Assembly: GCA_037042915.1 (NCBI GenBank)
Contig: CM073193.1
Span: 124,001 to 188,000 of the forward strand
DNA length: 64,000 bases
DNA from: Auricularia sp. M13
Lineage: Eukaryota; Basidiomycota; Agaricomycetes; Auriculariales; Auriculariaceae
Direction of reading: 5' to 3'
Part shown: positions 1-64,000 of the stretch, in pieces
Layout: each line of letters opens with the position of its first letter
Numbering within the stretch: the first letter of the stretch is position 1
Made by a program: the position numbers and the translations under genes
Notes under the pieces: generated by a model
What the model was told of the DNA's origin: nothing
Seen by the model: only the letters and a program-made list of their open reading frames with translations
Databases searched by the model: none

Positions 1-36
1 ATCTTGTGTTCCGGAGTGTGTATTGTATCTACATAG
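1..36 (+). CDS. 3' end of an upstream F-box paralogue (partial)
   Basis: The first 36 bases read ILCSGVCIVST and then TAG. This matches the last residues of the F-box gene that follows, which ends WILCPGNCMVSRCIYR, and it resembles the AICSGNCELTGR tail of the second copy. The DNA also aligns with the 3' end of the first complete copy around 1709-1745. The window therefore appears to begin inside the last codons of a third member of the same tandem family. The assignment rests on about 12 codons plus position, so it is inferred from similarity and not from a domain. Confidence 0.6.
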   Translation: MLCSGVCIVST

Positions 37-287
37 CTCTAGAACTGAAAACTTATGTTTGAGATATTCACATCCGGCGATTTCATGCCGGGGGAATCGT
101 TGAAGTTGCCGTCGGCATCGGAATTCGAATTCTCGGACCGGCTTTGAACAGAACACGTGCACGTAGCTGATTGCGCGTTCAAGTTCCTCTGCTGCTCGCC
201 GACGGTCTACCGCACTAGGGCTTTTCGATTGTCGCAGAAGCACTGTCTTTTCGCTGCTGAAGGATACTATTTCTTGGAACCCTCGAC

Positions 288-1757
288 ATGGAGGACCTTC
301 CGCAGGATATCCTGACGCTCATATTCCTCGCCTTGCCGCTCACTCTGAAGGATAAGCTGACCATCAGCGCCGTATCGCGTCGCATGCGCGCTGCGGCGCT
401 CGATGCACTGCTCCTCTGGTCGTCCATCGAGATCATCAACTCGAGCGACCTGTTATACCTCGAGATAGTTCTCGAGCGCAGCAGGGACGCGCTTTTGGAC
501 ATTTCCGTTGTTCCTTTTGGCTACCGGTTGAAGCCTGTACGGGGCCAGGCACCTTTCGACACTGTCAGACTCGTCGTCGCACTGCTCCCGCATGTCGCGC
601 GTCTGCGCTCATTCACCGTCTTTCTGCACGACCTCGTCCCCCTGTTCCCACTTCTGTCCGAGAACCTCGTACTCGGGAACCTCCAAAAGCTCATTGTGCA
701 TGGGAGCAGTCCGCATTACTTCGAGAAGTTCCTCGTCTCACTGTCTGCACCTCAACTGCGTGTCTTGGATCTCTGCGCTTCCGCTGCCGCCCGGAACTTA
801 TCTGCGCTCGCACCTCACGCGACAAATTTGACCCTGACCCTCAGCCACTCTGCAGATATTCAGGGGTTAATGGACGAGCTCGCGGCGAATTTGGCCCAGT
901 CCTTGTCCAGCCTGAAGCTCATGCAGGCAATGCACGACGATCTGGCCGCGCCGTTAGTGGGACCTTGGGTGTTCCCGCGTCTGCAGGAGTTGGACATCTG
1001 CGTCCGCTCGGTCCGTGCGGTCCAAATGCTCCGAGCCATCCCCGCTGCTCATGCCCAATATGTGCACGTGGCTCTGACGGATTACGAACACGATTACCGC
1101 TCAATCGTACATCCAGCTATGCAGCTTCTGCAGCCTGGGAGAGAAGAAATCGTCTCCTTTTCTATTCGCGACTTGACTGCGTGCAGCATGCTGTTTAGTA
1201 GCGGACGACGACGTGAGTTCGAAGGGGCACCTCCCCAAGAGCCCCAGCTCCATCGGTACATTTGGGACTGCCTATGCGATAGCATCGACGCCCACAACAG
1301 CGTAACATCCACCGACCTTGACACGAGAATGTGGTACCTCTACCAGACCGCGTTCGCGCAGCGTGCACCATCAGGGCCCGAGTTCACGTTGCGCGTCACG
1401 CCGTGCTTCATGTCCAACGATCTGCGCCCCCTCAACTTCCCCACGCTTTCCAAGGTTGTTTTGATGGGAAATGGGACGGGGTCCCCTGGTCTGTGGATGG
1501 CCGACCTTGACCTGGCTGAGTACCAGTACGCCGTTCCGTGGTTGGCCCGGGGAGCGCTCAGATGTTCTCGATCGCAAGTCGAGCTCTGCACATGTGGCAT
1601 ATCACAGGCTAACGAGCGCGCAAAGCGTATCTCACTGCGGGAATGGATTCGGGAAGAACTACAGCCTGAAGGCTGCCTGACTGCGGACGCGAGGTGTGTG
1701 ATAGGTTGGATCTTGTGTCCTGGAAACTGTATGGTATCTAGATGTATATACCGCTGA
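288..1757 (+). CDS. F-box protein, tandem copy A
   Basis: Single-exon gene of 489 residues. Residues 2-45 (MEDLPQDILTLIFLALPL, then AVSRRMRAAALDALLLWSSI) form an F-box, the Skp1-binding module of SCF ubiquitin ligases. The rest is a leucine-rich, beta/alpha-like fold of the kind found downstream of F-boxes in mushroom F-box families, with no recognisable catalytic motif. The start is fixed by the F-box itself and by the matching start of the next copy. It lies between two paralogues on the same strand, and the upstream DNA is duplicated with the gene (compare 61-215 with about 1805-1930). A substrate-recruiting role is known for the family; the substrate cannot be told from sequence. The C-terminal third contains Cys-rich pieces (CSRSQVELCTCG; ILCPGNC) shared by the copies. 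Confidence 0.85.
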   Translation: MEDLPQDILTLIFLALPLTLKDKLTISAVSRRMRAAALDALLLWSSIEIINSSDLLYLEIVLERSRDALLDISVVPFGYRLKPVRGQAPFDTVRLVVALLPHVARLRSFTVFLHDLVPLFPLLSENLVLGNLQKLIVHGSSPHYFEKFLVSLSAPQLRVLDLCASAAARNLSALAPHATNLTLTLSHSADIQGLMDELAANLAQSLSSLKLMQAMHDDLAAPLVGPWVFPRLQELDICVRSVRAVQMLRAIPAAHAQYVHVALTDYEHDYRSIVHPAMQLLQPGREEIVSFSIRDLTACSMLFSSGRRREFEGAPPQEPQLHRYIWDCLCDSIDAHNSVTSTDLDTRMWYLYQTAFAQRAPSGPEFTLRVTPCFMSNDLRPLNFPTLSKVVLMGNGTGSPGLWMADLDLAEYQYAVPWLARGALRCSRSQVELCTCGISQANERAKRISLREWIREELQPEGCLTADARCVIGWILCPGNCMVSRCIYR

Positions 1758-2005
1758 CGGCGATGAGAATACTTCCTATCTACTGTGACACTCAATTTGC
1801 ACCTATAGCTATTTTCATGGCGGGAGGAATAGCGTGCCCTGCACTCTGATTTCGGCATCGGATGTGACCGGATCAAAACCCACGGTTGCCGCTTGCGCGT
1901 TCCTCTGCTGCTCGTCGACGGTCACTACGGCTATCTGACTTCACAGCAGCGTTGACTGTTTACAGGCGCCGACTGCTGAAGCCCTACTTTTTCTAACACC
2001 ATCAA

Positions 2006-3442
2006 ATGGAGGACCTTCCGCACGACATCCTGGCGCTCGTGTTCCTAGCCATATCGCTCTCTCTGAAGGACAAGCTAGCTATTAGCGCTGTATCTCGTCG
2101 CCTGCGCACCGAAGCTCTCGAGACGCCGCTCCTCTGGTCATCAATCACCGTTACAAGAAATCGTGATCTTCTGTCGCTCCCAGTTATTCTTGCACGCAGC
2201 CAGCACGCGCCTCTGGAGGTTACTGTGCGCCCAGCACCCTACTACATGTATTCCTATCTTCTCTTCGACGCCGCTCAAGCTGCTGAGTCCCTAATCCCTC
2301 ATTCCCGTCGCCTGCGTACGCTGCGAGTAGAAATGGAGAAATTGGACCCCATGATACCGCTTCTCGACGCGAACCTGTTCTTTCCGCAGCTTCTGGAGCT
2401 TACTGTCTACGGGAGCACAACACACGCACAGTCTCATATCTCCATTTACGCGCCTGCCTTGCAGAGAGTCGATCTTCGTGCTGCGAAGCCGCACGATTGG
2501 TCCTATATCTTTACGCCGGGCCTGCGACAGTTGACCCTGCACAGCGGCAGTGTCCAACTTCGCGAGGATTCCTTGGACGCTCTGGACGACCCACACGGTA
2601 TTCACGGTAGCAACGAATTTTTGAATCTCGGCGAGAACGCGCCGTCAAACGGTCTCTGGACAGTTCCGAGTCTTCGGTATCTTGAATTGTCCTGTCACCC
2701 GCGCCGCGCAAATCAGATTCTTCGAACACTGCCTACTGCTCAGATGGCAGAAATAGCCGTGACCGTATGCCATCCCTTCGACACAGAATTATTCGGGGAC
2801 GGTGATCTGCATCCTCTCATTGACAGCCTGCTTGCTGCCGTCGGAAGCGTAGTCGGGTTCACGATTCACGACTGCTCTTCAGTGTCAATAGAGTGCAGCG
2901 GCGGTGCCAAGCGCCACATGAATGATCCTTGGAGCGACCTGGACCTCGCGCGGGGCGTCTGGATGTGTCTATGCGAGAACTATGGCACCCAATTGACCGT
3001 GACATCGTGCGAAGTCGACAAGCGGTCCTGGTTCGACTATGCCACAATATTCCGCGAATGCCAGCCATTGGCGCGCGATTTCGTCCTGCACCTCAATACC
3101 AACTGTATCTGCCACCATACCTGCATTCTCTACCTCCCAAATCTGGCGAAGGTTGTGCTGACGGGGGTGAAGTGCGACCTGGACAAGATGGAACGGCTAA
3201 TACTCTGGTTGTCTGAGGAGGGTCCCATCGAGTGCTCGGGCTCTTACGCAGTGCCCGTTTGCGTCTGCGGCGTTGTTGATGATCGAGACCGAAACGACTC
3301 GTGGCTCGACCTTAAGGTACAATGTCTCACAAGACACGAAATTCTGGCATTAGAGGAGGACTTTTCGGTGACTGAGGGCAGCTCTAGCGCGAGGACGACA
3401 TGGGCGATTTGCTCTGGCAATTGCGAGCTTACTGGAAGGTGA
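2006..3442 (+). CDS. F-box protein, tandem copy B
   Basis: Single-exon gene of 478 residues, paralogous to the preceding gene. Residues 2-45 are an almost identical F-box (MEDLPHDILALVFLAISL, then AISAVSRRLRTEALETPLLW). The C-terminal regions share the same Cys pattern (VPVCVCGVVDD; AICSGNCELTG), but the central LRR-like part has diverged strongly, as expected if this region chooses substrates. It starts about 250 bp after the stop of copy A, and its 5' flank repeats that of copy A. Conserved F-box plus divergent body suggests an SCF adaptor family under diversification; that selection claim is inference. No intron is needed. Confidence 0.85.
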   Translation: MEDLPHDILALVFLAISLSLKDKLAISAVSRRLRTEALETPLLWSSITVTRNRDLLSLPVILARSQHAPLEVTVRPAPYYMYSYLLFDAAQAAESLIPHSRRLRTLRVEMEKLDPMIPLLDANLFFPQLLELTVYGSTTHAQSHISIYAPALQRVDLRAAKPHDWSYIFTPGLRQLTLHSGSVQLREDSLDALDDPHGIHGSNEFLNLGENAPSNGLWTVPSLRYLELSCHPRRANQILRTLPTAQMAEIAVTVCHPFDTELFGDGDLHPLIDSLLAAVGSVVGFTIHDCSSVSIECSGGAKRHMNDPWSDLDLARGVWMCLCENYGTQLTVTSCEVDKRSWFDYATIFRECQPLARDFVLHLNTNCICHHTCILYLPNLAKVVLTGVKCDLDKMERLILWLSEEGPIECSGSYAVPVCVCGVVDDRDRNDSWLDLKVQCLTRHEILALEEDFSVTEGSSSARTTWAICSGNCELTGR

Positions 3443-3667
3443 AGTCTGTGTACGTTGATTGTACGTACAGGCTGTGGCAGTAGTTGTCTTACGTAATGAA
3501 GTCGGGCCTCATTTCCACAAATCTCAATAGAAGTATGTTTTGGAGATCATGCTGACGATACAACAAATATTCGAAGGTGGTTTGACAGCATAGTGTCATG
3601 TGTGGCTGCGGCCCCGCAGCACTCGAGAACTCCGAGTCCCTGCGCACGAATTGGCCGACTGGACACA

Positions 3668-3673
3668 TATAAA
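3668..3673 (+). promoter_or_regulatory. TATA box of the G1 peptidase gene
   Basis: TATAAA lies 65 bp before the ATG chosen for the G1 peptidase. Transcription starting about 30 bp downstream would skip an in-frame ATG at 3673 and favour the ATG at 3739, which directly precedes a signal peptide. Confidence 0.5.
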
Positions 3674-3738
3674 TGCAGTCCGACCAGATGATGAGTGACC
3701 AAGACTCATCACACATCTCTACCAATTCTCATTTCGAC

Positions 3739-4805
3739 ATGGTCTTCGTCGCCGCTTTCGTCAGTTTCGTACTGTACGTCACCGCAGCAGCAGGCGCGGC
3801 TCCCCGCCGATCAGGCCTTGCGGCTCGCATTGCGCACTATGAGGGTCGGCATTCTACCCAAAATCAGAGAATATCGACCGCTTCATCATCATCGGTAGAC
3901 GGTCCTATCCACGAGTACTCCATTAACTGGGCTGGGGCAATCATCAATCGCGACGTGGTGAGTGCTTTCTCTTGCTCCTGCGGCAGTCGGAACTCACATG
4001 CTACCAAGGACACATTTTCCACCGTCTCTGGTTCATTCGTCGTTCCGACCGTGAAGTTGCCACCGGTAGTGAACGCCACCAGAACCTATGCGGCGTCCGC
4101 ATGGGTGGGAATCGACGGCGATACTGTCAGTAGTTGTCGTTGGCCACGCTGTTGCTGTACTGAGAGTCGATCGCAGTGCAGCGGAGGCATCATACAGGCC
4201 GGCTTGGACTTTACCGTCAACGCTACGGGCACGAACTACATCGGTAAGCTCACAGCCGTTGAGATCTAATCCTAGCTCAGCTTCGTTCAAGCTTGGACGG
4301 AGTGGTTCATAGACCCTCCCACATGTGCGTTATATACATCACAGATCGTCACGGCAATATCAGTCTCACTCGCTTGTAGATTACGAAGACTTTGTCGTCC
4401 GTCCCGGGGACGAAATCAAGGTGACGATCACAGCGCACACCAGATTCACTGGCAACGCAGTCATCGAGAACGTTACGACGGGCGAGAGAATCGACGAGGA
4501 CCTGTCGACGGACTGGGAGCTCTGCCGTAAAGACGCAGAGTGGATTGTGGAAGAGCTTGGCGGGCGGACCGGTTCACTGGCTAACTTCGGCAGCGGTGAG
4601 CCGCGTTGCTGCCGGACCATTCATGTCGAGACCTGACCTTGCGACAGTCACCTTTACTGAAGTAGTTGCCACAGCGCGCTCAGGAGACTCCCTAGGCCTT
4701 TCCGACCTCAGCAAGCTCTCTGACATCAAGCAGAACGAAACTATTTCCACCTCCACGACCATTACTCCAGACTCCATCGTCGTGCAGTATATCAGACAAG
4801 CATGA
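3739..4805 (+). CDS. Secreted glutamic peptidase, G1 (eqolisin/A4) family
   Basis: Acid endopeptidase of the scytalidoglutamic/aspergilloglutamic type, made as a secreted preproprotein. Six exons: 3739-3957, 4009-4125, 4177-4243, 4292-4324, 4380-4595 and 4648-4805. The introns are 48-55 bp and all frames close to give 269 residues, the usual size. The N-terminus MVFVAAFVSFVLYVTAAAGA is a signal peptide, followed by a pro-segment. The mature domain opens with EYSINWAGAII. The block around WVGIDGDTCSGGIIQAGLDF carries the catalytic Gln (near residue 119), and AEWIVEE (near 199-203) carries the conserved Glu. The spliced ANFGSVTFTEV is also typical of the family. A start 22 codons upstream is possible but would hide the signal peptide. 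It stands alone between the F-box array and a minus-strand gene, so no functional coupling is implied. Confidence 0.88.
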
Positions 4806-4926
4806 TGGAATGCGCTATGTGTGCCATGATGTGCAAGTAATGCGGGTGGATCGTAACGAGGGCAGCCGCGCAACATACTGTATTTTCCGACGAATGACGC
4901 TGGGTTTAAATGATAACAAATTTGGT

Positions 4927-6465
4927 TCATTCCTCTTCTAGCATCTCCACAGCTTTAGCTGTATCAATGGTGACGTCTTTGGCCAGCTGTCGGAGACGCG
5001 ACGCCATCCACTCGGGGAATATATCGTCGCCGTCTGTGAAAAAGCCGTTCTGCACGATGCGAAGATTTTGAAGGCTACGGGCGCTACCATGGCGGCGCGT
5101 GACAAACAGAATGAGCAGATCGCGCGCCCCGCTGCCAAAGCCACAGTTTTCTAGATGCAGCTGCTGCAATTGAGGAGGCTGCGTGTGAGATAGAGGATCC
5201 GCCATCCAAAGTCGGAAGAAGTCTCGCGTGGGCTTCGCCTCCATTTTTGTGACGACGAGCGTCGCGAGGTTGGGCAGGGAAGCGAATATGTTCGGGAAAA
5301 GGCTGGCATATTTCCCGGTGAGTCTGAGGCTGCGGAGGCTCGTACACGCCAAACCAGGGCGAATGAAGGCAGAAAAGTCGGAATAGATCGTCTCCGCGAC
5401 GCAAGGAAGTGTAAGGTCTCGAAGCACTGGCGCCTGAGCATGATCGATGATGCGGAGAACGCTGCCAGTGTACTTCATCTTGAGATCCTCGAGCCGTAGA
5501 AAGACCTTGGCAGCATTGGAATTGCGAGGCATTCCACTCACGACAGCGAGCTCGAGACGTCGTAGGTTAGGCCATGTGGTCTGCATGGTAAAGAATTGGT
5601 CGGATGTCACGCGCCCAGCGATAGCGAAGGAAGAGATCCGCGGCATCGCGGGAGGGTCAATTGCATGGAACGGAAGCGCGCCAAGGTCGAGCACTTCGAG
5701 ATTTGGGCAGAGAGTGAGGAGGCGGATCCCTTGCGGCAGATTGCGAAGCTCGAGATCGTCGGTGGTGATGAACCGAATTTCTCGCATGGCAGGCATTTCC
5801 GCCTGCATTTGGTGGAGAACTGAGTTCCGAAAAGAAATAGAGAAGTCTGATATGTAGACTTGTACCCTCCATGACAAAGAAAGCGCTTTGGTTATAGCAT
5901 CCTCGTCCGATGGCTTCCATTGGTGGACCGGGTCCATGTCGCAGAAGTAGAGATCCAATGGTACTTGACGGGAGCGCGCGATTATGACGGCCAAGTATTC
6001 CTTCATGAACGTCCACATCTTGGGAGAGAAAGAAAGGCGGAGCTTCGTCCAAATAGAGGGCGTAGCGAGGGCTGCTCGGCGCCAATGCCTAGAGACGGCG
6101 GCGACAATAAATGCCGGAGGGACAGTTGAGTCGTATTTATCGCTCGTGTGGCTTTCTGCCATGTGCTTGAAGATTTCCGATAAGACGTCGCCCGTGATGC
6201 CACTGGCTGACGCGGTGCCCGGCAACTGTGGGCCAGCGGGCATTTTATCGGGGCCATAAACGCGCGACAGAGAGCTGTGGACCTCATCGAAGCTAGTGCG
6301 AGCTGCGTGCAGGCCATCCAGAGCCACTCGCTCGTGGTCAAGCGCAAGAGCAGTTGCTGCCTGCGCGGCGACCCACTTCTGCTCGGCGGCTCGAATGCGG
6401 TTCCGAAGTTCGCCTAGAACTGAATTGCACGCGTCTGGCAGTTCACCAGAGTCAATGGTGGCCAT
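4927..6465 (-). CDS. F-box-like protein with N-terminal coiled coil
   Basis: Single-exon gene of 512 residues if started at MATIDSGELPD (6465); an in-frame Met at 6561 would add 32 residues. Residues about 17-68 are an Ala/Glu/Arg-rich coiled coil (LRNRIRAAEQKWVAAQ and on). They are followed at about 90-143 by an F-box-like segment (ITGDVLSEIFKHMAE; AAVSRHWRRAALATPSIWTKL). The remainder is LRR-like, with repeated LRRLEL/LRDLTLP/LRSLRLTG units. This coiled coil plus F-box plus LRR layout is very common in Agaricomycetes. It is not a close copy of the tandem F-box genes upstream and lies on the other strand. Probable SCF adaptor; substrate unknown. It is tail-to-tail with the G1 peptidase gene, with about 120 bp between stops. 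Confidence 0.78.
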   Translation of the reverse strand: MATIDSGELPDACNSVLGELRNRIRAAEQKWVAAQAATALALDHERVALDGLHAARTSFDEVHSSLSRVYGPDKMPAGPQLPGTASASGITGDVLSEIFKHMAESHTSDKYDSTVPPAFIVAAVSRHWRRAALATPSIWTKLRLSFSPKMWTFMKEYLAVIIARSRQVPLDLYFCDMDPVHQWKPSDEDAITKALSLSWRVQVYISDFSISFRNSVLHQMQAEMPAMREIRFITTDDLELRNLPQGIRLLTLCPNLEVLDLGALPFHAIDPPAMPRISSFAIAGRVTSDQFFTMQTTWPNLRRLELAVVSGMPRNSNAAKVFLRLEDLKMKYTGSVLRIIDHAQAPVLRDLTLPCVAETIYSDFSAFIRPGLACTSLRSLRLTGKYASLFPNIFASLPNLATLVVTKMEAKPTRDFFRLWMADPLSHTQPPQLQQLHLENCGFGSGARDLLILFVTRRHGSARSLQNLRIVQNGFFTDGDDIFPEWMASRLRQLAKDVTIDTAKAVEMLEEE

Positions 6466-6731
6466 TGTGGCGACGAACTGCGTTGGCAAGAGGAAAGATG
6501 CGTAGCGGAGTTTGAAGCGCGTTGCTGTCCCTGGCGGAATGCAGAATTGATAAGAACGCATTTAGCGTATATTTGGATTCGTCGTTTCAATCCGTACAGG
6601 TAAGGGGAGGTAATCATGCTTACGAAGTGTTCACCGAAGCTAGGTCAACGACTAAGTATACAGCGACCCCGCCCGCACCGCCGGAAGAGAGGCGCTGTAT
6701 ATATGTCGCTCTGAGGTACAGTAGACCGAAG

Positions 6732-9127
6732 TCAACCATCGCGAAGCTGGACCGTGTAGGTCCCACCATCCAGCCCAAAGCTCTCAGCGACGTTAGGAAC
6801 AGCGGGACGCCCATCAACGAGCACACGAGCTCCTTTCGTCTTGTCTCGCGCAACATGCGACAAGGTGATCACACCCGTCGTCCCGGGCGGCGTCTGGAGT
6901 TGCGCGTCGAAATATCCATCGCGCGAAAGACTCCACTGCACGCCGAACCGTCCAAGCGGCGTCTCAAAGCTCCCCTGCGCCGCGGACAGGCCGCTCGTGT
7001 GCGGGTCGAAGCGCCACTCGGTCCCCTGCGGCGCGGTGGGCGACATGCCGAGGACGTAGAACGTCAGTGCCGACGTCGGGCCGGACGACCAGCCGTGCGC
7101 GTGGGAGGTGTACGCTGGGTCGTAGCTGTACCCGCGGTACGATCGGTAGCTGGACATTGCGAATGAGTTCCACTGTCTCAGAAAAGGGGACGGGACGAGC
7201 TGACCTCAATGAGCCGTTGGCAGTGTATCCTTCCAACAGTGTCGACTGAACGCTAATATTGGTGTAGAGCATGTAGCCCCATTCGCGGCGCAGGAGGTCC
7301 ATCGCGGTCTCATCGTTCCCCGCCTCAAAATGAGCTTGCAGCTTAATCCTGTCAGCTATGCGAGGCGCGCGTAAAAAGCACATTCCACACCTCGAATCCG
7401 CTGATGAACGGCGAAATCGTGTCAGGCAGCTCTGGCGCGACGGGTCCAAGCTCGTTCCAATTGCGCGTGAGGCCCTCGCTGACGCGCTTCGCCTGCTGCA
7501 GGCTCGTGGTGAGGTTGAACAGCACGGCGAACGAGTTGGCGTCTTGAGGGCAGAGCGTCGTGCTGGCGTTGTCGCGGTACATCCCTTGCTTCTCGTCCCA
7601 AAACACGGTGTTGAACACGTCCTTGAGCGATGAGGCGTTGGCTGCGTAAGATGACGCGAGATCTGGATGGTTCATCTGCGTGGACAGGTCGGCGGCGTCA
7701 GTCAGAACCTGTGAGACGTATGAGCTGTTGAAGAGAAGACTTGGAATGAACGGTGCGACAGTCTACCTTATAGAGAATCGCGTTTCCTTCGGCATTGTGC
7801 CCACCGCCACCAAGCCGCGCCCAGTCACGCAACCCAGTGACGTTCATGAGTCCCGACGAGTCGACCTTTCTCTCGACGAACTGCACGGCTTTCGTGTAGT
7901 TGGCCCAAACCGTTTCAAGCCACGCGCTGTCGCCGGAATAAAGGAAGTAATTCCGCGTTCCGACGAGCGTCCACATATGATATGTGTCTGAATCTAAGCA
8001 ACGCAGCAGCGTCAGAGATTGGACACATTCTGATGAGCGCGAACCGCACCCAGTTGGCTGAGAGGTGGTCCTGACTCGGGGAGCGCGCCAGTGACGGGGT
8101 TAATCGCCGCAAACATCGTCGAGAGCGCGTTGCGCGTTGCGATGAGGTCGTTGGTGGACACAAATTGCGTCGGGACGGCGATTCCCATGTCTCCCGGCCA
8201 TACCGCGCTATTAAAAAAGGGTAAATACATGAGCTCAGAGCACAAGGAGCAGAAAAAATTAACTGACCGATCCCGTTTAGCACCGTCAACGATAATGGGA
8301 CCAGCCACGCCCAAAGTCGCATTATTGGCCCAACCTGCAAGTCGTAAGTCAATACAAGGCCGAGGGAAAATGAAGCTCTGGCGCTGACCGGGTGATTTTA
8401 CAAACGGTACCTGTCGCCCCGTGTGCAGCGGGACCGTATTGGTCTGCACGGTGTAGGCGCCGGCATACCACAGTTTGGTCAGGAAATTCTTGTCTCTGAA
8501 GTGCGGGTCAAGCGCGAAGAAATGGCCAGCGTAGTCGCGGAGGTCGTCGACGTGCGGCATGAAAGATATGGCGCAGGTCACGTTGGAGAACGTGATGGGG
8601 TCCTTGCTCGTCGAGACGATGGTCAGGTAGCGAAAGCCGCCGCGAAGCGCGAATGCCGGCTGCGTCCAATGACCGGCTGGTAGGGGCGCTGGGACGTGGA
8701 GAACTCCATCATAGGTCGTGTTGGGCGCTGAGTTCGACGAATCGTCTGACGCGTCCGGACGCACGAAGAGCGGAGACTCGCTGAACGACAGCGCGATGGA
8801 GGACGCTGGCGTTACATGATCGAGATTCAGCGATATCAGGCCTCCAACCTGTGCGCGCGGTGAGCGTGAGGAAGTTTGCGATAGCTTATGAGCGCTAACC
8901 TCAATACCAAAATCCAGAGCGACCCATGAGCCGTCGCCGGACAGAGTTGCGGATCCTTTATTGCCTGCGAGTCTTGCGGCATTCGTTACACGACCATGCA
9001 ACGTGAATATTGCTCGCGGCCTGACTATTTTCGATTTGGGAGCGTAGTTGAACGCGTCCCAAGGCCCGGCTGGCGCAGAGCCCAGCGCAAGTGGCAGCGA
9101 CGCGACGAGGAGCAGACACTTCAGCAT
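6732..9127 (-). CDS. Secreted alpha-L-rhamnosidase, GH78
   Basis: Releases terminal L-rhamnose from rhamnosides and pectic polymers outside the cell. Eight exons, read right to left: 9127-8900, 8848-8389, 8334-8268, 8207-8050, 7993-7767, 7708-7391, 7341-7205 and 7149-6732. Introns are 49-60 bp, frames close throughout, and the product is 670 residues. MLKCLLLVASLPLALGSA is a signal peptide; an upstream in-frame Met at 9166 would bury it. The hallmark DGAKRDRAVWPGDM block (about residues 246-259, across an intron) carries active-site acids. SDTYHMW, GLRDWARLGGGG and HAHGWSSGPT are further typical GH78 blocks of the (alpha/alpha)6 barrel and C-terminal beta domain. Several NxT/S sites suit secretion. 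It appears intact. The splice site near 7342-7390 is the least certain. Confidence 0.88.
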
Positions 9128-9676
9128 GACGTCGTCCTGGAAAGAGGATCTAGACACGATGTTCATATGCTGCTGTGCTGCGCGTCACGAGATCCCATCC
9201 AAGGGCCGACGGTCCGCAGAAGAACGCTGAACACGCCACGTCAGGAAAGCAAAAGAAGCTCAAAACGCCGCACCTCCCACGTCCGCGACAATTCATCGTT
9301 CCGGAGCAATATGAATAGGATATGCTCACGTCTGCAGGCCGCTGAGCATTATTATTGAGCGCTTTGTTGCTGCTTTCTTTGCAGCCTATTCAAAAATTAA
9401 ACTGGATGTTCAAGAAGGCAGCTGTTGACATTACCATTTTGGATGCGGCTCCCCGTTGCGGGCAGGTTGACCCTAACGAGCTAAATCCACGCGCCACAAG
9501 CCCGGGCCGGCATGGTTCGAGGTCAAGAGACGAAGACGTTTCGGGCTCCGACTACACGATCAAATCGTCCACATTTGAAACAATTTATTCAAGACACTTA
9601 CACAGGCAAGGGAAAGAATGATGTACAAAGAAAACCGTAGCGAAGCCACTCAACGCGGCGTTTCTATAATTAAAGC
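9128..9676. other. Intergenic region between GH78 and MYND genes
   Basis: About 550 bp holding the GH78 promoter side and the MYND 3' flank. No open frame with family similarity, no RNA gene and no repeat was seen. Confidence 0.5.
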
Positions 9677-11000
9677 TCATTGAGCTGGCCTCTTCGCCTT
9701 CTTATCAAATACCAGTGGGCCTTCGCCCAGAGCACGCCGTATCTCGGAAATCCAGTCTTTCAGCGTCTCCATTTCGTCCTTGGTGAACGTGGGCTCAATC
9801 TTCTTGAACGCCTCTGCAAACGCCGCCGACTCTCCAGCCGCATATGCAGAAACATCCAGCCTGCGGAGGATCGGGCACACGGCCTTGTGCGGCAGACGAT
9901 CGCGCTCCTCGTTGCCTTTCCAATGCAGCTTCTGACAGTCCTTCGAGCAATATCGCAGGAGCTTGCAGCCTGCGCACGATGACAGCGCCTTGCCCTCATC
10001 GCTGCGCAGCGACGAGACGCCGCACCACGAGCACGCGCGCCAGTTCGTCAGGCGGGAGACGGACATGTGCATGGCGAGCCCGAGCGACGGCCGCGTCGTC
10101 TTCAACAGCTCGTCCGCCCAGCGCTGCGCCCGCTTCGGCGGGAGGAGCTTGTGGCCCTTGGGCAGCGTGTGGTAGAGCAGCATGGACCAAATTGCCAGCT
10201 CTCTGAACTCCTCGGCGTCTTCGGGCAGGCGGTTCAGCGCGTACGTGACGGCCTTGTAGAGGATTTCCGCGTCGCCCGCGACGAACTGCTCGCGCTCGCG
10301 CGGAATCGCGTCCGGGCCCGCGCGTATGTCCGTCAGGAAGCCGGCGGCGATGCTCACGGCGCCGGCCTCACGCTCGACGAGCCAACTCGGCGCGTCTTTG
10401 CGCAGGGCGGGGACGAGCAGGACGCTCAGGATGTACACCAGCCGTTGTCTGTTGAGGGCGGTGGTGAAGATGGGCCAGACGATGGGCCGCGCGAGGATGA
10501 GCTGCTGCCTGAGCACAGTCATCGGCGCCGGGCAGCAGAACGTCTCTGCGAACTCGAGAAGCGCTAGAACCGTCGCTTCCTCGCCAAGCGGAAACAATTG
10601 GCCGACGTTGGACGGCCAGCGACCCAACTTGTCGCTGAAGCTTTTGTTGGAAAGCGCGCGCGTACCGGGCGCGCGATCTCCGATGTCGAGAACTGCGAGG
10701 AGGATCCCGCCAGCCGTGGTGTAGAACACTGTGGGGTAAGCGACGGCCGCGTCCCTGTTGTCCAAACGATGCCTGGATATGCTGCACGAGGAAATATTCC
10801 GCACGAGGACGCGTCGAAGCTCGTTATCGGGGAACAACTTGTACCAGGTGCAGAGCATAGACATGCACGCGTCGAAGAGAGCCGGGCAATCGACACGAAG
10901 GCGCAGTTTATACGACTGATTGAGCATGATCACCATGGAAAAGTCGATAAAGCACAGGGGACACAGCGTGGGCTCAGAGGTAGCCGCGAGCGCAGCAGCC
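9677..11000 (-). CDS. MYND-type zinc-finger protein
   Basis: About 440 residues from the first in-frame ATG at 11000. The C-terminal part contains a MYND finger: CSWC, then SSCAGCKLLRYCSKDCQKLHW, then HKAVC (about residues 320-380). MYND fingers bind Pro-rich peptides, and many fungal MYND proteins have no known role. The N-terminal 300 residues are alpha-helical, HEAT-like, and not recognised further. The frame stays open upstream of 11000 (YSDVLKDAERMAA) to an in-frame stop just before a CTCACAG acceptor-like sequence near 11043. One or more short 5' exons in 11040-11200 are therefore likely but could not be fixed. No intron is needed within the stated span. Confidence 0.8.
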
Positions 11001-13409
11001 ATCCGTTCGGCGTCTTTCAATACGTCCGAGTATTGTTTTCCTGTGAGTTGAGTCTACGAAGGTCGTCGCCTGTTGGCACGCGCCAAGATCGATCATCATC
11101 AACACGTACCAGAAATTCCATGGCTGTTGAAGGAGAGCTGTGGGTAAAGATATAGCGCGAACGCTTGAGTGAGCGGGATGCCGCCGGACGATGTGGTCAA
11201 AGCCAAACAAGCAATAGATCCGGGATCAGTTCGGAACATTTGAGACAAAGCGGACGTAAACCTTAAATGAGCTCCTATACGATAATGAAGATTTTAACCA
11301 GCATTCAAAGGCATAATTCTATAGCGTTAGTATAGAATCTCACGTATGACTGCAAGCTGGCCCCTCGTGCATCACAGTGCTGTACTTATTCGGCGAATAA
11401 CGGAACAACAGCAGTTTCTAGCTCCGATCAACCCGTCCTTCATGACCGTCGAACATTTTTGCACCTTCGGAAAACCCCACGCGGCCTCCGATATACTCAA
11501 AGAAAGATGAACTGTGCTTCTCTGAGCCACAACGACCAGCGGCTTCCTAGCACGCCCTTGGCACCTCGGCTCACCTCACATGACTCTGCGCAGACTACCG
11601 CACTCATTTTAATCCATCGCTGCTCGTCATATGTACTGGCCCAAGCATGCACAAGTACCACAGCCTGCGCTAGATTTTTGTGCAGTCAGCACAGGTCTGT
11701 CTACAGCGCGGACTATCCGGCCATTTTTCACGACGCGATGGGCGCGGCTCTCCAGACCGGCAAAGACGCTCCCTGACACTGTGTGCTCCTGGTGAACAAG
11801 CGACTGTGGCGAGCAGCTCGTCCCGCCTGCCCTCAACGCATTGTTCGAATTTGATTCTCTGCTCTCCGTCGCGCGGCCCCATCGTGTGGCCCATTCTCCG
11901 AGTCTCAGCCCAGACCTCACGACCTGACACCGATTCTTCTGTCAACCTCGTTGTTTCCCATGCATCACGCTCCGTGTCCTCGCTCAGACTCGCCGGCACA
12001 AACCTCCTTCCCGCCATCCTGCGGTCCCGAATTAACTCTCTGTTTAGTATCACCGTGCGAACGCCTAGCGCAGCGGTCTGCCACGAGCTCGCAGTGAACC
12101 TGGCTCACGGACCTGAATTCCCACTCCCAGTCTCCTTCGCCCACTTGAACTCTCACGTAGGCGGAAAATCGTTCCTACTAGTAGCAGGCTAGTATCGCCC
12201 GTCTACTCTCGCTCTCCATCGCCGAGCATCCGGCGCATGCGCAGAGCTGCTCGGTCCGCTACGCACGCAACTCCCTGTGTACGCGCAGTTCTCACGCGAT
12301 ACAGCAGCCTGAGGGCGTGTCAACGTGTACGGCGGCATTGGTCCAACGCGGGGCGTGAAGGTCAAGGTGTGGCACACAAACTGAAGACAAGTAGCTACTG
12401 CTGAGCTAATAGATTCAGGACCGACAGCTGCATCGATGACTACGTCCGCACTGAGCTAGATCTTGGTCCAAGTTGCTGATACAAATTGTTTCTTCGTGAT
12501 GTACTGTATATTACCTTCCACGAGAAATGGCTGTAGAATCCAGAACCTCACAATCTTGTACAATTCTCACCATCTCTGGCAAGCCAGGCAACACTAGTCT
12601 CACGCATGTGCCCATCAGTGACTGCCTATGTCATCGATCTTCGCTCCAATATCGGAGTCTTAATAGTCCTTTCCCCCCTTCAACCATCCCTCTGCTAGCA
12701 GGACGAGCAGATACCGTCATAAGCGGCTCTCCTTTGCGCCCGGCGTTTTTATATACGCTCTTGTTGACGGTTTGAGGGCCCATATCGCGCGAGCGCAGCC
12801 TGTGGTACGCAATCCGAGGATGACCGCAGCGGCATTGTGTCAGTCCTGCGCTATACTGAGCTTACATTAACAGCTAGGTAGGCCGTATGAGTAGGCTTTT
12901 TACCTTCCCTGCATCTCGCTATCGCTTCTGGGGCGTCGCAACTCGTTGCTGTATCTTTTTGGGAAAAATTTCAGCTCTCCCGCGGACTGTCAGCACACTA
13001 CTTCTTGGCCAGCACATTTGCTTCGAGTATCGCTCTTCTTACTGGATTGGTACATGGCGACTCTGGCGCATCTCTCGCACAGGCTCCTTTCTTGACCCTG
13101 CTCGTTTGTCTGGCGATTTGGTCCCGATGATGGCCGGACCGGAAGCATCTCGGCTGCACAACCGCAGCTTGCACGCGTTGATCTCGTCCCGACTCTTGTA
13201 CGCGCATGCCACCGTCTACCACACAGTCTCGAGCTCGTCGTATACCTTCGCCTGCTTCTCGCTCTGCATTCAGGCCAGACGGGCCCGGAGAACCAATCAG
13301 ACATGACGTCTTATCGCGGGGACAGATACCTATAAAGGCATTGCCTAGCCAGTGAGGTCACTCAGGCCCCGTCGCGCCTTGAGCTCCCGCGCCTCTCCCT
13401 CCGCCGCCC
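11001..13409. other. 2.4-kb region without a supported gene
   Basis: It contains the likely 5' exon(s) of the MYND gene near 11040-11200 and, at the far end, the promoter of the cupredoxin-like gene. Between them are scattered CT-rich stretches and short open frames on both strands, the longest 170 codons at 11680-12192 (+). These frames have the Ser/Arg/Pro-rich composition of non-coding GC-rich DNA and no recognisable domain. I see no terminal repeats or tRNA. Confidence 0.4.
13331..13336 (+). promoter_or_regulatory. TATA box of the cupredoxin-like gene
   Basis: TATAAA lies 74 bp upstream of the ATG at 13410. The spacing and orientation fit the adjacent gene. Confidence 0.45.
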
Positions 13410-14497
13410 ATGCTGCCCGGTCGCCTGTCCCTGCTCTCCGCGGCCGCGCTGCTCGATACCGTCCGGCCGTCCGTCATCCAGGTGTGTCTCAGCGTCGCTG
13501 CCCTTTAATTTCCCACGGCTCTTGCTCAATGGCTTTCGGAAGGTCGAGGTCAGAAACAGCCACGACGGCGGGCTGGTCTTCCTGCCAGATAATATATCTG
13601 CGGGCCTGGGCGACATCGTGAGCTTTGTCTTCCTGGACGAGAGCGGCGGGTGCGTCTTGCCAGCTCCCCTGGATCTGCAGGCGTCTGCTGAAGCGCGCAC
13701 GCGACATACACAGCTCCGTCAACCACTCCATCGTCCAGACGTCGTACGAGCAGCCCTGCGCCCCGCTCGCCGGCGGCTTCGCCTCGCCGCCGGGAAACCA
13801 AGCGAACGGCTCGAGCTACAACCTCTTCGTCTTCGACCGCACGCAGCGTGAGCACCCGTCCTCCCCCATTAAATAAAGCACATCTATTCTAAGCACCTCG
13901 CGCGCTTTCTTCCCTCTCCTATCAGCAATCTGGTTCGCCTGCGGCCACGCAGACCACTGCCAAATCGGCGACGTCGGCGCCCTAAACGCGCCCACATCCG
14001 GCTTCCCGACGCTCGCGTCCTTCCGCGCGGCCGCAGAGGCCGCGCCGCGCGACGCCGGCGCCGCGTTCGCCGGCATCCCCGCGAACGGCACCGGCGCGGG
14101 CGTCCTGCCGCAGGGCGTCGGCGTCATCGGCTACCTCCCGCCGGGCGCGGACGTCCAGCTCGTCTCCACCTCGCTGTCCGGCCCGACGCCCGTGCTGGGC
14201 AGTGACCCGCCGTTCAGATCCGCTACATCACCGGCGTCGACGTCCGCAGCGGGAGGGGGAGGGGGAGGCAAGCTGGGCGCGGGGCCCATCGCGGGCATCG
14301 TGCTCGGCGCGCTGGCCGTCGTCGGCCTGCTGGCCTTCGCGCTGTGGCGTTCCAAGCTCGTCTCGCGCCGGCGCAAGCGCACGAGCGTCCTCGCGCACAA
14401 GCTCGACGTCGCCCTCGCGCGCGCCGAGGCGCGCAAGTCGATCAAGAGCGCGTACGAGCTCAAGGAGCCCGAGAAGGCGGCCGCCGTGGTCGTCTAA
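13410..14497 (+). CDS. Membrane-anchored cupredoxin-like (extracellular serine-rich type) protein
   Basis: Four exons (13410-13481, 13543-13649, 13714-13847, 13926-14497) give 294 residues. MLPGRLSLLSAAALL is a hydrophobic leader. The plastocyanin-like fold is recognised from VEVRNSHDGGLVFLPDNISA, LGDIVSFVFLDESGG, NHSIVQTSYEQPC and PIWFACGHADHCQIGDVGALN, which match basidiomycete serine-rich cupredoxins one by one. A Gly-rich linker leads to one membrane helix (AGIVLGALAVVGLLAFALW), then SRRRKRTSV and a charged cytosolic tail. The candidate His and Cys ligands (NHS; ACGHADHC) are present, but Asp-Val stands where copper cupredoxins usually have Met. Copper binding is therefore uncertain and a structural cell-surface role is as likely. 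Its 3' end faces the next gene across about 240 bp. Confidence 0.78.
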
Positions 14498-14734
14498 GCC
14501 CAACCCCTGACGACGGACTCGGACTCTGTACCACCACACCCAGATCTCGCACGATGTACCATTTCTCACGCTTCCTCCAGGCCACGATTTCTTCACGCTG
14601 TACGCTGTGTTCATGCTACATGTATTGCGATACGATGCGACCCAGATAAGAAAATGGAAAGCTACAAACGAACCACACTGCTACAAAACAAAAACAAAAC
14701 CAAGACTGTCCTGAATAAGAGAATGAAACCTACT

Positions 14735-16005
14735 TTACGGCTGCGACGAAATCGCGCGCCGCATGGGCGGCGGCGCCAACTGCACATGCTTCACCGACAC
14801 GGGGACAGCCTGAGGCACAGGGGGAACCGGCGGCGGCGGCGGCGCATTAAAAAAGTCCTTCAGCCCGCGCCCGAGCTTCGTCGCGAGCTTGCGCGGGAGC
14901 GAGTCCTTGCGCATGCGCGGCGGGCCTACACCAACATCAACACACACACATCTTCCCCCACCTCACACGGGAAACTCAGAACTCACCGACTTGCATTTGC
15001 ACCTGCACCTGCGCCTGGCGGGTGGCATACGAGTACTCGACGCTCGACGCGCGGCGCGACTTCTTCTCCGAGTCGTGCGCGGTGGGGTGGCCGACGTCTG
15101 TCTCGGCGGCGGTGGGGGACTCTGCCAGTGGGAGGCGGAAGAAGACCTCGCTCATGGCCGTCGACCCGACGGGCGAGTCGAGCGCGAGCGCGTCGTCGAT
15201 TTGGCGGATCCAGGAGGGGGCGCGGGTCTGGTGGGGCGAGAGCGAGAATGAATTGGTGAGAGTGAATTGGTGAGAGTGAATTGGTGAGAGGTGAGTGGGG
15301 AGCGGGGGAGAGTGAGAATGAGTGCAGAGCAGGTGAGGGCAAGTGGAAAAGAATGCCAGCGCGGACAGTGAGTGTGGCTAAACTACGCTCGCAATGAACG
15401 GGGACGTACGGCCGAGCTAGACGAGAGTTTAGGCGTATCCTCAACGTCGTCCGCGTCACGATGGCCATGCAGCGCGCGCGCGGCGGTCGAGGGAAGACTC
15501 TCCGAAGATGATGATGATGAATGCTACCATACCAATCACAACACGACATATGCACTGGTGAGCGCGCTGCCGGGGAGAATGCGATACCATCCACCGTTAC
15601 TCACAGCGTCGGACAAAAGACTGAGGGAGGTGGCCGACGCCAGCGCCGAGGCCACCGCGGGCGAGCGGGCGGTAAAGAGCGGACGGTGGTTCGCGAGGTA
15701 GTACGTCGCGTACTGCGCGGGGTCCTACTCAGCGCGCATGTCAGATGCGTTCCACTCGTACGGTAACTGCGAGATGGACGCACGACGACAAGAGGAAAGC
15801 ACTCCGCCCGCGGAACCTCGTACTCGTCCGGCGCGAAATCCATATCGACGAACGAGCGGGCGGTGCAGCCGGACATCGATATCCTGACGGTGGCGTCTGA
15901 CGCGCTCTCCTAAGTACAGTATGTTCATCAGCGACTTATCAATGCCGTCGGCATGCATACCTGGATGGAGGCGCTGGGCGACTTCTTGTACGGCGACGGA
16001 CGCAT
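14735..16005 (-). CDS. Unknown multi-exon protein, Pro-rich C-terminus
   Basis: Not recognised. Consistent exons, right to left, are: 16005-15961 (MRPSPYKKSPSASIQ), 15909-15784 (with FVDMDFAPDEYEVPRAECF), 15724 to about 15605 (DPAQYATYYLANHRPLFTA), an uncertain middle exon within 15370-15560 ending in DDVEDTPKLSSSSA, about 15230-14990 (TRAPSWIRQIDDALALD, then SEKKSRRASSVEYSY), and 14932-14735 (RMRKDSLPRKLATKLG, FFNAPPPPPVPPVP, stop). Introns 1 and 2 are 51 and 59 bp. The middle junctions are not settled. Basic and Ser-rich patches with a poly-Pro tail suggest an intracellular scaffold or regulator, but no domain is visible. Repeats interrupt an intron (15250-15293) and the 5' leader (16023-16050). 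It is convergent with the cupredoxin-like gene. Confidence 0.5.
15250..15293. repeat. 14-bp tandem repeat, three copies
   Basis: AATTGGTGAGAGTG is repeated three times head to tail. It lies in the presumed intron just upstream (in minus-strand sense) of the TRAPSW exon of the unknown gene. Confidence 0.7.
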
Positions 16006-16022
16006 GCTGCGAGAACCCGGGT

Positions 16023-16050
16023 AGAGTGAGAGTGAGAGTGAGAGTGAGAG
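16023..16050. repeat. (GTGAGA)n microsatellite
   Basis: About four and a half GTGAGA units, directly upstream of the ATG at 16005 of the minus-strand unknown gene, so probably in its 5' leader (TCTCAC in the transcript sense). Confidence 0.7.
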
Positions 16051-17373
16051 GGAGAGTGGGAGAATGAGGTGTGTGGGGATTTAGTATAGGGGCGCGGCGT
16101 CATCGCCGTCGTTAATAACTTATAACCGACGCTCCCGCGCCGGCAGAAAATGGAGGGGGGGCAAACGATCGGTGGAACGTGCCAATGTGAACGAAATAGA
16201 GACATAATGGAGGTGAGAGGACGAAAAGCGTGCATTGGAGCTGCACACTGCAAGCCGTGCACAATCGAAGCTTCAGCTTTTGAGTTACTTTATAGTATAG
16301 AATTTGGTATCAGCCAGTTGTAGTTCTCTATCTAGAAACATCCTGGTAGAAATGGTCTGATTCTCACTGTGATCTGGGGGGATTGAACTTGAAGGATCCT
16401 AGCATCTCCAAATACCGAATGTAGCGATGACAGTCAACCGAACCTAGTATCTCACGAGCTCACAGCTGTCTATGGAGGTTAATCAACGATATTGTGCAAC
16501 AATAACGGGTGAGATGGACATTTCAGGCTCGTGGGCGGTCGACGATTCGAAATCGCGTAGCCACCACCATCCGGATCAACCGATCCGGATGCAGGCGTAA
16601 AGGTTCCGGAGTTTGCCCGTTGACCGCTTGAAGTTGAACTCATTCCTCTCTCCCGTACGGTGTTCTTGCGCGCTCATCCGGACTGCGTCCCGCGGAGCGC
16701 TTCGTTGGTGTCTACGAAATAAGCAGAGGATCGCCGCTATGCTGTCCTGGTGTGCATCCTGAGTCTTGGCACTAAAATCTGCAGCATTCCCGATAAACGG
16801 GCAGTGGCGTATTCTCTCGCACGGTTCTTGCTATCATCGTCTGGCCTGTGCTTTTCCTGCTGGGAAAAGGCTCTACTGTGATAGGCCCGTTGCTTGCGGT
16901 CCCGTCCGGCTCAACAATAACGTTGCACCTTCATTTCTGAGCTGCGATCCTATCAGTGGCTGGCTAAGAGCTACATGCGGTCTTCCAAGCCACACGCGGT
17001 TGCTCCCCATCTTGTCCACTCTATCTACCTTCTTACTGCTTCGGACCGGCACCACCACCTGCGCAGAGGAGCCGGTGACGACGAAATCATCCGTGCACAA
17101 ATTCTTTCTCGGCATACGACAGCACTGTTCAGCTTGAGCCAGCCACATACCTCTCTTCATAACCTCTCCACAGACTCCAGGCATTTGACGCTGACTTTCA
17201 GGACAGCGCTCACGCAGCGCATGCAGTAACACCGCTGCTTCTGCATTCCCGGCCCGCCGGCACGTATTTCATCGTCGCTGCGCTCACAGGCGCGTTTGCG
17301 CCGCGCCGCGCCTACATATGGGTATGTGCACAACAACTTTGCTGGCTCTTGATCTCCCTCGCTGAACCTGCCC
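16051..17373. other. Divergent promoter region between the unknown gene and the NLR gene
   Basis: About 1.3 kb between the divergent starts at 16005 (-) and 17374 (+). No frame with domain similarity was found. The stretch before 17374 is CT-rich, as is common before basidiomycete starts. Confidence 0.4.
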
Positions 17374-20300
17374 ATGTCCAGCAACGTTTCCTCTGCGTTA
17401 ATCAATGCTCTGGAGGCATGCACGAACTCGCCGCTCGTCGACGTCGCGCGCTCGATCAACAATACTGCGCAGGTCCGTTTGCCTTTGCGCGCCACTTGTT
17501 GGCCCGTCGGAAGCTGACCGACACCTCCCCTCCCAGGCGCTGCGGTTCAACAAGGAGGAAGCTCGACGGCTCGCACGCTATGTTCAGGATCTCGTGGTCG
17601 CCCTCGACAGCGTTCAGGAAGAACACAACGGCGCTGAAAATGCTGAGGCAGACAATGATGTTTCTTTCCTGGGCGAACTAGAACGGTTCGCAGCTCCATT
17701 TCACCGTCCAGCGCGTAGAACTGAGTTCAGCGTTCAGCGTCATCGCTGACACGCAATCCGGCCTGGAAGCTCTCGCGCGACGCAGCTACATATCCCAGGT
17801 CCTGTACCAGCAACGGGACAAGGAGAAGCTCATCAGCATGTGGGACGATCTCCACAACGCGTTTGACGTTACGAAAGTGTGTTTTGTTGCCGTCCGTAGT
17901 ATCCTGCTACTTAAGAGCGCTAATTACGCACGTGCGCAGATCCAGCTGTCCCTCAAACTGAGCCAGACGATCACGGCGTCTGAGCAGAGAACTCCCACGG
18001 TCGCCGCGCTGGATTACCCGGTCGAGCCTGCCGTGTCGGCGTCGCCGTCGACTGGCGGCACTCCGCCGGTGCCTCCGCTGCCTCAGTTATTCGGACGGGC
18101 ATCTGAGCTTGAGGCTCTTGTCTCCGCCGTCGCGGCTCCGAGTCTCGGTCACGTCGCCATTCTGGGGGGTCCCGGGATGGGCAAGACGTCGCTCGCGCTC
18201 TCCGCACTGCACCATCCACGCGTTTTGACCTGCTTCGAGCAGCGCCGCTACTTCGTGGCGTGCGACGCCGCCGAATACAAGGCGGATTGTCTGAGCATCA
18301 TCGCCGGCGCATTCGGATACAGCGGCCAGAATCACGCGGCGCTGCAGCAGGAACTATTGCGCTCTCTTGCGGGCGCACCGACGTTGCTAGTCCTGGACAA
18401 CTTCGAGTCTGCATGGGAGGCGCCGGAATCGCGCGCCAATGCTGAGCAGCTGCTGCAATCGATCGTGGGTCTCGGGACCGTGGCTCTTGTTGTTACTCTG
18501 CGGGGAGCAGAGCGCCCGCAGGGTGTCCCCTGGAGCCGGCCGTTCCTTCCGCCGCTGAGCCCTCTGTCGGACGATGCTGCGAAGCAGACTTTCATCGCTA
18601 TAGCCGAGGTTCCTGACGCCTGCGAGGCCACCGCGATGCTCGTCCAGATCCTCAGCTACATGGAGAACGTTCCACTGGCCCTCGTTCTCATGGCGAATCA
18701 GGCGCAGTACGAGACCCTGGCGACGCTTCTCGGTCGGTGGCACGATATGAAAACCGCGATGCTGACTAGAGGCGACGGAAAGCAGCGTCTGAACGCGCTC
18801 GACGTCTCCATCGCAACGTCCCTCGATTCACCGCGCATGCGACAGCGTCCCGAAGCCGAGCGCTTGCTCAGTCTTCTGTCCCTCCTCCCCGTCGGCGCCA
18901 TGGGCACCGACCTCGCCGTCTGGGGCCCAACGGATTATCAACCGTCCGTCTCCGTGCTGCTGCAGACTGCTCTTGTCTACCAAACGGCCGACCAGCGTCT
19001 CCGCGTTCTCGCGCCCATCCGAGAGTTCATGCTGGCCAACCATGCTCCTTCGCAAGCGGAATCGGAGCAGCTTTACAAACATTTCTTCGGCCTTCCGCGC
19101 ATGTGCGTCGACAGCGACGCTCTTGCGTCTATTTCGACCTCCATGACGGCGATACTTCCTGAACTCGACAATCTAGAATTTCTGATTAGTTATTCTCTTC
19201 GACAGGTCTCTGATAAAACCGACGCGCTGAAGGCGGCAATCAATCTTGGCGTCTTGTATTCAAACGGCGGCATTCGCTCCCTGCACGATCTTCTGCCAGT
19301 TGCTCTCTCTGTGTCCCGGGATGGCGGCTTCGACTCGTTCACGGGCGACTTATTAACTCTCTGCGCAACAGGCATGACGAACACAAACATGATGGACGAT
19401 TCGGACCCTCTGCGCCTTCTCCTTGAGGCGCGGGCCATCTACGAGCGTATCGGCGCGGCTCCTTGGCGTGCGCTAGAGGCATCTATGATTATGATGCATT
19501 ACATGGCACCGTTGGACGCGATTGCGGAGGCCGCCAGGGTAACCGATGTTGCTAGGAAATACGGCTACCGCGATTCCGAGGCCCGCTGCAAGCGATCTTT
19601 GGCCGCCTCGTACGAGCGTGTTGGACGCGTGTCCGAAGCGCTTTCATGCCATGAGGAGGCGCTTGCTATCCTTCGCGAGATACAACCCGGGCCTGACAAC
19701 ATAATGGCGGACAGCATGATTCAGATCGCCGTCTTCCACGGCGAAGCAGGCCGCGTTACACAGGCTCTTGCTGAACTACGGGAGGTGCAAAAGGTGTCCG
19801 AGTATCTACAGGACACAAGATGCCTGGCGTGGATCCATCTCACGCTCGGCCAGACCTACGTTCACCGGGGCTCATACGTCGTCGCCATCGCGGAGCTCCA
19901 GCAAGCGCTCGACCTCTGTCACAAGAATCAAAACAGGCTCGATTTTTTCTGTCTCTCGGACCTGCTCGTCGCTCACCTTGCTCTCGACGATGTCTCAGCT
20001 GCGCAGGACGTTGTGCGTCAAGCGGAGGTGATAGCAGACACGTACGGACCGGTGGCTGTGCGCGCGCGTTCATACGTCGCCTGGATGCACGGCGAACTGT
20101 CTTTGCACAGCGGCGACATCGAGGAGGCGCGAGCTGCGCTACTTGTCTCGCGGACAATCTGCCGAACGGCGAAGGATGCAACAGATACCTCTGAATCCCT
20201 GCTTCTGCACGAGGCCAAAGTTTGCGTCATGGCCGGCAGGATCGAACAGGAAGACGGGCAACTGGATGAGGCCGCCAGATACTTCACCCTCGCAGCAGTT

Positions 20301-20615
20301 GTGCGCGCCAAGTTCAGGATCTGCACCGACACTGTCTGTGCGCTCGCCCGGCTAGCCGAAGTAGTCGACGACGCCTCGTCAGCCGCCCTGCTCAGCGCAA
20401 CAATGGTGGCGCTCCATCGCTTCGGTTACCTCCCTCAGCTCGCAAATGCCCTCCTCCAGTCCGCGAGGCTTGCCGAAAGGCTTGGACAATTACGTCTCTC
20501 CCTTCATCGCGCTGAGAATGCGTTGCGGTACTTTGTTGAAATAGAGGACAAGCGGGGAGGTGCACGCGCTCGTGCCATGATCGCACGCGTCGTGTACAAC
20601 GTAGGGCGTATTTAA
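17374..20615 (+). CDS. NLR-type protein: helical N-terminus, P-loop NTPase, TPR repeats
   Basis: STAND-class receptor of the kind expanded in mushrooms, thought to act in non-self or stress recognition. Exons 17374-17472, 17537-17685, 17738-17876 and 17940-20615; introns 52-64 bp; 1020 residues. The N-terminal ~150 residues are helical (MSSNVSSALINALEACTNSP, ARYVQDLVVALDSVQEEH, SGLEALARRSYISQVLYQQ). The NTPase has a Walker A GGPGMGKTS (about 205-213), Walker B LLVLDNFE (278-285), a sensor-like VTLRGAE (about 314-320) and GxP-type VPLAL (about 373). From about residue 560 to the end come TPR units (GRVSEALSCHEEALAILREI; GSYVVAIAELQQALDLCH; GQLDEAARYFTLAAVVRA). The 5' exons were added because they keep the frame and supply the usual N-terminal domain; translation starting only at 17838 would remove it. 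A related TPR relic lies at 30.5-50.9 kb. Confidence 0.85.
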
Positions 20616-20757
20616 ATGCAGATATTCAATCCCTGCCAGTATTCCTGTGCGTACAGACGAGCCAGCTCGCGATAAACGCGCACTCGACGCTTTGGCCCTT
20701 CCTGGGTCTCAAGATCAGCCATATTGCAACCTTGGAACTACTGCGACGAGTGCGATG

Positions 20758-21384
20758 TCAGCTGTGCGGGCACGGCGCTCGCGTCATCTGCCACCAATCA
20801 TAGCGGTGCGTGGGCACTGCGCGTGCGTAACGCACGAGCTCTGCATCCTGCTCATCCGCGACGATATCGCATGCTGCGCACGCGTCCAAACGCTGCAGGT
20901 ACAGCAGAGAATCCAAGGGCGGCATAGGAGCGTTGGAAACGAGCGCTCGGTGCACCGAGGCCCAGTCGCGCGCGAACCGGGATGACTGCCTGGGCGTCCG
21001 CGATGGGGTGCGCCATCGTGATCGCGAGCGCGAGCGCGCCGCACGCGAAGGTCTTCAGCTGGAAAATGGTGCAGGTTAAGAGCTCGAACGTCTTGAGGTC
21101 GTCCAGCGCAAAGGGTGGATCACCGGGCAGAAAACCAAGTGTCGGGATATTTTCGCGCCCCAAGCTCCAGCAGTAAACATCCGGAAGGACTCGAGCGCTG
21201 GGATCCATGCTATTTTTAAATTCCAGAGCAGTTCTCCAGCAGTCGTGCGTGGCTTCCAGCACGAGGGCTAGAAGCCGCGACGGCAGGGCGAACACGCTGC
21301 ACGGCGCGCGCAGCCTGGCGGAGCTGATTGACGAGCACACGCACGAGGCAAGCAAGTCATCCGTCAAAGAGATGATTTTGCCCT
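20758..21384 (-). pseudogene. BAHD-type acyltransferase relic
   Basis: Minus-strand frames encode a middle slice of a BAHD (transferase-family) acyltransferase. One part holds LPGDPPFALDDLKTFELLT and CGALALAITMAHPIADAQAV, with HPIAD as the HxxxD catalytic motif. A second part holds FARDWASVHRALVSNAPMPP, LDSLLYLQRLDACAA and THRYDWW, which is the usual continuation. The two parts lie in different frames that meet near 20975, so there is a frameshift there or an unusual junction. Only about 200 of the usual 450-500 residues remain. The N-terminal side ends at the Ty1/copia insertion (21384), and I could not find the missing part on the far side at 27893. A dead relic is the most likely reading. 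Confidence 0.55.
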
Positions 21385-21486
21385 TGTCAGTCGTGGTACA
21401 CGGCGTGAGCAACCCCAGTCGAGTAGAGCAAAGCAATGAGACTGTATTGCGAACCTGTCAGTTGTGGTACACGGCGTGAGCAACTA

Positions 21487-22545
21487 CACCACCAAACGAG
21501 TTCCCGGTCAGCCGGATGCCGCCGCGCGAATGTCCGTGATATTTCTTCCTCCGTGATCGAATAGACGTTCCCCATACATCTGCAAGACGTCTGTCGCGCA
21601 GGATGCCCTAAGCATGTTTGGCCATCCTGCCACAGGATATTGGACAGCCGATGTCCTTTGAGCCTTTCCATCTGAGTGACCGAAAATGCGCCTCCCTCAA
21701 GAAAAGGAGACACCTGCCATTCTAAAGTCCTCGACTAGGTCTAGATTGATGCTTAGCAACATTGATTCAAAGGGGGAGGTCAACGACACAAAGTCGAGCC
21801 GCCGTCGAACGCGGAAACGGACGGCGCACGGACCTGATCATGACTTGCCTTGTGCACGCGCAAAGCCCCGATTTCCCCTCTTGATCACTCAGCCCTGCTG
21901 GCAATTCTTCACTGTCGCGTTCACCTTCAAGATTTTTACCTCCCGCGCACCTCAGGCTGCAAATCCAGACTTTGTCCCTGTTCAGTCAAGCTGCATGTTC
22001 AGGCTTGCTCCCTGTTTCTCTGCCTGTTCTGCTGTCTGTGCCCTGCCTGATCTGACTCTGAGTCGTGTTCTGTTGGCTTCGCTCCCTCCTGATCGACCTG
22101 GCTGTTCTGCATCCTGAAGGCTCTCCGTTGTGCTTCACTGACATTGCTTTTTGCCCGCAGTCATACCCATTCCATGCAGGACCACACTACATTTTGTATA
22201 TATACTAATACTTGCCCCAATAAAGATATTACAAATATTTTGCTATCTCTTGACCAATGAACTGAGAAACCGTAAAACCCAAAATTAACTCATTTATTGA
22301 GATCCAAATGTCGAAACGCACAATTGCTTTCTGGTGTCAGTGCTGCTCCAAGCTGGATGTGGCCAGAATATGCTCATTGCATGTCCGGGCAGGATGTCCC
22401 TCGGACATCCAGGTCTGTGGAGTCTCCGTGCATAATAGGAATTACATCCTGCTGATGTTTGGTGAAGATCGTCCAGCTGCCGAGCGGCCGGCATCCGGAG
22501 CTTTGCTGTTTGACATCCCGCAAACATCCGTCTCGCGCCTTGGTG
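21487..22545. mobile_element. Small non-autonomous DNA element inside a copia LTR (TA target)
   Basis: Alignment with the intact LTR shows 1059 bp of extra sequence with a TA repeated on each side (21485-21486 and 22546-22547). The ends read CACCACCAAACGAG and (reverse complement) CACCAAGGCGCGAG, so only CACCA plus scattered positions match as a terminal repeat. Both subterminal regions are rich in GGATG(T/C)CC words and their complement, including GGATGTCCGAGGGACATCC as an interrupted palindrome (reverse strand, near 22400). No transposase is encoded. The TA duplication suggests Tc1/mariner; the CAC-type ends and subterminal repeats also recall CACTA elements. The superfamily is left open. 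Confidence 0.65.
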
Positions 22546-25500
22546 TATACAGGGGTGAGAAACGTGTACAAGACGATAGACAGAACGGATACGCACCCCC
22601 AGTCGAGTAGAGCAAAGCAATGAGACTGGGGGACGTGGCAATGGAACAACACATCTATATACGAGAGTGAGACAATGGGGGCGAGCGATCGGTGGCACCT
22701 CCGCTTGACTGCTAATACCCCCCCTCAAGCGGAGCGCAGCCCTAGAAGTTGTGCAAAGTGCCTGTGCTTCATAGGGGAGAGTGGTTTGGTGAAAATGTCG
22801 GCGAGCATTTCATCCGTCGGAGTGTACTGAACTGAGAAGACCTTATCCGCGACACGTTCGCGAAGCCACAGTGCCTGGACGTGGACATGCTTTGTGCGGT
22901 CGTGATGCTTGGTGTCTCCAGTCAGCGCGATGGTGCTCTGGTTGTCAATGTGCAGTGGAATAGACCCAGACGCGCCATCGAGTTCGCGCAGTAATTCGCG
23001 CAGCCAGACAGCTTCCTTGGCGCCCTCCTTCGCAGCTTGTATCTCCGCCTCGGTAGACGAAAGCGCGATGGTCTTCTGCTTGCGCGAGCTCCAAGAAATG
23101 AGGCAACCGTGCAGCAGGAAAGCGTAGCCAGAGGTACTGCGGCGAGTGTCCGGACAGTTTGCCCAGTCAGCGTCTGTAAAAGTGCATGCACTATGACCGT
23201 CGTGGAACTGTTCGATCTGAGGCGAGACAAAAGCAGACGGCAGAGTGAGACCAGCAGTAGCGCGTGGAGCGTAGAACAGTCCAAAGTCCAGGGTGCCGCG
23301 GATGTATTGCAGTATGCGCTTCGCAGCGTGCCAGTGCGCGGGACGAGGGGATGCTGAGAACTGTGAGACATGCTGAAGGGCGTACGAGATGTCCGGACGA
23401 GACACGATAGCAAGCCAGGTCAAGCTGCCAATGAGTTCCTTGAACGGGACACGCGACATGTACTCGCGTTCGGCCGGCGTGATCTCTGGGCCCGCGGATA
23501 GATACTGCGCTGGCACGCCTGGCGTCGTTACCGGATGACAATTCGACATGCCAAACTCGCGGAGTAGTTGTTCTGCGTAGGCACGTTGTGAGATGTGTAC
23601 GGTATGCTTGTCGCGGTCGCGTATAATGCGCATGCCCAGGAACCAGTGTAACTCACCAAGATCCGTGATGGTGAATCGAGTCGCCAGCGACTTCACAGCG
23701 TCGTCAACTGACCGCGGCTCGCCCACAAGAAACATATCGTCGACGTGTACGGCAATAATGCATTCAAGACCGTCCTTTGTGCGCTTGAAAACACACGGAT
23801 CGCTCTCACAGCACCGAAAACCGAAAGACAACAGCGTCTCGCGTAGCTTCAAATACCAGCATCGACTCGCTTGCTTCAGGCCATATAGAGCCTTACGCAG
23901 ACGGAGTACTTCGTCACCAGAAAGAGAGCCCGGCGGGAGATGCATGTAAATCTCCTCATCCAAATCGCCGTTGAGGAATGCCGTTTTCACATCGATGTGG
24001 CGCATTTCCCAGCCTTTCATGCACGCGAGTACGAGCAGAGCGCGTACCGACTCAGGTCGGCACGTTGGAGCGGCTGTATCAACGAAGTCCATTCCCGGAC
24101 GTTGGGTATAACCCTTCGCCACGAGTCTGGCTTTATAGCGAATGGGATTCCCCTTCTCATCATGTTTGAGGTCATATACCCAGCGACAGCCGACTACCTG
24201 CTTGCCCACAGGAACATTGCTGAGCGGGACTTTCTCCCAAACACCGTGGTCCTCCATAGATTGGAGTTCCACGTCCATTGCATCACGCCATTGGGGAGCG
24301 AATGGAGACTTGACGGCCTGGTCGTAGGTGAACGGAACGCGGTCAGGGAACTCCCCAAATGCATTGAGTGCGAAGAGGGGGTTCTGAACAGCGTGCACCA
24401 CTGCCATGAGGCCCCGAAGAGGACTGCTTTCACCCAGAACCTCGCCAACAAGGTTCTCGGCCTTGCGTGCTGCATTCAGAGAATCAGACAACGCCATGGC
24501 CTCATCAGTCGTCATGCGAGTCCCGGAGACGTGTTGTGCACGTTTCGTCGCGGGATCCGCAGTTTCAGTCACTTTCGCGTTTGGACACGGGTGCGCCTCG
24601 AGCGCCGCAACCCCGTGTCCTCAGCGTCCGGCGAGGGAACGACGATGGGTGCAGCAGGAGGCGTGTTCGCGCGCGGGAGCTGAGAAGCATCAGCAGCTGC
24701 GCGCGGCACGATCGGCAGACGGAGACGGTGCAGCGGTAGACGAGTTGTCATCCGCGTCCGCACACGAATCAGAGTCTGAGTCAGAGGACGAGTCGTTGTC
24801 GTCGCGAACCATGTCATCGACAGACGGCTCTGGAATCACAACATCAGGATCAGTGGAGTGTATGCGCGAAGAGAGACGGTGGAGATCGTGCGACTCAATA
24901 AAGGTAACATTCCGCGCCTTGACAATCGAGCGCGTCGCGGGGTCCCAGCATCTGTAAGCCTTGCTGTTCTCGTAATAGCCAACGAACACGCATTTGGTAG
25001 CCTTGAGGTTGAGCTTCGGTTTGCGTTTCTTCTTTCTCTTGAGAACGTAGCACGTGCAGCCGAATTCGCGTATCTGGACGTATCGCGGTTTCTTGCCATG
25101 GAAAACCTCGTAGGGAGTCTTGCCTTTATGACGTCGCGACGGGAGGCGATTGGCAAGATAGGTTGCCGTATTCCAAGCCTCAGCCCAGAACGTCTTCGGT
25201 AAGCCGGCCGCGTCGAGCATAGCGTTAGCGCGTTGTGCAATCGTCTGGTGAGCTCGTTCACTCTTGCCGATCTGTTCCGAGGACTCTGGCGCCGTAGTCT
25301 CGTGCACAATGCCACGCTCGCCAAGCATGGAGTGGTAAGCGGTCTCAAACTCGCCACCCCCATCCGATCGTACGCATCGAATTTTCGCGCCCGCAGCAGC
25401 TTCAAGTTCGTCGAAACGTGACTTGTGAGCAGCCGTAATGTCGTTCTTGTGGCGCAGAAAATCGTAGACAAGGTAGCCAGAGAATTCGTCAATAGCATTG

Positions 25501-27615
25501 CCGGCATAGAGTTTCCGAGAGAGCGATTCAGTATCAACAGGCCCAGTCAGGTCAACCAGCACGCGCTCCAGAGGTCTCGTCGCGAGGTTCTCCGACTCCT
25601 TGGGGAACGGCAGGACTTTGCCCTTCGCTGCAAGGCAATGTTCGCAAATTGGAGTAGGAGTCGACTGAGGAATATGCAGACCTGGTATAGCCCCAGAGCG
25701 CGCGAGCTGCATCACTGCATCCATGCTTGGATGGCCTAGACGATTGTGCCATGTGAGTAGCTGAGACGTAACAGAAGCGCGAGCAGAGTAAGCCACCTGC
25801 AACAGCGAGTCAAAGAGCATATACAGGCCGTCCGGCGATCGTTTGGCGACAGCAATGACCTTGCGGCTGCCGGAGTTACGGCGTATGGTGCAGGCATCCG
25901 CATCGAAAAGGACCTCGAGGGAGGAGTCGTCGGTGATGAGCTTGGAAACCGAGATGAGTGAGAGGTTCGTTCCCGGGCAGTGAAGCACGTTTTTGAGCTT
26001 GAGGATGCGACCTTTGCCGAGGCGGTAGTGTACCTCGCCCTTCCCGATGCCGACGGTATCGCCAGAGAAGCCAGTGACGCGTACGGGTTGGATGGGAGTG
26101 TAGGTGTAGAAACGCGTCACATCGGACTCGAAATGGCCATTCGCGCCAGAATCCATCGCCCCCCCCTTGCCGTGGGCCGCCATGAGCGCGATTTTGGTTG
26201 GCACAATGGCGTCGAGCAGGGAGCGTTCGGCGGGAGCGGGGTCGGCAGCGTATGCGGGAACAGGATCACGGCTGGCTATATCGGGACTTGCACGCTCCGG
26301 ATCGACAGTGGCTGTGTCAGGGACGTGCGCTGCAAGCCCAATCGAGACACCGGACTCGTCCGAGGAGGAATCAGACGGATCCTCAATACGAGCGGTCAGA
26401 GCCTGAGGAGTGGTCGCGGGCGTGCTCGGCATCGAGGTGGACGGAGAGGTAGTCGAGGAAACCGCAGCATTCGCCTTTGGTGAGCGCGGACGCCAGTTGG
26501 CTGGACGATTGGCAACGTTGCCGCCGCCCTCTTCCCAGCAATGAGCGAGGTCGTGCGTATGTGCGCGTTTGGCCTTAATGCAGAGAATGTTGGTGCAGCC
26601 CGTACCGTTCTTTCCAGGCGCGCGTGGCTGGCTATTCGTGCGAGTCGCGACGAGAGCTTGGATGCGGCGTTCTTCAGTGGCAGAGTGCGCGTGGCGTGTC
26701 TCCTCGCTGGCGAGATCCATGGCCACCTGCTGGTGATCGCTGAGCGCCCACTTGTGAGAGATGATGTTGACGATGTTCTCCCAGTCGCTGCTCGCAGAGA
26801 CGATCATAGCAACAGTGAGAAACTCATCGGGGGAAAGACCAACGCCAGCAGGAAAGATGCGCTTCGTAGTGACGACGAGTTGATCGTGCCAGTCGGACCA
26901 GGACACCTCGCTAGGTTTCTTCGCCGTCAACGCGTTCTTGAGTAGGAGAATGCGCGTCGAGGTTGAGTCGGTGCCGTAGCGTGCGCGTAGATCAGAGACA
27001 GTTTCCGAAGGACTGTCGATGTTCTCGTCCTTGATGGCGGTGCGGCAGCGCTGGTCGATGGTGGTGCGGATCGCTGCAGATATAATCGTGCAGTTCATCA
27101 CCCACTCATCGTCGTTAGCGGCAGCGCCGGGGAACGTCGCCATCTTGCGTATAGTGTACGATTCGCCTCGGGCCTTCGCCTCCTCGACTTTCTTGTCTTC
27201 TCCGTTCTTCCAGATCTCCTTGCGCGTACTGGGAGGCATAACGTTGATGCCCTCGACGTAGGTATAGAGGAGGCCGTTCGTCGTAAGCCAGTCGCGCACA
27301 GCAGAGAGCCATGGTGCGAAGTCGTCCGTGCCCGAGAGCGTAGGGCCGCTGTACGCAGAAAGACGAGTAATGGGAGCCATGGAGCACAAAGGTCGTCGAC
27401 GTCGGTGGTCAAGATCGGAGAATCAGGACCGGAGGCCGGTACAAAGGAATGGGTGGTTTGGGACAATGTAACCGGGAAAGACCGACGTGTGCCACTCGGT
27501 GGGAAGCACCGGCAATAACGACGGACACTATGCGTAGAAGCACAGAATATGCGCTGAAATAAGAGCTAGGGTTGACAAACAACGCGATTATAGAAGCGCA
27601 AGGTGGCTCATAACC

Positions 27616-27887
27616 TGTCAGTCGTGGTACACGGCGTGAGCAACCCCAGTCGAGTAGAGCAAAGCAATGAGACTGTATTGCGAACCTGTCAGTCGTGGTA
27701 CACGGCGTGAGCAACTATACAGGGGTGAGAAACGTGTACAAGACGATAGACAGAACGGATACGCACCCCCAGTCGAGTAGAGCAAAGCAATGAGACTGGG
27801 GGACGTGGCAATGGAACAACACATCTAAATACGAGAGTGAGACAATGGGGGCGAGCGATCGGTGGCACCTCCGCTTGACTGCTAATA
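27616..27887 (-). repeat. 5' LTR of the copia element at 21.4-27.9 kb
   Basis: 272 bp, matching 21385-21486 plus 22548-22717. It contains internal duplications: TGTCAGTCGTGGTACACGGC occurs at 27616 and again 71 bp further on, and AGTCGAGTAGAGCAAAGCAA occurs twice. Confidence 0.9.
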
Positions 27888-27892
27888 GCCCT

Positions 27893-28583
27893 AGTGTGGC
27901 CGACTGAGTGCATTGCGGCGAGATTGGAACGCTGAAATCGCAGGTCGTACATTACAGAGTCAAGTGACCGGCGATCGGAGTTTACACGTGCGGGCTCTGC
28001 AAGTCCGACGCAAAAAAACAAACCCACATCTACCTTCAAACATCGTATTTATTGCATATATTACGTCTCTGAGGCCAAGATATCGACTGTCGTCTCCTAT
28101 TCCCCCGCTCGCCGGCATCCTGCAGTCTCGTAGACCATGCATCCTCAGGCTTTACCATTGCGTTTGGCTGTCGCTCTCAAGTGACTTCCGCGCTCTCACG
28201 TGCCACTCACATGCCGATTTACGTAATAAGCGAGATCAGAGTACTTGCTCTACGGCACTGGCTCTCAGAGCGGACCCAAAGAAATATGAGAGTCAGCAAT
28301 ACGCATTCAATCCATTCGAGAAGAAAATCGGGAGAAAATGGAATCGAGGGAGCAGAAAATCGTCTGGATCATCGGCGAATTCAGCGAGAAAAGCATGATG
28401 CAACCTTCAAGAACTGGGTAGAAGTCGGCAACCGAGGTCAAATAGGTGGGTTCGGCGGCTAGTACCACCAAACGAAATGAGAAAGGTGACTGAGATATGC
28501 GGAGTCGTGTCATTCATACTTACCTGAAGCTCTAGTCGTAAGCTAAGCTTAGCTACGGACGAGGTTGATCTTCCATTCATCTT
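27893..28583. other. Region between copia element and STAND/ULD-like gene
   Basis: About 690 bp of host DNA. It should be the continuation of the BAHD locus across the insertion, but no acyltransferase sequence could be read. It also holds the 3' flank of the next minus-strand gene. Confidence 0.4.
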
Positions 28584-29914
28584 CTAGAACCAGAAATAAT
28601 CGGTTCCAATCGCAACAACATGCGACGCCTTCGCCGTCGCAAGATTGCACCGATAGTCGTCGTCAATCACGCGCGAGGTCGTGAGGCGGAGCCGGCGGCC
28701 GTTCTCCGCGTCCAACGCGCGGGCCCGGGCGTTGTTTCGAGGCTGCTTGCGCGATGCCTTAAGCCATTTATATCCGTATTCGATCAGCTTCGTGAGCGTG
28801 AGGCTGACGCGGGCGTCTTCGAAGACAGTGTCGTATTTGGCAGTGAACGCGAGAAATCGGACGCTGGCCGGGGCGATGGCACCTTCTGAACGCGACGATC
28901 CCCCAGCTGGGCGCCGCGAGGGGTTCGACCTTCCGAGAATATGGAAGACGGGCGAGATGAGGACGATCGGATCCGGCTCAATGGGCTCCTGGTAGATGTA
29001 AACCTCGAACCAGGCCATTCGACCGTTCGAGGAGGAGATAGTCCTGCCAACGATGTAGGGATAGAGCCACCTAAACATCAAGTATAACGCACTGTTTGTG
29101 TTTACGACCAAGTTCGAGCTCGGCGTACTTGTTCCCGAAAAAAACGAAGTGCGAACAGAGATCGGTGAACTCCTGTGCAATTTTGTCTCAGCGGTTCGAG
29201 AAGAGCACGTCAGCACGCACGCGCCAGGGAATGTTCAGCACGGGCATAACCCCTTTGTCCTCAGAGTCGAAGAAGACGAACGGGGCGCCTTGTGCCTTCA
29301 CACCAATGCTCGGGGACTCCGCAGCATTGAGTGCGCCCCGGATTGCGTTTGTCCCGCCCTGGACCACCACCTCCATCATCGCCGTACTACACAAGCTTGG
29401 AATAGTCAATTCCCGCCCTAATTGATTACGCAGGGTCAACATACTTATTTATGATAGTGAGCATCAGGTTTAAGGCTAGTTGCTGCTCGGAGAGCTGCCT
29501 TCGAAGCGAGTCTGCGGTCGCCTTGCCACCGATCAGGTACCAGATGCAGGCCGCCCAATATCTCTTCCAGCGCCGGCGACCATACTGACGCTCGATGCGT
29601 CGGCGGTGTTTCGCAATGAGCTCGGTCATCCGTTGTAGGAGCCGCCCGCTGAGTCGAACGCTGACATCGAGCGGTTCCCGGATGAGGGTGCGTGCGGTCA
29701 CTGCGGCAGGGTGTCTGGCCGCCTCAAGTTTTACCAGACTCGAGTTGACCGCCTCCAGGGTGCCGGTGAACGTAGCGATGACCGTGACGATCTCGTCGAT
29801 CTCATCAGATGCGCTCGATGCTGCACGCAGCGCAGCCACCAGATTCGAGCCAAGCTGAAGGATGGTCGCGATGTCGCCAAATGACCCAAAGGTAAATGCC
29901 ACGATAGATGACAT
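28584..29914 (-). CDS. Fungal STAND-type helical domain plus ubiquitin-like segment protein
   Basis: Four exons, right to left: 29914-29445, 29386-29221, 29172-29129 and 29070-28584. Introns are 58, 48 and 58 bp and frames close to 388 residues. The N-terminal ~150 residues start FTFGSFGDIATILQLGSNLV and include RRRWKRYWAACIWYLIGGKA and LRRQLSEQQLALNLML. This is the pattern of the helical N-terminal module (PigL_N-like) of fungal STAND and ubiquitin-like proteins. The next part (APFVFFDSEDKGVMPV, REFTDLCSHFVFFGNKW, WFEVYIYQEP) resembles the fungal ubiquitin-like (ULD_2-type) domain, more weakly. The C-terminal ~120 residues are basic and unrecognised. It lies between an NLR gene and an NLR-related relic, which fits an immune-type neighbourhood. 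Domain names are from memory of family patterns. Confidence 0.6.
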
Positions 29915-30547
29915 TTGAGCGAAACGGTGAGAGAACCAGCGTCAGTTTGCAGCGGAGACTGGGGCGAGGCGCGCCGGTGTCACGAGGCGCATGCTTCTTG
30001 AATTGCAACCGCCCCAATGAACGCGGGCCGCGTCCCTATCTGACCTGAAGGCGGCGTGCCAGTGTTTAAGGCTCTGTTATTATTCCGATGGTAGCAGTAG
30101 CCACGAGTTGGCCGTCGGGAATGTCGGGGCAGTGAACAGCGTCTGCCGGGAAACGAACGAGAGCGCTCCGCATTATCTTCGAGGAGCGAAGAACCAGCTC
30201 GAAGTTTTTCAATCTGGTTGCGAGCTGGTATGCCAGCGGGCAGATCGATAGCGTTAGAGCACGACTTCGACGCGGGGAGACAGTCAGCTTCTAGAAACAA
30301 AAAAATGTGCCATACGCACGACAACAAAGTTCTGTCGGATGTTGACACCAATGCACCCCATTCCCATCAAGCATCGCATTGCGCAGCTTGAGCACGGCGC
30401 CCGCCCAGTCGTCCAAGCGGCTTTTGGCATCCTGAGCGGACCACAATCTGATCTAGCTCATCACTCCACGCACGACGGCGGCGGCGAGTGCGAGAGTGAT
30501 GAGATACATCGAGATGTAGGGAAGCTGCCTGGCCCACGTAACCGAGT
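29915..30547. other. Region upstream of the TPR relic
   Basis: About 630 bp. If the TPR relic once had an NTPase domain it should lie here, but no P-loop or other NTPase motif is readable in any frame. It also serves as the upstream flank of the minus-strand gene starting at 29914. Confidence 0.4.
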
Positions 30548-30789
30548 GTGAAGCGCGGCCCAAGATTCTGTCACCCGCTTTGCGCCCGGTGCCATGCCGA
30601 ATGTCTATTACTCTCCGCGGAAGCACACCTCCTGGCAGGGGATGTCGACGAAACCACAGCGGCCTTAGCAAAGCTCGATCAGCTCACATTTGTCCTCGAC
30701 AGTGTCCCATCCATCAAAATACAGGCACTATGTTTCCGCAGCGATCAGGGCCTCCTTCGTGGCGATTTTGCACAATCTCGTGCTGTTCT
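30548..30789 (+). pseudogene. TPR relic related to the NLR, 5' piece
   Basis: Open frame with TPR-like helices (CHAECLLLSAEAHLLAGDVD; ETTAALAKLDQLTFVL; IKIQALCFRSDQGLLRGDFA), ending in GTTCT at the first LTR insertion. The frame continues through the ten host bases 32344-32353 and then at 50452. Leaving out the inserts and one copy of each target duplication gives 237 uninterrupted codons from 30548 to the stop at 50910. Upstream of 30548 the frame closes and no NTPase is visible, so this was a TPR-only or already truncated copy when the transposons arrived. Confidence 0.7.
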
Positions 30790-32338
30790 TGTTAGAATCC
30801 GCGCCTCCCGAAAGCCCGGCGCCGATACAGGGATAGACGAGAGCAAGCCAATGTATAATACTGGTTGTCCGTATGTCGTAGGTACACGAGGTAGCGACTA
30901 CAGAACGTGACCGGACAACCAGATGAGAAACAAAGGTAAACAATCTACCGGTCAATATCAGCGCGAAGCGGAAACACAATAACTCCGTAACCCTAAATGC
31001 TAACACTCCCCCTGTTTCCGCATAGCGTGCAGGCCCTAGCGCTCCCCCAGAAACCTGCAAGCAAGCAGTGTACCACAGCAGTGTGCGGCCTGAGTGGGTC
31101 GCATGCCGATGAGGACTCCCAATGCGATGATGCAGGAGGTGGCCGATATGCACGCGTTGTCCGGGCCAGCAGATGTGCGGGTAGATACGCCAAATGGTAT
31201 GCACCCAAGTGTGTCCAAACTACCCCCTCCAAGGGCAACGGACAGGCGCTGAAAAGAGCGCCACGTTCCATCCCGCGACCACGGCTGGACCACAGTGCTG
31301 CTGAAGACATGCACAATCGAGCGGCATGCGGACGGTGAGCAGTAGGTCGGGCAATCGAATGGCCAGCACCCTGAGTGGGAGCACCTCCAATTACGGTAGC
31401 GCTGCAGCAGTCTGCGTGGCATAGCGCTCCAAACATGCTCGACGATGGCTGTATTTCCGCAGGTGGCGACATCATCAGACATCGGCCATGTGAGTGTGTC
31501 CCAGTCGTGCAGTCCGAATGGTGATACCAGGCGGGAAATACGATCGAGATCATCGGAATGTGAGTTGTCGGGGAGGCTGAACAGCGGCAAAGATCCCAAG
31601 CATGAATGCCCAGTTGTAGATGTATAGATTTCGACGCGGCGAACAGAGTGCCACAGAGTGGCGACGAAGAAAGGGCCGGGTCGTCAGGGCGAGGTGAAAC
31701 GCGCCGAGAGGAGAGAATGGTAAAAGTCGGTCGGGTCGAGGTTACCCGTGCGGTACGTGTCGGGAGATCCCGGTGAAAATCGACGTCGATAGAATAGAGC
31801 ACCAGTGAAGCAAGTTATACGCCCAGGCCGCGGGCACCAGCCAGCGCAGGTCGCCTAGGGGTGGGGCCGCGGGCCACAGCCGGCGCAGGTCGCCCCAAAT
31901 CGCCGCAAGCCGTCCTCAGGCAAGCGGGTGCTGTCGGGTCACCAGACCGGCAACAGCGGAAACCTAGGTCGCGGGCACCAGCCAGCGCAAGACACCCAGG
32001 GTCGGACCGCGGGCACCAGCCAGCGCAAGACGTCCGAGTGACAGCCGCGGGCACCAGCCAGCGCAAGTCGCCGTCGCCGTGGTGTTGTTGAACGGGGACC
32101 ACATGCGCCCGTGATCTGGTTGTGTTAGAATCCGCGCCTCCCGAAAGCCCGGCGCCGATACAGGGATAGACGAGAGCAAGCCAATGTATAATACTGGTTG
32201 TCCGTATGTCGTAGGTACACGAGGTAGCGACTACAGAACGTGACCGGACAACCAGATGAGAAACAAAGGTAAACAATCTACCGGTCAATATCAGCGCGAA
32301 GCGGAAACACAATAACTCCGTAACCCTAAATGCTAACA
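30790..32338 (-). mobile_element. Short non-autonomous LTR element (TRIM-like)
   Basis: 1549 bp bounded by two 216-bp LTRs (30790-31005 and 32123-32338) that appear identical, with the 5-bp target duplication GTTCT (30785-30789 and 32339-32343). In the minus sense the LTR starts TGTTAGCATTTAGGG and ends CTAACA; an A/G-rich tract (AAACAGGGGGAG) precedes the left LTR, so minus orientation is preferred. The 1.1-kb interior shows no Gag or Pol part. It has a minus-strand open stretch of unknown nature (about 31.0-31.8 kb) and a 38-bp minisatellite. The TGTTAGCA start resembles the LTRs of the two copia elements here. Very young. Confidence 0.85.
31828..32075. repeat. 38-bp minisatellite inside the TRIM-like element
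   Basis: The word CCGCGGGCACCAGCCAGCGC, with small variations, recurs at 31828, 31867, 31969, 32007 and 32045. The period is 38-39 bp, with a diverged stretch after the second copy. Confidence 0.8.
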
Positions 32339-32353
32339 GTTCTTCAGGTAGCA

Positions 32354-32505
32354 TGTTAGCAGTTGATTATAATACTCACTGTATATTTGTCAGTCCGTCA
32401 CTCATGTAGACGCGTGCGCCGTTGTTGTCATACGGCGGAGCTTTAATACACGGCAGTTTTATCCTCACGCTCGTTGCTCCGGCACTTCGCTACACTACTT
32501 TAACA
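32354..32505 (+). repeat. 5' LTR of the nested copia element
   Basis: 152 bp, starting TGTTAGCAGTTG and ending CTTTAACA. It matches 50293-50446. Confidence 0.9.
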
Positions 32506-35500
32506 GGTTATTGAGCGCTGCCCGGGATGTCTGCCGACCTTCTTACTACTGGCACGAAGTTTGTGTCGACCGTACCGCGTCTGCTGGCCGGCGGCACAAA
32601 TTGGGTCGTCTACAAGGACCGCATGCGCCAGCACCTCGAAGGACAGCCCGGATTCCGCAAGCACCTCACGGGTCGAGCCTAACGCCCCGTCGAGCCGACT
32701 GCCCCGTCCCCGCCTGCAGATGCAGACAAGCCGACGGCGGAGGAGACGAAGGCGCAGAACGCGTACGCGCGCGCGCTCGACAGATACGAGGACGAGCTCG
32801 ACGACTGGCTGGTCAAGCAGGCCGCAATTATCGACCGCATCACCCAGTCAATCCCGGAGGACATCCACCAGCAGTTAATAGGCGTCCGTCCCGCTGAAAA
32901 GCTGTGGACGACGCTCGAAGCTATGTTCGCGAATCAATCTATTCTAGTGCGCACGGAAATTCTAATCCAACTTACGGATATTCGTTGCACGGGCGAGGAC
33001 GGCGAGGACCCGCTCAAGACAATTCAGCAGCTCATCGAGAAGCGGAACGAGTATACGGAGGCCGGCGGCAAGCTCGACGACAAGATCTACGCCGCATTCC
33101 TCATCAAGTCTATGCCGAAGACTTACCGCTCCGTCATCCATACGGCCATTACCACGACGAAGGGCAAGCTCAACTTCGACGATATTCACGCCGCGCTGCG
33201 CGAGGCGATACGGCTGGACCAGTCGGAGGTCAAACGTGACCGCGACGAGGCGCGCGCCATGGCGGCGCGATTCCAACGCCAGCAAGTGAAACAAACGACC
33301 AAGTTGCGGACGCGCGACGATGGCGACAAGTTCTGCGACAATTGCAAGCGCACGAACCACAATACCGCCGACTGCTGGCGACCTGGCGGCGCGAAGGAGG
33401 GTCGAGGCCCGAAACCTCGACGCAGCGGGAACGCGAACGGCGATGGCAAGGCGAAGGGCACCGCGAAGTCCGCAGAGACCGCGAGTAGCACCAAGTCCGC
33501 CGATGCTGCCAAGCAGGACACGAGCGCCGTGGTGGCGTATTCATTCTCTGCGACAGCGAGTCGCGCGTTCGGTGCGGTAGCCGCTGGGCACCAGATCTGC
33601 CTGCTCGATACCGGCGCATCGCTGCATTCAGACCCGAACCGCGAGAACTTCACGCACATCGAGCCGTGCGAGCCGTACAAGATCGAGACGGCATCGGGCA
33701 TCGAGTACGCAACGGAGAAGGGCACTATCGCCTTCGCCTGTGTCGTGGACGGCACAGAGCGCCACTTCGAGCTCAAGGACACCTACTACCTACCGTCATC
33801 GACGACCGCGCTCATCTCGCTGGGTCAACTCCGCAAGCGCGGCCTCGTATTCACGAAAGAGGAAGAAGGCTACGGCACCCTCATCGACACCAAGACCCGC
33901 CACGTTGTGGTGAGGGCAAAGGTCCAGCACGACGTGTATCCCACCCCAGGCAGTCACCACGGAACTTAAAATACTTCCGAAGGGGGGTTTCCCAGTATCA
34001 GAACAACCCCCCTTAAATTTGTCCGGCGGCCAGGCTGCGTCGGCCACTGGCGACGTTGGCCGGCGGTGCCGTCGTTTAAGCGGCCACCGCCGCGCGCTCG
34101 TCGGCCGCCGCCCTCCGCTCATTGGCCATCACAGCCTGCTCACTGGCGGCCGCCCCCTGCTCGACGGCGGCCACCAGCGCTTCCGGCAACTCCCGGAGCT
34201 GGCGCTACTGGCCTCGGGACCGGACATGCGTTTCGAGGACGGCACCGAGTTTGCGGGGGAGCCGACAGAGCCGCTGGCAGCGGATAGCGCGCCAGTACCG
34301 CCTGCTCCCAGCTCTTCTACACCGACACTGCCTACGCCCGCAGCGACACAGTCCGACAAGCTGAGTGTGCCCAAGGATGGGCGCTCCAGCGGCGACGAGC
34401 AGGAAGCCAAGGGTCCGGTGCAGGAACCACGCGCTTCGCGCGACTTTACAGCAGACGACATCGGAGGGGATGACCCCGATGCACCTGCACAAGACGGGCG
34501 TCCATCACGCGTCCGCAAGCCTAGCGCATACGTGCGCGCCATCCAGTCCGGCGAGGGTACGACATCACAGTACTCGCGACGTGACCCCAAGTTCGTGCGA
34601 GGTCTACAAGTCCCGCCCGACTCAGAGCATGCCGCCATAGGATTTGCCAAGGGTGTGGTCCCGTCGGCACTCATTCCGCGTACCGTCAGCCAGGCCGAAC
34701 GCAGCGTCAACAGTGACGACTGGATTTCTGCTATGGAGACGGAAATGGCAACGCTTGACGCGCACGAGACTTACAAGGTTGTGCCGCGCGAGGTGGCAGG
34801 TAGCAAGCCCGTCATCCCACTCAAATGGGTGTTCGATAACAAGACCGACAGCGCGGGTAACATTACCCAGCGCAAGGCTCGACTCGTCGCACGTGGAGAT
34901 TATTAAGCGCGTCACGGCGAGTACGGCGAAACATTTGCGCCAGTGCTCAAGTCAACATCGCGCAATATTCTTCTTGCGCTCGCAGCTCGTTTCGACTGGG
35001 AAGTTCGGCAATGCGACTTCCGCGGCGCATACCTCAATGGCGTCCTCGACGAGCCGCTCTATGCGGAACAGCCGCAGGGTTTCACGGCGGCTGGCACCAC
35101 GTCCGCCTCTCATATCCTCAAACTCGGCAAAGCCCTTTACGGCTTCAAGGAGTCCGGCCGTGTGTGGTACAATACCATCAGTGCGTATCTCCTCAGCCTT
35201 GGTTTCAAGTGCTCTGTGGCAGATAACCCCGTCTTCTACCGTGTCTCGGATGCCGAGCGCACATACATCGGACTTCATGTGGATGACCCGATGATGGTCG
35301 GCAACAACCTCAACCTCCTCCTTTTCCTCGAGCAGCAGCTCAACGCCAAATTCCCGATGAAGATCCTCGGGGATGCTCATCATTACCTCGGCATCACCAT
35401 TTGTCGCGACCGTGGCGCCGGCACCATCAGCATCTCGCAGCCATCGTACATCGAGGACGTGATCACGCTTTGCGGGTTGCAAGACCCTCGACCTGTCGCG

Positions 35501-35680
35501 ACACCACTCAACCCTGGTATCCGCGTCAATCGCAGTCAGTGCCCGAAGACCGACGACGAGAAGGCCGATATGGAGAAGTATCCATTCCGCGAGGTTCTTG
35601 GCCAGCTTTTGTGGATTGCAAACGGTCACCGCTACGACATTGCATATGCCTGCAGTCTCTTATCGCAGTTCGCATCAAAC

Positions 35681-36187
35681 CAAGGGGTGTCCAAGAAAAA
35701 AAAAAGTTACACAGGGTCCAAAAAACAAAATAAGCCCTCAAGCGGACCCCTCCCTCCCTCCCTCCTGCCTAATCCGGTAATATATTCCCACGCATTTGCC
35801 TCCGGATATCCAGAACCGCTAACTCCGGGATCATTACGATTATCCCTAAGGTTTTTGCCATCCTCTGCCATAGCTAAGTCATTAAATCGAAGTCTCAGCA
35901 TTCAGGCACATAAGATATGAAGCTATTTCCGAATTGAATTCAAATTGTGCTTGACGATCGGATGGTCTCTAATGATCTGCTTTTGACTGGTATGCTATAT
36001 ATATTTGGGTTCAAACAAGGTTCAAACCTCAATTTCAGGTGGATAACAAGTCTCAGGCCATTCTACGCAGCTTCGGGAGGACTCTCAGAAGCAAATTTTC
36101 GGTTTTCAAAAAACGAAATAAGGTCCTCATCGGACCCCTCCCTCCCTCGTCCTTGTGTTATCGGATTTTGCCGATGGACACCCCTTG
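35681..36187. mobile_element. 507-bp hAT-type MITE
   Basis: Perfect 12-bp terminal inverted repeats (CAAGGGGTGTCC at the left, GGACACCCCTTG at the right) and the 8-bp target duplication CATCAAAC (35673-35680 and 36188-36195). This combination is diagnostic of the hAT superfamily. There is no coding capacity. A direct repeat lies inside, CAAAAAAC(A/G)AAATAAG followed by CGGACCCCTCCCTCCCTC, at 35719-35760 and 36107-36148. It interrupts the RNase H side of the copia element; the copia coding sense resumes directly after the right duplication. Confidence 0.9.
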
Positions 36188-36754
36188 CATCAAACCCCGG
36201 TATGGCGCATTGGAATGCCCTACTACATATCGTCCGCTTCCTCGCTGGTACACGCAGCAAGGTCCTTGTCTTAGGAGGCACGGCCGACGGTCTTCAAGGC
36301 TGGTCCGATGCGAGCTTTGGTACGGAGTCTCTTGACTGGCGCTCGATGTCCGGATATGCTTTCATGCTGTTCGGTGGCGCTATTTGTTGGCGCTCCAAGA
36401 AGCAGAGTGTCATTGCACTCTCCACCGCTGAGGCGGAGTATATTGCCCTTGCGCACGCGACCAAGGAGGCCGCGTGGATACGCTCTTTACTTTCTGAATT
36501 ATTTGATCCTCTCATAGATCCAACCGGGCCTGGATGTTTTGCCGCGCGTGCCACGCATGTGGTGCGCAGACAATATCTCTACAGAAACATAGCCAATTCC
36601 GTTAATTTCTAGAGCAAATTGTAGAGTCAAGTGTGGGCCACAAGTTACAGATGCAGGGTAAGCCAAATAGGCAATAGAAAGATGTTAGGAAAATTATCAG
36701 TATTCTGGGATGTATAGTTCCGTGGACAGCCACGCGCGGCACTGCACGGCACTT

Positions 36755-37089
36755 GCGCGGCACTGTGCAGCACCCTACCACCACACAAGCCCAGCACCCC
36801 AACAACACATTATGGACATATCTCATGGTTTGGATGTGCACCCCCACACCCTCTGACCATGCTATACTCAATGGTTTCAAGTGGGGAGGTTGCTAGATGC
36901 CTGGGCACCAATGCGCGGCATGCGCGGCACTTCTCCTGCTGGGTTTGAAATGTGCGGCACCCCTTGCTGCTTCAACCACAGCTTCTGTAGTTCTGAAACT
37001 TGTCCAGAGCATCATATTAGACTTATATGATCCACATATAGTCAAGAAATAGTGTTGGATTGTGTTAGTTCATGAGATGTGGTTGAGGG
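36755..37089 (+). repeat. Left arm of the 335-bp inverted repeat
   Basis: Reverse complement of 37841-38175, with a single mismatch seen by eye in 335 positions. The spacer is 751 bp. Confidence 0.9.
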
Positions 37090-37620
37090 GTAAAACTGCC
37101 CCTTTACCACCCAAGCCCAGTGCACACCCAAAACACCATTTAGGCATCCACTATGGACTGGACTAGCTGGGACCAAGCTATGGAGCATGTCCAGACTGTT
37201 TGTAACACTACAGATGCTGCTGAGGGCACTGGGTGCACATGCGCGGCACGTGCGGCACTTCTCCTGCTGGGTTTGAAATGCGCGGCACTCTCTCCTGCTC
37301 CAACCAGAGCTCCTGTAGTTCTGGAACTTGTTCATTCCATGTTATTACACTACTTTGTTGACAATGGTACAGCAGAAAGCCTCTAGGGTGCCATGGATAA
37401 CTCCAAATTGTCGAGGGGCAAAACAGCCACTTTAACACCCGAGTCTGAGGCACACCCAAGACACCTTGTTGGCAACAAGATAAGGACTGGAATAGCTGAG
37501 ATAGTACTATGGACCAAGTCTAGACTGTTTGGAAGACTTCAGGTCTTGTTGTGGGTGCAGGGTGCACATGTGCAGCACGCGCGGCATTTCTCCCACTGAG
37601 TCTGAAATGCACGGCACTCT
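36914..37620 (+). repeat. About 325-bp diverged tandem units with GCGCGGCAC motif
   Basis: The block GCGCGGCACTTCTCCTGCTG followed by GGTTTGAAATG recurs at about 36914, 37239 and 37565 (the third copy more diverged), i.e. with a period near 325 bp. The first unit lies in the left inverted-repeat arm and the others lie in the spacer. Confidence 0.7.
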
Positions 37621-37840
37621 CCTCAAATCTCCCTAGGGCCTCTCTAGTTCTGAAATCTGTTCAGGTCATGCTATTGTCATTAAGGGGGGCTAAGGACACC
37701 ACGAGAAGTGCATGCTATGAGTATTCAGGGGTGGAATACTAGGCACAGACCTGCCCACCAACTTGGCTTCCAGTACCAGAGCAGGCCAACTGATTCTGCA
37801 CTTACTCTCACCATATCCTTGGCCCCCCTTAATCACAATA

Positions 37841-38175
37841 CCCTCAACCACATCTCATGAACTAACACAATCCAACACTATTTCTTGACTATATGTGGAT
37901 CATATAAGTCTAATATGATGCTCTGGACAAGTTTCAGAACTACAGAAGCTGTGGTTGAAGCAGCAAGGGGTGCCGCGCATTTCAAACCCAGCAGGAGAAG
38001 TGCCGCGCATGCCGCGCATTGGTGCCCAGGCATCTAGCAACCTCCCCACTTGAAACCATTGAGTATAGCATGGTCAGAGGGTGTGGGGGTGCACATCCAA
38101 ACCATGAGATATGTCCATAATGTGTTGTTGGGGTGCTGGGCTTGTGTGGTGGTAGGGTGCTGCACAGTGCCGCGC
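37841..38175 (-). repeat. Right arm of the 335-bp inverted repeat
   Basis: Partner of 36755-37089. The right end of the arm (GCACAGTGCCGCGC) lies 167 bp from the gypsy insertion point. Confidence 0.9.
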
Positions 38176-38342
38176 CACAGCCACATACTTTTTTAATATA
38201 GTCCTCCCAATACTTGAGGAAATCTTTCCCTCACATGGTGTCTGGAGAGGGCTCAGTTTTCCCTGCTGATTGATCTTTCAAAATATGCTTTAGCTGCAAT
38301 AATCATGGAGATATGGCCTGCGCACCACTGCGCGGCACATGC

Positions 38343-39095
38343 TGTAAGGCCAAGCGGCCATGAGTGAATAGTGAAAGTCAATAGAATCATTACTCACCGA
38401 TGGTTTTGGGCCTTTAGACAATATTGAGAGCTGCTTGAGCTTGCTTCTCACTCAGGAATGAATGGGAATTGGCTCTGTTAAGCAGACTGAGGACTCTAGG
38501 ATAGCTAAAATACAGATATTTATACTAAAAACACAGTTGGAGTCATGCAATGGCTCCTGACTCGGATTCCACATCTATCCCGGTCCACCTGTGACTCGGG
38601 ATAGCCTCTGCCGGTCGTACTCGTCATATCCCGCACTCCAGAGAGGCGGGATATTCGGTACCGACGGCAGGAAACTGACTGCGGCGGCGCGCTGTCCCGC
38701 AGCCGGGGCATACGCGCCGCGCCGGCATCCCCAACTCCTCGGTCCCGAACTCTCCGCAGCCCAAAGGACGCGCGTCTCGACCCGAAGGGCAGACGCGCGT
38801 CGTCGGCCGGCTTGCGATCCAGAACCAACGCCGGAGTTTCAGCTCCTTCGCGGCAAGGTCGCATCATTGGGCCGAGCCGCGAACCATCCTCACCACTGGC
38901 TCTTTGACCCAGTGGTTATCTCGCTGGATTAGTGCTGTTGGGTTATTGGTTCAATTCTGAGCTGAGGTAGTCTTTTATTGCAAATCCGGAAAAGTTGTAT
39001 TACACTCTCAAATGCCGCGCACGCCCATCCTAGTTCTCGGGTAGTCAAGAACTGGACAATCGTTAGCCAGCGGCAAGGCGAGAGCGGGCGTTACA
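38343..39095 (-). repeat. 3' LTR of the gypsy element
   Basis: 753 bp, starting TGTAAGGCC and ending GTTACA on the plus strand, almost identical to 49259-50011. Confidence 0.92.
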
Positions 39096-39124
39096 TACGC
39101 CCTCCGAAGTTGGTATAGCGGCTT

Positions 39125-40304
39125 CTAAGTCGAGCCGCTCGAGCCGCTGCCGCTGGCGACGGTAGAGGCGTCGACGACCTCGCCCTCCTCGGGTTCATAC
39201 GGCGGGGAGACCGGTGAGAGCTCGCGCGTCAGTTGAGACGCGAGCTCGGCGGATTCGCGGTCGTCGGAGACGTGGCCCAGAACAGCGGCCATGGGGTCTT
39301 CGGCGTCGTCAGCAACGACAACCGGTGGGCGCATATACGGTGCCGCAGCGCGAGCGGCGGCCGCGATGAGGGTACCAGTGCGAACTGGGCCCTTCTTTCC
39401 GCGCTTGCGCTTGAGCTCGACGCCTTCTGCGAGCTCGGCGTGGCGCGAGGTGATCTCGCGCAGCAAGGTGAGGTTGTTGTGGACCATCCGCATCGAATCG
39501 TCGATGCCCGCGCGGATGGCCTTCACCTCGCCCTCAACGCTCACCACGCGTTGGTACATGACGGCGAAGCGCCGGTCAAACTCGCCCACAACCTACGAGT
39601 ATGATGAGAGTCAGTCGAGCGCGCAATGTGTAATCGGCGCACACGGGCAGAGACTGAGTCGGGTGTCGCAAATCCGACCTTCGCGAGCTCCTGGCTGACG
39701 ACTCGAGCGACATCCTCGGGCGTAGGCGGCCTGTGGAGCCCGCGAATGAGCCGATCGACGCGGTCGACGGCGTTGGCGATATTCGACGTCTGAGACGTCA
39801 TGGTGACTCGGAGATCAGCCATGGCGTTCTTGGCCCTCTCGCCCATGACTGCAGCGCGCTCGCTGCGCAGGAATGTCTCGTTCGTGGACGAGTACAAGCC
39901 CGCGAGCGTCGGGCGCAACACGTCGGCTAACTCCGTCGCGATGCGCCCAGAGTGGTAGGGGTCGAGCACGATAGCTCGACCCGAATCGTAAATCGCAGAC
40001 GCAGACGGCGCGTAGGGAGTTCCGGTCCCGGGGTTGACGTTGAAGTGAGCGTCAGCCAGCGTTCGAGGAGGCCCGCCCAACCCTCCCCCCGGGAGGTTGG
40101 TAGTAGGGTAGGTGTTGGCGGGCGTGGCGCCGACGCCATTGACTGGCGGCGGCGCCGATCTCGGTTGCTGCAGCCGTCTTAATTAGTTGAAACGCCCAGC
40201 ACCCGCGACAGCACTTGCACCGGTCCGCCAGGGGCAGTGCCGCTAGAGCGCGGCGCGAGACGAGGATCCTGGGGAGTGTTGGCGTTGGCGGGTGCGGTGG
40301 CCAT
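39125..40304 (-). other. Accessory coding region of the gypsy element, downstream of Pol
   Basis: Between the chromodomain-like piece and the 3' LTR lie open segments on the element's own strand, about 39.1-39.6 and 39.6-40.1 kb, with a possible start near 40.3 kb (MATAPANANTPQDPRL). They encode a helical, probably coiled-coil protein (DRRFAVMYQRVVSVEGEVKA; LREITSRHAELAEGVELKR), a basic KRKRGKKG patch that looks like a nuclear signal, and an acidic tail (YEPEEGEVVD). I recognise no domain. Standard gypsy elements have no gene here. Splicing between segments is possible but was not established. Confidence 0.55.
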
Positions 40305-43300
40305 AGGCGCGGATTGGGGTGTACAAATGTTGGTCGCTGCGAAGCGGTCAACTTGCGATAGGCAGTCATTGGAGCTATTGCTCCCCTATATAATCGTCTC
40401 GGGCGGACCGTATGGTCCTCCCAGTCTTCCTGACGACCCTGAGGACGCGCGTGCTTCGCGCAGAGCGTCCTGGCTGGCTGTATGCACCGGGAGACCGCTC
40501 CCAGTGCCGTTGATTCCATATCGGAACCGCGACCCTGCATGATCCCGTCAAGGATCATTAGTCGCGAGTGTCTTCCGGCGGGACGGACATACCTGCTGGC
40601 AGGTCACGGGGTTTCTCCACCCCCATGGCCTGGAGATAGGACTCGAGCGCTGCGAGGTGCTTCACCTCGCGGAGTCGCTCCCAGCTGACTTGTCCGGTAT
40701 TCCATTTGACCTCGAATAATAGATCTCGTCCTTTGCCATAATGGTTAGTCATTTCAGACACGGTCCACTCGTCGGGAGACGGACCGAATCCAGGTAGTTG
40801 TCCTAGCAGTCGGCCCGGGAATCGTTTGTCATCGTTGATCACGTGCGGCCGAGTAGCGACGCCGCGTGAAACGCGTTATGTATGCCGCGAGCGCGCAATT
40901 CCTGCGGCAGATCGAGCTCGAACGTGGTATCACGTACGAGCGTCCGAGTAATCTTGTAAGGGCCAATATACTTCGGCGCAAGTTTACGCGACGCACCCTT
41001 CGGCAATGTGAGATTCTTCGTGGACAGGTAAACCCAGTCCCCCTCACCGAAAGGCGTCGTTCGGCGGTGCTTGTTCGCCTGCCGAGTCTGGCGGACGCGT
41101 GCATCGATGATAGCGTCATGCGCTTGCATGATTGCATCTTTCATCATGCGCGCAAATTTGATAACGCCGGGATACGGTGAGCTCGCGTTCCACTTGAGGG
41201 CTCGGGGCAGCGCACCATAGTTCAGATAGAAAGGAGAAAATCCCGTGGTCTCTGAGACCGCGGAATTCATCGCGAACTCGATCGCGGGTAACCGTTTCGC
41301 CCAGTCGGTCGGATTCGCAAGCGCGCAAACGCGCAGCATTTGCACCAGGGTACGATTAGCACGCTCGGTTGATCCGTCCGTCTCTGGGTGATAAGCGGAC
41401 GACATCCTGAGATCCACGCCTATAAGATCGTGCAGGTTGCGCCAGAAAATGCTGGTAAACAGCGAGTCCCGGTCACTCACGATGCGCTCAGGTAGTCCGT
41501 GCAGCTTGTAGATATGTTCGAACACAAGCTCTGCGATATCAGTAGCCTTGTATGTTGACTGAGTTGGTACAATATGTACCATCGATGTGAGGTGATCGAT
41601 TATGACGCAAATCATATCGAATCGCCCGAGCCGTGTGAACGAGTCGGGCAACGGCCCGACGAAGTCGATCCCAATGGACTGCCAGGGCCGCGACGGCACT
41701 GGCAGCGTCTTGAGTTTGCCCAGGGGTTGCTGGCTGTTTGCCCTGTTCAAGGAGCAGACGCTGCAACTCCTGCAAAAAGATTCAACGTCGCGGCGCATGT
41801 CGCGCCACCAAAATGCAGTTCGAATGTACTGCAAAGTCTTGCTTGCACTAAGATGTGCGAGGATCGAATGGGCCTGCGAGATGATTATCTCGCGAACGGA
41901 ACGGCCCTGGTGCAAGAAATCAGGGACACAGATTAGCGACTCCTCATCGGTAATCATGCGCATAATCCCTGCCTTGATTTGGAAATTCCGGTAATCATGG
42001 GGATTTTCAATAATTATCTTGAAGAATTTGTCGTTTTTGTATTCAGGCTCGAAGATAGCGGGTATATTGAGCTGAGGCTCAGCGGCCTTCAGCACCGACG
42101 CGATGTCGGCGAGTCGATAGTCGAGCAACGGCTCGGCTGTTCCCGCATCTTGACCTATCACATCCCCAGAGGCGCGCGACGGCGAGACGTTCGCCGGCGA
42201 CCGCGCGTCCTCTAATTCTTCTTCTTCGTTATGGTCGCGCCCTCCGCTGGGCTGCGCGGGTTCCAGCAGCTGGGGCGGGTCTGCATTCGCAGGCTCGCCC
42301 GTCGTCACTACTTCGGGCGTGACCTCATTCGAGGCTGCGTCAGGCGTGTCCGCATTCGCGGGCGCGCCGTCGTTCTTCTTGTGTCGAGGACCGCGCCGAC
42401 CTTGGATCAAGCTCGCCCAGGCCGGCGGGCCCGTCTTCGCGCCGAGTCGCGCAGACCGTCGGACGGCGTCGTTCAAAGGTGCGTCAGCGTTCGTATCACC
42501 TTTGTTACGACCTGTCGTTTGATGCTGACCCTCCGTATCACCTTTGTTACGTCTATCAGGGGAGTTTTGTCGCTGGACCGACGCAGCGAAACTGGCCAGG
42601 GCTTCGCGGCCAGTCAGCACCGGCGCCGACAGCCAGCGCGACGCGCGCGCCCTCCAGGTGAGTCCCACGGCGTTTGATTGCAACGCGGGCTCATCGTCCT
42701 TATCGTCTTCTTCGCAGACGTGTTCACTGGGGGCCCGTACAGTCCCTGTACCGTCCTCGCTGTACAGTCTGGACAACGCGTCGGCGAACTTGTTCGTCTC
42801 GCCGGGGATGTACATAACCTCAAAGTCGAACTCGTTAAGTACGTCGAGCCAGCGGCTTTGCCGCGACGATAATGACCTTTGGCTCATGAAATACTGCAGG
42901 GCTTTGTGGTCGGTACATATACGAAACCGCGCGCCGTGCAACATGCCGCGGAAACGCTTCAGCGACTCGACGATCGCGAGCAGCTCCAGCTCGTGCACGG
43001 GATAGTTCTGCTGGGCGGGATTGAACTTCCCGCTCCAGAACGCGCAGACTTTGGCCGTCGCGAGATCGTCGCCTTGGCTTATATAGCCACTTCCGCCCGT
43101 CAAACACGCGTCCGTGACTAGGTTAATCCACGGTGCGTCCTTGTCGTAGTTTATTGCGACCCGATGCTGATTACGGTGGTCAGCCACGATCCGTCGTATC
43201 TCGTCGAATGCGCGCTGCTCGGTCGCACCCCACCGCCACGGGCGATTCACGCCGGTCAGCGGTGTCAGCACGCCCATGGGAATGCGGATACCGGCGCAGT

Positions 43301-46300
43301 CTGGGGCAAGGAAACCTACTGCGCCAAGGAAGCTCTGGAGGAGTGCTCGGCTCGTGGGCACTTTCCAGTTCGCGACGGAGTCCACCTTATGTGGGTCCAT
43401 CCGTATCCCGTGCTCGTCGATTATATGCCCTAGAATATTGATTTCTGCCGCGAATAGCTGCATTTTATCAGCACTCAAATAGAACTTGTTTTCGCGCAGA
43501 ATCCTGAACACCGTCCGGATGTGGTCAATGTGCTCCTCAAGAGTGTACGAGTAAATTATAATGTCGTCCAAGTAAACATCCATCCAGACGCCGAGGTGTT
43601 CTGAGAAGATGTGATTCATGAGCATCTGGTAAGTTGCCGAGCCGTTACAGTCTCCAATCTGGAGGACTAAACTCTCCATTGTGCCGTCAGGCGTGTTGAA
43701 AAGCGTACGGCTCACATGTTCGGGCACGACGCGGATTTGCTCATAGGCGTCCTTGCCGTCTATGAGGCTTCTCCACGGTCGCCGCACCACGCTCCGCAGT
43801 ATCGTGTCGATATCTGGCAAGGGCGTCGCGATCTTCAACGTATTCTCGTTCTGCGCGCGTTTGTCAACGACAGTGCGCATGCGCAGAACACCGTCTCCCT
43901 TCGGCGGCTTCGGGATTATGAGCAGCGGCGTGCAGCTCGTTCCTGAAGCGAGTCGCCAGCGTCCCGTCGCGAGGTAAGCGTTCTTTTTCTCAGTCCACAG
44001 GCTTCTCATCGCCTCTGGACAGCGCGACGGACGCCACGGGTAAATCTTCTTCTCATCAATGAGTGGAATAGTATGGTTAATCGCGCGTAGCGGCGGGAGT
44101 TCGGTGAGCCATGCATCTTTGCATAAGTCCTCCGCCTCCTTCTTCATCTGCTGACGCAGTGTTTCCAGTCGTTCCTCATCGATTATCGCAGCTGCGGCCG
44201 ACAATGAGAACGCCTCGGAGCCCTGAATCGGCTCAGGCTTCGCGTTCCCGATAACCACTCGCGTCGGGTTGAGTCCAATCGCCACAGAATGCTGCCACAT
44301 GAAAGGAGTGCCTAAGATAAGGTCGTAATTGTCAAGGTTAGCAACGTCGAATCGTTTCTCGCAGTCAATGTCCTGATACTTGAACTGCACAGACACTTCG
44401 ACATTGATCTTCGAACGGGACCCCTTGACCGCGAGCTGCACTGGAATAGGACGTTCCAGTGCCCTCACTCTCAGCTTGAGTTGATCTACCAACGTCATGG
44501 AGACGAAATCAGCGAGGGAGCCCGAATCAATTAGTACGCGAACAATCCGATTTTGTACACGCGCTTCAACTACTACAGGTCTGGGAACCATTCGGGTTAT
44601 GCTTCTGACCCGCATCGCAGTGCGCTCGAGCGGTTCAGAAGACCCTGGTTTCTTATTCCCACTACTGCCCGCTCGTCCCGCGCCGACTAGACGCGAGGAA
44701 CTCACGGTAATCGCGTGACACGCGATCCCGCTGCGGGAGAGAAGGTCAGCCTGAGTAGTTGCAGGTTGCAGCACGGTACTCACAGGTTCCACCGTAGAGT
44801 GGATCTCGGCGCGGTGCAGCACCGCGGGTATGCTTATCCCCGCGGCTGCAATCTCGGGCGTCACATGGTAGTCGAGTCGCGTTTCGAGGTCGCGCACGAA
44901 GGTTTGCCCACGGCTACGCATGATTACATAGCGTTGATTGTCGATCCCTAGCTGGTGTGCTTGTTCGTTCGTCATCAGCCTGAACTCGCCATTCAGAAAT
45001 ACTACGGCATGGTCAGGCGAGTAATCAGGGTTCCTCTCGTTCGGAATACTGAGACCACGCAGACTCGCGATCGTTGGCCCGTCGTAGCCGGCGTTTCTCT
45101 CGACGTGGCGCCGTACAATTGCGGATACGCGCAGATCTCCAGCGAGGAAGTCGTCACGGAAGACTTCGTACGCGTCACCGGTACCCCAGTCGTTCACTAA
45201 GAACGAGTTGTTCTTCTCGTCGTATTCGACCGTAAACCTACGGTCGACGTGCATCTTGATGGTGCCGTCCAAAGAGGTGAGATTTCCGAAGTAGTTCTTG
45301 AACTTGCCGATTAACACCTCTTCCACGATGTAGGGCTTGGCGTAGGCGAGTTCGTGCTCATTCTCCGGGTGCTCGATCATCAAGCGCATCCCCGCGAGCT
45401 GCAGCGCATTCTCGTCACTGTACTCGCGTTCGTCGTACGGGATCTCGTCTTGAAGTTCTACACGGTGAGCTCGAATGGCCTTGATCTTCGGTGCGAACGG
45501 TTTGCTGACGCGCGCAGCGCTCGAGTGTAGAATCGCGGGGCGGCGTGCTTGCATTCGCGTCGGGCAGTTTCTGCTGAAATGCCCTTCGCTTTTGCAGATA
45601 AAGCACTTGCCCTCTGCTTGTAGGCGTGCTTTCTCCTCGGCGCTGAGGACTTCTCGCCGCGCGAATTGACCGTCGCGCGAGCGTGGAGGGCCCATGGTCG
45701 GTCCTCCTCTCGCACCTCCGCGGCCGTTGGATCCTCTGAACCCACCGCGGCCGCGACTGGACTGGAACCCGACAGCATTGCTGCGGATCCAGGTTTTCGG
45801 TCGCGAGGTGGGTCGTCCGACGGTGAGACTCGCATTTTGCACACGCTGACGCCAGTTTGAAGCAGAGCTTGATGCAGTCCGACCGTGGACGCGATCCGAG
45901 GTGTGCATCTGGCGGTCGACTCCCGCGCGGGCGCGCTCACCTTTCTCGAACTGCTCCGCAGCAGTCACGAGTTGGTCGAACGGGCTTTCGTCGATGTTGA
46001 AGCCGTAGTCGAACCATTTGGAGCGTATGTAACTGTGCACACCTTCCCATAACACCTGGATGAGCTGACGCTCTCCGATGTCAGGGAATCGCTGCGCAAG
46101 CACTTGGATATCTCGCGCGAACTCGCGCACATCACGCTGGCCTTGTGTCGACTGCGCGAAACGCTTGCGCAGCATGAGCTTGAAGTCCGAGGGGAAGCAG
46201 TGGTCAAACAGTTCATTAAAGAACTTCCTCATCGTCCACTTCTCCTCGGACAAGACGATATTGCTCATAAACCATCGCAACGCTTTTTCCGACAGAAAGC

Positions 46301-49258
46301 TTGACATCATCGGGATCGCCCACTTGGTACGCACACCGTTCAGCCGTTTCCAAAGGTCGACTTCGTAACACCACTGGTCGTAGACGTCAACGTCCGCGCG
46401 TCCATCGTAGATGCGCGGTTGTTTGATTTTCATCTGAGAGACGAGCTTGCGCCGCGCGCGCAAGTCGTCTTCGTCGTCCCTGCCGTCCGACTCATCTCCA
46501 GAGTCGTCTCCGGGATCCCCTCCAGCAGGCGGCGCTGGGTCAGAACCGTCAGGCGGCGGTGGCGAGCCGCCTTGTCCGCCATTACCGCCCGGAGATCCGC
46601 CTCCCGGCGGACCCCCTTCTCCTCCTCCGCCATTCCCACCAGGTCCCCCTCCGCTTCCGCCATTACCGCCGCCACGCCCGTTCCCAACTGGGTCAGGGCT
46701 CGGCGGTGTTGGCGGTCGCGGTGGGTCACTGGGCCCGCTCGGCGGTCCAGCCGGCGGTTTCCCAGAGTCAAGAGGTCCGCGGCGAGCATCCCGCTCGCCG
46801 TGCGGTGCTCCAGACGCAGGGGCGGACGAATCTAGCGCAGCTGGGGCTGGTTTTCCCCAGCTTTGCTGATTTGTTCGCACCTGCACGGGGTACTTGGTGA
46901 GGTTTATCGCAGAATCGAATAGGTGAGCCGTTCTTACCTTATTTCTAGCTGACCGGCTGCTGACAGGGTATGCGACATCGCCCGAGTCGGACGAATCGCT
47001 CCGAAAAAACGTGGAACGGACTGGGGCACCTCCGCTGAGGGCTCCAGGCAACCCTCCAGCTTCCGAGTAATACCCACCCGGCGGCGCTGCTCTTGCTCGC
47101 GGCGTCTCCGGGTTGGAGTTGTGCACGGTGATGCTGCGCACCATCCCTCCCGGTGGGAAAGGTGCGTTTTGCTGTGGGGAACGGGCGTAGTCTTCGCTGA
47201 CGCTGTTCCCCAGACAGGTATTCCCTGGCCGAGCTGTGACTCGAGTACGGCCGTTTTCGCCTGCACGACACCGTGCTGTTGCTGCGCAGTCGAGGCGAGC
47301 GACGAGCTTGCCTTCGTCCGCCGCAGGATACCCGGCGTGACTGGCGCTGGGTCGGCTTGATACGACGGCAGCGGCGACGACGAGTCGGCGAAGGAGAACC
47401 GGACTGACTTAGGCGTGGAGGTCGCTGTGGGTCTCTCCAGCGGGTCCACGCCTTTGCCTTTTCCCGGGCGTCCAGTGCCGATGGGATCAGGTAACGGTCG
47501 AGTCTTGGGCGAGGGAGACGTACGAGCGGCCTCGCTGTGCGTCTTCGGTTTCGGTGGTGCCTGCACTGGCTTGACTAAATGCGCAGGTATCTCGTTGTTC
47601 GCGAATTTAACCAGGCGGTCGCGGCCAGCGGCTTTGAGTGCGTTACGCTTTCATTCACGTAATTAAGCCACTGACGCAGTACTTCCACTCGATGGTCTGG
47701 AAATATCCCGCTCATATAAGCGAGCGCGGGATCCAGTCCTTCGTCGTGGTACTTGTCCAGCGCAGACTCGCTGAACTTGCGTAATTTCTTCACGTATGCA
47801 CTAACGGATGTCGCAGGCTCTTCTCCAGGCTGCAGCGGCAGTGGTTCGAGCGTCGAGTGGGGGCTTGACGGCGCTGTAGCTGGTTCACTGAGAAATGGAC
47901 CAGTTGTAGCACCGCTCGTCGTATCACTTGGGGCGACGAGGGAAGGTACCGCGCTAGTCGCCCGAGACGATGGGCGACTGCTTGGACCCTCTTCTTTGTC
48001 GCTCTCGACGGCGGGTAGGTCCTGCGCATGTTTAGGGTAAGTTTCTTCTTCTGCTACCCACGGCTCAATTCTGACCGAGTGATCCCCACTGTTGTAGTGC
48101 GCGTACCACCGAGGGAAATCCTGCGGTCCCGAGATGGTCGGCACAGGGATCACTTCGCTAGCTTGCTTCGGAGGTGAGCCTTTCTTGATTTTGGTAACCC
48201 ATCCGTCGGCGTCGACAATGGTTCCTTCGCCAACTGTTCGCCAAGTCGGATTCGCGCCTGCGTCTCCCGACGTGTGCGTGCCGAACTTGACAGTTGGCTC
48301 AGCTACCATTGCTGACGGATGTATTCTCGGCGGGCTCGTCCTTTCTGAGCCCGGCGGGTCAGCTGTCGGCGGCTTTGGTGCAACTCCGGGATCTGCCGGA
48401 GTTGCAGCAGCAGGCAACTGGATCGCGCCGCCGCCAGTTACAACCGTTGCCGTTCCCTCTGGCGCAGCTGGCACTGGCCGGATTGGCCCGTGCGGCTGCG
48501 CCAGGGGTGAAACGCGGGGTACTGACGGTGTTGTAGGCGCAGTATCTGGGTCGGCCGTGCGGAACGATGCGTCTGCCGCCGAATCCGTCGATTTATCTGC
48601 TGCTAGCGGGAACTCGAAGTCCCCGACTAGTTTGCTGACATGAATGGACCCCGCTTCGCTCAGCGGGGTCAACGGCGACATGGGTGCGGTGCGCGACGCA
48701 GCAGGTGTCGCGGGCGCAGAGTCGCCGGCGTTCGATGCTCCAGCTGGTTTGGCTGGGGTCATCAGACCTTCCCAGGACTCCCGTCTCGCCGGGGAGTCCG
48801 CATCCAGCATGGCGAACACGCGGCGCGCTGGAATGCGCGGCGTCGCCAGCCGAGCAATCGTGTCACGCAACTCGCGGACTCGATTGTGCAAAGGGGTCGG
48901 TCCTCCCGGGAGCGACCCGGGGGCGCGAGTGTCTTCGTCACTCGCGTACGAACGTCTTCCAGAGCGGGTCTTGACCATTTTTAATGAGTTTTTATTTGTT
49001 TTCGAATTCGAGTTGAGATTTGAAACTGAGATTTGAGGCTGAGACAGATTTAGAGAAGAAACCGAGATTTGATTTGAGATTGTAGAGAGACTTGAGAGGT
49101 TGAGAGTCGAGATTTGAGGGAGTTGAGAGTGATGGTGAGAGTGAAGTGAGTTGTTTGAGGTTGAGGTTGAGATTTGCTGAGAGAGTTTCTGCATGCAGTG
49201 TGATCAGTACTGTATGCAAGGGTCATAAATGCAAAACAGAGAAGTTTCATTCAAAAAA

Positions 49259-50011
49259 TGTAAGGCCAAGCGGCCATGAGTGAATAGTGAAAGTCAATAG
49301 AATCATTACTCACCGATGGTTTTGGGCCTTTAGACAATATTGAGAGCTGCTTGAGCTTGCTTCTCACTCAGGAATGAATGGGAATTGGCTCTGTTAAGCA
49401 GACTGAGGACTCTAGGATAGCTAAAATACAGATATTTATACTAAAAACACAGTTGGAGTCATGCAATGGCTCCTGACTCGGATTCCACATCTATCCCGGT
49501 CCACCTGTGACTCGGGATAGCCTCTGCCGGTCGTACTCGTCATATCCCGCACTCCAGAGAGGCGGGATATTCGGTACCGACGGCAGGAAACTGACTGCGG
49601 CGGCGCGCTGTCCCGCAGCCGGGGCATACGCGCCGCGCCGGCATCCCCAACTCCTCGGTCCCGAACTCTCCGCAGCCCAAAGGACGCGCGTCTCGACCCG
49701 AAGGGCAGACGCGCGTCGTCGGCCGGCTTGCGATCCAGAACCAACGCCGGAGTTTCAGCTCCTTCGCGGCAAGGTCGCATCATTGGGCCGAGCCGCGAAC
49801 CATCCTCACCACTGGCTCTTTGACCCGGTGGTTATCTCGCTGGATTAGTGCTGTTGGGTTATTGGTTCAATTCTGAGCTGAGGTAGTCTTTTATTGCAAA
49901 TCCGGAAAAGTTGTATTACACTCTCAAATGCCGCGCACGCCCATCCTAGTTCTCGGGTAGTCAAGAACTGGACAATCGTTAGCCAGCGGCAAGGCGAGAG
50001 CGGGCGTTACA
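49259..50011 (-). repeat. 5' LTR of the gypsy element
   Basis: 753 bp, partner of 38343-39095, directly followed by the CATGC duplication. Confidence 0.92.
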
Positions 50012-50292
50012 CATGCGCAGCACGCGCGGCAAAACCTCCTCGCCCGATCCAACCCCTATTCGTGTCGACAATCAGTCCGCTATTGCTCTGGTGAAGAACA
50101 ACAAGTTCCACGACCGTACGAAGCACATTGCGCTCCCGTATCACTATGTCCGCCACTCTGTCGCAAATAGGACCATCTCCATCTCCTGGGTCGACACGCA
50201 TTCCAACTTGGCTGACCAGTTCACCAAGCCGCTCGACGTTGCCAAGACTACACGCTTTGCGGCTGGACTAGGCTTGACGGCCTGAGGGGAAG

Positions 50293-50446
50293 TGTTAGCA
50301 GTTGATTATAATACTCACTGTATATTTGTCAGTCCGTCACTCATGTAGACGCGTGCGCCGTTGTTGTCATACGGCGGAGCTTTAATACACGGCAGTTACT
50401 TATCCTCACGCTCGTTGCTCCGGCACTTCGCTACACTACTTTAACA
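50293..50446 (+). repeat. 3' LTR of the nested copia element
   Basis: 154 bp, nearly identical to 32354-32505, followed by the TAGCA target duplication and then by the TPR relic. Confidence 0.9.
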
Positions 50447-50451
50447 TAGCA

Positions 50452-50910
50452 TTCACCATCGCGAGGGAGGCAATCACGAGGGGCCGTAGCCTCTCCAGCG
50501 CTCATTTGTCAGACACTCTGGTTGCTGAGGCTGACTGCATTGCTTCCCTTGGCCAAGTGGAATGTGCAGCAGGACGCCGAGAAGAATCAGCATCCCTGGT
50601 CGTCAATGCGGTTATCATAAACAGGAAACAGGGCCACACAGCCACTTGCGTACGCTGCCTAGCTCTACTCGCTGAAGTTGTCGATGACGATTTTGCCGAG
50701 CGGCTGGTCGAGGCTTTGTTGTTGCCGCTGCAATGGATGGGGTTTAGCCACGAGCTCGCCATATTGCAGTTGCGATTGGCAACCATAGCGCAGAATCGCG
50801 GACAACACACGCTTGCCCGCAAACGCGCTCGAAACGCGCTGCGGTACTTCGGAGAAATCAAAGGAGATTGGCACGTCCGCATAGCGGAGAGGATCGCAGC
50901 AGACGAATGA
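50452..50910 (+). pseudogene. TPR relic related to the NLR, 3' piece
   Basis: Continues the frame of 30548-30789 through the bases TCAGGTAGCA (32344-32353). It encodes TPR-like helices and the C-terminal end. CLALLAEVVDD and RARNALRYFGEIK match ALARLAEVVDD and RAENALRYFVEIE near the C-terminus of the NLR at 17374-20615, so the two are paralogues. Ends with TGA at 50910. Two LTR elements now separate it from its 5' piece by about 19.7 kb. It could only be expressed by itself as a short TPR fragment. Confidence 0.75.
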
Positions 50911-51099
50911 CCGTGTTCGGGTAGGAAATGCTTCTAGATGGGTTGTCTTCCGGTGATTGCGACCCAAGCCGTTGTTCTCTGACGGAAGTTATATTTTGTA
51001 CCAAGCAAATCGTTACATTCCCAATTCCATCATCTCGTCGTACACAAATCATCATGCATACTACAACATCATCGCTACAACTTACAGCAGAAAGAGCGT

Positions 51100-54000
51100 C
51101 TACACGGGCACCTCGACACGCCACGCGCGCACGCATGCGTCCGCGCCAGCCGCGATAACCTCGTCCGCCGCACGCCACGCAGCCACAGCACATCCACCGG
51201 GAATCGCATTCCGTATCGCGACATACCTGCGAGCGAGACGTGAGCCGCGGCGAACGGTCGGAGAGGCTCGACACGGGAAAAGGAAGGGAAAGGAGATATT
51301 GTACGCACTTGCCCGGCTGCGTCACGCTCCACACATACACATGCGTGTCCAGGCTCCCACTGACGAGCGCCTTGCCGTCGTCGCGGAACGCGAGCGCCGC
51401 GACGCGCGCGGAGTGGAACGTCCACCGCGTGATCGTCGGCTTGCCGCCCGCGACGTCGTACACCACGATCTTGCCGGAGGACTGAAGCGCAGCAGGTCAG
51501 CTCACCGATTACATCGTGAAGAATTGCAAGAAAAATTGCGCGAAATGGAGGGATCGGCAGAAATAATGGACGTAGGACGTACATCACCAGCAGCTAACAA
51601 ACTTCCATCAGGCGTAAACGCCAGCGCGCTCACAGCGCCGCGGTTCGCGTCCAGCGTCGCACTGCGCAGTTTCAACGCGCCCTCCGCCCAGTCGTACAGC
51701 CGGATCTTGTTGTCCTGCGCGCAACAAAACCAGATTCTCAGTTCGTCGTTCGGGATGCCATGGATGCGAAACACGTGGACGCACCTCTCCACCAACAGCC
51801 ACAACCCCGCTTTTCGCAACCGCCACGCTGGCCGCACCAAAGTCCGTCTTGACACCCAGAATCTTCTGCCCGTCCTTCACAACGGCAAGACCGTTGTTGG
51901 AAACAACAAACGCGACGTCGCCCAACACTGCAAGCGAGCGCGGCTGGCCGCCCAGCGAGACCGTCGTCGAGCTGCGGGAGCGAGGCACGAGTGTTAGCAG
52001 CGAGTTCATCGGGACAGCGCCGTCAGCGAGTCAACAGGAGCAGGGACAGCACATTCATCGACACCGCGGCGGGCAACGAGGCGCTGCCCGCGTCAGGGCG
52101 TCCATAGGACAGCGCCGCCATGGGAGCAGAGGCGTCAGCCCATCCGACACACGGTGCGTTAGCGCACTCATGGACACCGCACCGCCAGCGATCTTACGGG
52201 AACAGCGCACCGCCCCGCCAGCGAGTCCAGAGAACAGCGCGTTCATCACCCCCGCAGCACCCGCGAGCCCTCAACCGCGACTCTCGCACCAGCCCGCACC
52301 AAAACTCCAAACTCACCTAAACCCATCCGCCGCCCTAATCTCCCGCGCGCAATCATCAAAGCCCACACTAACCGCCTTGCCCTCGCCGCCTCCAATCGCA
52401 GCGACGCCGACCACCTGGCCCGTATGTCCGCTGCCGGGCACGATCGCCGCCTTGCCGTCCTCGCGCGCAAAGCGGCACACGCGCCCGTCGTACGAGCCCG
52501 CGAGGAACGTGCCGTCGGGCAGGGTCGTGCCTGCGGGACAAAGGGAGACGATGAGTCAACAACGCGAGGGAGAAAACGGGTGGGGACTCGGAGGGACGAT
52601 GAAAGCGGAAGGGACAGTGTCGCGGACACACAGGAACGTTGGAGGCAACAGGGACAGTGTCGCGGAGACACAGGAAATGCGAGGGAGAGCGGGAGAAGCG
52701 CGCGCGGCGCAGCGAACAGCTTGGGGAGACGCTCTTTGCGAGCTAACAGCTGAGGGAGAGAGGCGCTAGCGGACAGCTCGGGGAGAGGCGCATTGTGCAG
52801 CGGCAACGGCTGGTAACACAACTGGGCCGCCGGCCGCACTTTCACGAAGTGCAACGCGCGCGGGCGAACGTTGAATCGTGCAGCGATCGGGAGACGCAAT
52901 GACGGAGAGGGAGAGCAGCGACTGAGCAGCTGAGAAAACCATGCGCGTCGGGTCCGAGACGAGAGACGAGAGCCGCAAGGGACGGCGCGCGTGGTTCCGT
53001 GTTGACAAAATACGATTCGGGCAGGAAGTGCGCGAGAGAGGGAGAGTGGAGAAACAGCGAGAGAGGCGCGCGTTACGCAGCGGACACCTTGGGGAGAGGC
53101 TCACGTTGCGCAGCGCTAGCGGACAGCCAGCAGTTCGTAACCCTACTGTACCGCCGACCGCACTTTCGCGAAGCCCAACGCGCGCGGCAGGAACAATGGG
53201 TTGGGCAGCGATCGGAAGAGGAGGCCGCAGCGCAAAACGCAGTTGGGCGCGCGCCGGGCAGATCCATGTCAGTCAGCACGAGACGGCGAGCGTGTTTCCG
53301 CATGGCCAAAGTGGCATGTCGGAGCGGGCAGCGGCTGCGGTATGCCGGGGCAACGCAAGGGGGCAAACAAGGTCACGCGAGGCCATGCGCACCGCTGATC
53401 GACATAGCAGTGCGGAACAGCGCGCGCAAAGAAACGGCGGAGGTATGTGCAGCGCGGAAAGGGAAGCAAGGGAATGGAGGAACGGCGAGAGTCGCGCGAT
53501 ATGCAGAGCTTCGGTGGTCGCGAGAGCGGAGCAAGAGAAGATGGGCGATGGGAGTACTTTTGCAGACGACGCGGACGAAGAAGAATACATAGCGGACGAC
53601 CCCAGAGATAGATCCGCACGCTTATGCGCGCGAGAGGTTATCTCGTGACCCGCGCACGAGCGGAGCCGAACGACGGGCAGAAGGAACGGATAGCCGCACG
53701 CTTGTGCGCGCGCAGAACTTATCTCGCGACGCATGCACGAATGAAGCAGAGTGGACAGGTGCGAAGAAGCAGCGAGAAAAGAACGGCGCGGAAAGGACAG
53801 GCGGACAGGGGGCAGCAGCGAGAGTACGCACCGGCAGTGATGCCCTTCTGCGGGCCGACGAGCACGAGCGCGGGCTTGTCGCCCGGCGCGCGCTCGTCCC
53901 ATACGTTGAGTGCGCCGTCCATGCTGACGCTGACGATGCCGCGCGGGGTCCACGTCACGCCGACCTGCGATGCAATAGGCGTCAGAGTGTGTAACGCGAT

Positions 54001-55195
54001 GGACGACCGGATGCGCGATGGAAAGGACACGAGGGGTGGCTGCCGTGAATACGCAGCTCGGCATGGTGCAATCCAGGACGCAGCCAGCCGCAGTTTTACG
54101 GAGTATCACAGAAAGCAAGACGGACGCGCGACGTACCTGCTGGTTGTTGACGCCGCTGCCGGCCGTGAAGACCGTCGTCGACGCGCGCGTCTTGGCGTCC
54201 CAGACCTTGACCGTGCCGTCCGCACTGGCCGTCGCGACGTGCGTGCTCTGCGCATTCCATGCTGCTGCGTACTGCCGCCCAAAGTCAGTGGGACTTCACA
54301 GAAGGTGAATGGAGGCCCGCGTACGATGGTGCCCTTGTGCGGGGCGTCGGTGATCTCGCCGAGGACGTCGCCGGACGTGCCGTCGTACAGGAAGATCTTG
54401 TAGTCGCTGCCGACGCTGACGAACGCCGCGCCGTCCGGGGCATACTGCACGTCCTGCACGAACTTTGTATGCGTCGTGATCGTCTTCAACAGCGTCAGCG
54501 CCGTAACCACAATGTATGCCGCCTGCAACGCACCTTGGTATACTTGTACGGCGCGCCCGAATGGAACACAACTTGAGCATCATCGCCCGCCGTAGCCGCG
54601 CGATACGGCCTCTGCGCCCTGATAGCAACAGCATTGACCGCCTTGGAGTGGCCGCCAATCTCGCCGGTGCTGGAGCCGGTGTCGAACATGAACGCGTGCC
54701 CGAACTTCTCGCGGCCGTCGCCGACGGCGATGATGCGCTTGCTCTCGCCGTCCCACGCGACGTCGCGCAGCTTGCCGGAGAGCACCTTGTACTCGCCCTT
54801 GAGCGTCTGGTCGGCGCCCGCGACGTCCCACACGCGCACGGTGCCGCCCGCGTCGGCCGACGCGCAGTAGTAGCCCGACGGCGAGAGGCGCGCGACCGTC
54901 GCCGGCTGCACGTGCCCCGAATACGCCACACATACATGCGGGCTCTGCGCCATGTTGTCAGTCCGCATACACTCAACGAGCTCGCCGCCATTGCGCACCT
55001 GCAAGTCCCGAATCTGCCATGCCAAGCGGTGAGCAAAGCGGCGACGACGGCGCGTTGTAGGCTTACGATGACAGTCTTGCCGTTGGCATACACGATTTTG
55101 TCGCCGGCGCTCGACAGCTTGGTGCTCTCGCCGCGCGCGGTGGCCGGCGCGCACGGGTACGTCGCCGTCTTCTTATACGCGTTCGCCGTCGACAT
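51100..55195 (-). CDS. AIP1: Actin-interacting protein 1 (WD40, AIP1/WDR1)
   Basis: Cofactor of cofilin that disassembles and caps actin filaments in cortical patches. Eleven exons, right to left: 55195-55067, 55013-54999, 54944-54534, 54483-54325, 54271-54137, 53964-53832, 52530-52317, 51971-51785, 51714-51583, 51481-51309 and 51226-51100. Together they give 604 residues, the normal size, with all phases closing. Typical WD repeats include YSGHVQPATVARLSPSGYY, GTVRVWDVAG, GTVKVWDAKTR, MDGALNVWDERAPG, DNKIRLYDWAEG and DTHVYVWSV, as expected for the paired seven-bladed propellers. NGKTVIIRDLQ across intron 1 is a family signature. Most introns are 50-100 bp, but intron 5 is 172, intron 7 is 345 and intron 6 is 1301 bp. 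The gene is divergent from a 1.2-kb intergenic region. Confidence 0.92.
52531..53831 (-). other. Unusually long (1.3 kb) AIP1 intron made of local duplications
   Basis: Bounded by a GTGCGT donor (53831 side) and a CCCGCAG acceptor (52531 side). It contains imperfect direct repeats: about 52771-52900 resembles 53090-53220 (GGGGAGAGGC...CCGCACTTTC(A/G)CGAAG), GGGACAGTGTCGCGGA occurs twice near 52620-52670, and a block starting CCGCACGCTT(A/G)TGCGCGCG recurs at about 53615 and 53693. No transposon ends and no family-like open frame were seen. Confidence 0.7.
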
Positions 55196-56364
55196 TGTCG
55201 TTCGCTCGTTGCTGCCTCCGGCTCATCCCGGGCGCGTCACCGCATCGATCTGGCGGGCGCTTATCCGCAGCTGCGCTCCTAAGTCCGAATTGCCGTCAAC
55301 TCCGACGAACGCTCCTTCTCTTCGTCGCCGTGGACGGCTTGCTCGAATGGTCAGCTGGAACCCTGCTCCCATCAGCTCAGCAGCTTGACCGAGACGCTTC
55401 GGGCTCCCTTGCTGCACATGCCCGCCGCCCGCGCACGATGCTGCTCTCATTGGCGCGCGCCACTCGCCTGAGTCGCCTCAGTATCTTGACAAGACAACGC
55501 AGCGCGCAACTACTCAGGCACTTCATGCTTAACCGGAAGCTTAATCTCTCGATATTCAAGCTCGTCCTTCACTACTCAAGGCGCCAGCTAGAATCAACAC
55601 CCAGCGCATCTCCATTGCTAGAATATCCTCAGCGGTTGCTTCTCCCTTCAACTGCGAACCCTCGACAACAGCATTGCACGGCGTCCAGTGGCTCAGCTTC
55701 GTTATTTGCCAGTCGTGCAGACCCGTCTGATTCCCTGTGCTTTGCTCTTGCCAATGTCTCTGGTCTCCCTCATTGGCGCGGACAAGTTAGCTCAACGTCG
55801 GGAACGATAGCGCGCAGGGCCATAAAGCCGCACTCGTGCTCCAACACTGGTGCGTGCTTGCTTTCTTGCTCATCGAGACTGCTGTTTCAAGGGTTCCCTA
55901 ACGCCCAACTTGCCTCGATAACGACGCGCATGTCATGTTGTCTCGAGAAATCACCTCGCCGTCGACCAGAACAGGCCGTCCAGACCTCTGCACGCGCTGC
56001 TGCTTCTTCTGCATGCAGCGTCGCCCCTGACGCCAATGAGGTACGTTCTCATCCGACTCGCACTTTTATATATGCGCTTGCACCAGGATCGCATATTCGT
56101 GTGAGTTGATCTTGTGCAGACGGCTCACTTGCATGTTGAGTCCTAGTGCCTCTGGATGGAATCTTCCACGAGTGGGGCCAGGAAGATCATTTCTGATCAG
56201 GCTATGCGTTTCACGGTGTCTGACTGCCATGCTCTGCGCATCGTTGCTGTCCGACTCACACCGTGGTCTGTCCGCCGCCGGGTTGGTTCATAGCCGTGTG
56301 AGTTGTGTGTTGCTTGGACCTACTGGACATCCAAAATCCTTGAATACGCCGACCTTGCCCCCGC
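55196..56364. other. Intergenic region upstream of AIP1
   Basis: AIP1 promoter on the left and the 3' flank of the P-loop protein on the right. A 304-codon plus-strand frame at 55195-56109 exists, but it overlaps the AIP1 start and has no family pattern. Confidence 0.45.
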
Positions 56365-57503
56365 TCAGTTCCGCGGCAGGCCACGGAGGAATGCGGACAC
56401 CGACTGTCTCTTGACGACGAGCGCGGCCAGTCCAGCGAATGCAGCGCTATACCCTATCAACTGCGCGACGAGGATCATGCCCATCATTCTGAACCTTGCA
56501 GCCATTTCCGTCCCTTCGTTGTCGTGCGGATAGTCTCCCTCCTGCAGCACAGACGTGAACATGGCGCCTCAACGCAGGGACTACATAAGTACAATGCGGC
56601 GTACCGGAACGTCCTTCCCCAGAAACTTACACAGAGGCGCCCAGCCTTCTTTCACGTTGAAGACGAGGAGCTGATTCGCAGGGATGATCTTCTGGCACGC
56701 CGCATTGTGCGCCTCGTAGATGGCCATACCGTCCTCTTTCAGGCGCCCATGGAAGAACTTCGCCCAGATGTAGTCCGTGATTCTCAGAAATCCCAGCCAC
56801 CGCGGGCGAAGGAGATACGAGAGGTGCCAAAGCGGGAACTCGTACGTCTTGGCGATGGTCTGCGTATTGAGGTAATCATGTCTAGCAGGATCATTCTTCG
56901 ACAAGACAAGAGCGCAGGTACGCACGTTCAGAGTGCTCTCGTGCCATTTCTTCGCATTGTCGCGTACAGTCAAGATGAACTTTGCTTCCGGATAGGCCGC
57001 GAGGAGTTCGCCTGGATAGGTAGGTACACGGTCAGCGAAAGGGCCCGGCGATCGACCACAGGACGCACGGGGAAACATGGCTGCGGGGAAATCGAGCGTT
57101 GCATTGTAATCTTTGAACAGCGCGTCCCAGTCCGCCCGGGTAACAGTACCGTCGTCGACCTCTAGCACACGTCTTTGTTAAGTCGTTGCTGCCTGTGAAT
57201 CCGTATGGCACGCACTCTTGTAAATCTCTGGCCATTTGGTGGCGAAATGCTTCATATCCTTGGGAACCTCGTTCACTGACATAGTTTCATATTAGGAAGT
57301 AACGAATGGGCGCGATATATTGTACACGCACTATGAAAGCACTTGTAGCCGAGTTTCTCCACTGCCAGCACGAGGTTCAGCAGATTTTATGGTCGCATCA
57401 GCATGCACGCACGAGCAATCTTGGTAGAGCCCGTGCCCGTCCTTCCCAGCCCCAGGCCAATGACCTGCATGCCGCCGTAGGTGTTGTGCTTCGAGTCAGC
57501 CAT
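56365..57503 (-). CDS. Sulfotransfer_4-type P-loop protein with C-terminal membrane helix
   Basis: Six exons, right to left: 57503-57413, 57361-57332, 57275-57216, 57161-57069, 57011-56605 and 56541-56365. Introns are 51-63 bp; 285 residues. MQVIGLGLGRTGTGSTKIAL is a PAPS-binding P-loop-like start, followed by EKLGYKCFHMNEVPKDM. LLAAYPEAKFILTVRD and KKWHEST form the second conserved block (the 3'-phosphate-binding region of sulfotransferases), and NQLLVFNVKEGWAPLCKFLG the third. This family (PF17784) is abundant in fungi; its acceptors are unknown and entries are often mislabelled as epimerases. The last exon adds MILVAQLIGYSAAFAGLAAL, a membrane helix, so the enzyme is probably tail-anchored. 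Gene appears intact. Confidence 0.82.
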
Positions 57504-59031
57504 GGGCGGAATCGTGTGGAAAAAGACACGCGGCAAAGCAGCCGCTCTGTTCCGGCGAGCTGAGGCCGAATCGGAATATCCGGCAATCTCGGTGTCATCG
57601 ACAGGGGGAGCAGAACTGCACTCTGTTCAAGTTCAGGATAGGCGAGTCAGGCTAGGAATGACGCATTGACCGATCGTAGATGCTGAGACTTGCCACTCGC
57701 CGGCACCATAGGCGCCCGTGCGGACGCCTACAACGTCGGGGACAGCATTTCCCTTCAAGTTCTCATCGAATACCATGATTTCGTTGTTGTTTCACGATGT
57801 TTGTTTGTCGACGATCCACCGCGTGAGGGAATCCGCGTCCAGGATTGGCTAATGACAGCTGACGCCATTCCGCGCCATCACGCGCCATCGCCAGTCCGAC
57901 GATGGTTCCTGGGCGGCTTGCAAACCAATACCATTCTCTGACGTTGCCTAAGAATGGGAATTGTGTGCAGGCGGACTGGGAAGCTGTTAAGCTTTTTCCA
58001 GTCGTGCGACGAGCGAATGCATGGCTTCGATTCAGGGTGCCGCCGGTTGGAGATATGAACCTAAAGTCCTCTTAAAACTGGCATAATTTACTGTAAATGT
58101 GTTACCGGATGTCCATATGCGACTCATTTTGGATATCCTTTCGATGTGCGCGCAGCGAAATGCGCACGATTCTGTGTGATGACTGATTAGCGGGACATAT
58201 AGTGCATCTCCTCGCGTCTGCTTAAGGATGCGAGAGTGTGAACTGCGTATATGACAGAGAAGCACCCCGTGGGTCCATATTTAGAGCAGCAACATGATCG
58301 CAAGCCCAGCGACCACTTACTTAGTCAAGCCAGTGAAGATGGCACTGGGCAAGGCTGGTGCACGAGCTCATGATAAATGAAGTAGCCGGCGCCGCGGCTG
58401 AGCTACATCATCACGAGCTGCCACGCGAACGGTGGCACACACGAGCGTTGGAACGAGCTTGCGGGGCTGCTGGAGTAGCGAGTCGCATCCGTGTGCGATG
58501 CAGCGATGGAGGTATGTTCGGCGCGCGCGGGTCCGCGAGCACATATAGCAGCAAGCCACACGGTGCCACCATCGAGGCTCGCGAAAAGCATATTGCGTAA
58601 CGGTGAGGTGTGCTGGCCCGGAGATTGGGACGTGGCGAACCAGAGACATGCACTTTGAAATTGTGCAGCTTTCAAAAGCACACGGTAAATCTCGAAATGA
58701 ACCTTGAGCCAGAGTCCGACACCAGTAGTAAAAGCCCAATGCATATGGTGACAGGGATGTAGTCGACACTGCGTCAATAGACTCGAAAATAGACTAAGCA
58801 CTTCTCGTCAACTATGCCGTTGTGTTGAGCATTCGTACTTGTCCTGGCGCATTGATTAGGCACGCACAGTGCTAATTATCGCAATGGCGGTGTGGGCAGG
58901 AGCTGGTTGATAATAAAGAATCTTTTGGAGAATCGTTGAATCGAGGGTGCGCGTCGTATTGCGGCATGGAAGGAGGACAAGAGGCGCGCGGCTTTTCGCG
59001 CTCCGATATCAGCCTCTGACTTCCCGCCACC
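57504..59031. other. 1.5-kb region without a supported gene
   Basis: It lies between the divergent starts at 57503 (-) and 59032 (+). Only short frames with no family pattern on either strand. No RNA gene or repeat recognised. Confidence 0.4.
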
Positions 59032-59916
59032 ATGTCCGACGACGAGCAGCCGCAGCCAATCGCTGGTCCCTCGAGCGTACTATACTGCAACGGTACGCTC
59101 TATTGCGCGGCAAGGATCGCGCTAGATCTATGCTGCAGTCTGCGGGTTTCCGCCCGAATATTGCGAATTCGGCTCGCACCTGACGAAATGCAAGACGTGG
59201 CTGCAAGACGCCTATCCAGAGCTCTACGACAAGTACTATTCTGAAGGTCAGAACTCCTTCTTTGAACAGGCTTCGCAAGTTTACCTCATTTATGTTGTGC
59301 AGAGGCGCTCGCAGCCAAGCTCGGAACGCTCTCTCTCGAAAAGCAGGCAAAGCTCGAGAAGGATGTTGCGAAAGCAGAGGCTAAAGCTGAAGCCAAAGCG
59401 GCCACAGAAGAGAAGAAACGCTCCGCCGCGAAGGTGTGTAAATTGGCTGTTCGACGAATACCCACTCACTTAGACCGCTACCGTCACGCTGGATAGGTCA
59501 TCATCAAACGCGTAGAGCGTCAGAAACGAAAATACGACACTCGAATCGGCGGCCTGGAGCAATTCGGTATGCTTATTCCCTTCCGTCTGTCCCACGCCTC
59601 TCTGATTTTGCGGTGCCAGGAGTCGACCTGAAGAAGGCCGCGAAAGCTCTCGCACAGCGATTCGCAACCAGCGCTTCGGTGTCCAAGAACCCACAAGGTC
59701 AGGACGAGATCGTGGTCGCCGGTGACGTGGCCGACGACGTCCTTGAAATTATCGAGGAAGCCTCCGAAGGTGCGTTCGAGGTGCAATCCTTTACTGGGTC
59801 TCACTCAGATGTATTCGATAGGTGGGGGTGGAAAGTTTGGCGCGCTTTTCAAAGGCGTGCCTGAGGATGCCTGCGAGATCGTGGAAGACAAGAAGAAGAA
59901 ATCGGCAGCTGATTGA
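59032..59916 (+). CDS. TMA22: Translation machinery-associated protein 22 (DENR homologue)
   Basis: With Tma20 (MCT-1) it removes deacylated tRNA and mRNA from the 40S subunit after termination and affects re-initiation. Six exons (59032-59092, 59139-59246, 59303-59433, 59497-59566, 59620-59769, 59822-59916) with 46-63 bp introns give 204 residues, the family length. The N-terminus has the zinc-binding YCNVCGFPPEYCEFG block. The middle is a Lys/Ala/Glu-rich helix (KLEKDVAKAEAKAEAKAA). The C-terminal SUI1 domain is VIIKRVERQKRKYDTRIGGL, then FGVDLKKAAKALAQRFATSA, with EIVVAGDVADDVLEII. The last intron uses the GTGCGT donor at 59770, which restores GGGGKFGALFKGVPEDACE. Convergent with the next gene. 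Confidence 0.93.
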
Positions 59917-60369
59917 ACATTGCAGTGTTTCTTTTGAGCTGGCCCCTCTGTCCTCGTCGTGGCAATATAACTCGAGCATGATATGCTCCTGGATCGTCGA
60001 TTTGGTCATCATTCACGGCGTCAGGCGTTGAATCTGGGCTTTTCGCACTGTCGGTCGACATTGTACTGGTCCTGATGCGCCGTCACACTTCCACCATGGT
60101 GGTCTATTCGCATCCGCTCAGCTCCTTCGTCTGCGGATGGGCTCAGATTGGGGACTTTCGCGCATGCTTCGCGTTGCAGCATTCGAGAAGTACTGTAACA
60201 TCGCAGCTCTGAGATGTGTAAGATTGTCACGGTCTTCCCTCGAGCCTAACCTCAGCTGCGACAGGGGTTGCCGAGCGGGGCAGAGCAGACGAAATTCCCA
60301 AGAATGAACGAGAATTAGAGCAGCAGTCCGGTCACTATCAGAAGTAGGGAAAGAAAGGATAAAGACAGG
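59917..60369. other. Intergenic region between convergent TMA22 and TRIP4-type genes
   Basis: About 450 bp holding both 3' flanks. No gene seen. Confidence 0.5.
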
Positions 60370-61374
60370 TCAAGTCGAGACGGCGGTCGCAATGGTCGCA
60401 GCCTCGTTCGCCCCGTCCCCGCGGCCAGCACCAGCGCCTTTCCGCTTCCGCCGTCGTCCGGCGCCGGGATTCGCAGCAGACGATGGCACGGGCGGCTGGA
60501 CGACCTGGAGCGGCACATACACCGCGTTGTCCGCGCCAGGTCGTCTGTCCTCCCACGGACGGGCGCCGTCTAGTTTACGCGCGTACGGCGGCTCGCTCGG
60601 CGGCGGCGGGACGCGCGGCGGGCCATCGTCAATATCGATGTCGTTCTCCTTATCCCCGTGCGACTGTGCTGGGCTGTGCGCGGCAGCAGCAGGGTTGGTG
60701 GTGTAGGACGAGAGCGTGACTTTGCCCTTGCCCTTGCCTTTGCCTTTCCCCCCGCCGCCGCCGATCGACAGCACCTTGTGCGTTTGCGGTTGCTGAACAA
60801 TTGTTGGAGGCGGTGGGGGCGGTAATGGAGCAGTATTAGGTCCATGGCCGGGCAGGGTGGGAAACGCGCCGGCCCGCGCACGCGCCTCCTCGCGCGCGCG
60901 TTCGGCCGCACGCTCCTCGGCGCGTATTTGCGCGTCCAGCTCGTCCTGCACGCGCGCGGCCATCTGCAAGCGCAGCGCCGGCGTCGCGAGCAGCGGCGTC
61001 GCGCAGGACGGGCACGCCGCGCTGGGCGGGTTGCGCACGCAGAGCACCAGGCCGCACGTAAAGCAGAGCGGCGTGTACGGCGAGAGCGGGTGAGAGCGCG
61101 CTGCAATGAACTATTATCAGTATCAATTTTAAGCTATTTGGCTGTGGGAATGCGCACCAAGGCAGAAGCAGCCGCCCTTGGGGTCCTTGGACACTGGCGT
61201 GCGCAGGCCGGCGAGGAGCGTCTCGAGCGCGCGCACGGCTTTGCTCTTCGGCGCGGGCGACGGCGACGGCGAAGGCGAGGCCGACGGTTTCGGGCTCGCT
61301 TTGGGCGTTATGGGCCGCGAGGGCGCGAGCCGATCGGACGGCAGCGTCGACTTGGCCCAGGCAGTCTGGCGCAT
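60370..61374 (-). CDS. TRIP4/ASC-1-type C2HC5 zinc-finger protein
   Basis: Two exons (61374-61158 and 61100-60370, intron 57 bp) give 315 residues. The zinc finger spans the junction: GCFCLGARSHPLSPYTPLCF, then TCGLVLC, NPPSAACPSCATPLL. It is the zf-C2HC5 domain that defines TRIP4 (ASC-1), part of the ASC-1 complex in animals and of the ribosome-quality-control trigger complex (Rqt4) in yeast, which splits collided ribosomes. Before the finger is a Ser/Pro-rich segment (KASPKPSASPSPSPSP). After it come a charged helix (DELDAQIRAEERAAERAREE), Pro-rich and Gly/Lys tracts, and a basic RRRKRKGAGAG tail. The start at MRQTAWAKST is the first ATG in frame after a reasonable leader. Shorter than animal TRIP4 and lacking an evident ASCH domain, which fits fungal members. 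Confidence 0.8.
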
Positions 61375-64000
61375 GGTGAATTGAGTCGAAGCAAGCGTTA
61401 CACCGGCCGCTTCCGACCGAAACGTCTCTTGCCTTCCTACCACGATCTTCCAAACCCTGTATGGGCCTTTGCTTCGCAGGAACCCTGAATCCCGTGCTGT
61501 ACATGCAGCAATGCCTCCCAGCGCCGCCACTGAACAATTCTTGTTTGTCCATGCGATTGAAACTATTTTTTTTTCGTGTCTCTCTGGTCTATGGACATTC
61601 TGTGCGATGTGCTCTGGCTCCTGGCTTTCGACGTACTGAATGCTTCCTCGGTTTGCTTGCTGTTTCATGGTGGTGAAATGGATGATTCAGGCTCTCATTC
61701 CGCGTGTGCATTTTCTCCCGCGAGTCGCCAATCATGGGACGGCGATGCGATGCTCGGACTGTCTTCCGGTGTATCCTTTTCGGCCCTCCTAGCACGATAC
61801 CTCAGCGGCTTGCCAACAACTTTACTCCCATCAGACCTCTCTGTGGCCTCGTAACCCGATCGTACCGGCAATTCGAGAGCGTTCTGCTTTTGCAGTGAAT
61901 TATGATCACGGCACCTCCTCCATCCGCCGCCTGCTCTTGCTGCTGCAAGAGTTCGAGTCCGATCTCGCCGTCGCCAAGCTCACGAAGATAGCGCCGCAGG
62001 AGACGCGGGGAAAGCGAAGTGATGTAGTACGTTATGTGCTTTCGCGGCTTCACACCGGTTGGAGAGCCAACGCGACCCTGCGATGGCCATGGTGGTAAAG
62101 GCTCCGCGAAGCAATGTGCGCATCTCGCTCCTCTGCCAAATCTGAAAGATGACATGCAAGTGTAGTGCTAACGGCCGACTGCTCTTCCTATTCACCATCC
62201 TTCTCCTCGCCTTCGTCCTCCGGAGGGCCCAATGACACTTGCTCTGATATTTGTACTCTTCGCTGATGACGAACCTTCGAACCCACAGAGCGATCGCGCA
62301 ATGCGGCAGGATAGTTTCTGCACCTTCTGGGCAGCATTCCGTCCTGTTCGATGCTCCTGTTGGGTCCTGGCTGGCCAGCATTCTGCGCTCCGCGGCACTG
62401 CCAATCCGCCGATCACGATCCTTGGCCGCTCAACAGGTTAAGGGCACTTCGACTTGAGCGCGCTGATGAATCAGCATGCATCCTGCGCAGACAATGCACC
62501 CGAACGATGCGTGATGCAGGCGAAGCGGCGCCGGGAACTGGTTTAGCGTCTGCTAGCCTGGTTCTGACGGTGACCTACGAGTCCCCCGGGACACCTCTGT
62601 CCCGCCTTCGTGCCTCGTGGCTACCGCGCGGTTTGTCACTGCAGTTACGCATCCGACACAGGCTCTGATGCACCTTTACAGTAAGCCTTCGGCACACGCT
62701 CCACTCAGACTTGTTACTATCGGCAGTAATGATATCGAGATGACGGCCACCCCGGACCGGCATAATCTTCTCAGCGCCTGCACGAATTTCGGATGTCCTG
62801 CGCGCAAGGGCTGCGTGTACCCGCCTGAAAGGGTGACGCGGTCCTCTTTGCATTGCGGGATTGGCGGCTGCGATTCGCGATGACGCCAATCCGAGCCAAC
62901 TAAATCTATTGCGAGCACACAAAAGCGTCGCAACAGGCAAGTCCCCGAGTTCCCAATTCGACTCTTCGCTGAATAGATTCACACTGCGGCTGTATCAATG
63001 AGTTGCGCAGTCTTCTGGATGCCGCGCGCTTTCAATAAAGACCGTACGCGCTGCCCGATATGGTCCCTAGCCTCCAAGCTACCAGGACAATTTCTTGAAA
63101 CGGAGCGCGTGGTCGTACCAATGCATCATAGTATCATGCTTGGCGGTCTTCTACGCTCTCGACGTTGGCTGCTACTACACGCTGAATCTTGCGCGGGTTC
63201 CAAGTACAGTCCCTGGTCTCCGACTCCCCAGCACGACACTCTTACCGGAGCAGAACGCGGAGTCCCACCGTCAGTTCCATTTTCGTCGGCTTGCGCGCAG
63301 CTGCAGGGCGCCAAGGAACGTCGCGGCCGGCCCGCCGCGTTAAACTTGCACCTTGCCACCGCAGCCGTAAACCTCATGACTGTCCGATTCGTCTTCCTGA
63401 ACTGACTTCATCGTAGTGATCTCTATTGGCCGCGAGTCCCAAGCTCCTGGTAGTGTATACAGATCCACATTACATTGGAGCGTGCTAATACTATCCGGTC
63501 TTCAGGCACGAGGAACGCGCGCGGCGCGCGAGGCCGCTGACGGTGTCTTCGCCCGATGTAGCAAGCTGCCTTGCGCATTTGGTAATTTGAGATACCGGCG
63601 ATCATGGTACACTCGGCAATGGATGAATCCAATCTCATTTCGGATGATAACGGCCTGCTGGTTCGTCTGCGGGCGTACGGCAGTATTAAACGTTCGATAT
63701 TGGCCGCCATTTTGGTGGTGATTAAGAGGGAGTTGAGTGCTTCATTACTAGAAGTGCTAGCTGACGTGTTTCAGACCATATAGCGGTTGATGTTTGCTAG
63801 GAGCGCAGGCGCTACGCTGGGTCTCCAGTCATCGTGCTGTAGGTAGCGTACCGTTCTACTCCGCAATACGGGAGAAGCTGACTGAAGCGTGCGGTAGCAC
63901 TCCAAACTTTGCGCCGAGGAGACAGCTGCATTCAAGCATGCGGGCGTCTATGGTGGGCAGCAATTGCAAACCAGTGGCAGATCAAACAACCGCGCTCGTG
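61375..64000. other. 2.6-kb terminal region without a recognised gene
   Basis: The first few hundred bases are the promoter side of the TRIP4-type gene. Beyond that are only short frames. A helical stretch at about 61895-62020 (+; SSIRRLLLLLQEFESDLAVA) might be an exon or relic of the N-terminal domain of an NLR-type protein, and 62575-62982 (-) is a 135-codon frame without family pattern. Neither is strong enough to call. Confidence 0.35.

Follow-up and report, generated by a model that had tools for sequence, protein, structure and literature searches.

Nested LTR retrotransposons have been described in fungal genomes, for example in Pseudocercospora, where young elements lie in older ones and fragment them, according to the accessible text of that study (PMC13041039). 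TRIM elements occur in Boletales basidiomycetes (PMC5689174, accessible part), NLR genes that combine nucleotide-binding and TPR parts are known in fungi (PMC4986451, excerpt) and clusters of NLR genes were reported in Sordariales (PMC12258605, excerpt). A literature search retrieved no paper on a nest with the features described below; the texts were available in part, and we make no claim that such a report is absent from the literature (in the accessible part of PMC4289320, "nested" occurs only in the reference list). In this study, we analysed a window of 64,000 nucleotides from Auricularia sp. M13 (contig CM073193.1) and observed, at positions 30548-50910, a nest of five transposable elements, several of them inside one another, in the broken remnant of an NLR-like gene. 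We give this reading, together with the following explanation taken as a whole, a probability of about 0.9. In this explanation, the host is a paralogue, in decay, of a fungal-type NLR/STAND TPR gene, and it was probably 5'-cut or functionless before it was hit. It received two LTR elements 10 bp apart, a small TRIM-like element and a copia-type element without detectable integrase. The body of the copia then took up a MITE (hAT-like on an 8-bp reading of its target duplication) as well as a MULE-like foldback element, which is non-autonomous and whose right terminal repeat was later entered by a gypsy-type element.

The sequence was read over 27000-39000 and 48900-52500, with a test of every junction. 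All five elements are flanked by target site duplications (TSDs) that are identical letter for letter. These are GTTCT for the TRIM-like element (30785-30789 and 32339-32343), TAGCA for the copia (32349-32353 and 50447-50451), CATCAAAC on the 8-bp reading for the MITE (35673-35680 and 36188-36195), GATCCAACC for the inverted-repeat, MULE-like element (36517-36525 and 50046-50054) and CATGC for the gypsy (38338-38342 and 50012-50016). Random pairs of positions in the window share 5 bases at a rate of 0.0012, 8 bases at 2.3e-5 and 9 bases at 6.5e-6. Therefore, five such duplications together at element ends are not explained by chance. The initial annotation had claimed five insertions with their TSDs, which is borne out, and its four junction pairs (30789/32344, 32353/50452, 35680/36196 and 38342/50017) agree with the measured ends; the pair of the inverted-repeat element, 36525/50055, was absent from its list. 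The containment that it described was likewise found, with the copia in the host frame, the MITE and the inverted-repeat element in the copia, and the gypsy in the inverted-repeat element. Near-identical LTRs are a known kind of collapse point in assemblies, and in the nest the two LTRs of each pair, over lengths of 152-753 bp, agree at 99.9-100% of the aligned bases, so that part of the nest could in principle be an artefact joining LTRs of different copies. However, matching TSDs stand outside the ends of every element, and both the host frame and the copia frame resume in phase, which makes an assembly artefact barely credible.

The host is preserved in two parts on the plus strand: a left part (30548..30789), which is a TPR-type frame open from 30542 that ends in GTTCT, and a right part with the stop codon (50452..50910), which matches an NLR-type ORF of the same window. 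Joined with one copy of each TSD, the frame from 30548 comprises 711 nt, that is, 236 sense codons and a stop. It had been described as running open for 237 codons; the frame is indeed open across the inserts, but that figure includes the stop. Upstream of 30548, the frame extends by two more codons up to a TAA at 30539-30541; it is broken if the second copy of either host TSD is retained. The paralogue of the host, at 17682-20615, is an intact ORF of 977 codons with matches above the Pfam cut-off to nSTAND1, TPR_12 and TPR_2 and below it to AAA_16 and NB-ARC. It has the fungal NLR arrangement of a nucleotide-binding domain followed by repeats, of which the host shows the repeat region only. 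In tblastn, the right host part matches this ORF with 34% over 149 aa (E 2.4e-13); its Pfam match to TPR_12 (E 2.9e-4) is below the cut-off. The left part alone has no significant similarity to the NLR, as 4 of 200 shuffles reach its score, and its Pfam matches, DUF6278 (E 0.014) and TPR_4 (E 0.29), both fall below the cut-off. The joined frame is collinear with residues 745-955 of the NLR, with a score of 201 against a maximum of 194 among 500 shuffles of the left part.

Potentially, the host was still a complete and functional NLR-type gene before it was destroyed by the LTR elements. Such a history would agree with the little decayed state of the relic, which is open over 236 codons (in a simulation, 4 of 3000 sequences were open for this length in a given frame) and still aligns with the C-terminus of the NLR. 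However, a tblastn search with the whole NLR, to E 10, detected no significant trace upstream of the relic of the first 744 residues, which include the nucleotide-binding part, and the first ATG of the joined frame from 30548 is codon 180. Moreover, a degenerate fragment of an AIP1-like WD40 gene (30361..30452, minus strand) is located on the opposite strand, ending some 90 bp before the open host frame. A working host is, in light of these points, quite unlikely. What was named an NLR-related TPR gene in the initial annotation is not demonstrable as a gene, since no ATG precedes codon 180 and only residues 745-955 of the NLR are represented; from its sequence, it is best called a 5'-truncated relic, an intron or a distant upstream exon being conceivable from DNA alone. 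The host would have been in this relic state before the first insertion. The AIP1-like fragment is a copy of 51644-51735 (72% over 92 nt, E 3.7e-6; local score 54, maximum of 50 shuffles 32), and its place beside the relic suggests an old duplication of the block. The name AIP1 was taken from structure-library matches of one ORF of the neighbouring gene, the best of which were WDR1 and AIP1 chains.

TRIM elements are short, non-coding LTR elements with LTRs of about 100-250 bp. The element that we call TRIM-like (30790..32338, minus strand) is 1549 bp long, its two LTRs (30790-31005 and 32123-32338) are identical at 216 of 216 bases, and the three ORFs tested in it gave no Pfam match. On the minus strand, the purine-rich tract GGAAACAGGGGGAG adjoins the LTR; no tRNA was matched to the primer-binding site. 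A host spacer of 10 bp (32344..32353, plus strand), which ends in TAGCA, separates this element from the copia.

The copia-type element (32354..50446, plus strand) has direct LTRs at 32354-32505 and 50293-50446 that run from TG to CA (TGTTAG...TTTAACA) inside the 5-bp TSD TAGCA. They align with 152 matches and no substitution, the sole difference being one 2-nt indel. Pfam matches were obtained to Retrotran_gag_2, Pol_BBD and RVT_2, and no integrase match (rve, gag_pre-integrase) was obtained in three frames or in the four further, longer ORFs scanned within 33.2-35.3 kb. The succession of gag, protease, integrase and RT-RNase H is thus incomplete at the integrase, which the initial annotation did not mention, and on these domains the element is a copia derivative and not a full copia. 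About 0.9 kb separate Pol_BBD from RVT_2. The window's other copia, in which this distance is about 1.7 kb, has Pfam matches to pre-integrase, SH3 and RT and, below the cut-off, to gag and rve. The gag-integrase protein of the other copia has no match in the nest copia at E 1; its gag part is unmatched too, so this result weighs little. Three pieces of the nest copia match the RT-RNase H protein of the other copia in order, at residues 95-424 (37%, E 2e-60), 423-547 (36%, E 6e-17) and 555-628 (46%, E 1e-17). The small pieces at 36190-36525 and 50046-50282 gave no Pfam match each, and both match the other copia.

The gag-protease frame of the nest copia ends at 33967, and two premature stops, at 32680 and 34904, interrupt the copia frames. 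At both empty sites the frame resumes in phase, reading ...SQFASN/PGMAHWNALL across that of the MITE and ...FDPLIDPT/PIRVDNQSAIALV (that is, ...DPT/PIRVDNQ) across that of the MULE-like element. Because this copy has no detected integrase, contains premature stops and nevertheless has LTRs that differ by one indel only, it probably moved in trans; mobilisation in trans is what we infer for all four elements without a complete set of genes, this copia among them. A small inverted repeat (AAGGGGGGTT...AACCCCCCTT) is contained in the short stretch at 33960-34230, where the copia would be expected to have its integrase.

The MITE in the copia (35681..36187) is 507 bp long, which is too short to hold a transposase. 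With the 8-bp TSD CATCAAAC, the terminal inverted repeat (TIR) CAAGGGGTGTCC is present at both ends; a 10-bp reading, with the TSD GCATCAAACC and AAGGGGTGTCCA at both ends, fits equally well. As the two readings are equally symmetric, the MITE is tentatively regarded as hAT-like, provided that its TSD is CATCAAAC.

The MULE-like foldback element is divided by the gypsy into a left and main part (36526..38342) and a right end (50012..50045), the first 5 bases of which are the gypsy TSD. For this element an 8-bp TSD had been proposed. Eight of the nine bases were right, but a length of 8 bp does not fit the ends: over the scanned end positions, the symmetry of the ends reached 32/40 for the 9-bp TSD GATCCAACC and also 32/40 for a 7-bp TSD, ATCCAAC (ends CGGGC), and no more than 7/40 or 12/40 for 8 bp. 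The element might not be MULE-like at all if its TSD were 8 bp (hAT-like), which the eight bases that become common when one end is shifted would allow, or 7 bp, which is as symmetric. The poor match of the 8-bp ends speaks against the former; against the latter stands that two flanking bases would have to agree by chance (1/16), whereas the 9-bp reading needs one complementary pair (1/4). We therefore prefer 9 bp and consider the shorter readings unlikely. A 9-bp TSD and G-rich ends fit Mutator-like elements. Accordingly named on its longest symmetric reading (9-bp TSD with TIRs at 32/40, the 7-bp ends being equally good), the inverted-repeat element would be a non-autonomous Mutator-like element, and the superfamily of both DNA elements is putative. 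The nine bases of GATCCAACC are three codons of the copia. No transposase was found in the three frames of at least 90 codons that lie wholly inside the element (96-103 codons), for which reason it is named only MULE-like; in Pfam, the same frames gave two sub-cut-off matches to unrelated families (E 0.04-0.07).

The right end of the MULE-like element outside the gypsy matches its left end at 28 of 34 bases (score 48, maximum of 200 shuffles 26), and the inner side past the gypsy carries the terminal-repeat match on (score 54, maximum of shuffles 39). The gypsy sits inside what these matches delimit as the right terminal repeat. Within the element, inverted arms at 36748-37089 and 37841-38182 are 99.7% identical over 335 bp, and direct units are spaced 328-329 bp. 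The observed/expected ratio of CpG over 36526-38342 is 0.37; over 1.8-kb stretches of the window, the median is 1.20, the 5% point 0.90 and the minimum 0.32. A hairpin of 169 bp at 37672-37840, with 25-bp arms that are 92% complementary, adjoins with its right edge the inverted-arm breakpoint at 37841. The hairpin was also considered as a plain TA-flanked MITE insertion, which found no support; the third direct unit is not resumed on the far side. One could speculate that the near-identical arms stem from a recent inverted duplication at the hairpin edge and that the element, since it is CpG-poor in an otherwise undecayed copia, belongs to an old silenced lineage that was remobilised into the latter, although we regard this scenario as doubtful.

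The gypsy-type element (38343..50011, minus strand) has LTRs at 38343-39095 and 49259-50011 that are identical at 752 of 753 bases. Its pol is contained in one ORF of 2189 codons (40839-47408), which matches RVT_1 (residues 1169-1330), RNase H (1429-1527), H2C2 integrase (1837-1890), RVP_2 and a zinc knuckle above the Pfam cut-off, and rve (1929-2008) and Retrotrans_gag below it. RT-RNase H before integrase and a 5-bp TSD, CATGC, agree with a gypsy, with rve remaining below the cut-off. A chromodomain in 40561-40848, after the pol frame, received no Pfam support, the one match there being unrelated (E 0.11). The first 24 bases of the gypsy LTR had no match outside the window. In viral contigs, neither the gypsy RT-RNase H (3 stretches) nor the copia RT (9 pattern stretches) had a relative. 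In genome contigs, the gypsy RT-RNase H gave 21 stretches and one relative at 51%, in a contig whose title names a Rhizonema MAG. Because lichens, basidiolichens among them, harbour Rhizonema as a photobiont, the relative in this contig is probably due to fungal contamination, in keeping with a basidiomycete source. The contig gives no empty site.

Containment sets the order of insertion: the host was there before the copia, the copia before the MULE-like element and the latter before the gypsy; the copia also preceded the MITE. In this respect the order given in the initial annotation (host, copia, DNA elements, gypsy) stands, but nesting does not order the TRIM-like element relative to the copia, as the host contains the two at a distance of 10 bp, or the MITE relative to the MULE-like element, as both sit in the copia. 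It had also been stated that every layer is dated by its target duplications. TSDs give the order of layers but no ages. The LTR pairs cannot supply ages either, being too short and differing too little, with 0 substitutions in 216 bases for the TRIM-like element, 0 in 152 for the copia and 1 in 753 for the gypsy. At a rate of 1.05e-9 per site per year, taken from the accessible part of PMC5689174, the LTR pairs correspond to 0.63 My (0.02-3.52) for the gypsy, 0-8.13 My for the TRIM-like element and 0-11.56 My for the copia. An ordering of the layers by LTR-pair age was rejected, because the range of the gypsy falls inside those of the other two.

Indices of repeat-induced mutation (TpA/ApT and related) were calculated for seven stretches and for the whole window. 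The copia and the gypsy are near the window values. TpA/ApT is somewhat higher in the TRIM-like element (0.84 vs 0.65 in the window), and the CpA+TpG index is higher in the MULE-like element (1.55), the MITE (1.43) and the right part of the host (1.65) than in the window (1.15). A second nest was observed at 21385-27891. It consists of a copia-type element on the minus strand, from gag to RT, with the 5-bp TSD GCCCT, the left LTR of which is interrupted by a stretch of about 1.06 kb (21490-22545), absent from the right LTR and flanked by TACAC/TATAC. Also in the window, the neighbouring ORFs at 261-1757 and 1997-3442 have F-box-like matches and share a stretch that is 73% identical.

In summary, the nest neatly illustrates a known and ordinary kind of genome decay, with nothing categorically new. 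It provides a clean worked example in which a partial order of transposon insertions is read from one sequence, with the relic of a receptor gene as landing place. It is also a ready marker, in that population samples with some of the layers missing would time the steps; the general picture would remain unchanged. With foldback Mutator-like elements, as their traits are generally known, the MULE-like element shares the 9-bp TSD on the preferred reading and the long inverted repeats; it differs in that no transposase was found and in that its arms are 99.7% alike but its outer ends match at 28/34. The TRIM-like element is like those described in the accessible text on Boletales in being short, LTR-bounded and non-coding, a likeness by description and not by sequence (PMC5689174). 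The neighbouring ORF at 17682-20615 is like the fungal NLR genes of the excerpt seen of PMC4986451, whereas the host of the nest retains only the C-terminal repeat region. As in the Pseudocercospora nests, in so far as the accessible text describes them (PMC13041039), young elements lie inside older ones; here, however, each layer carries its own TSD, and the host frame is the relic of a receptor gene.
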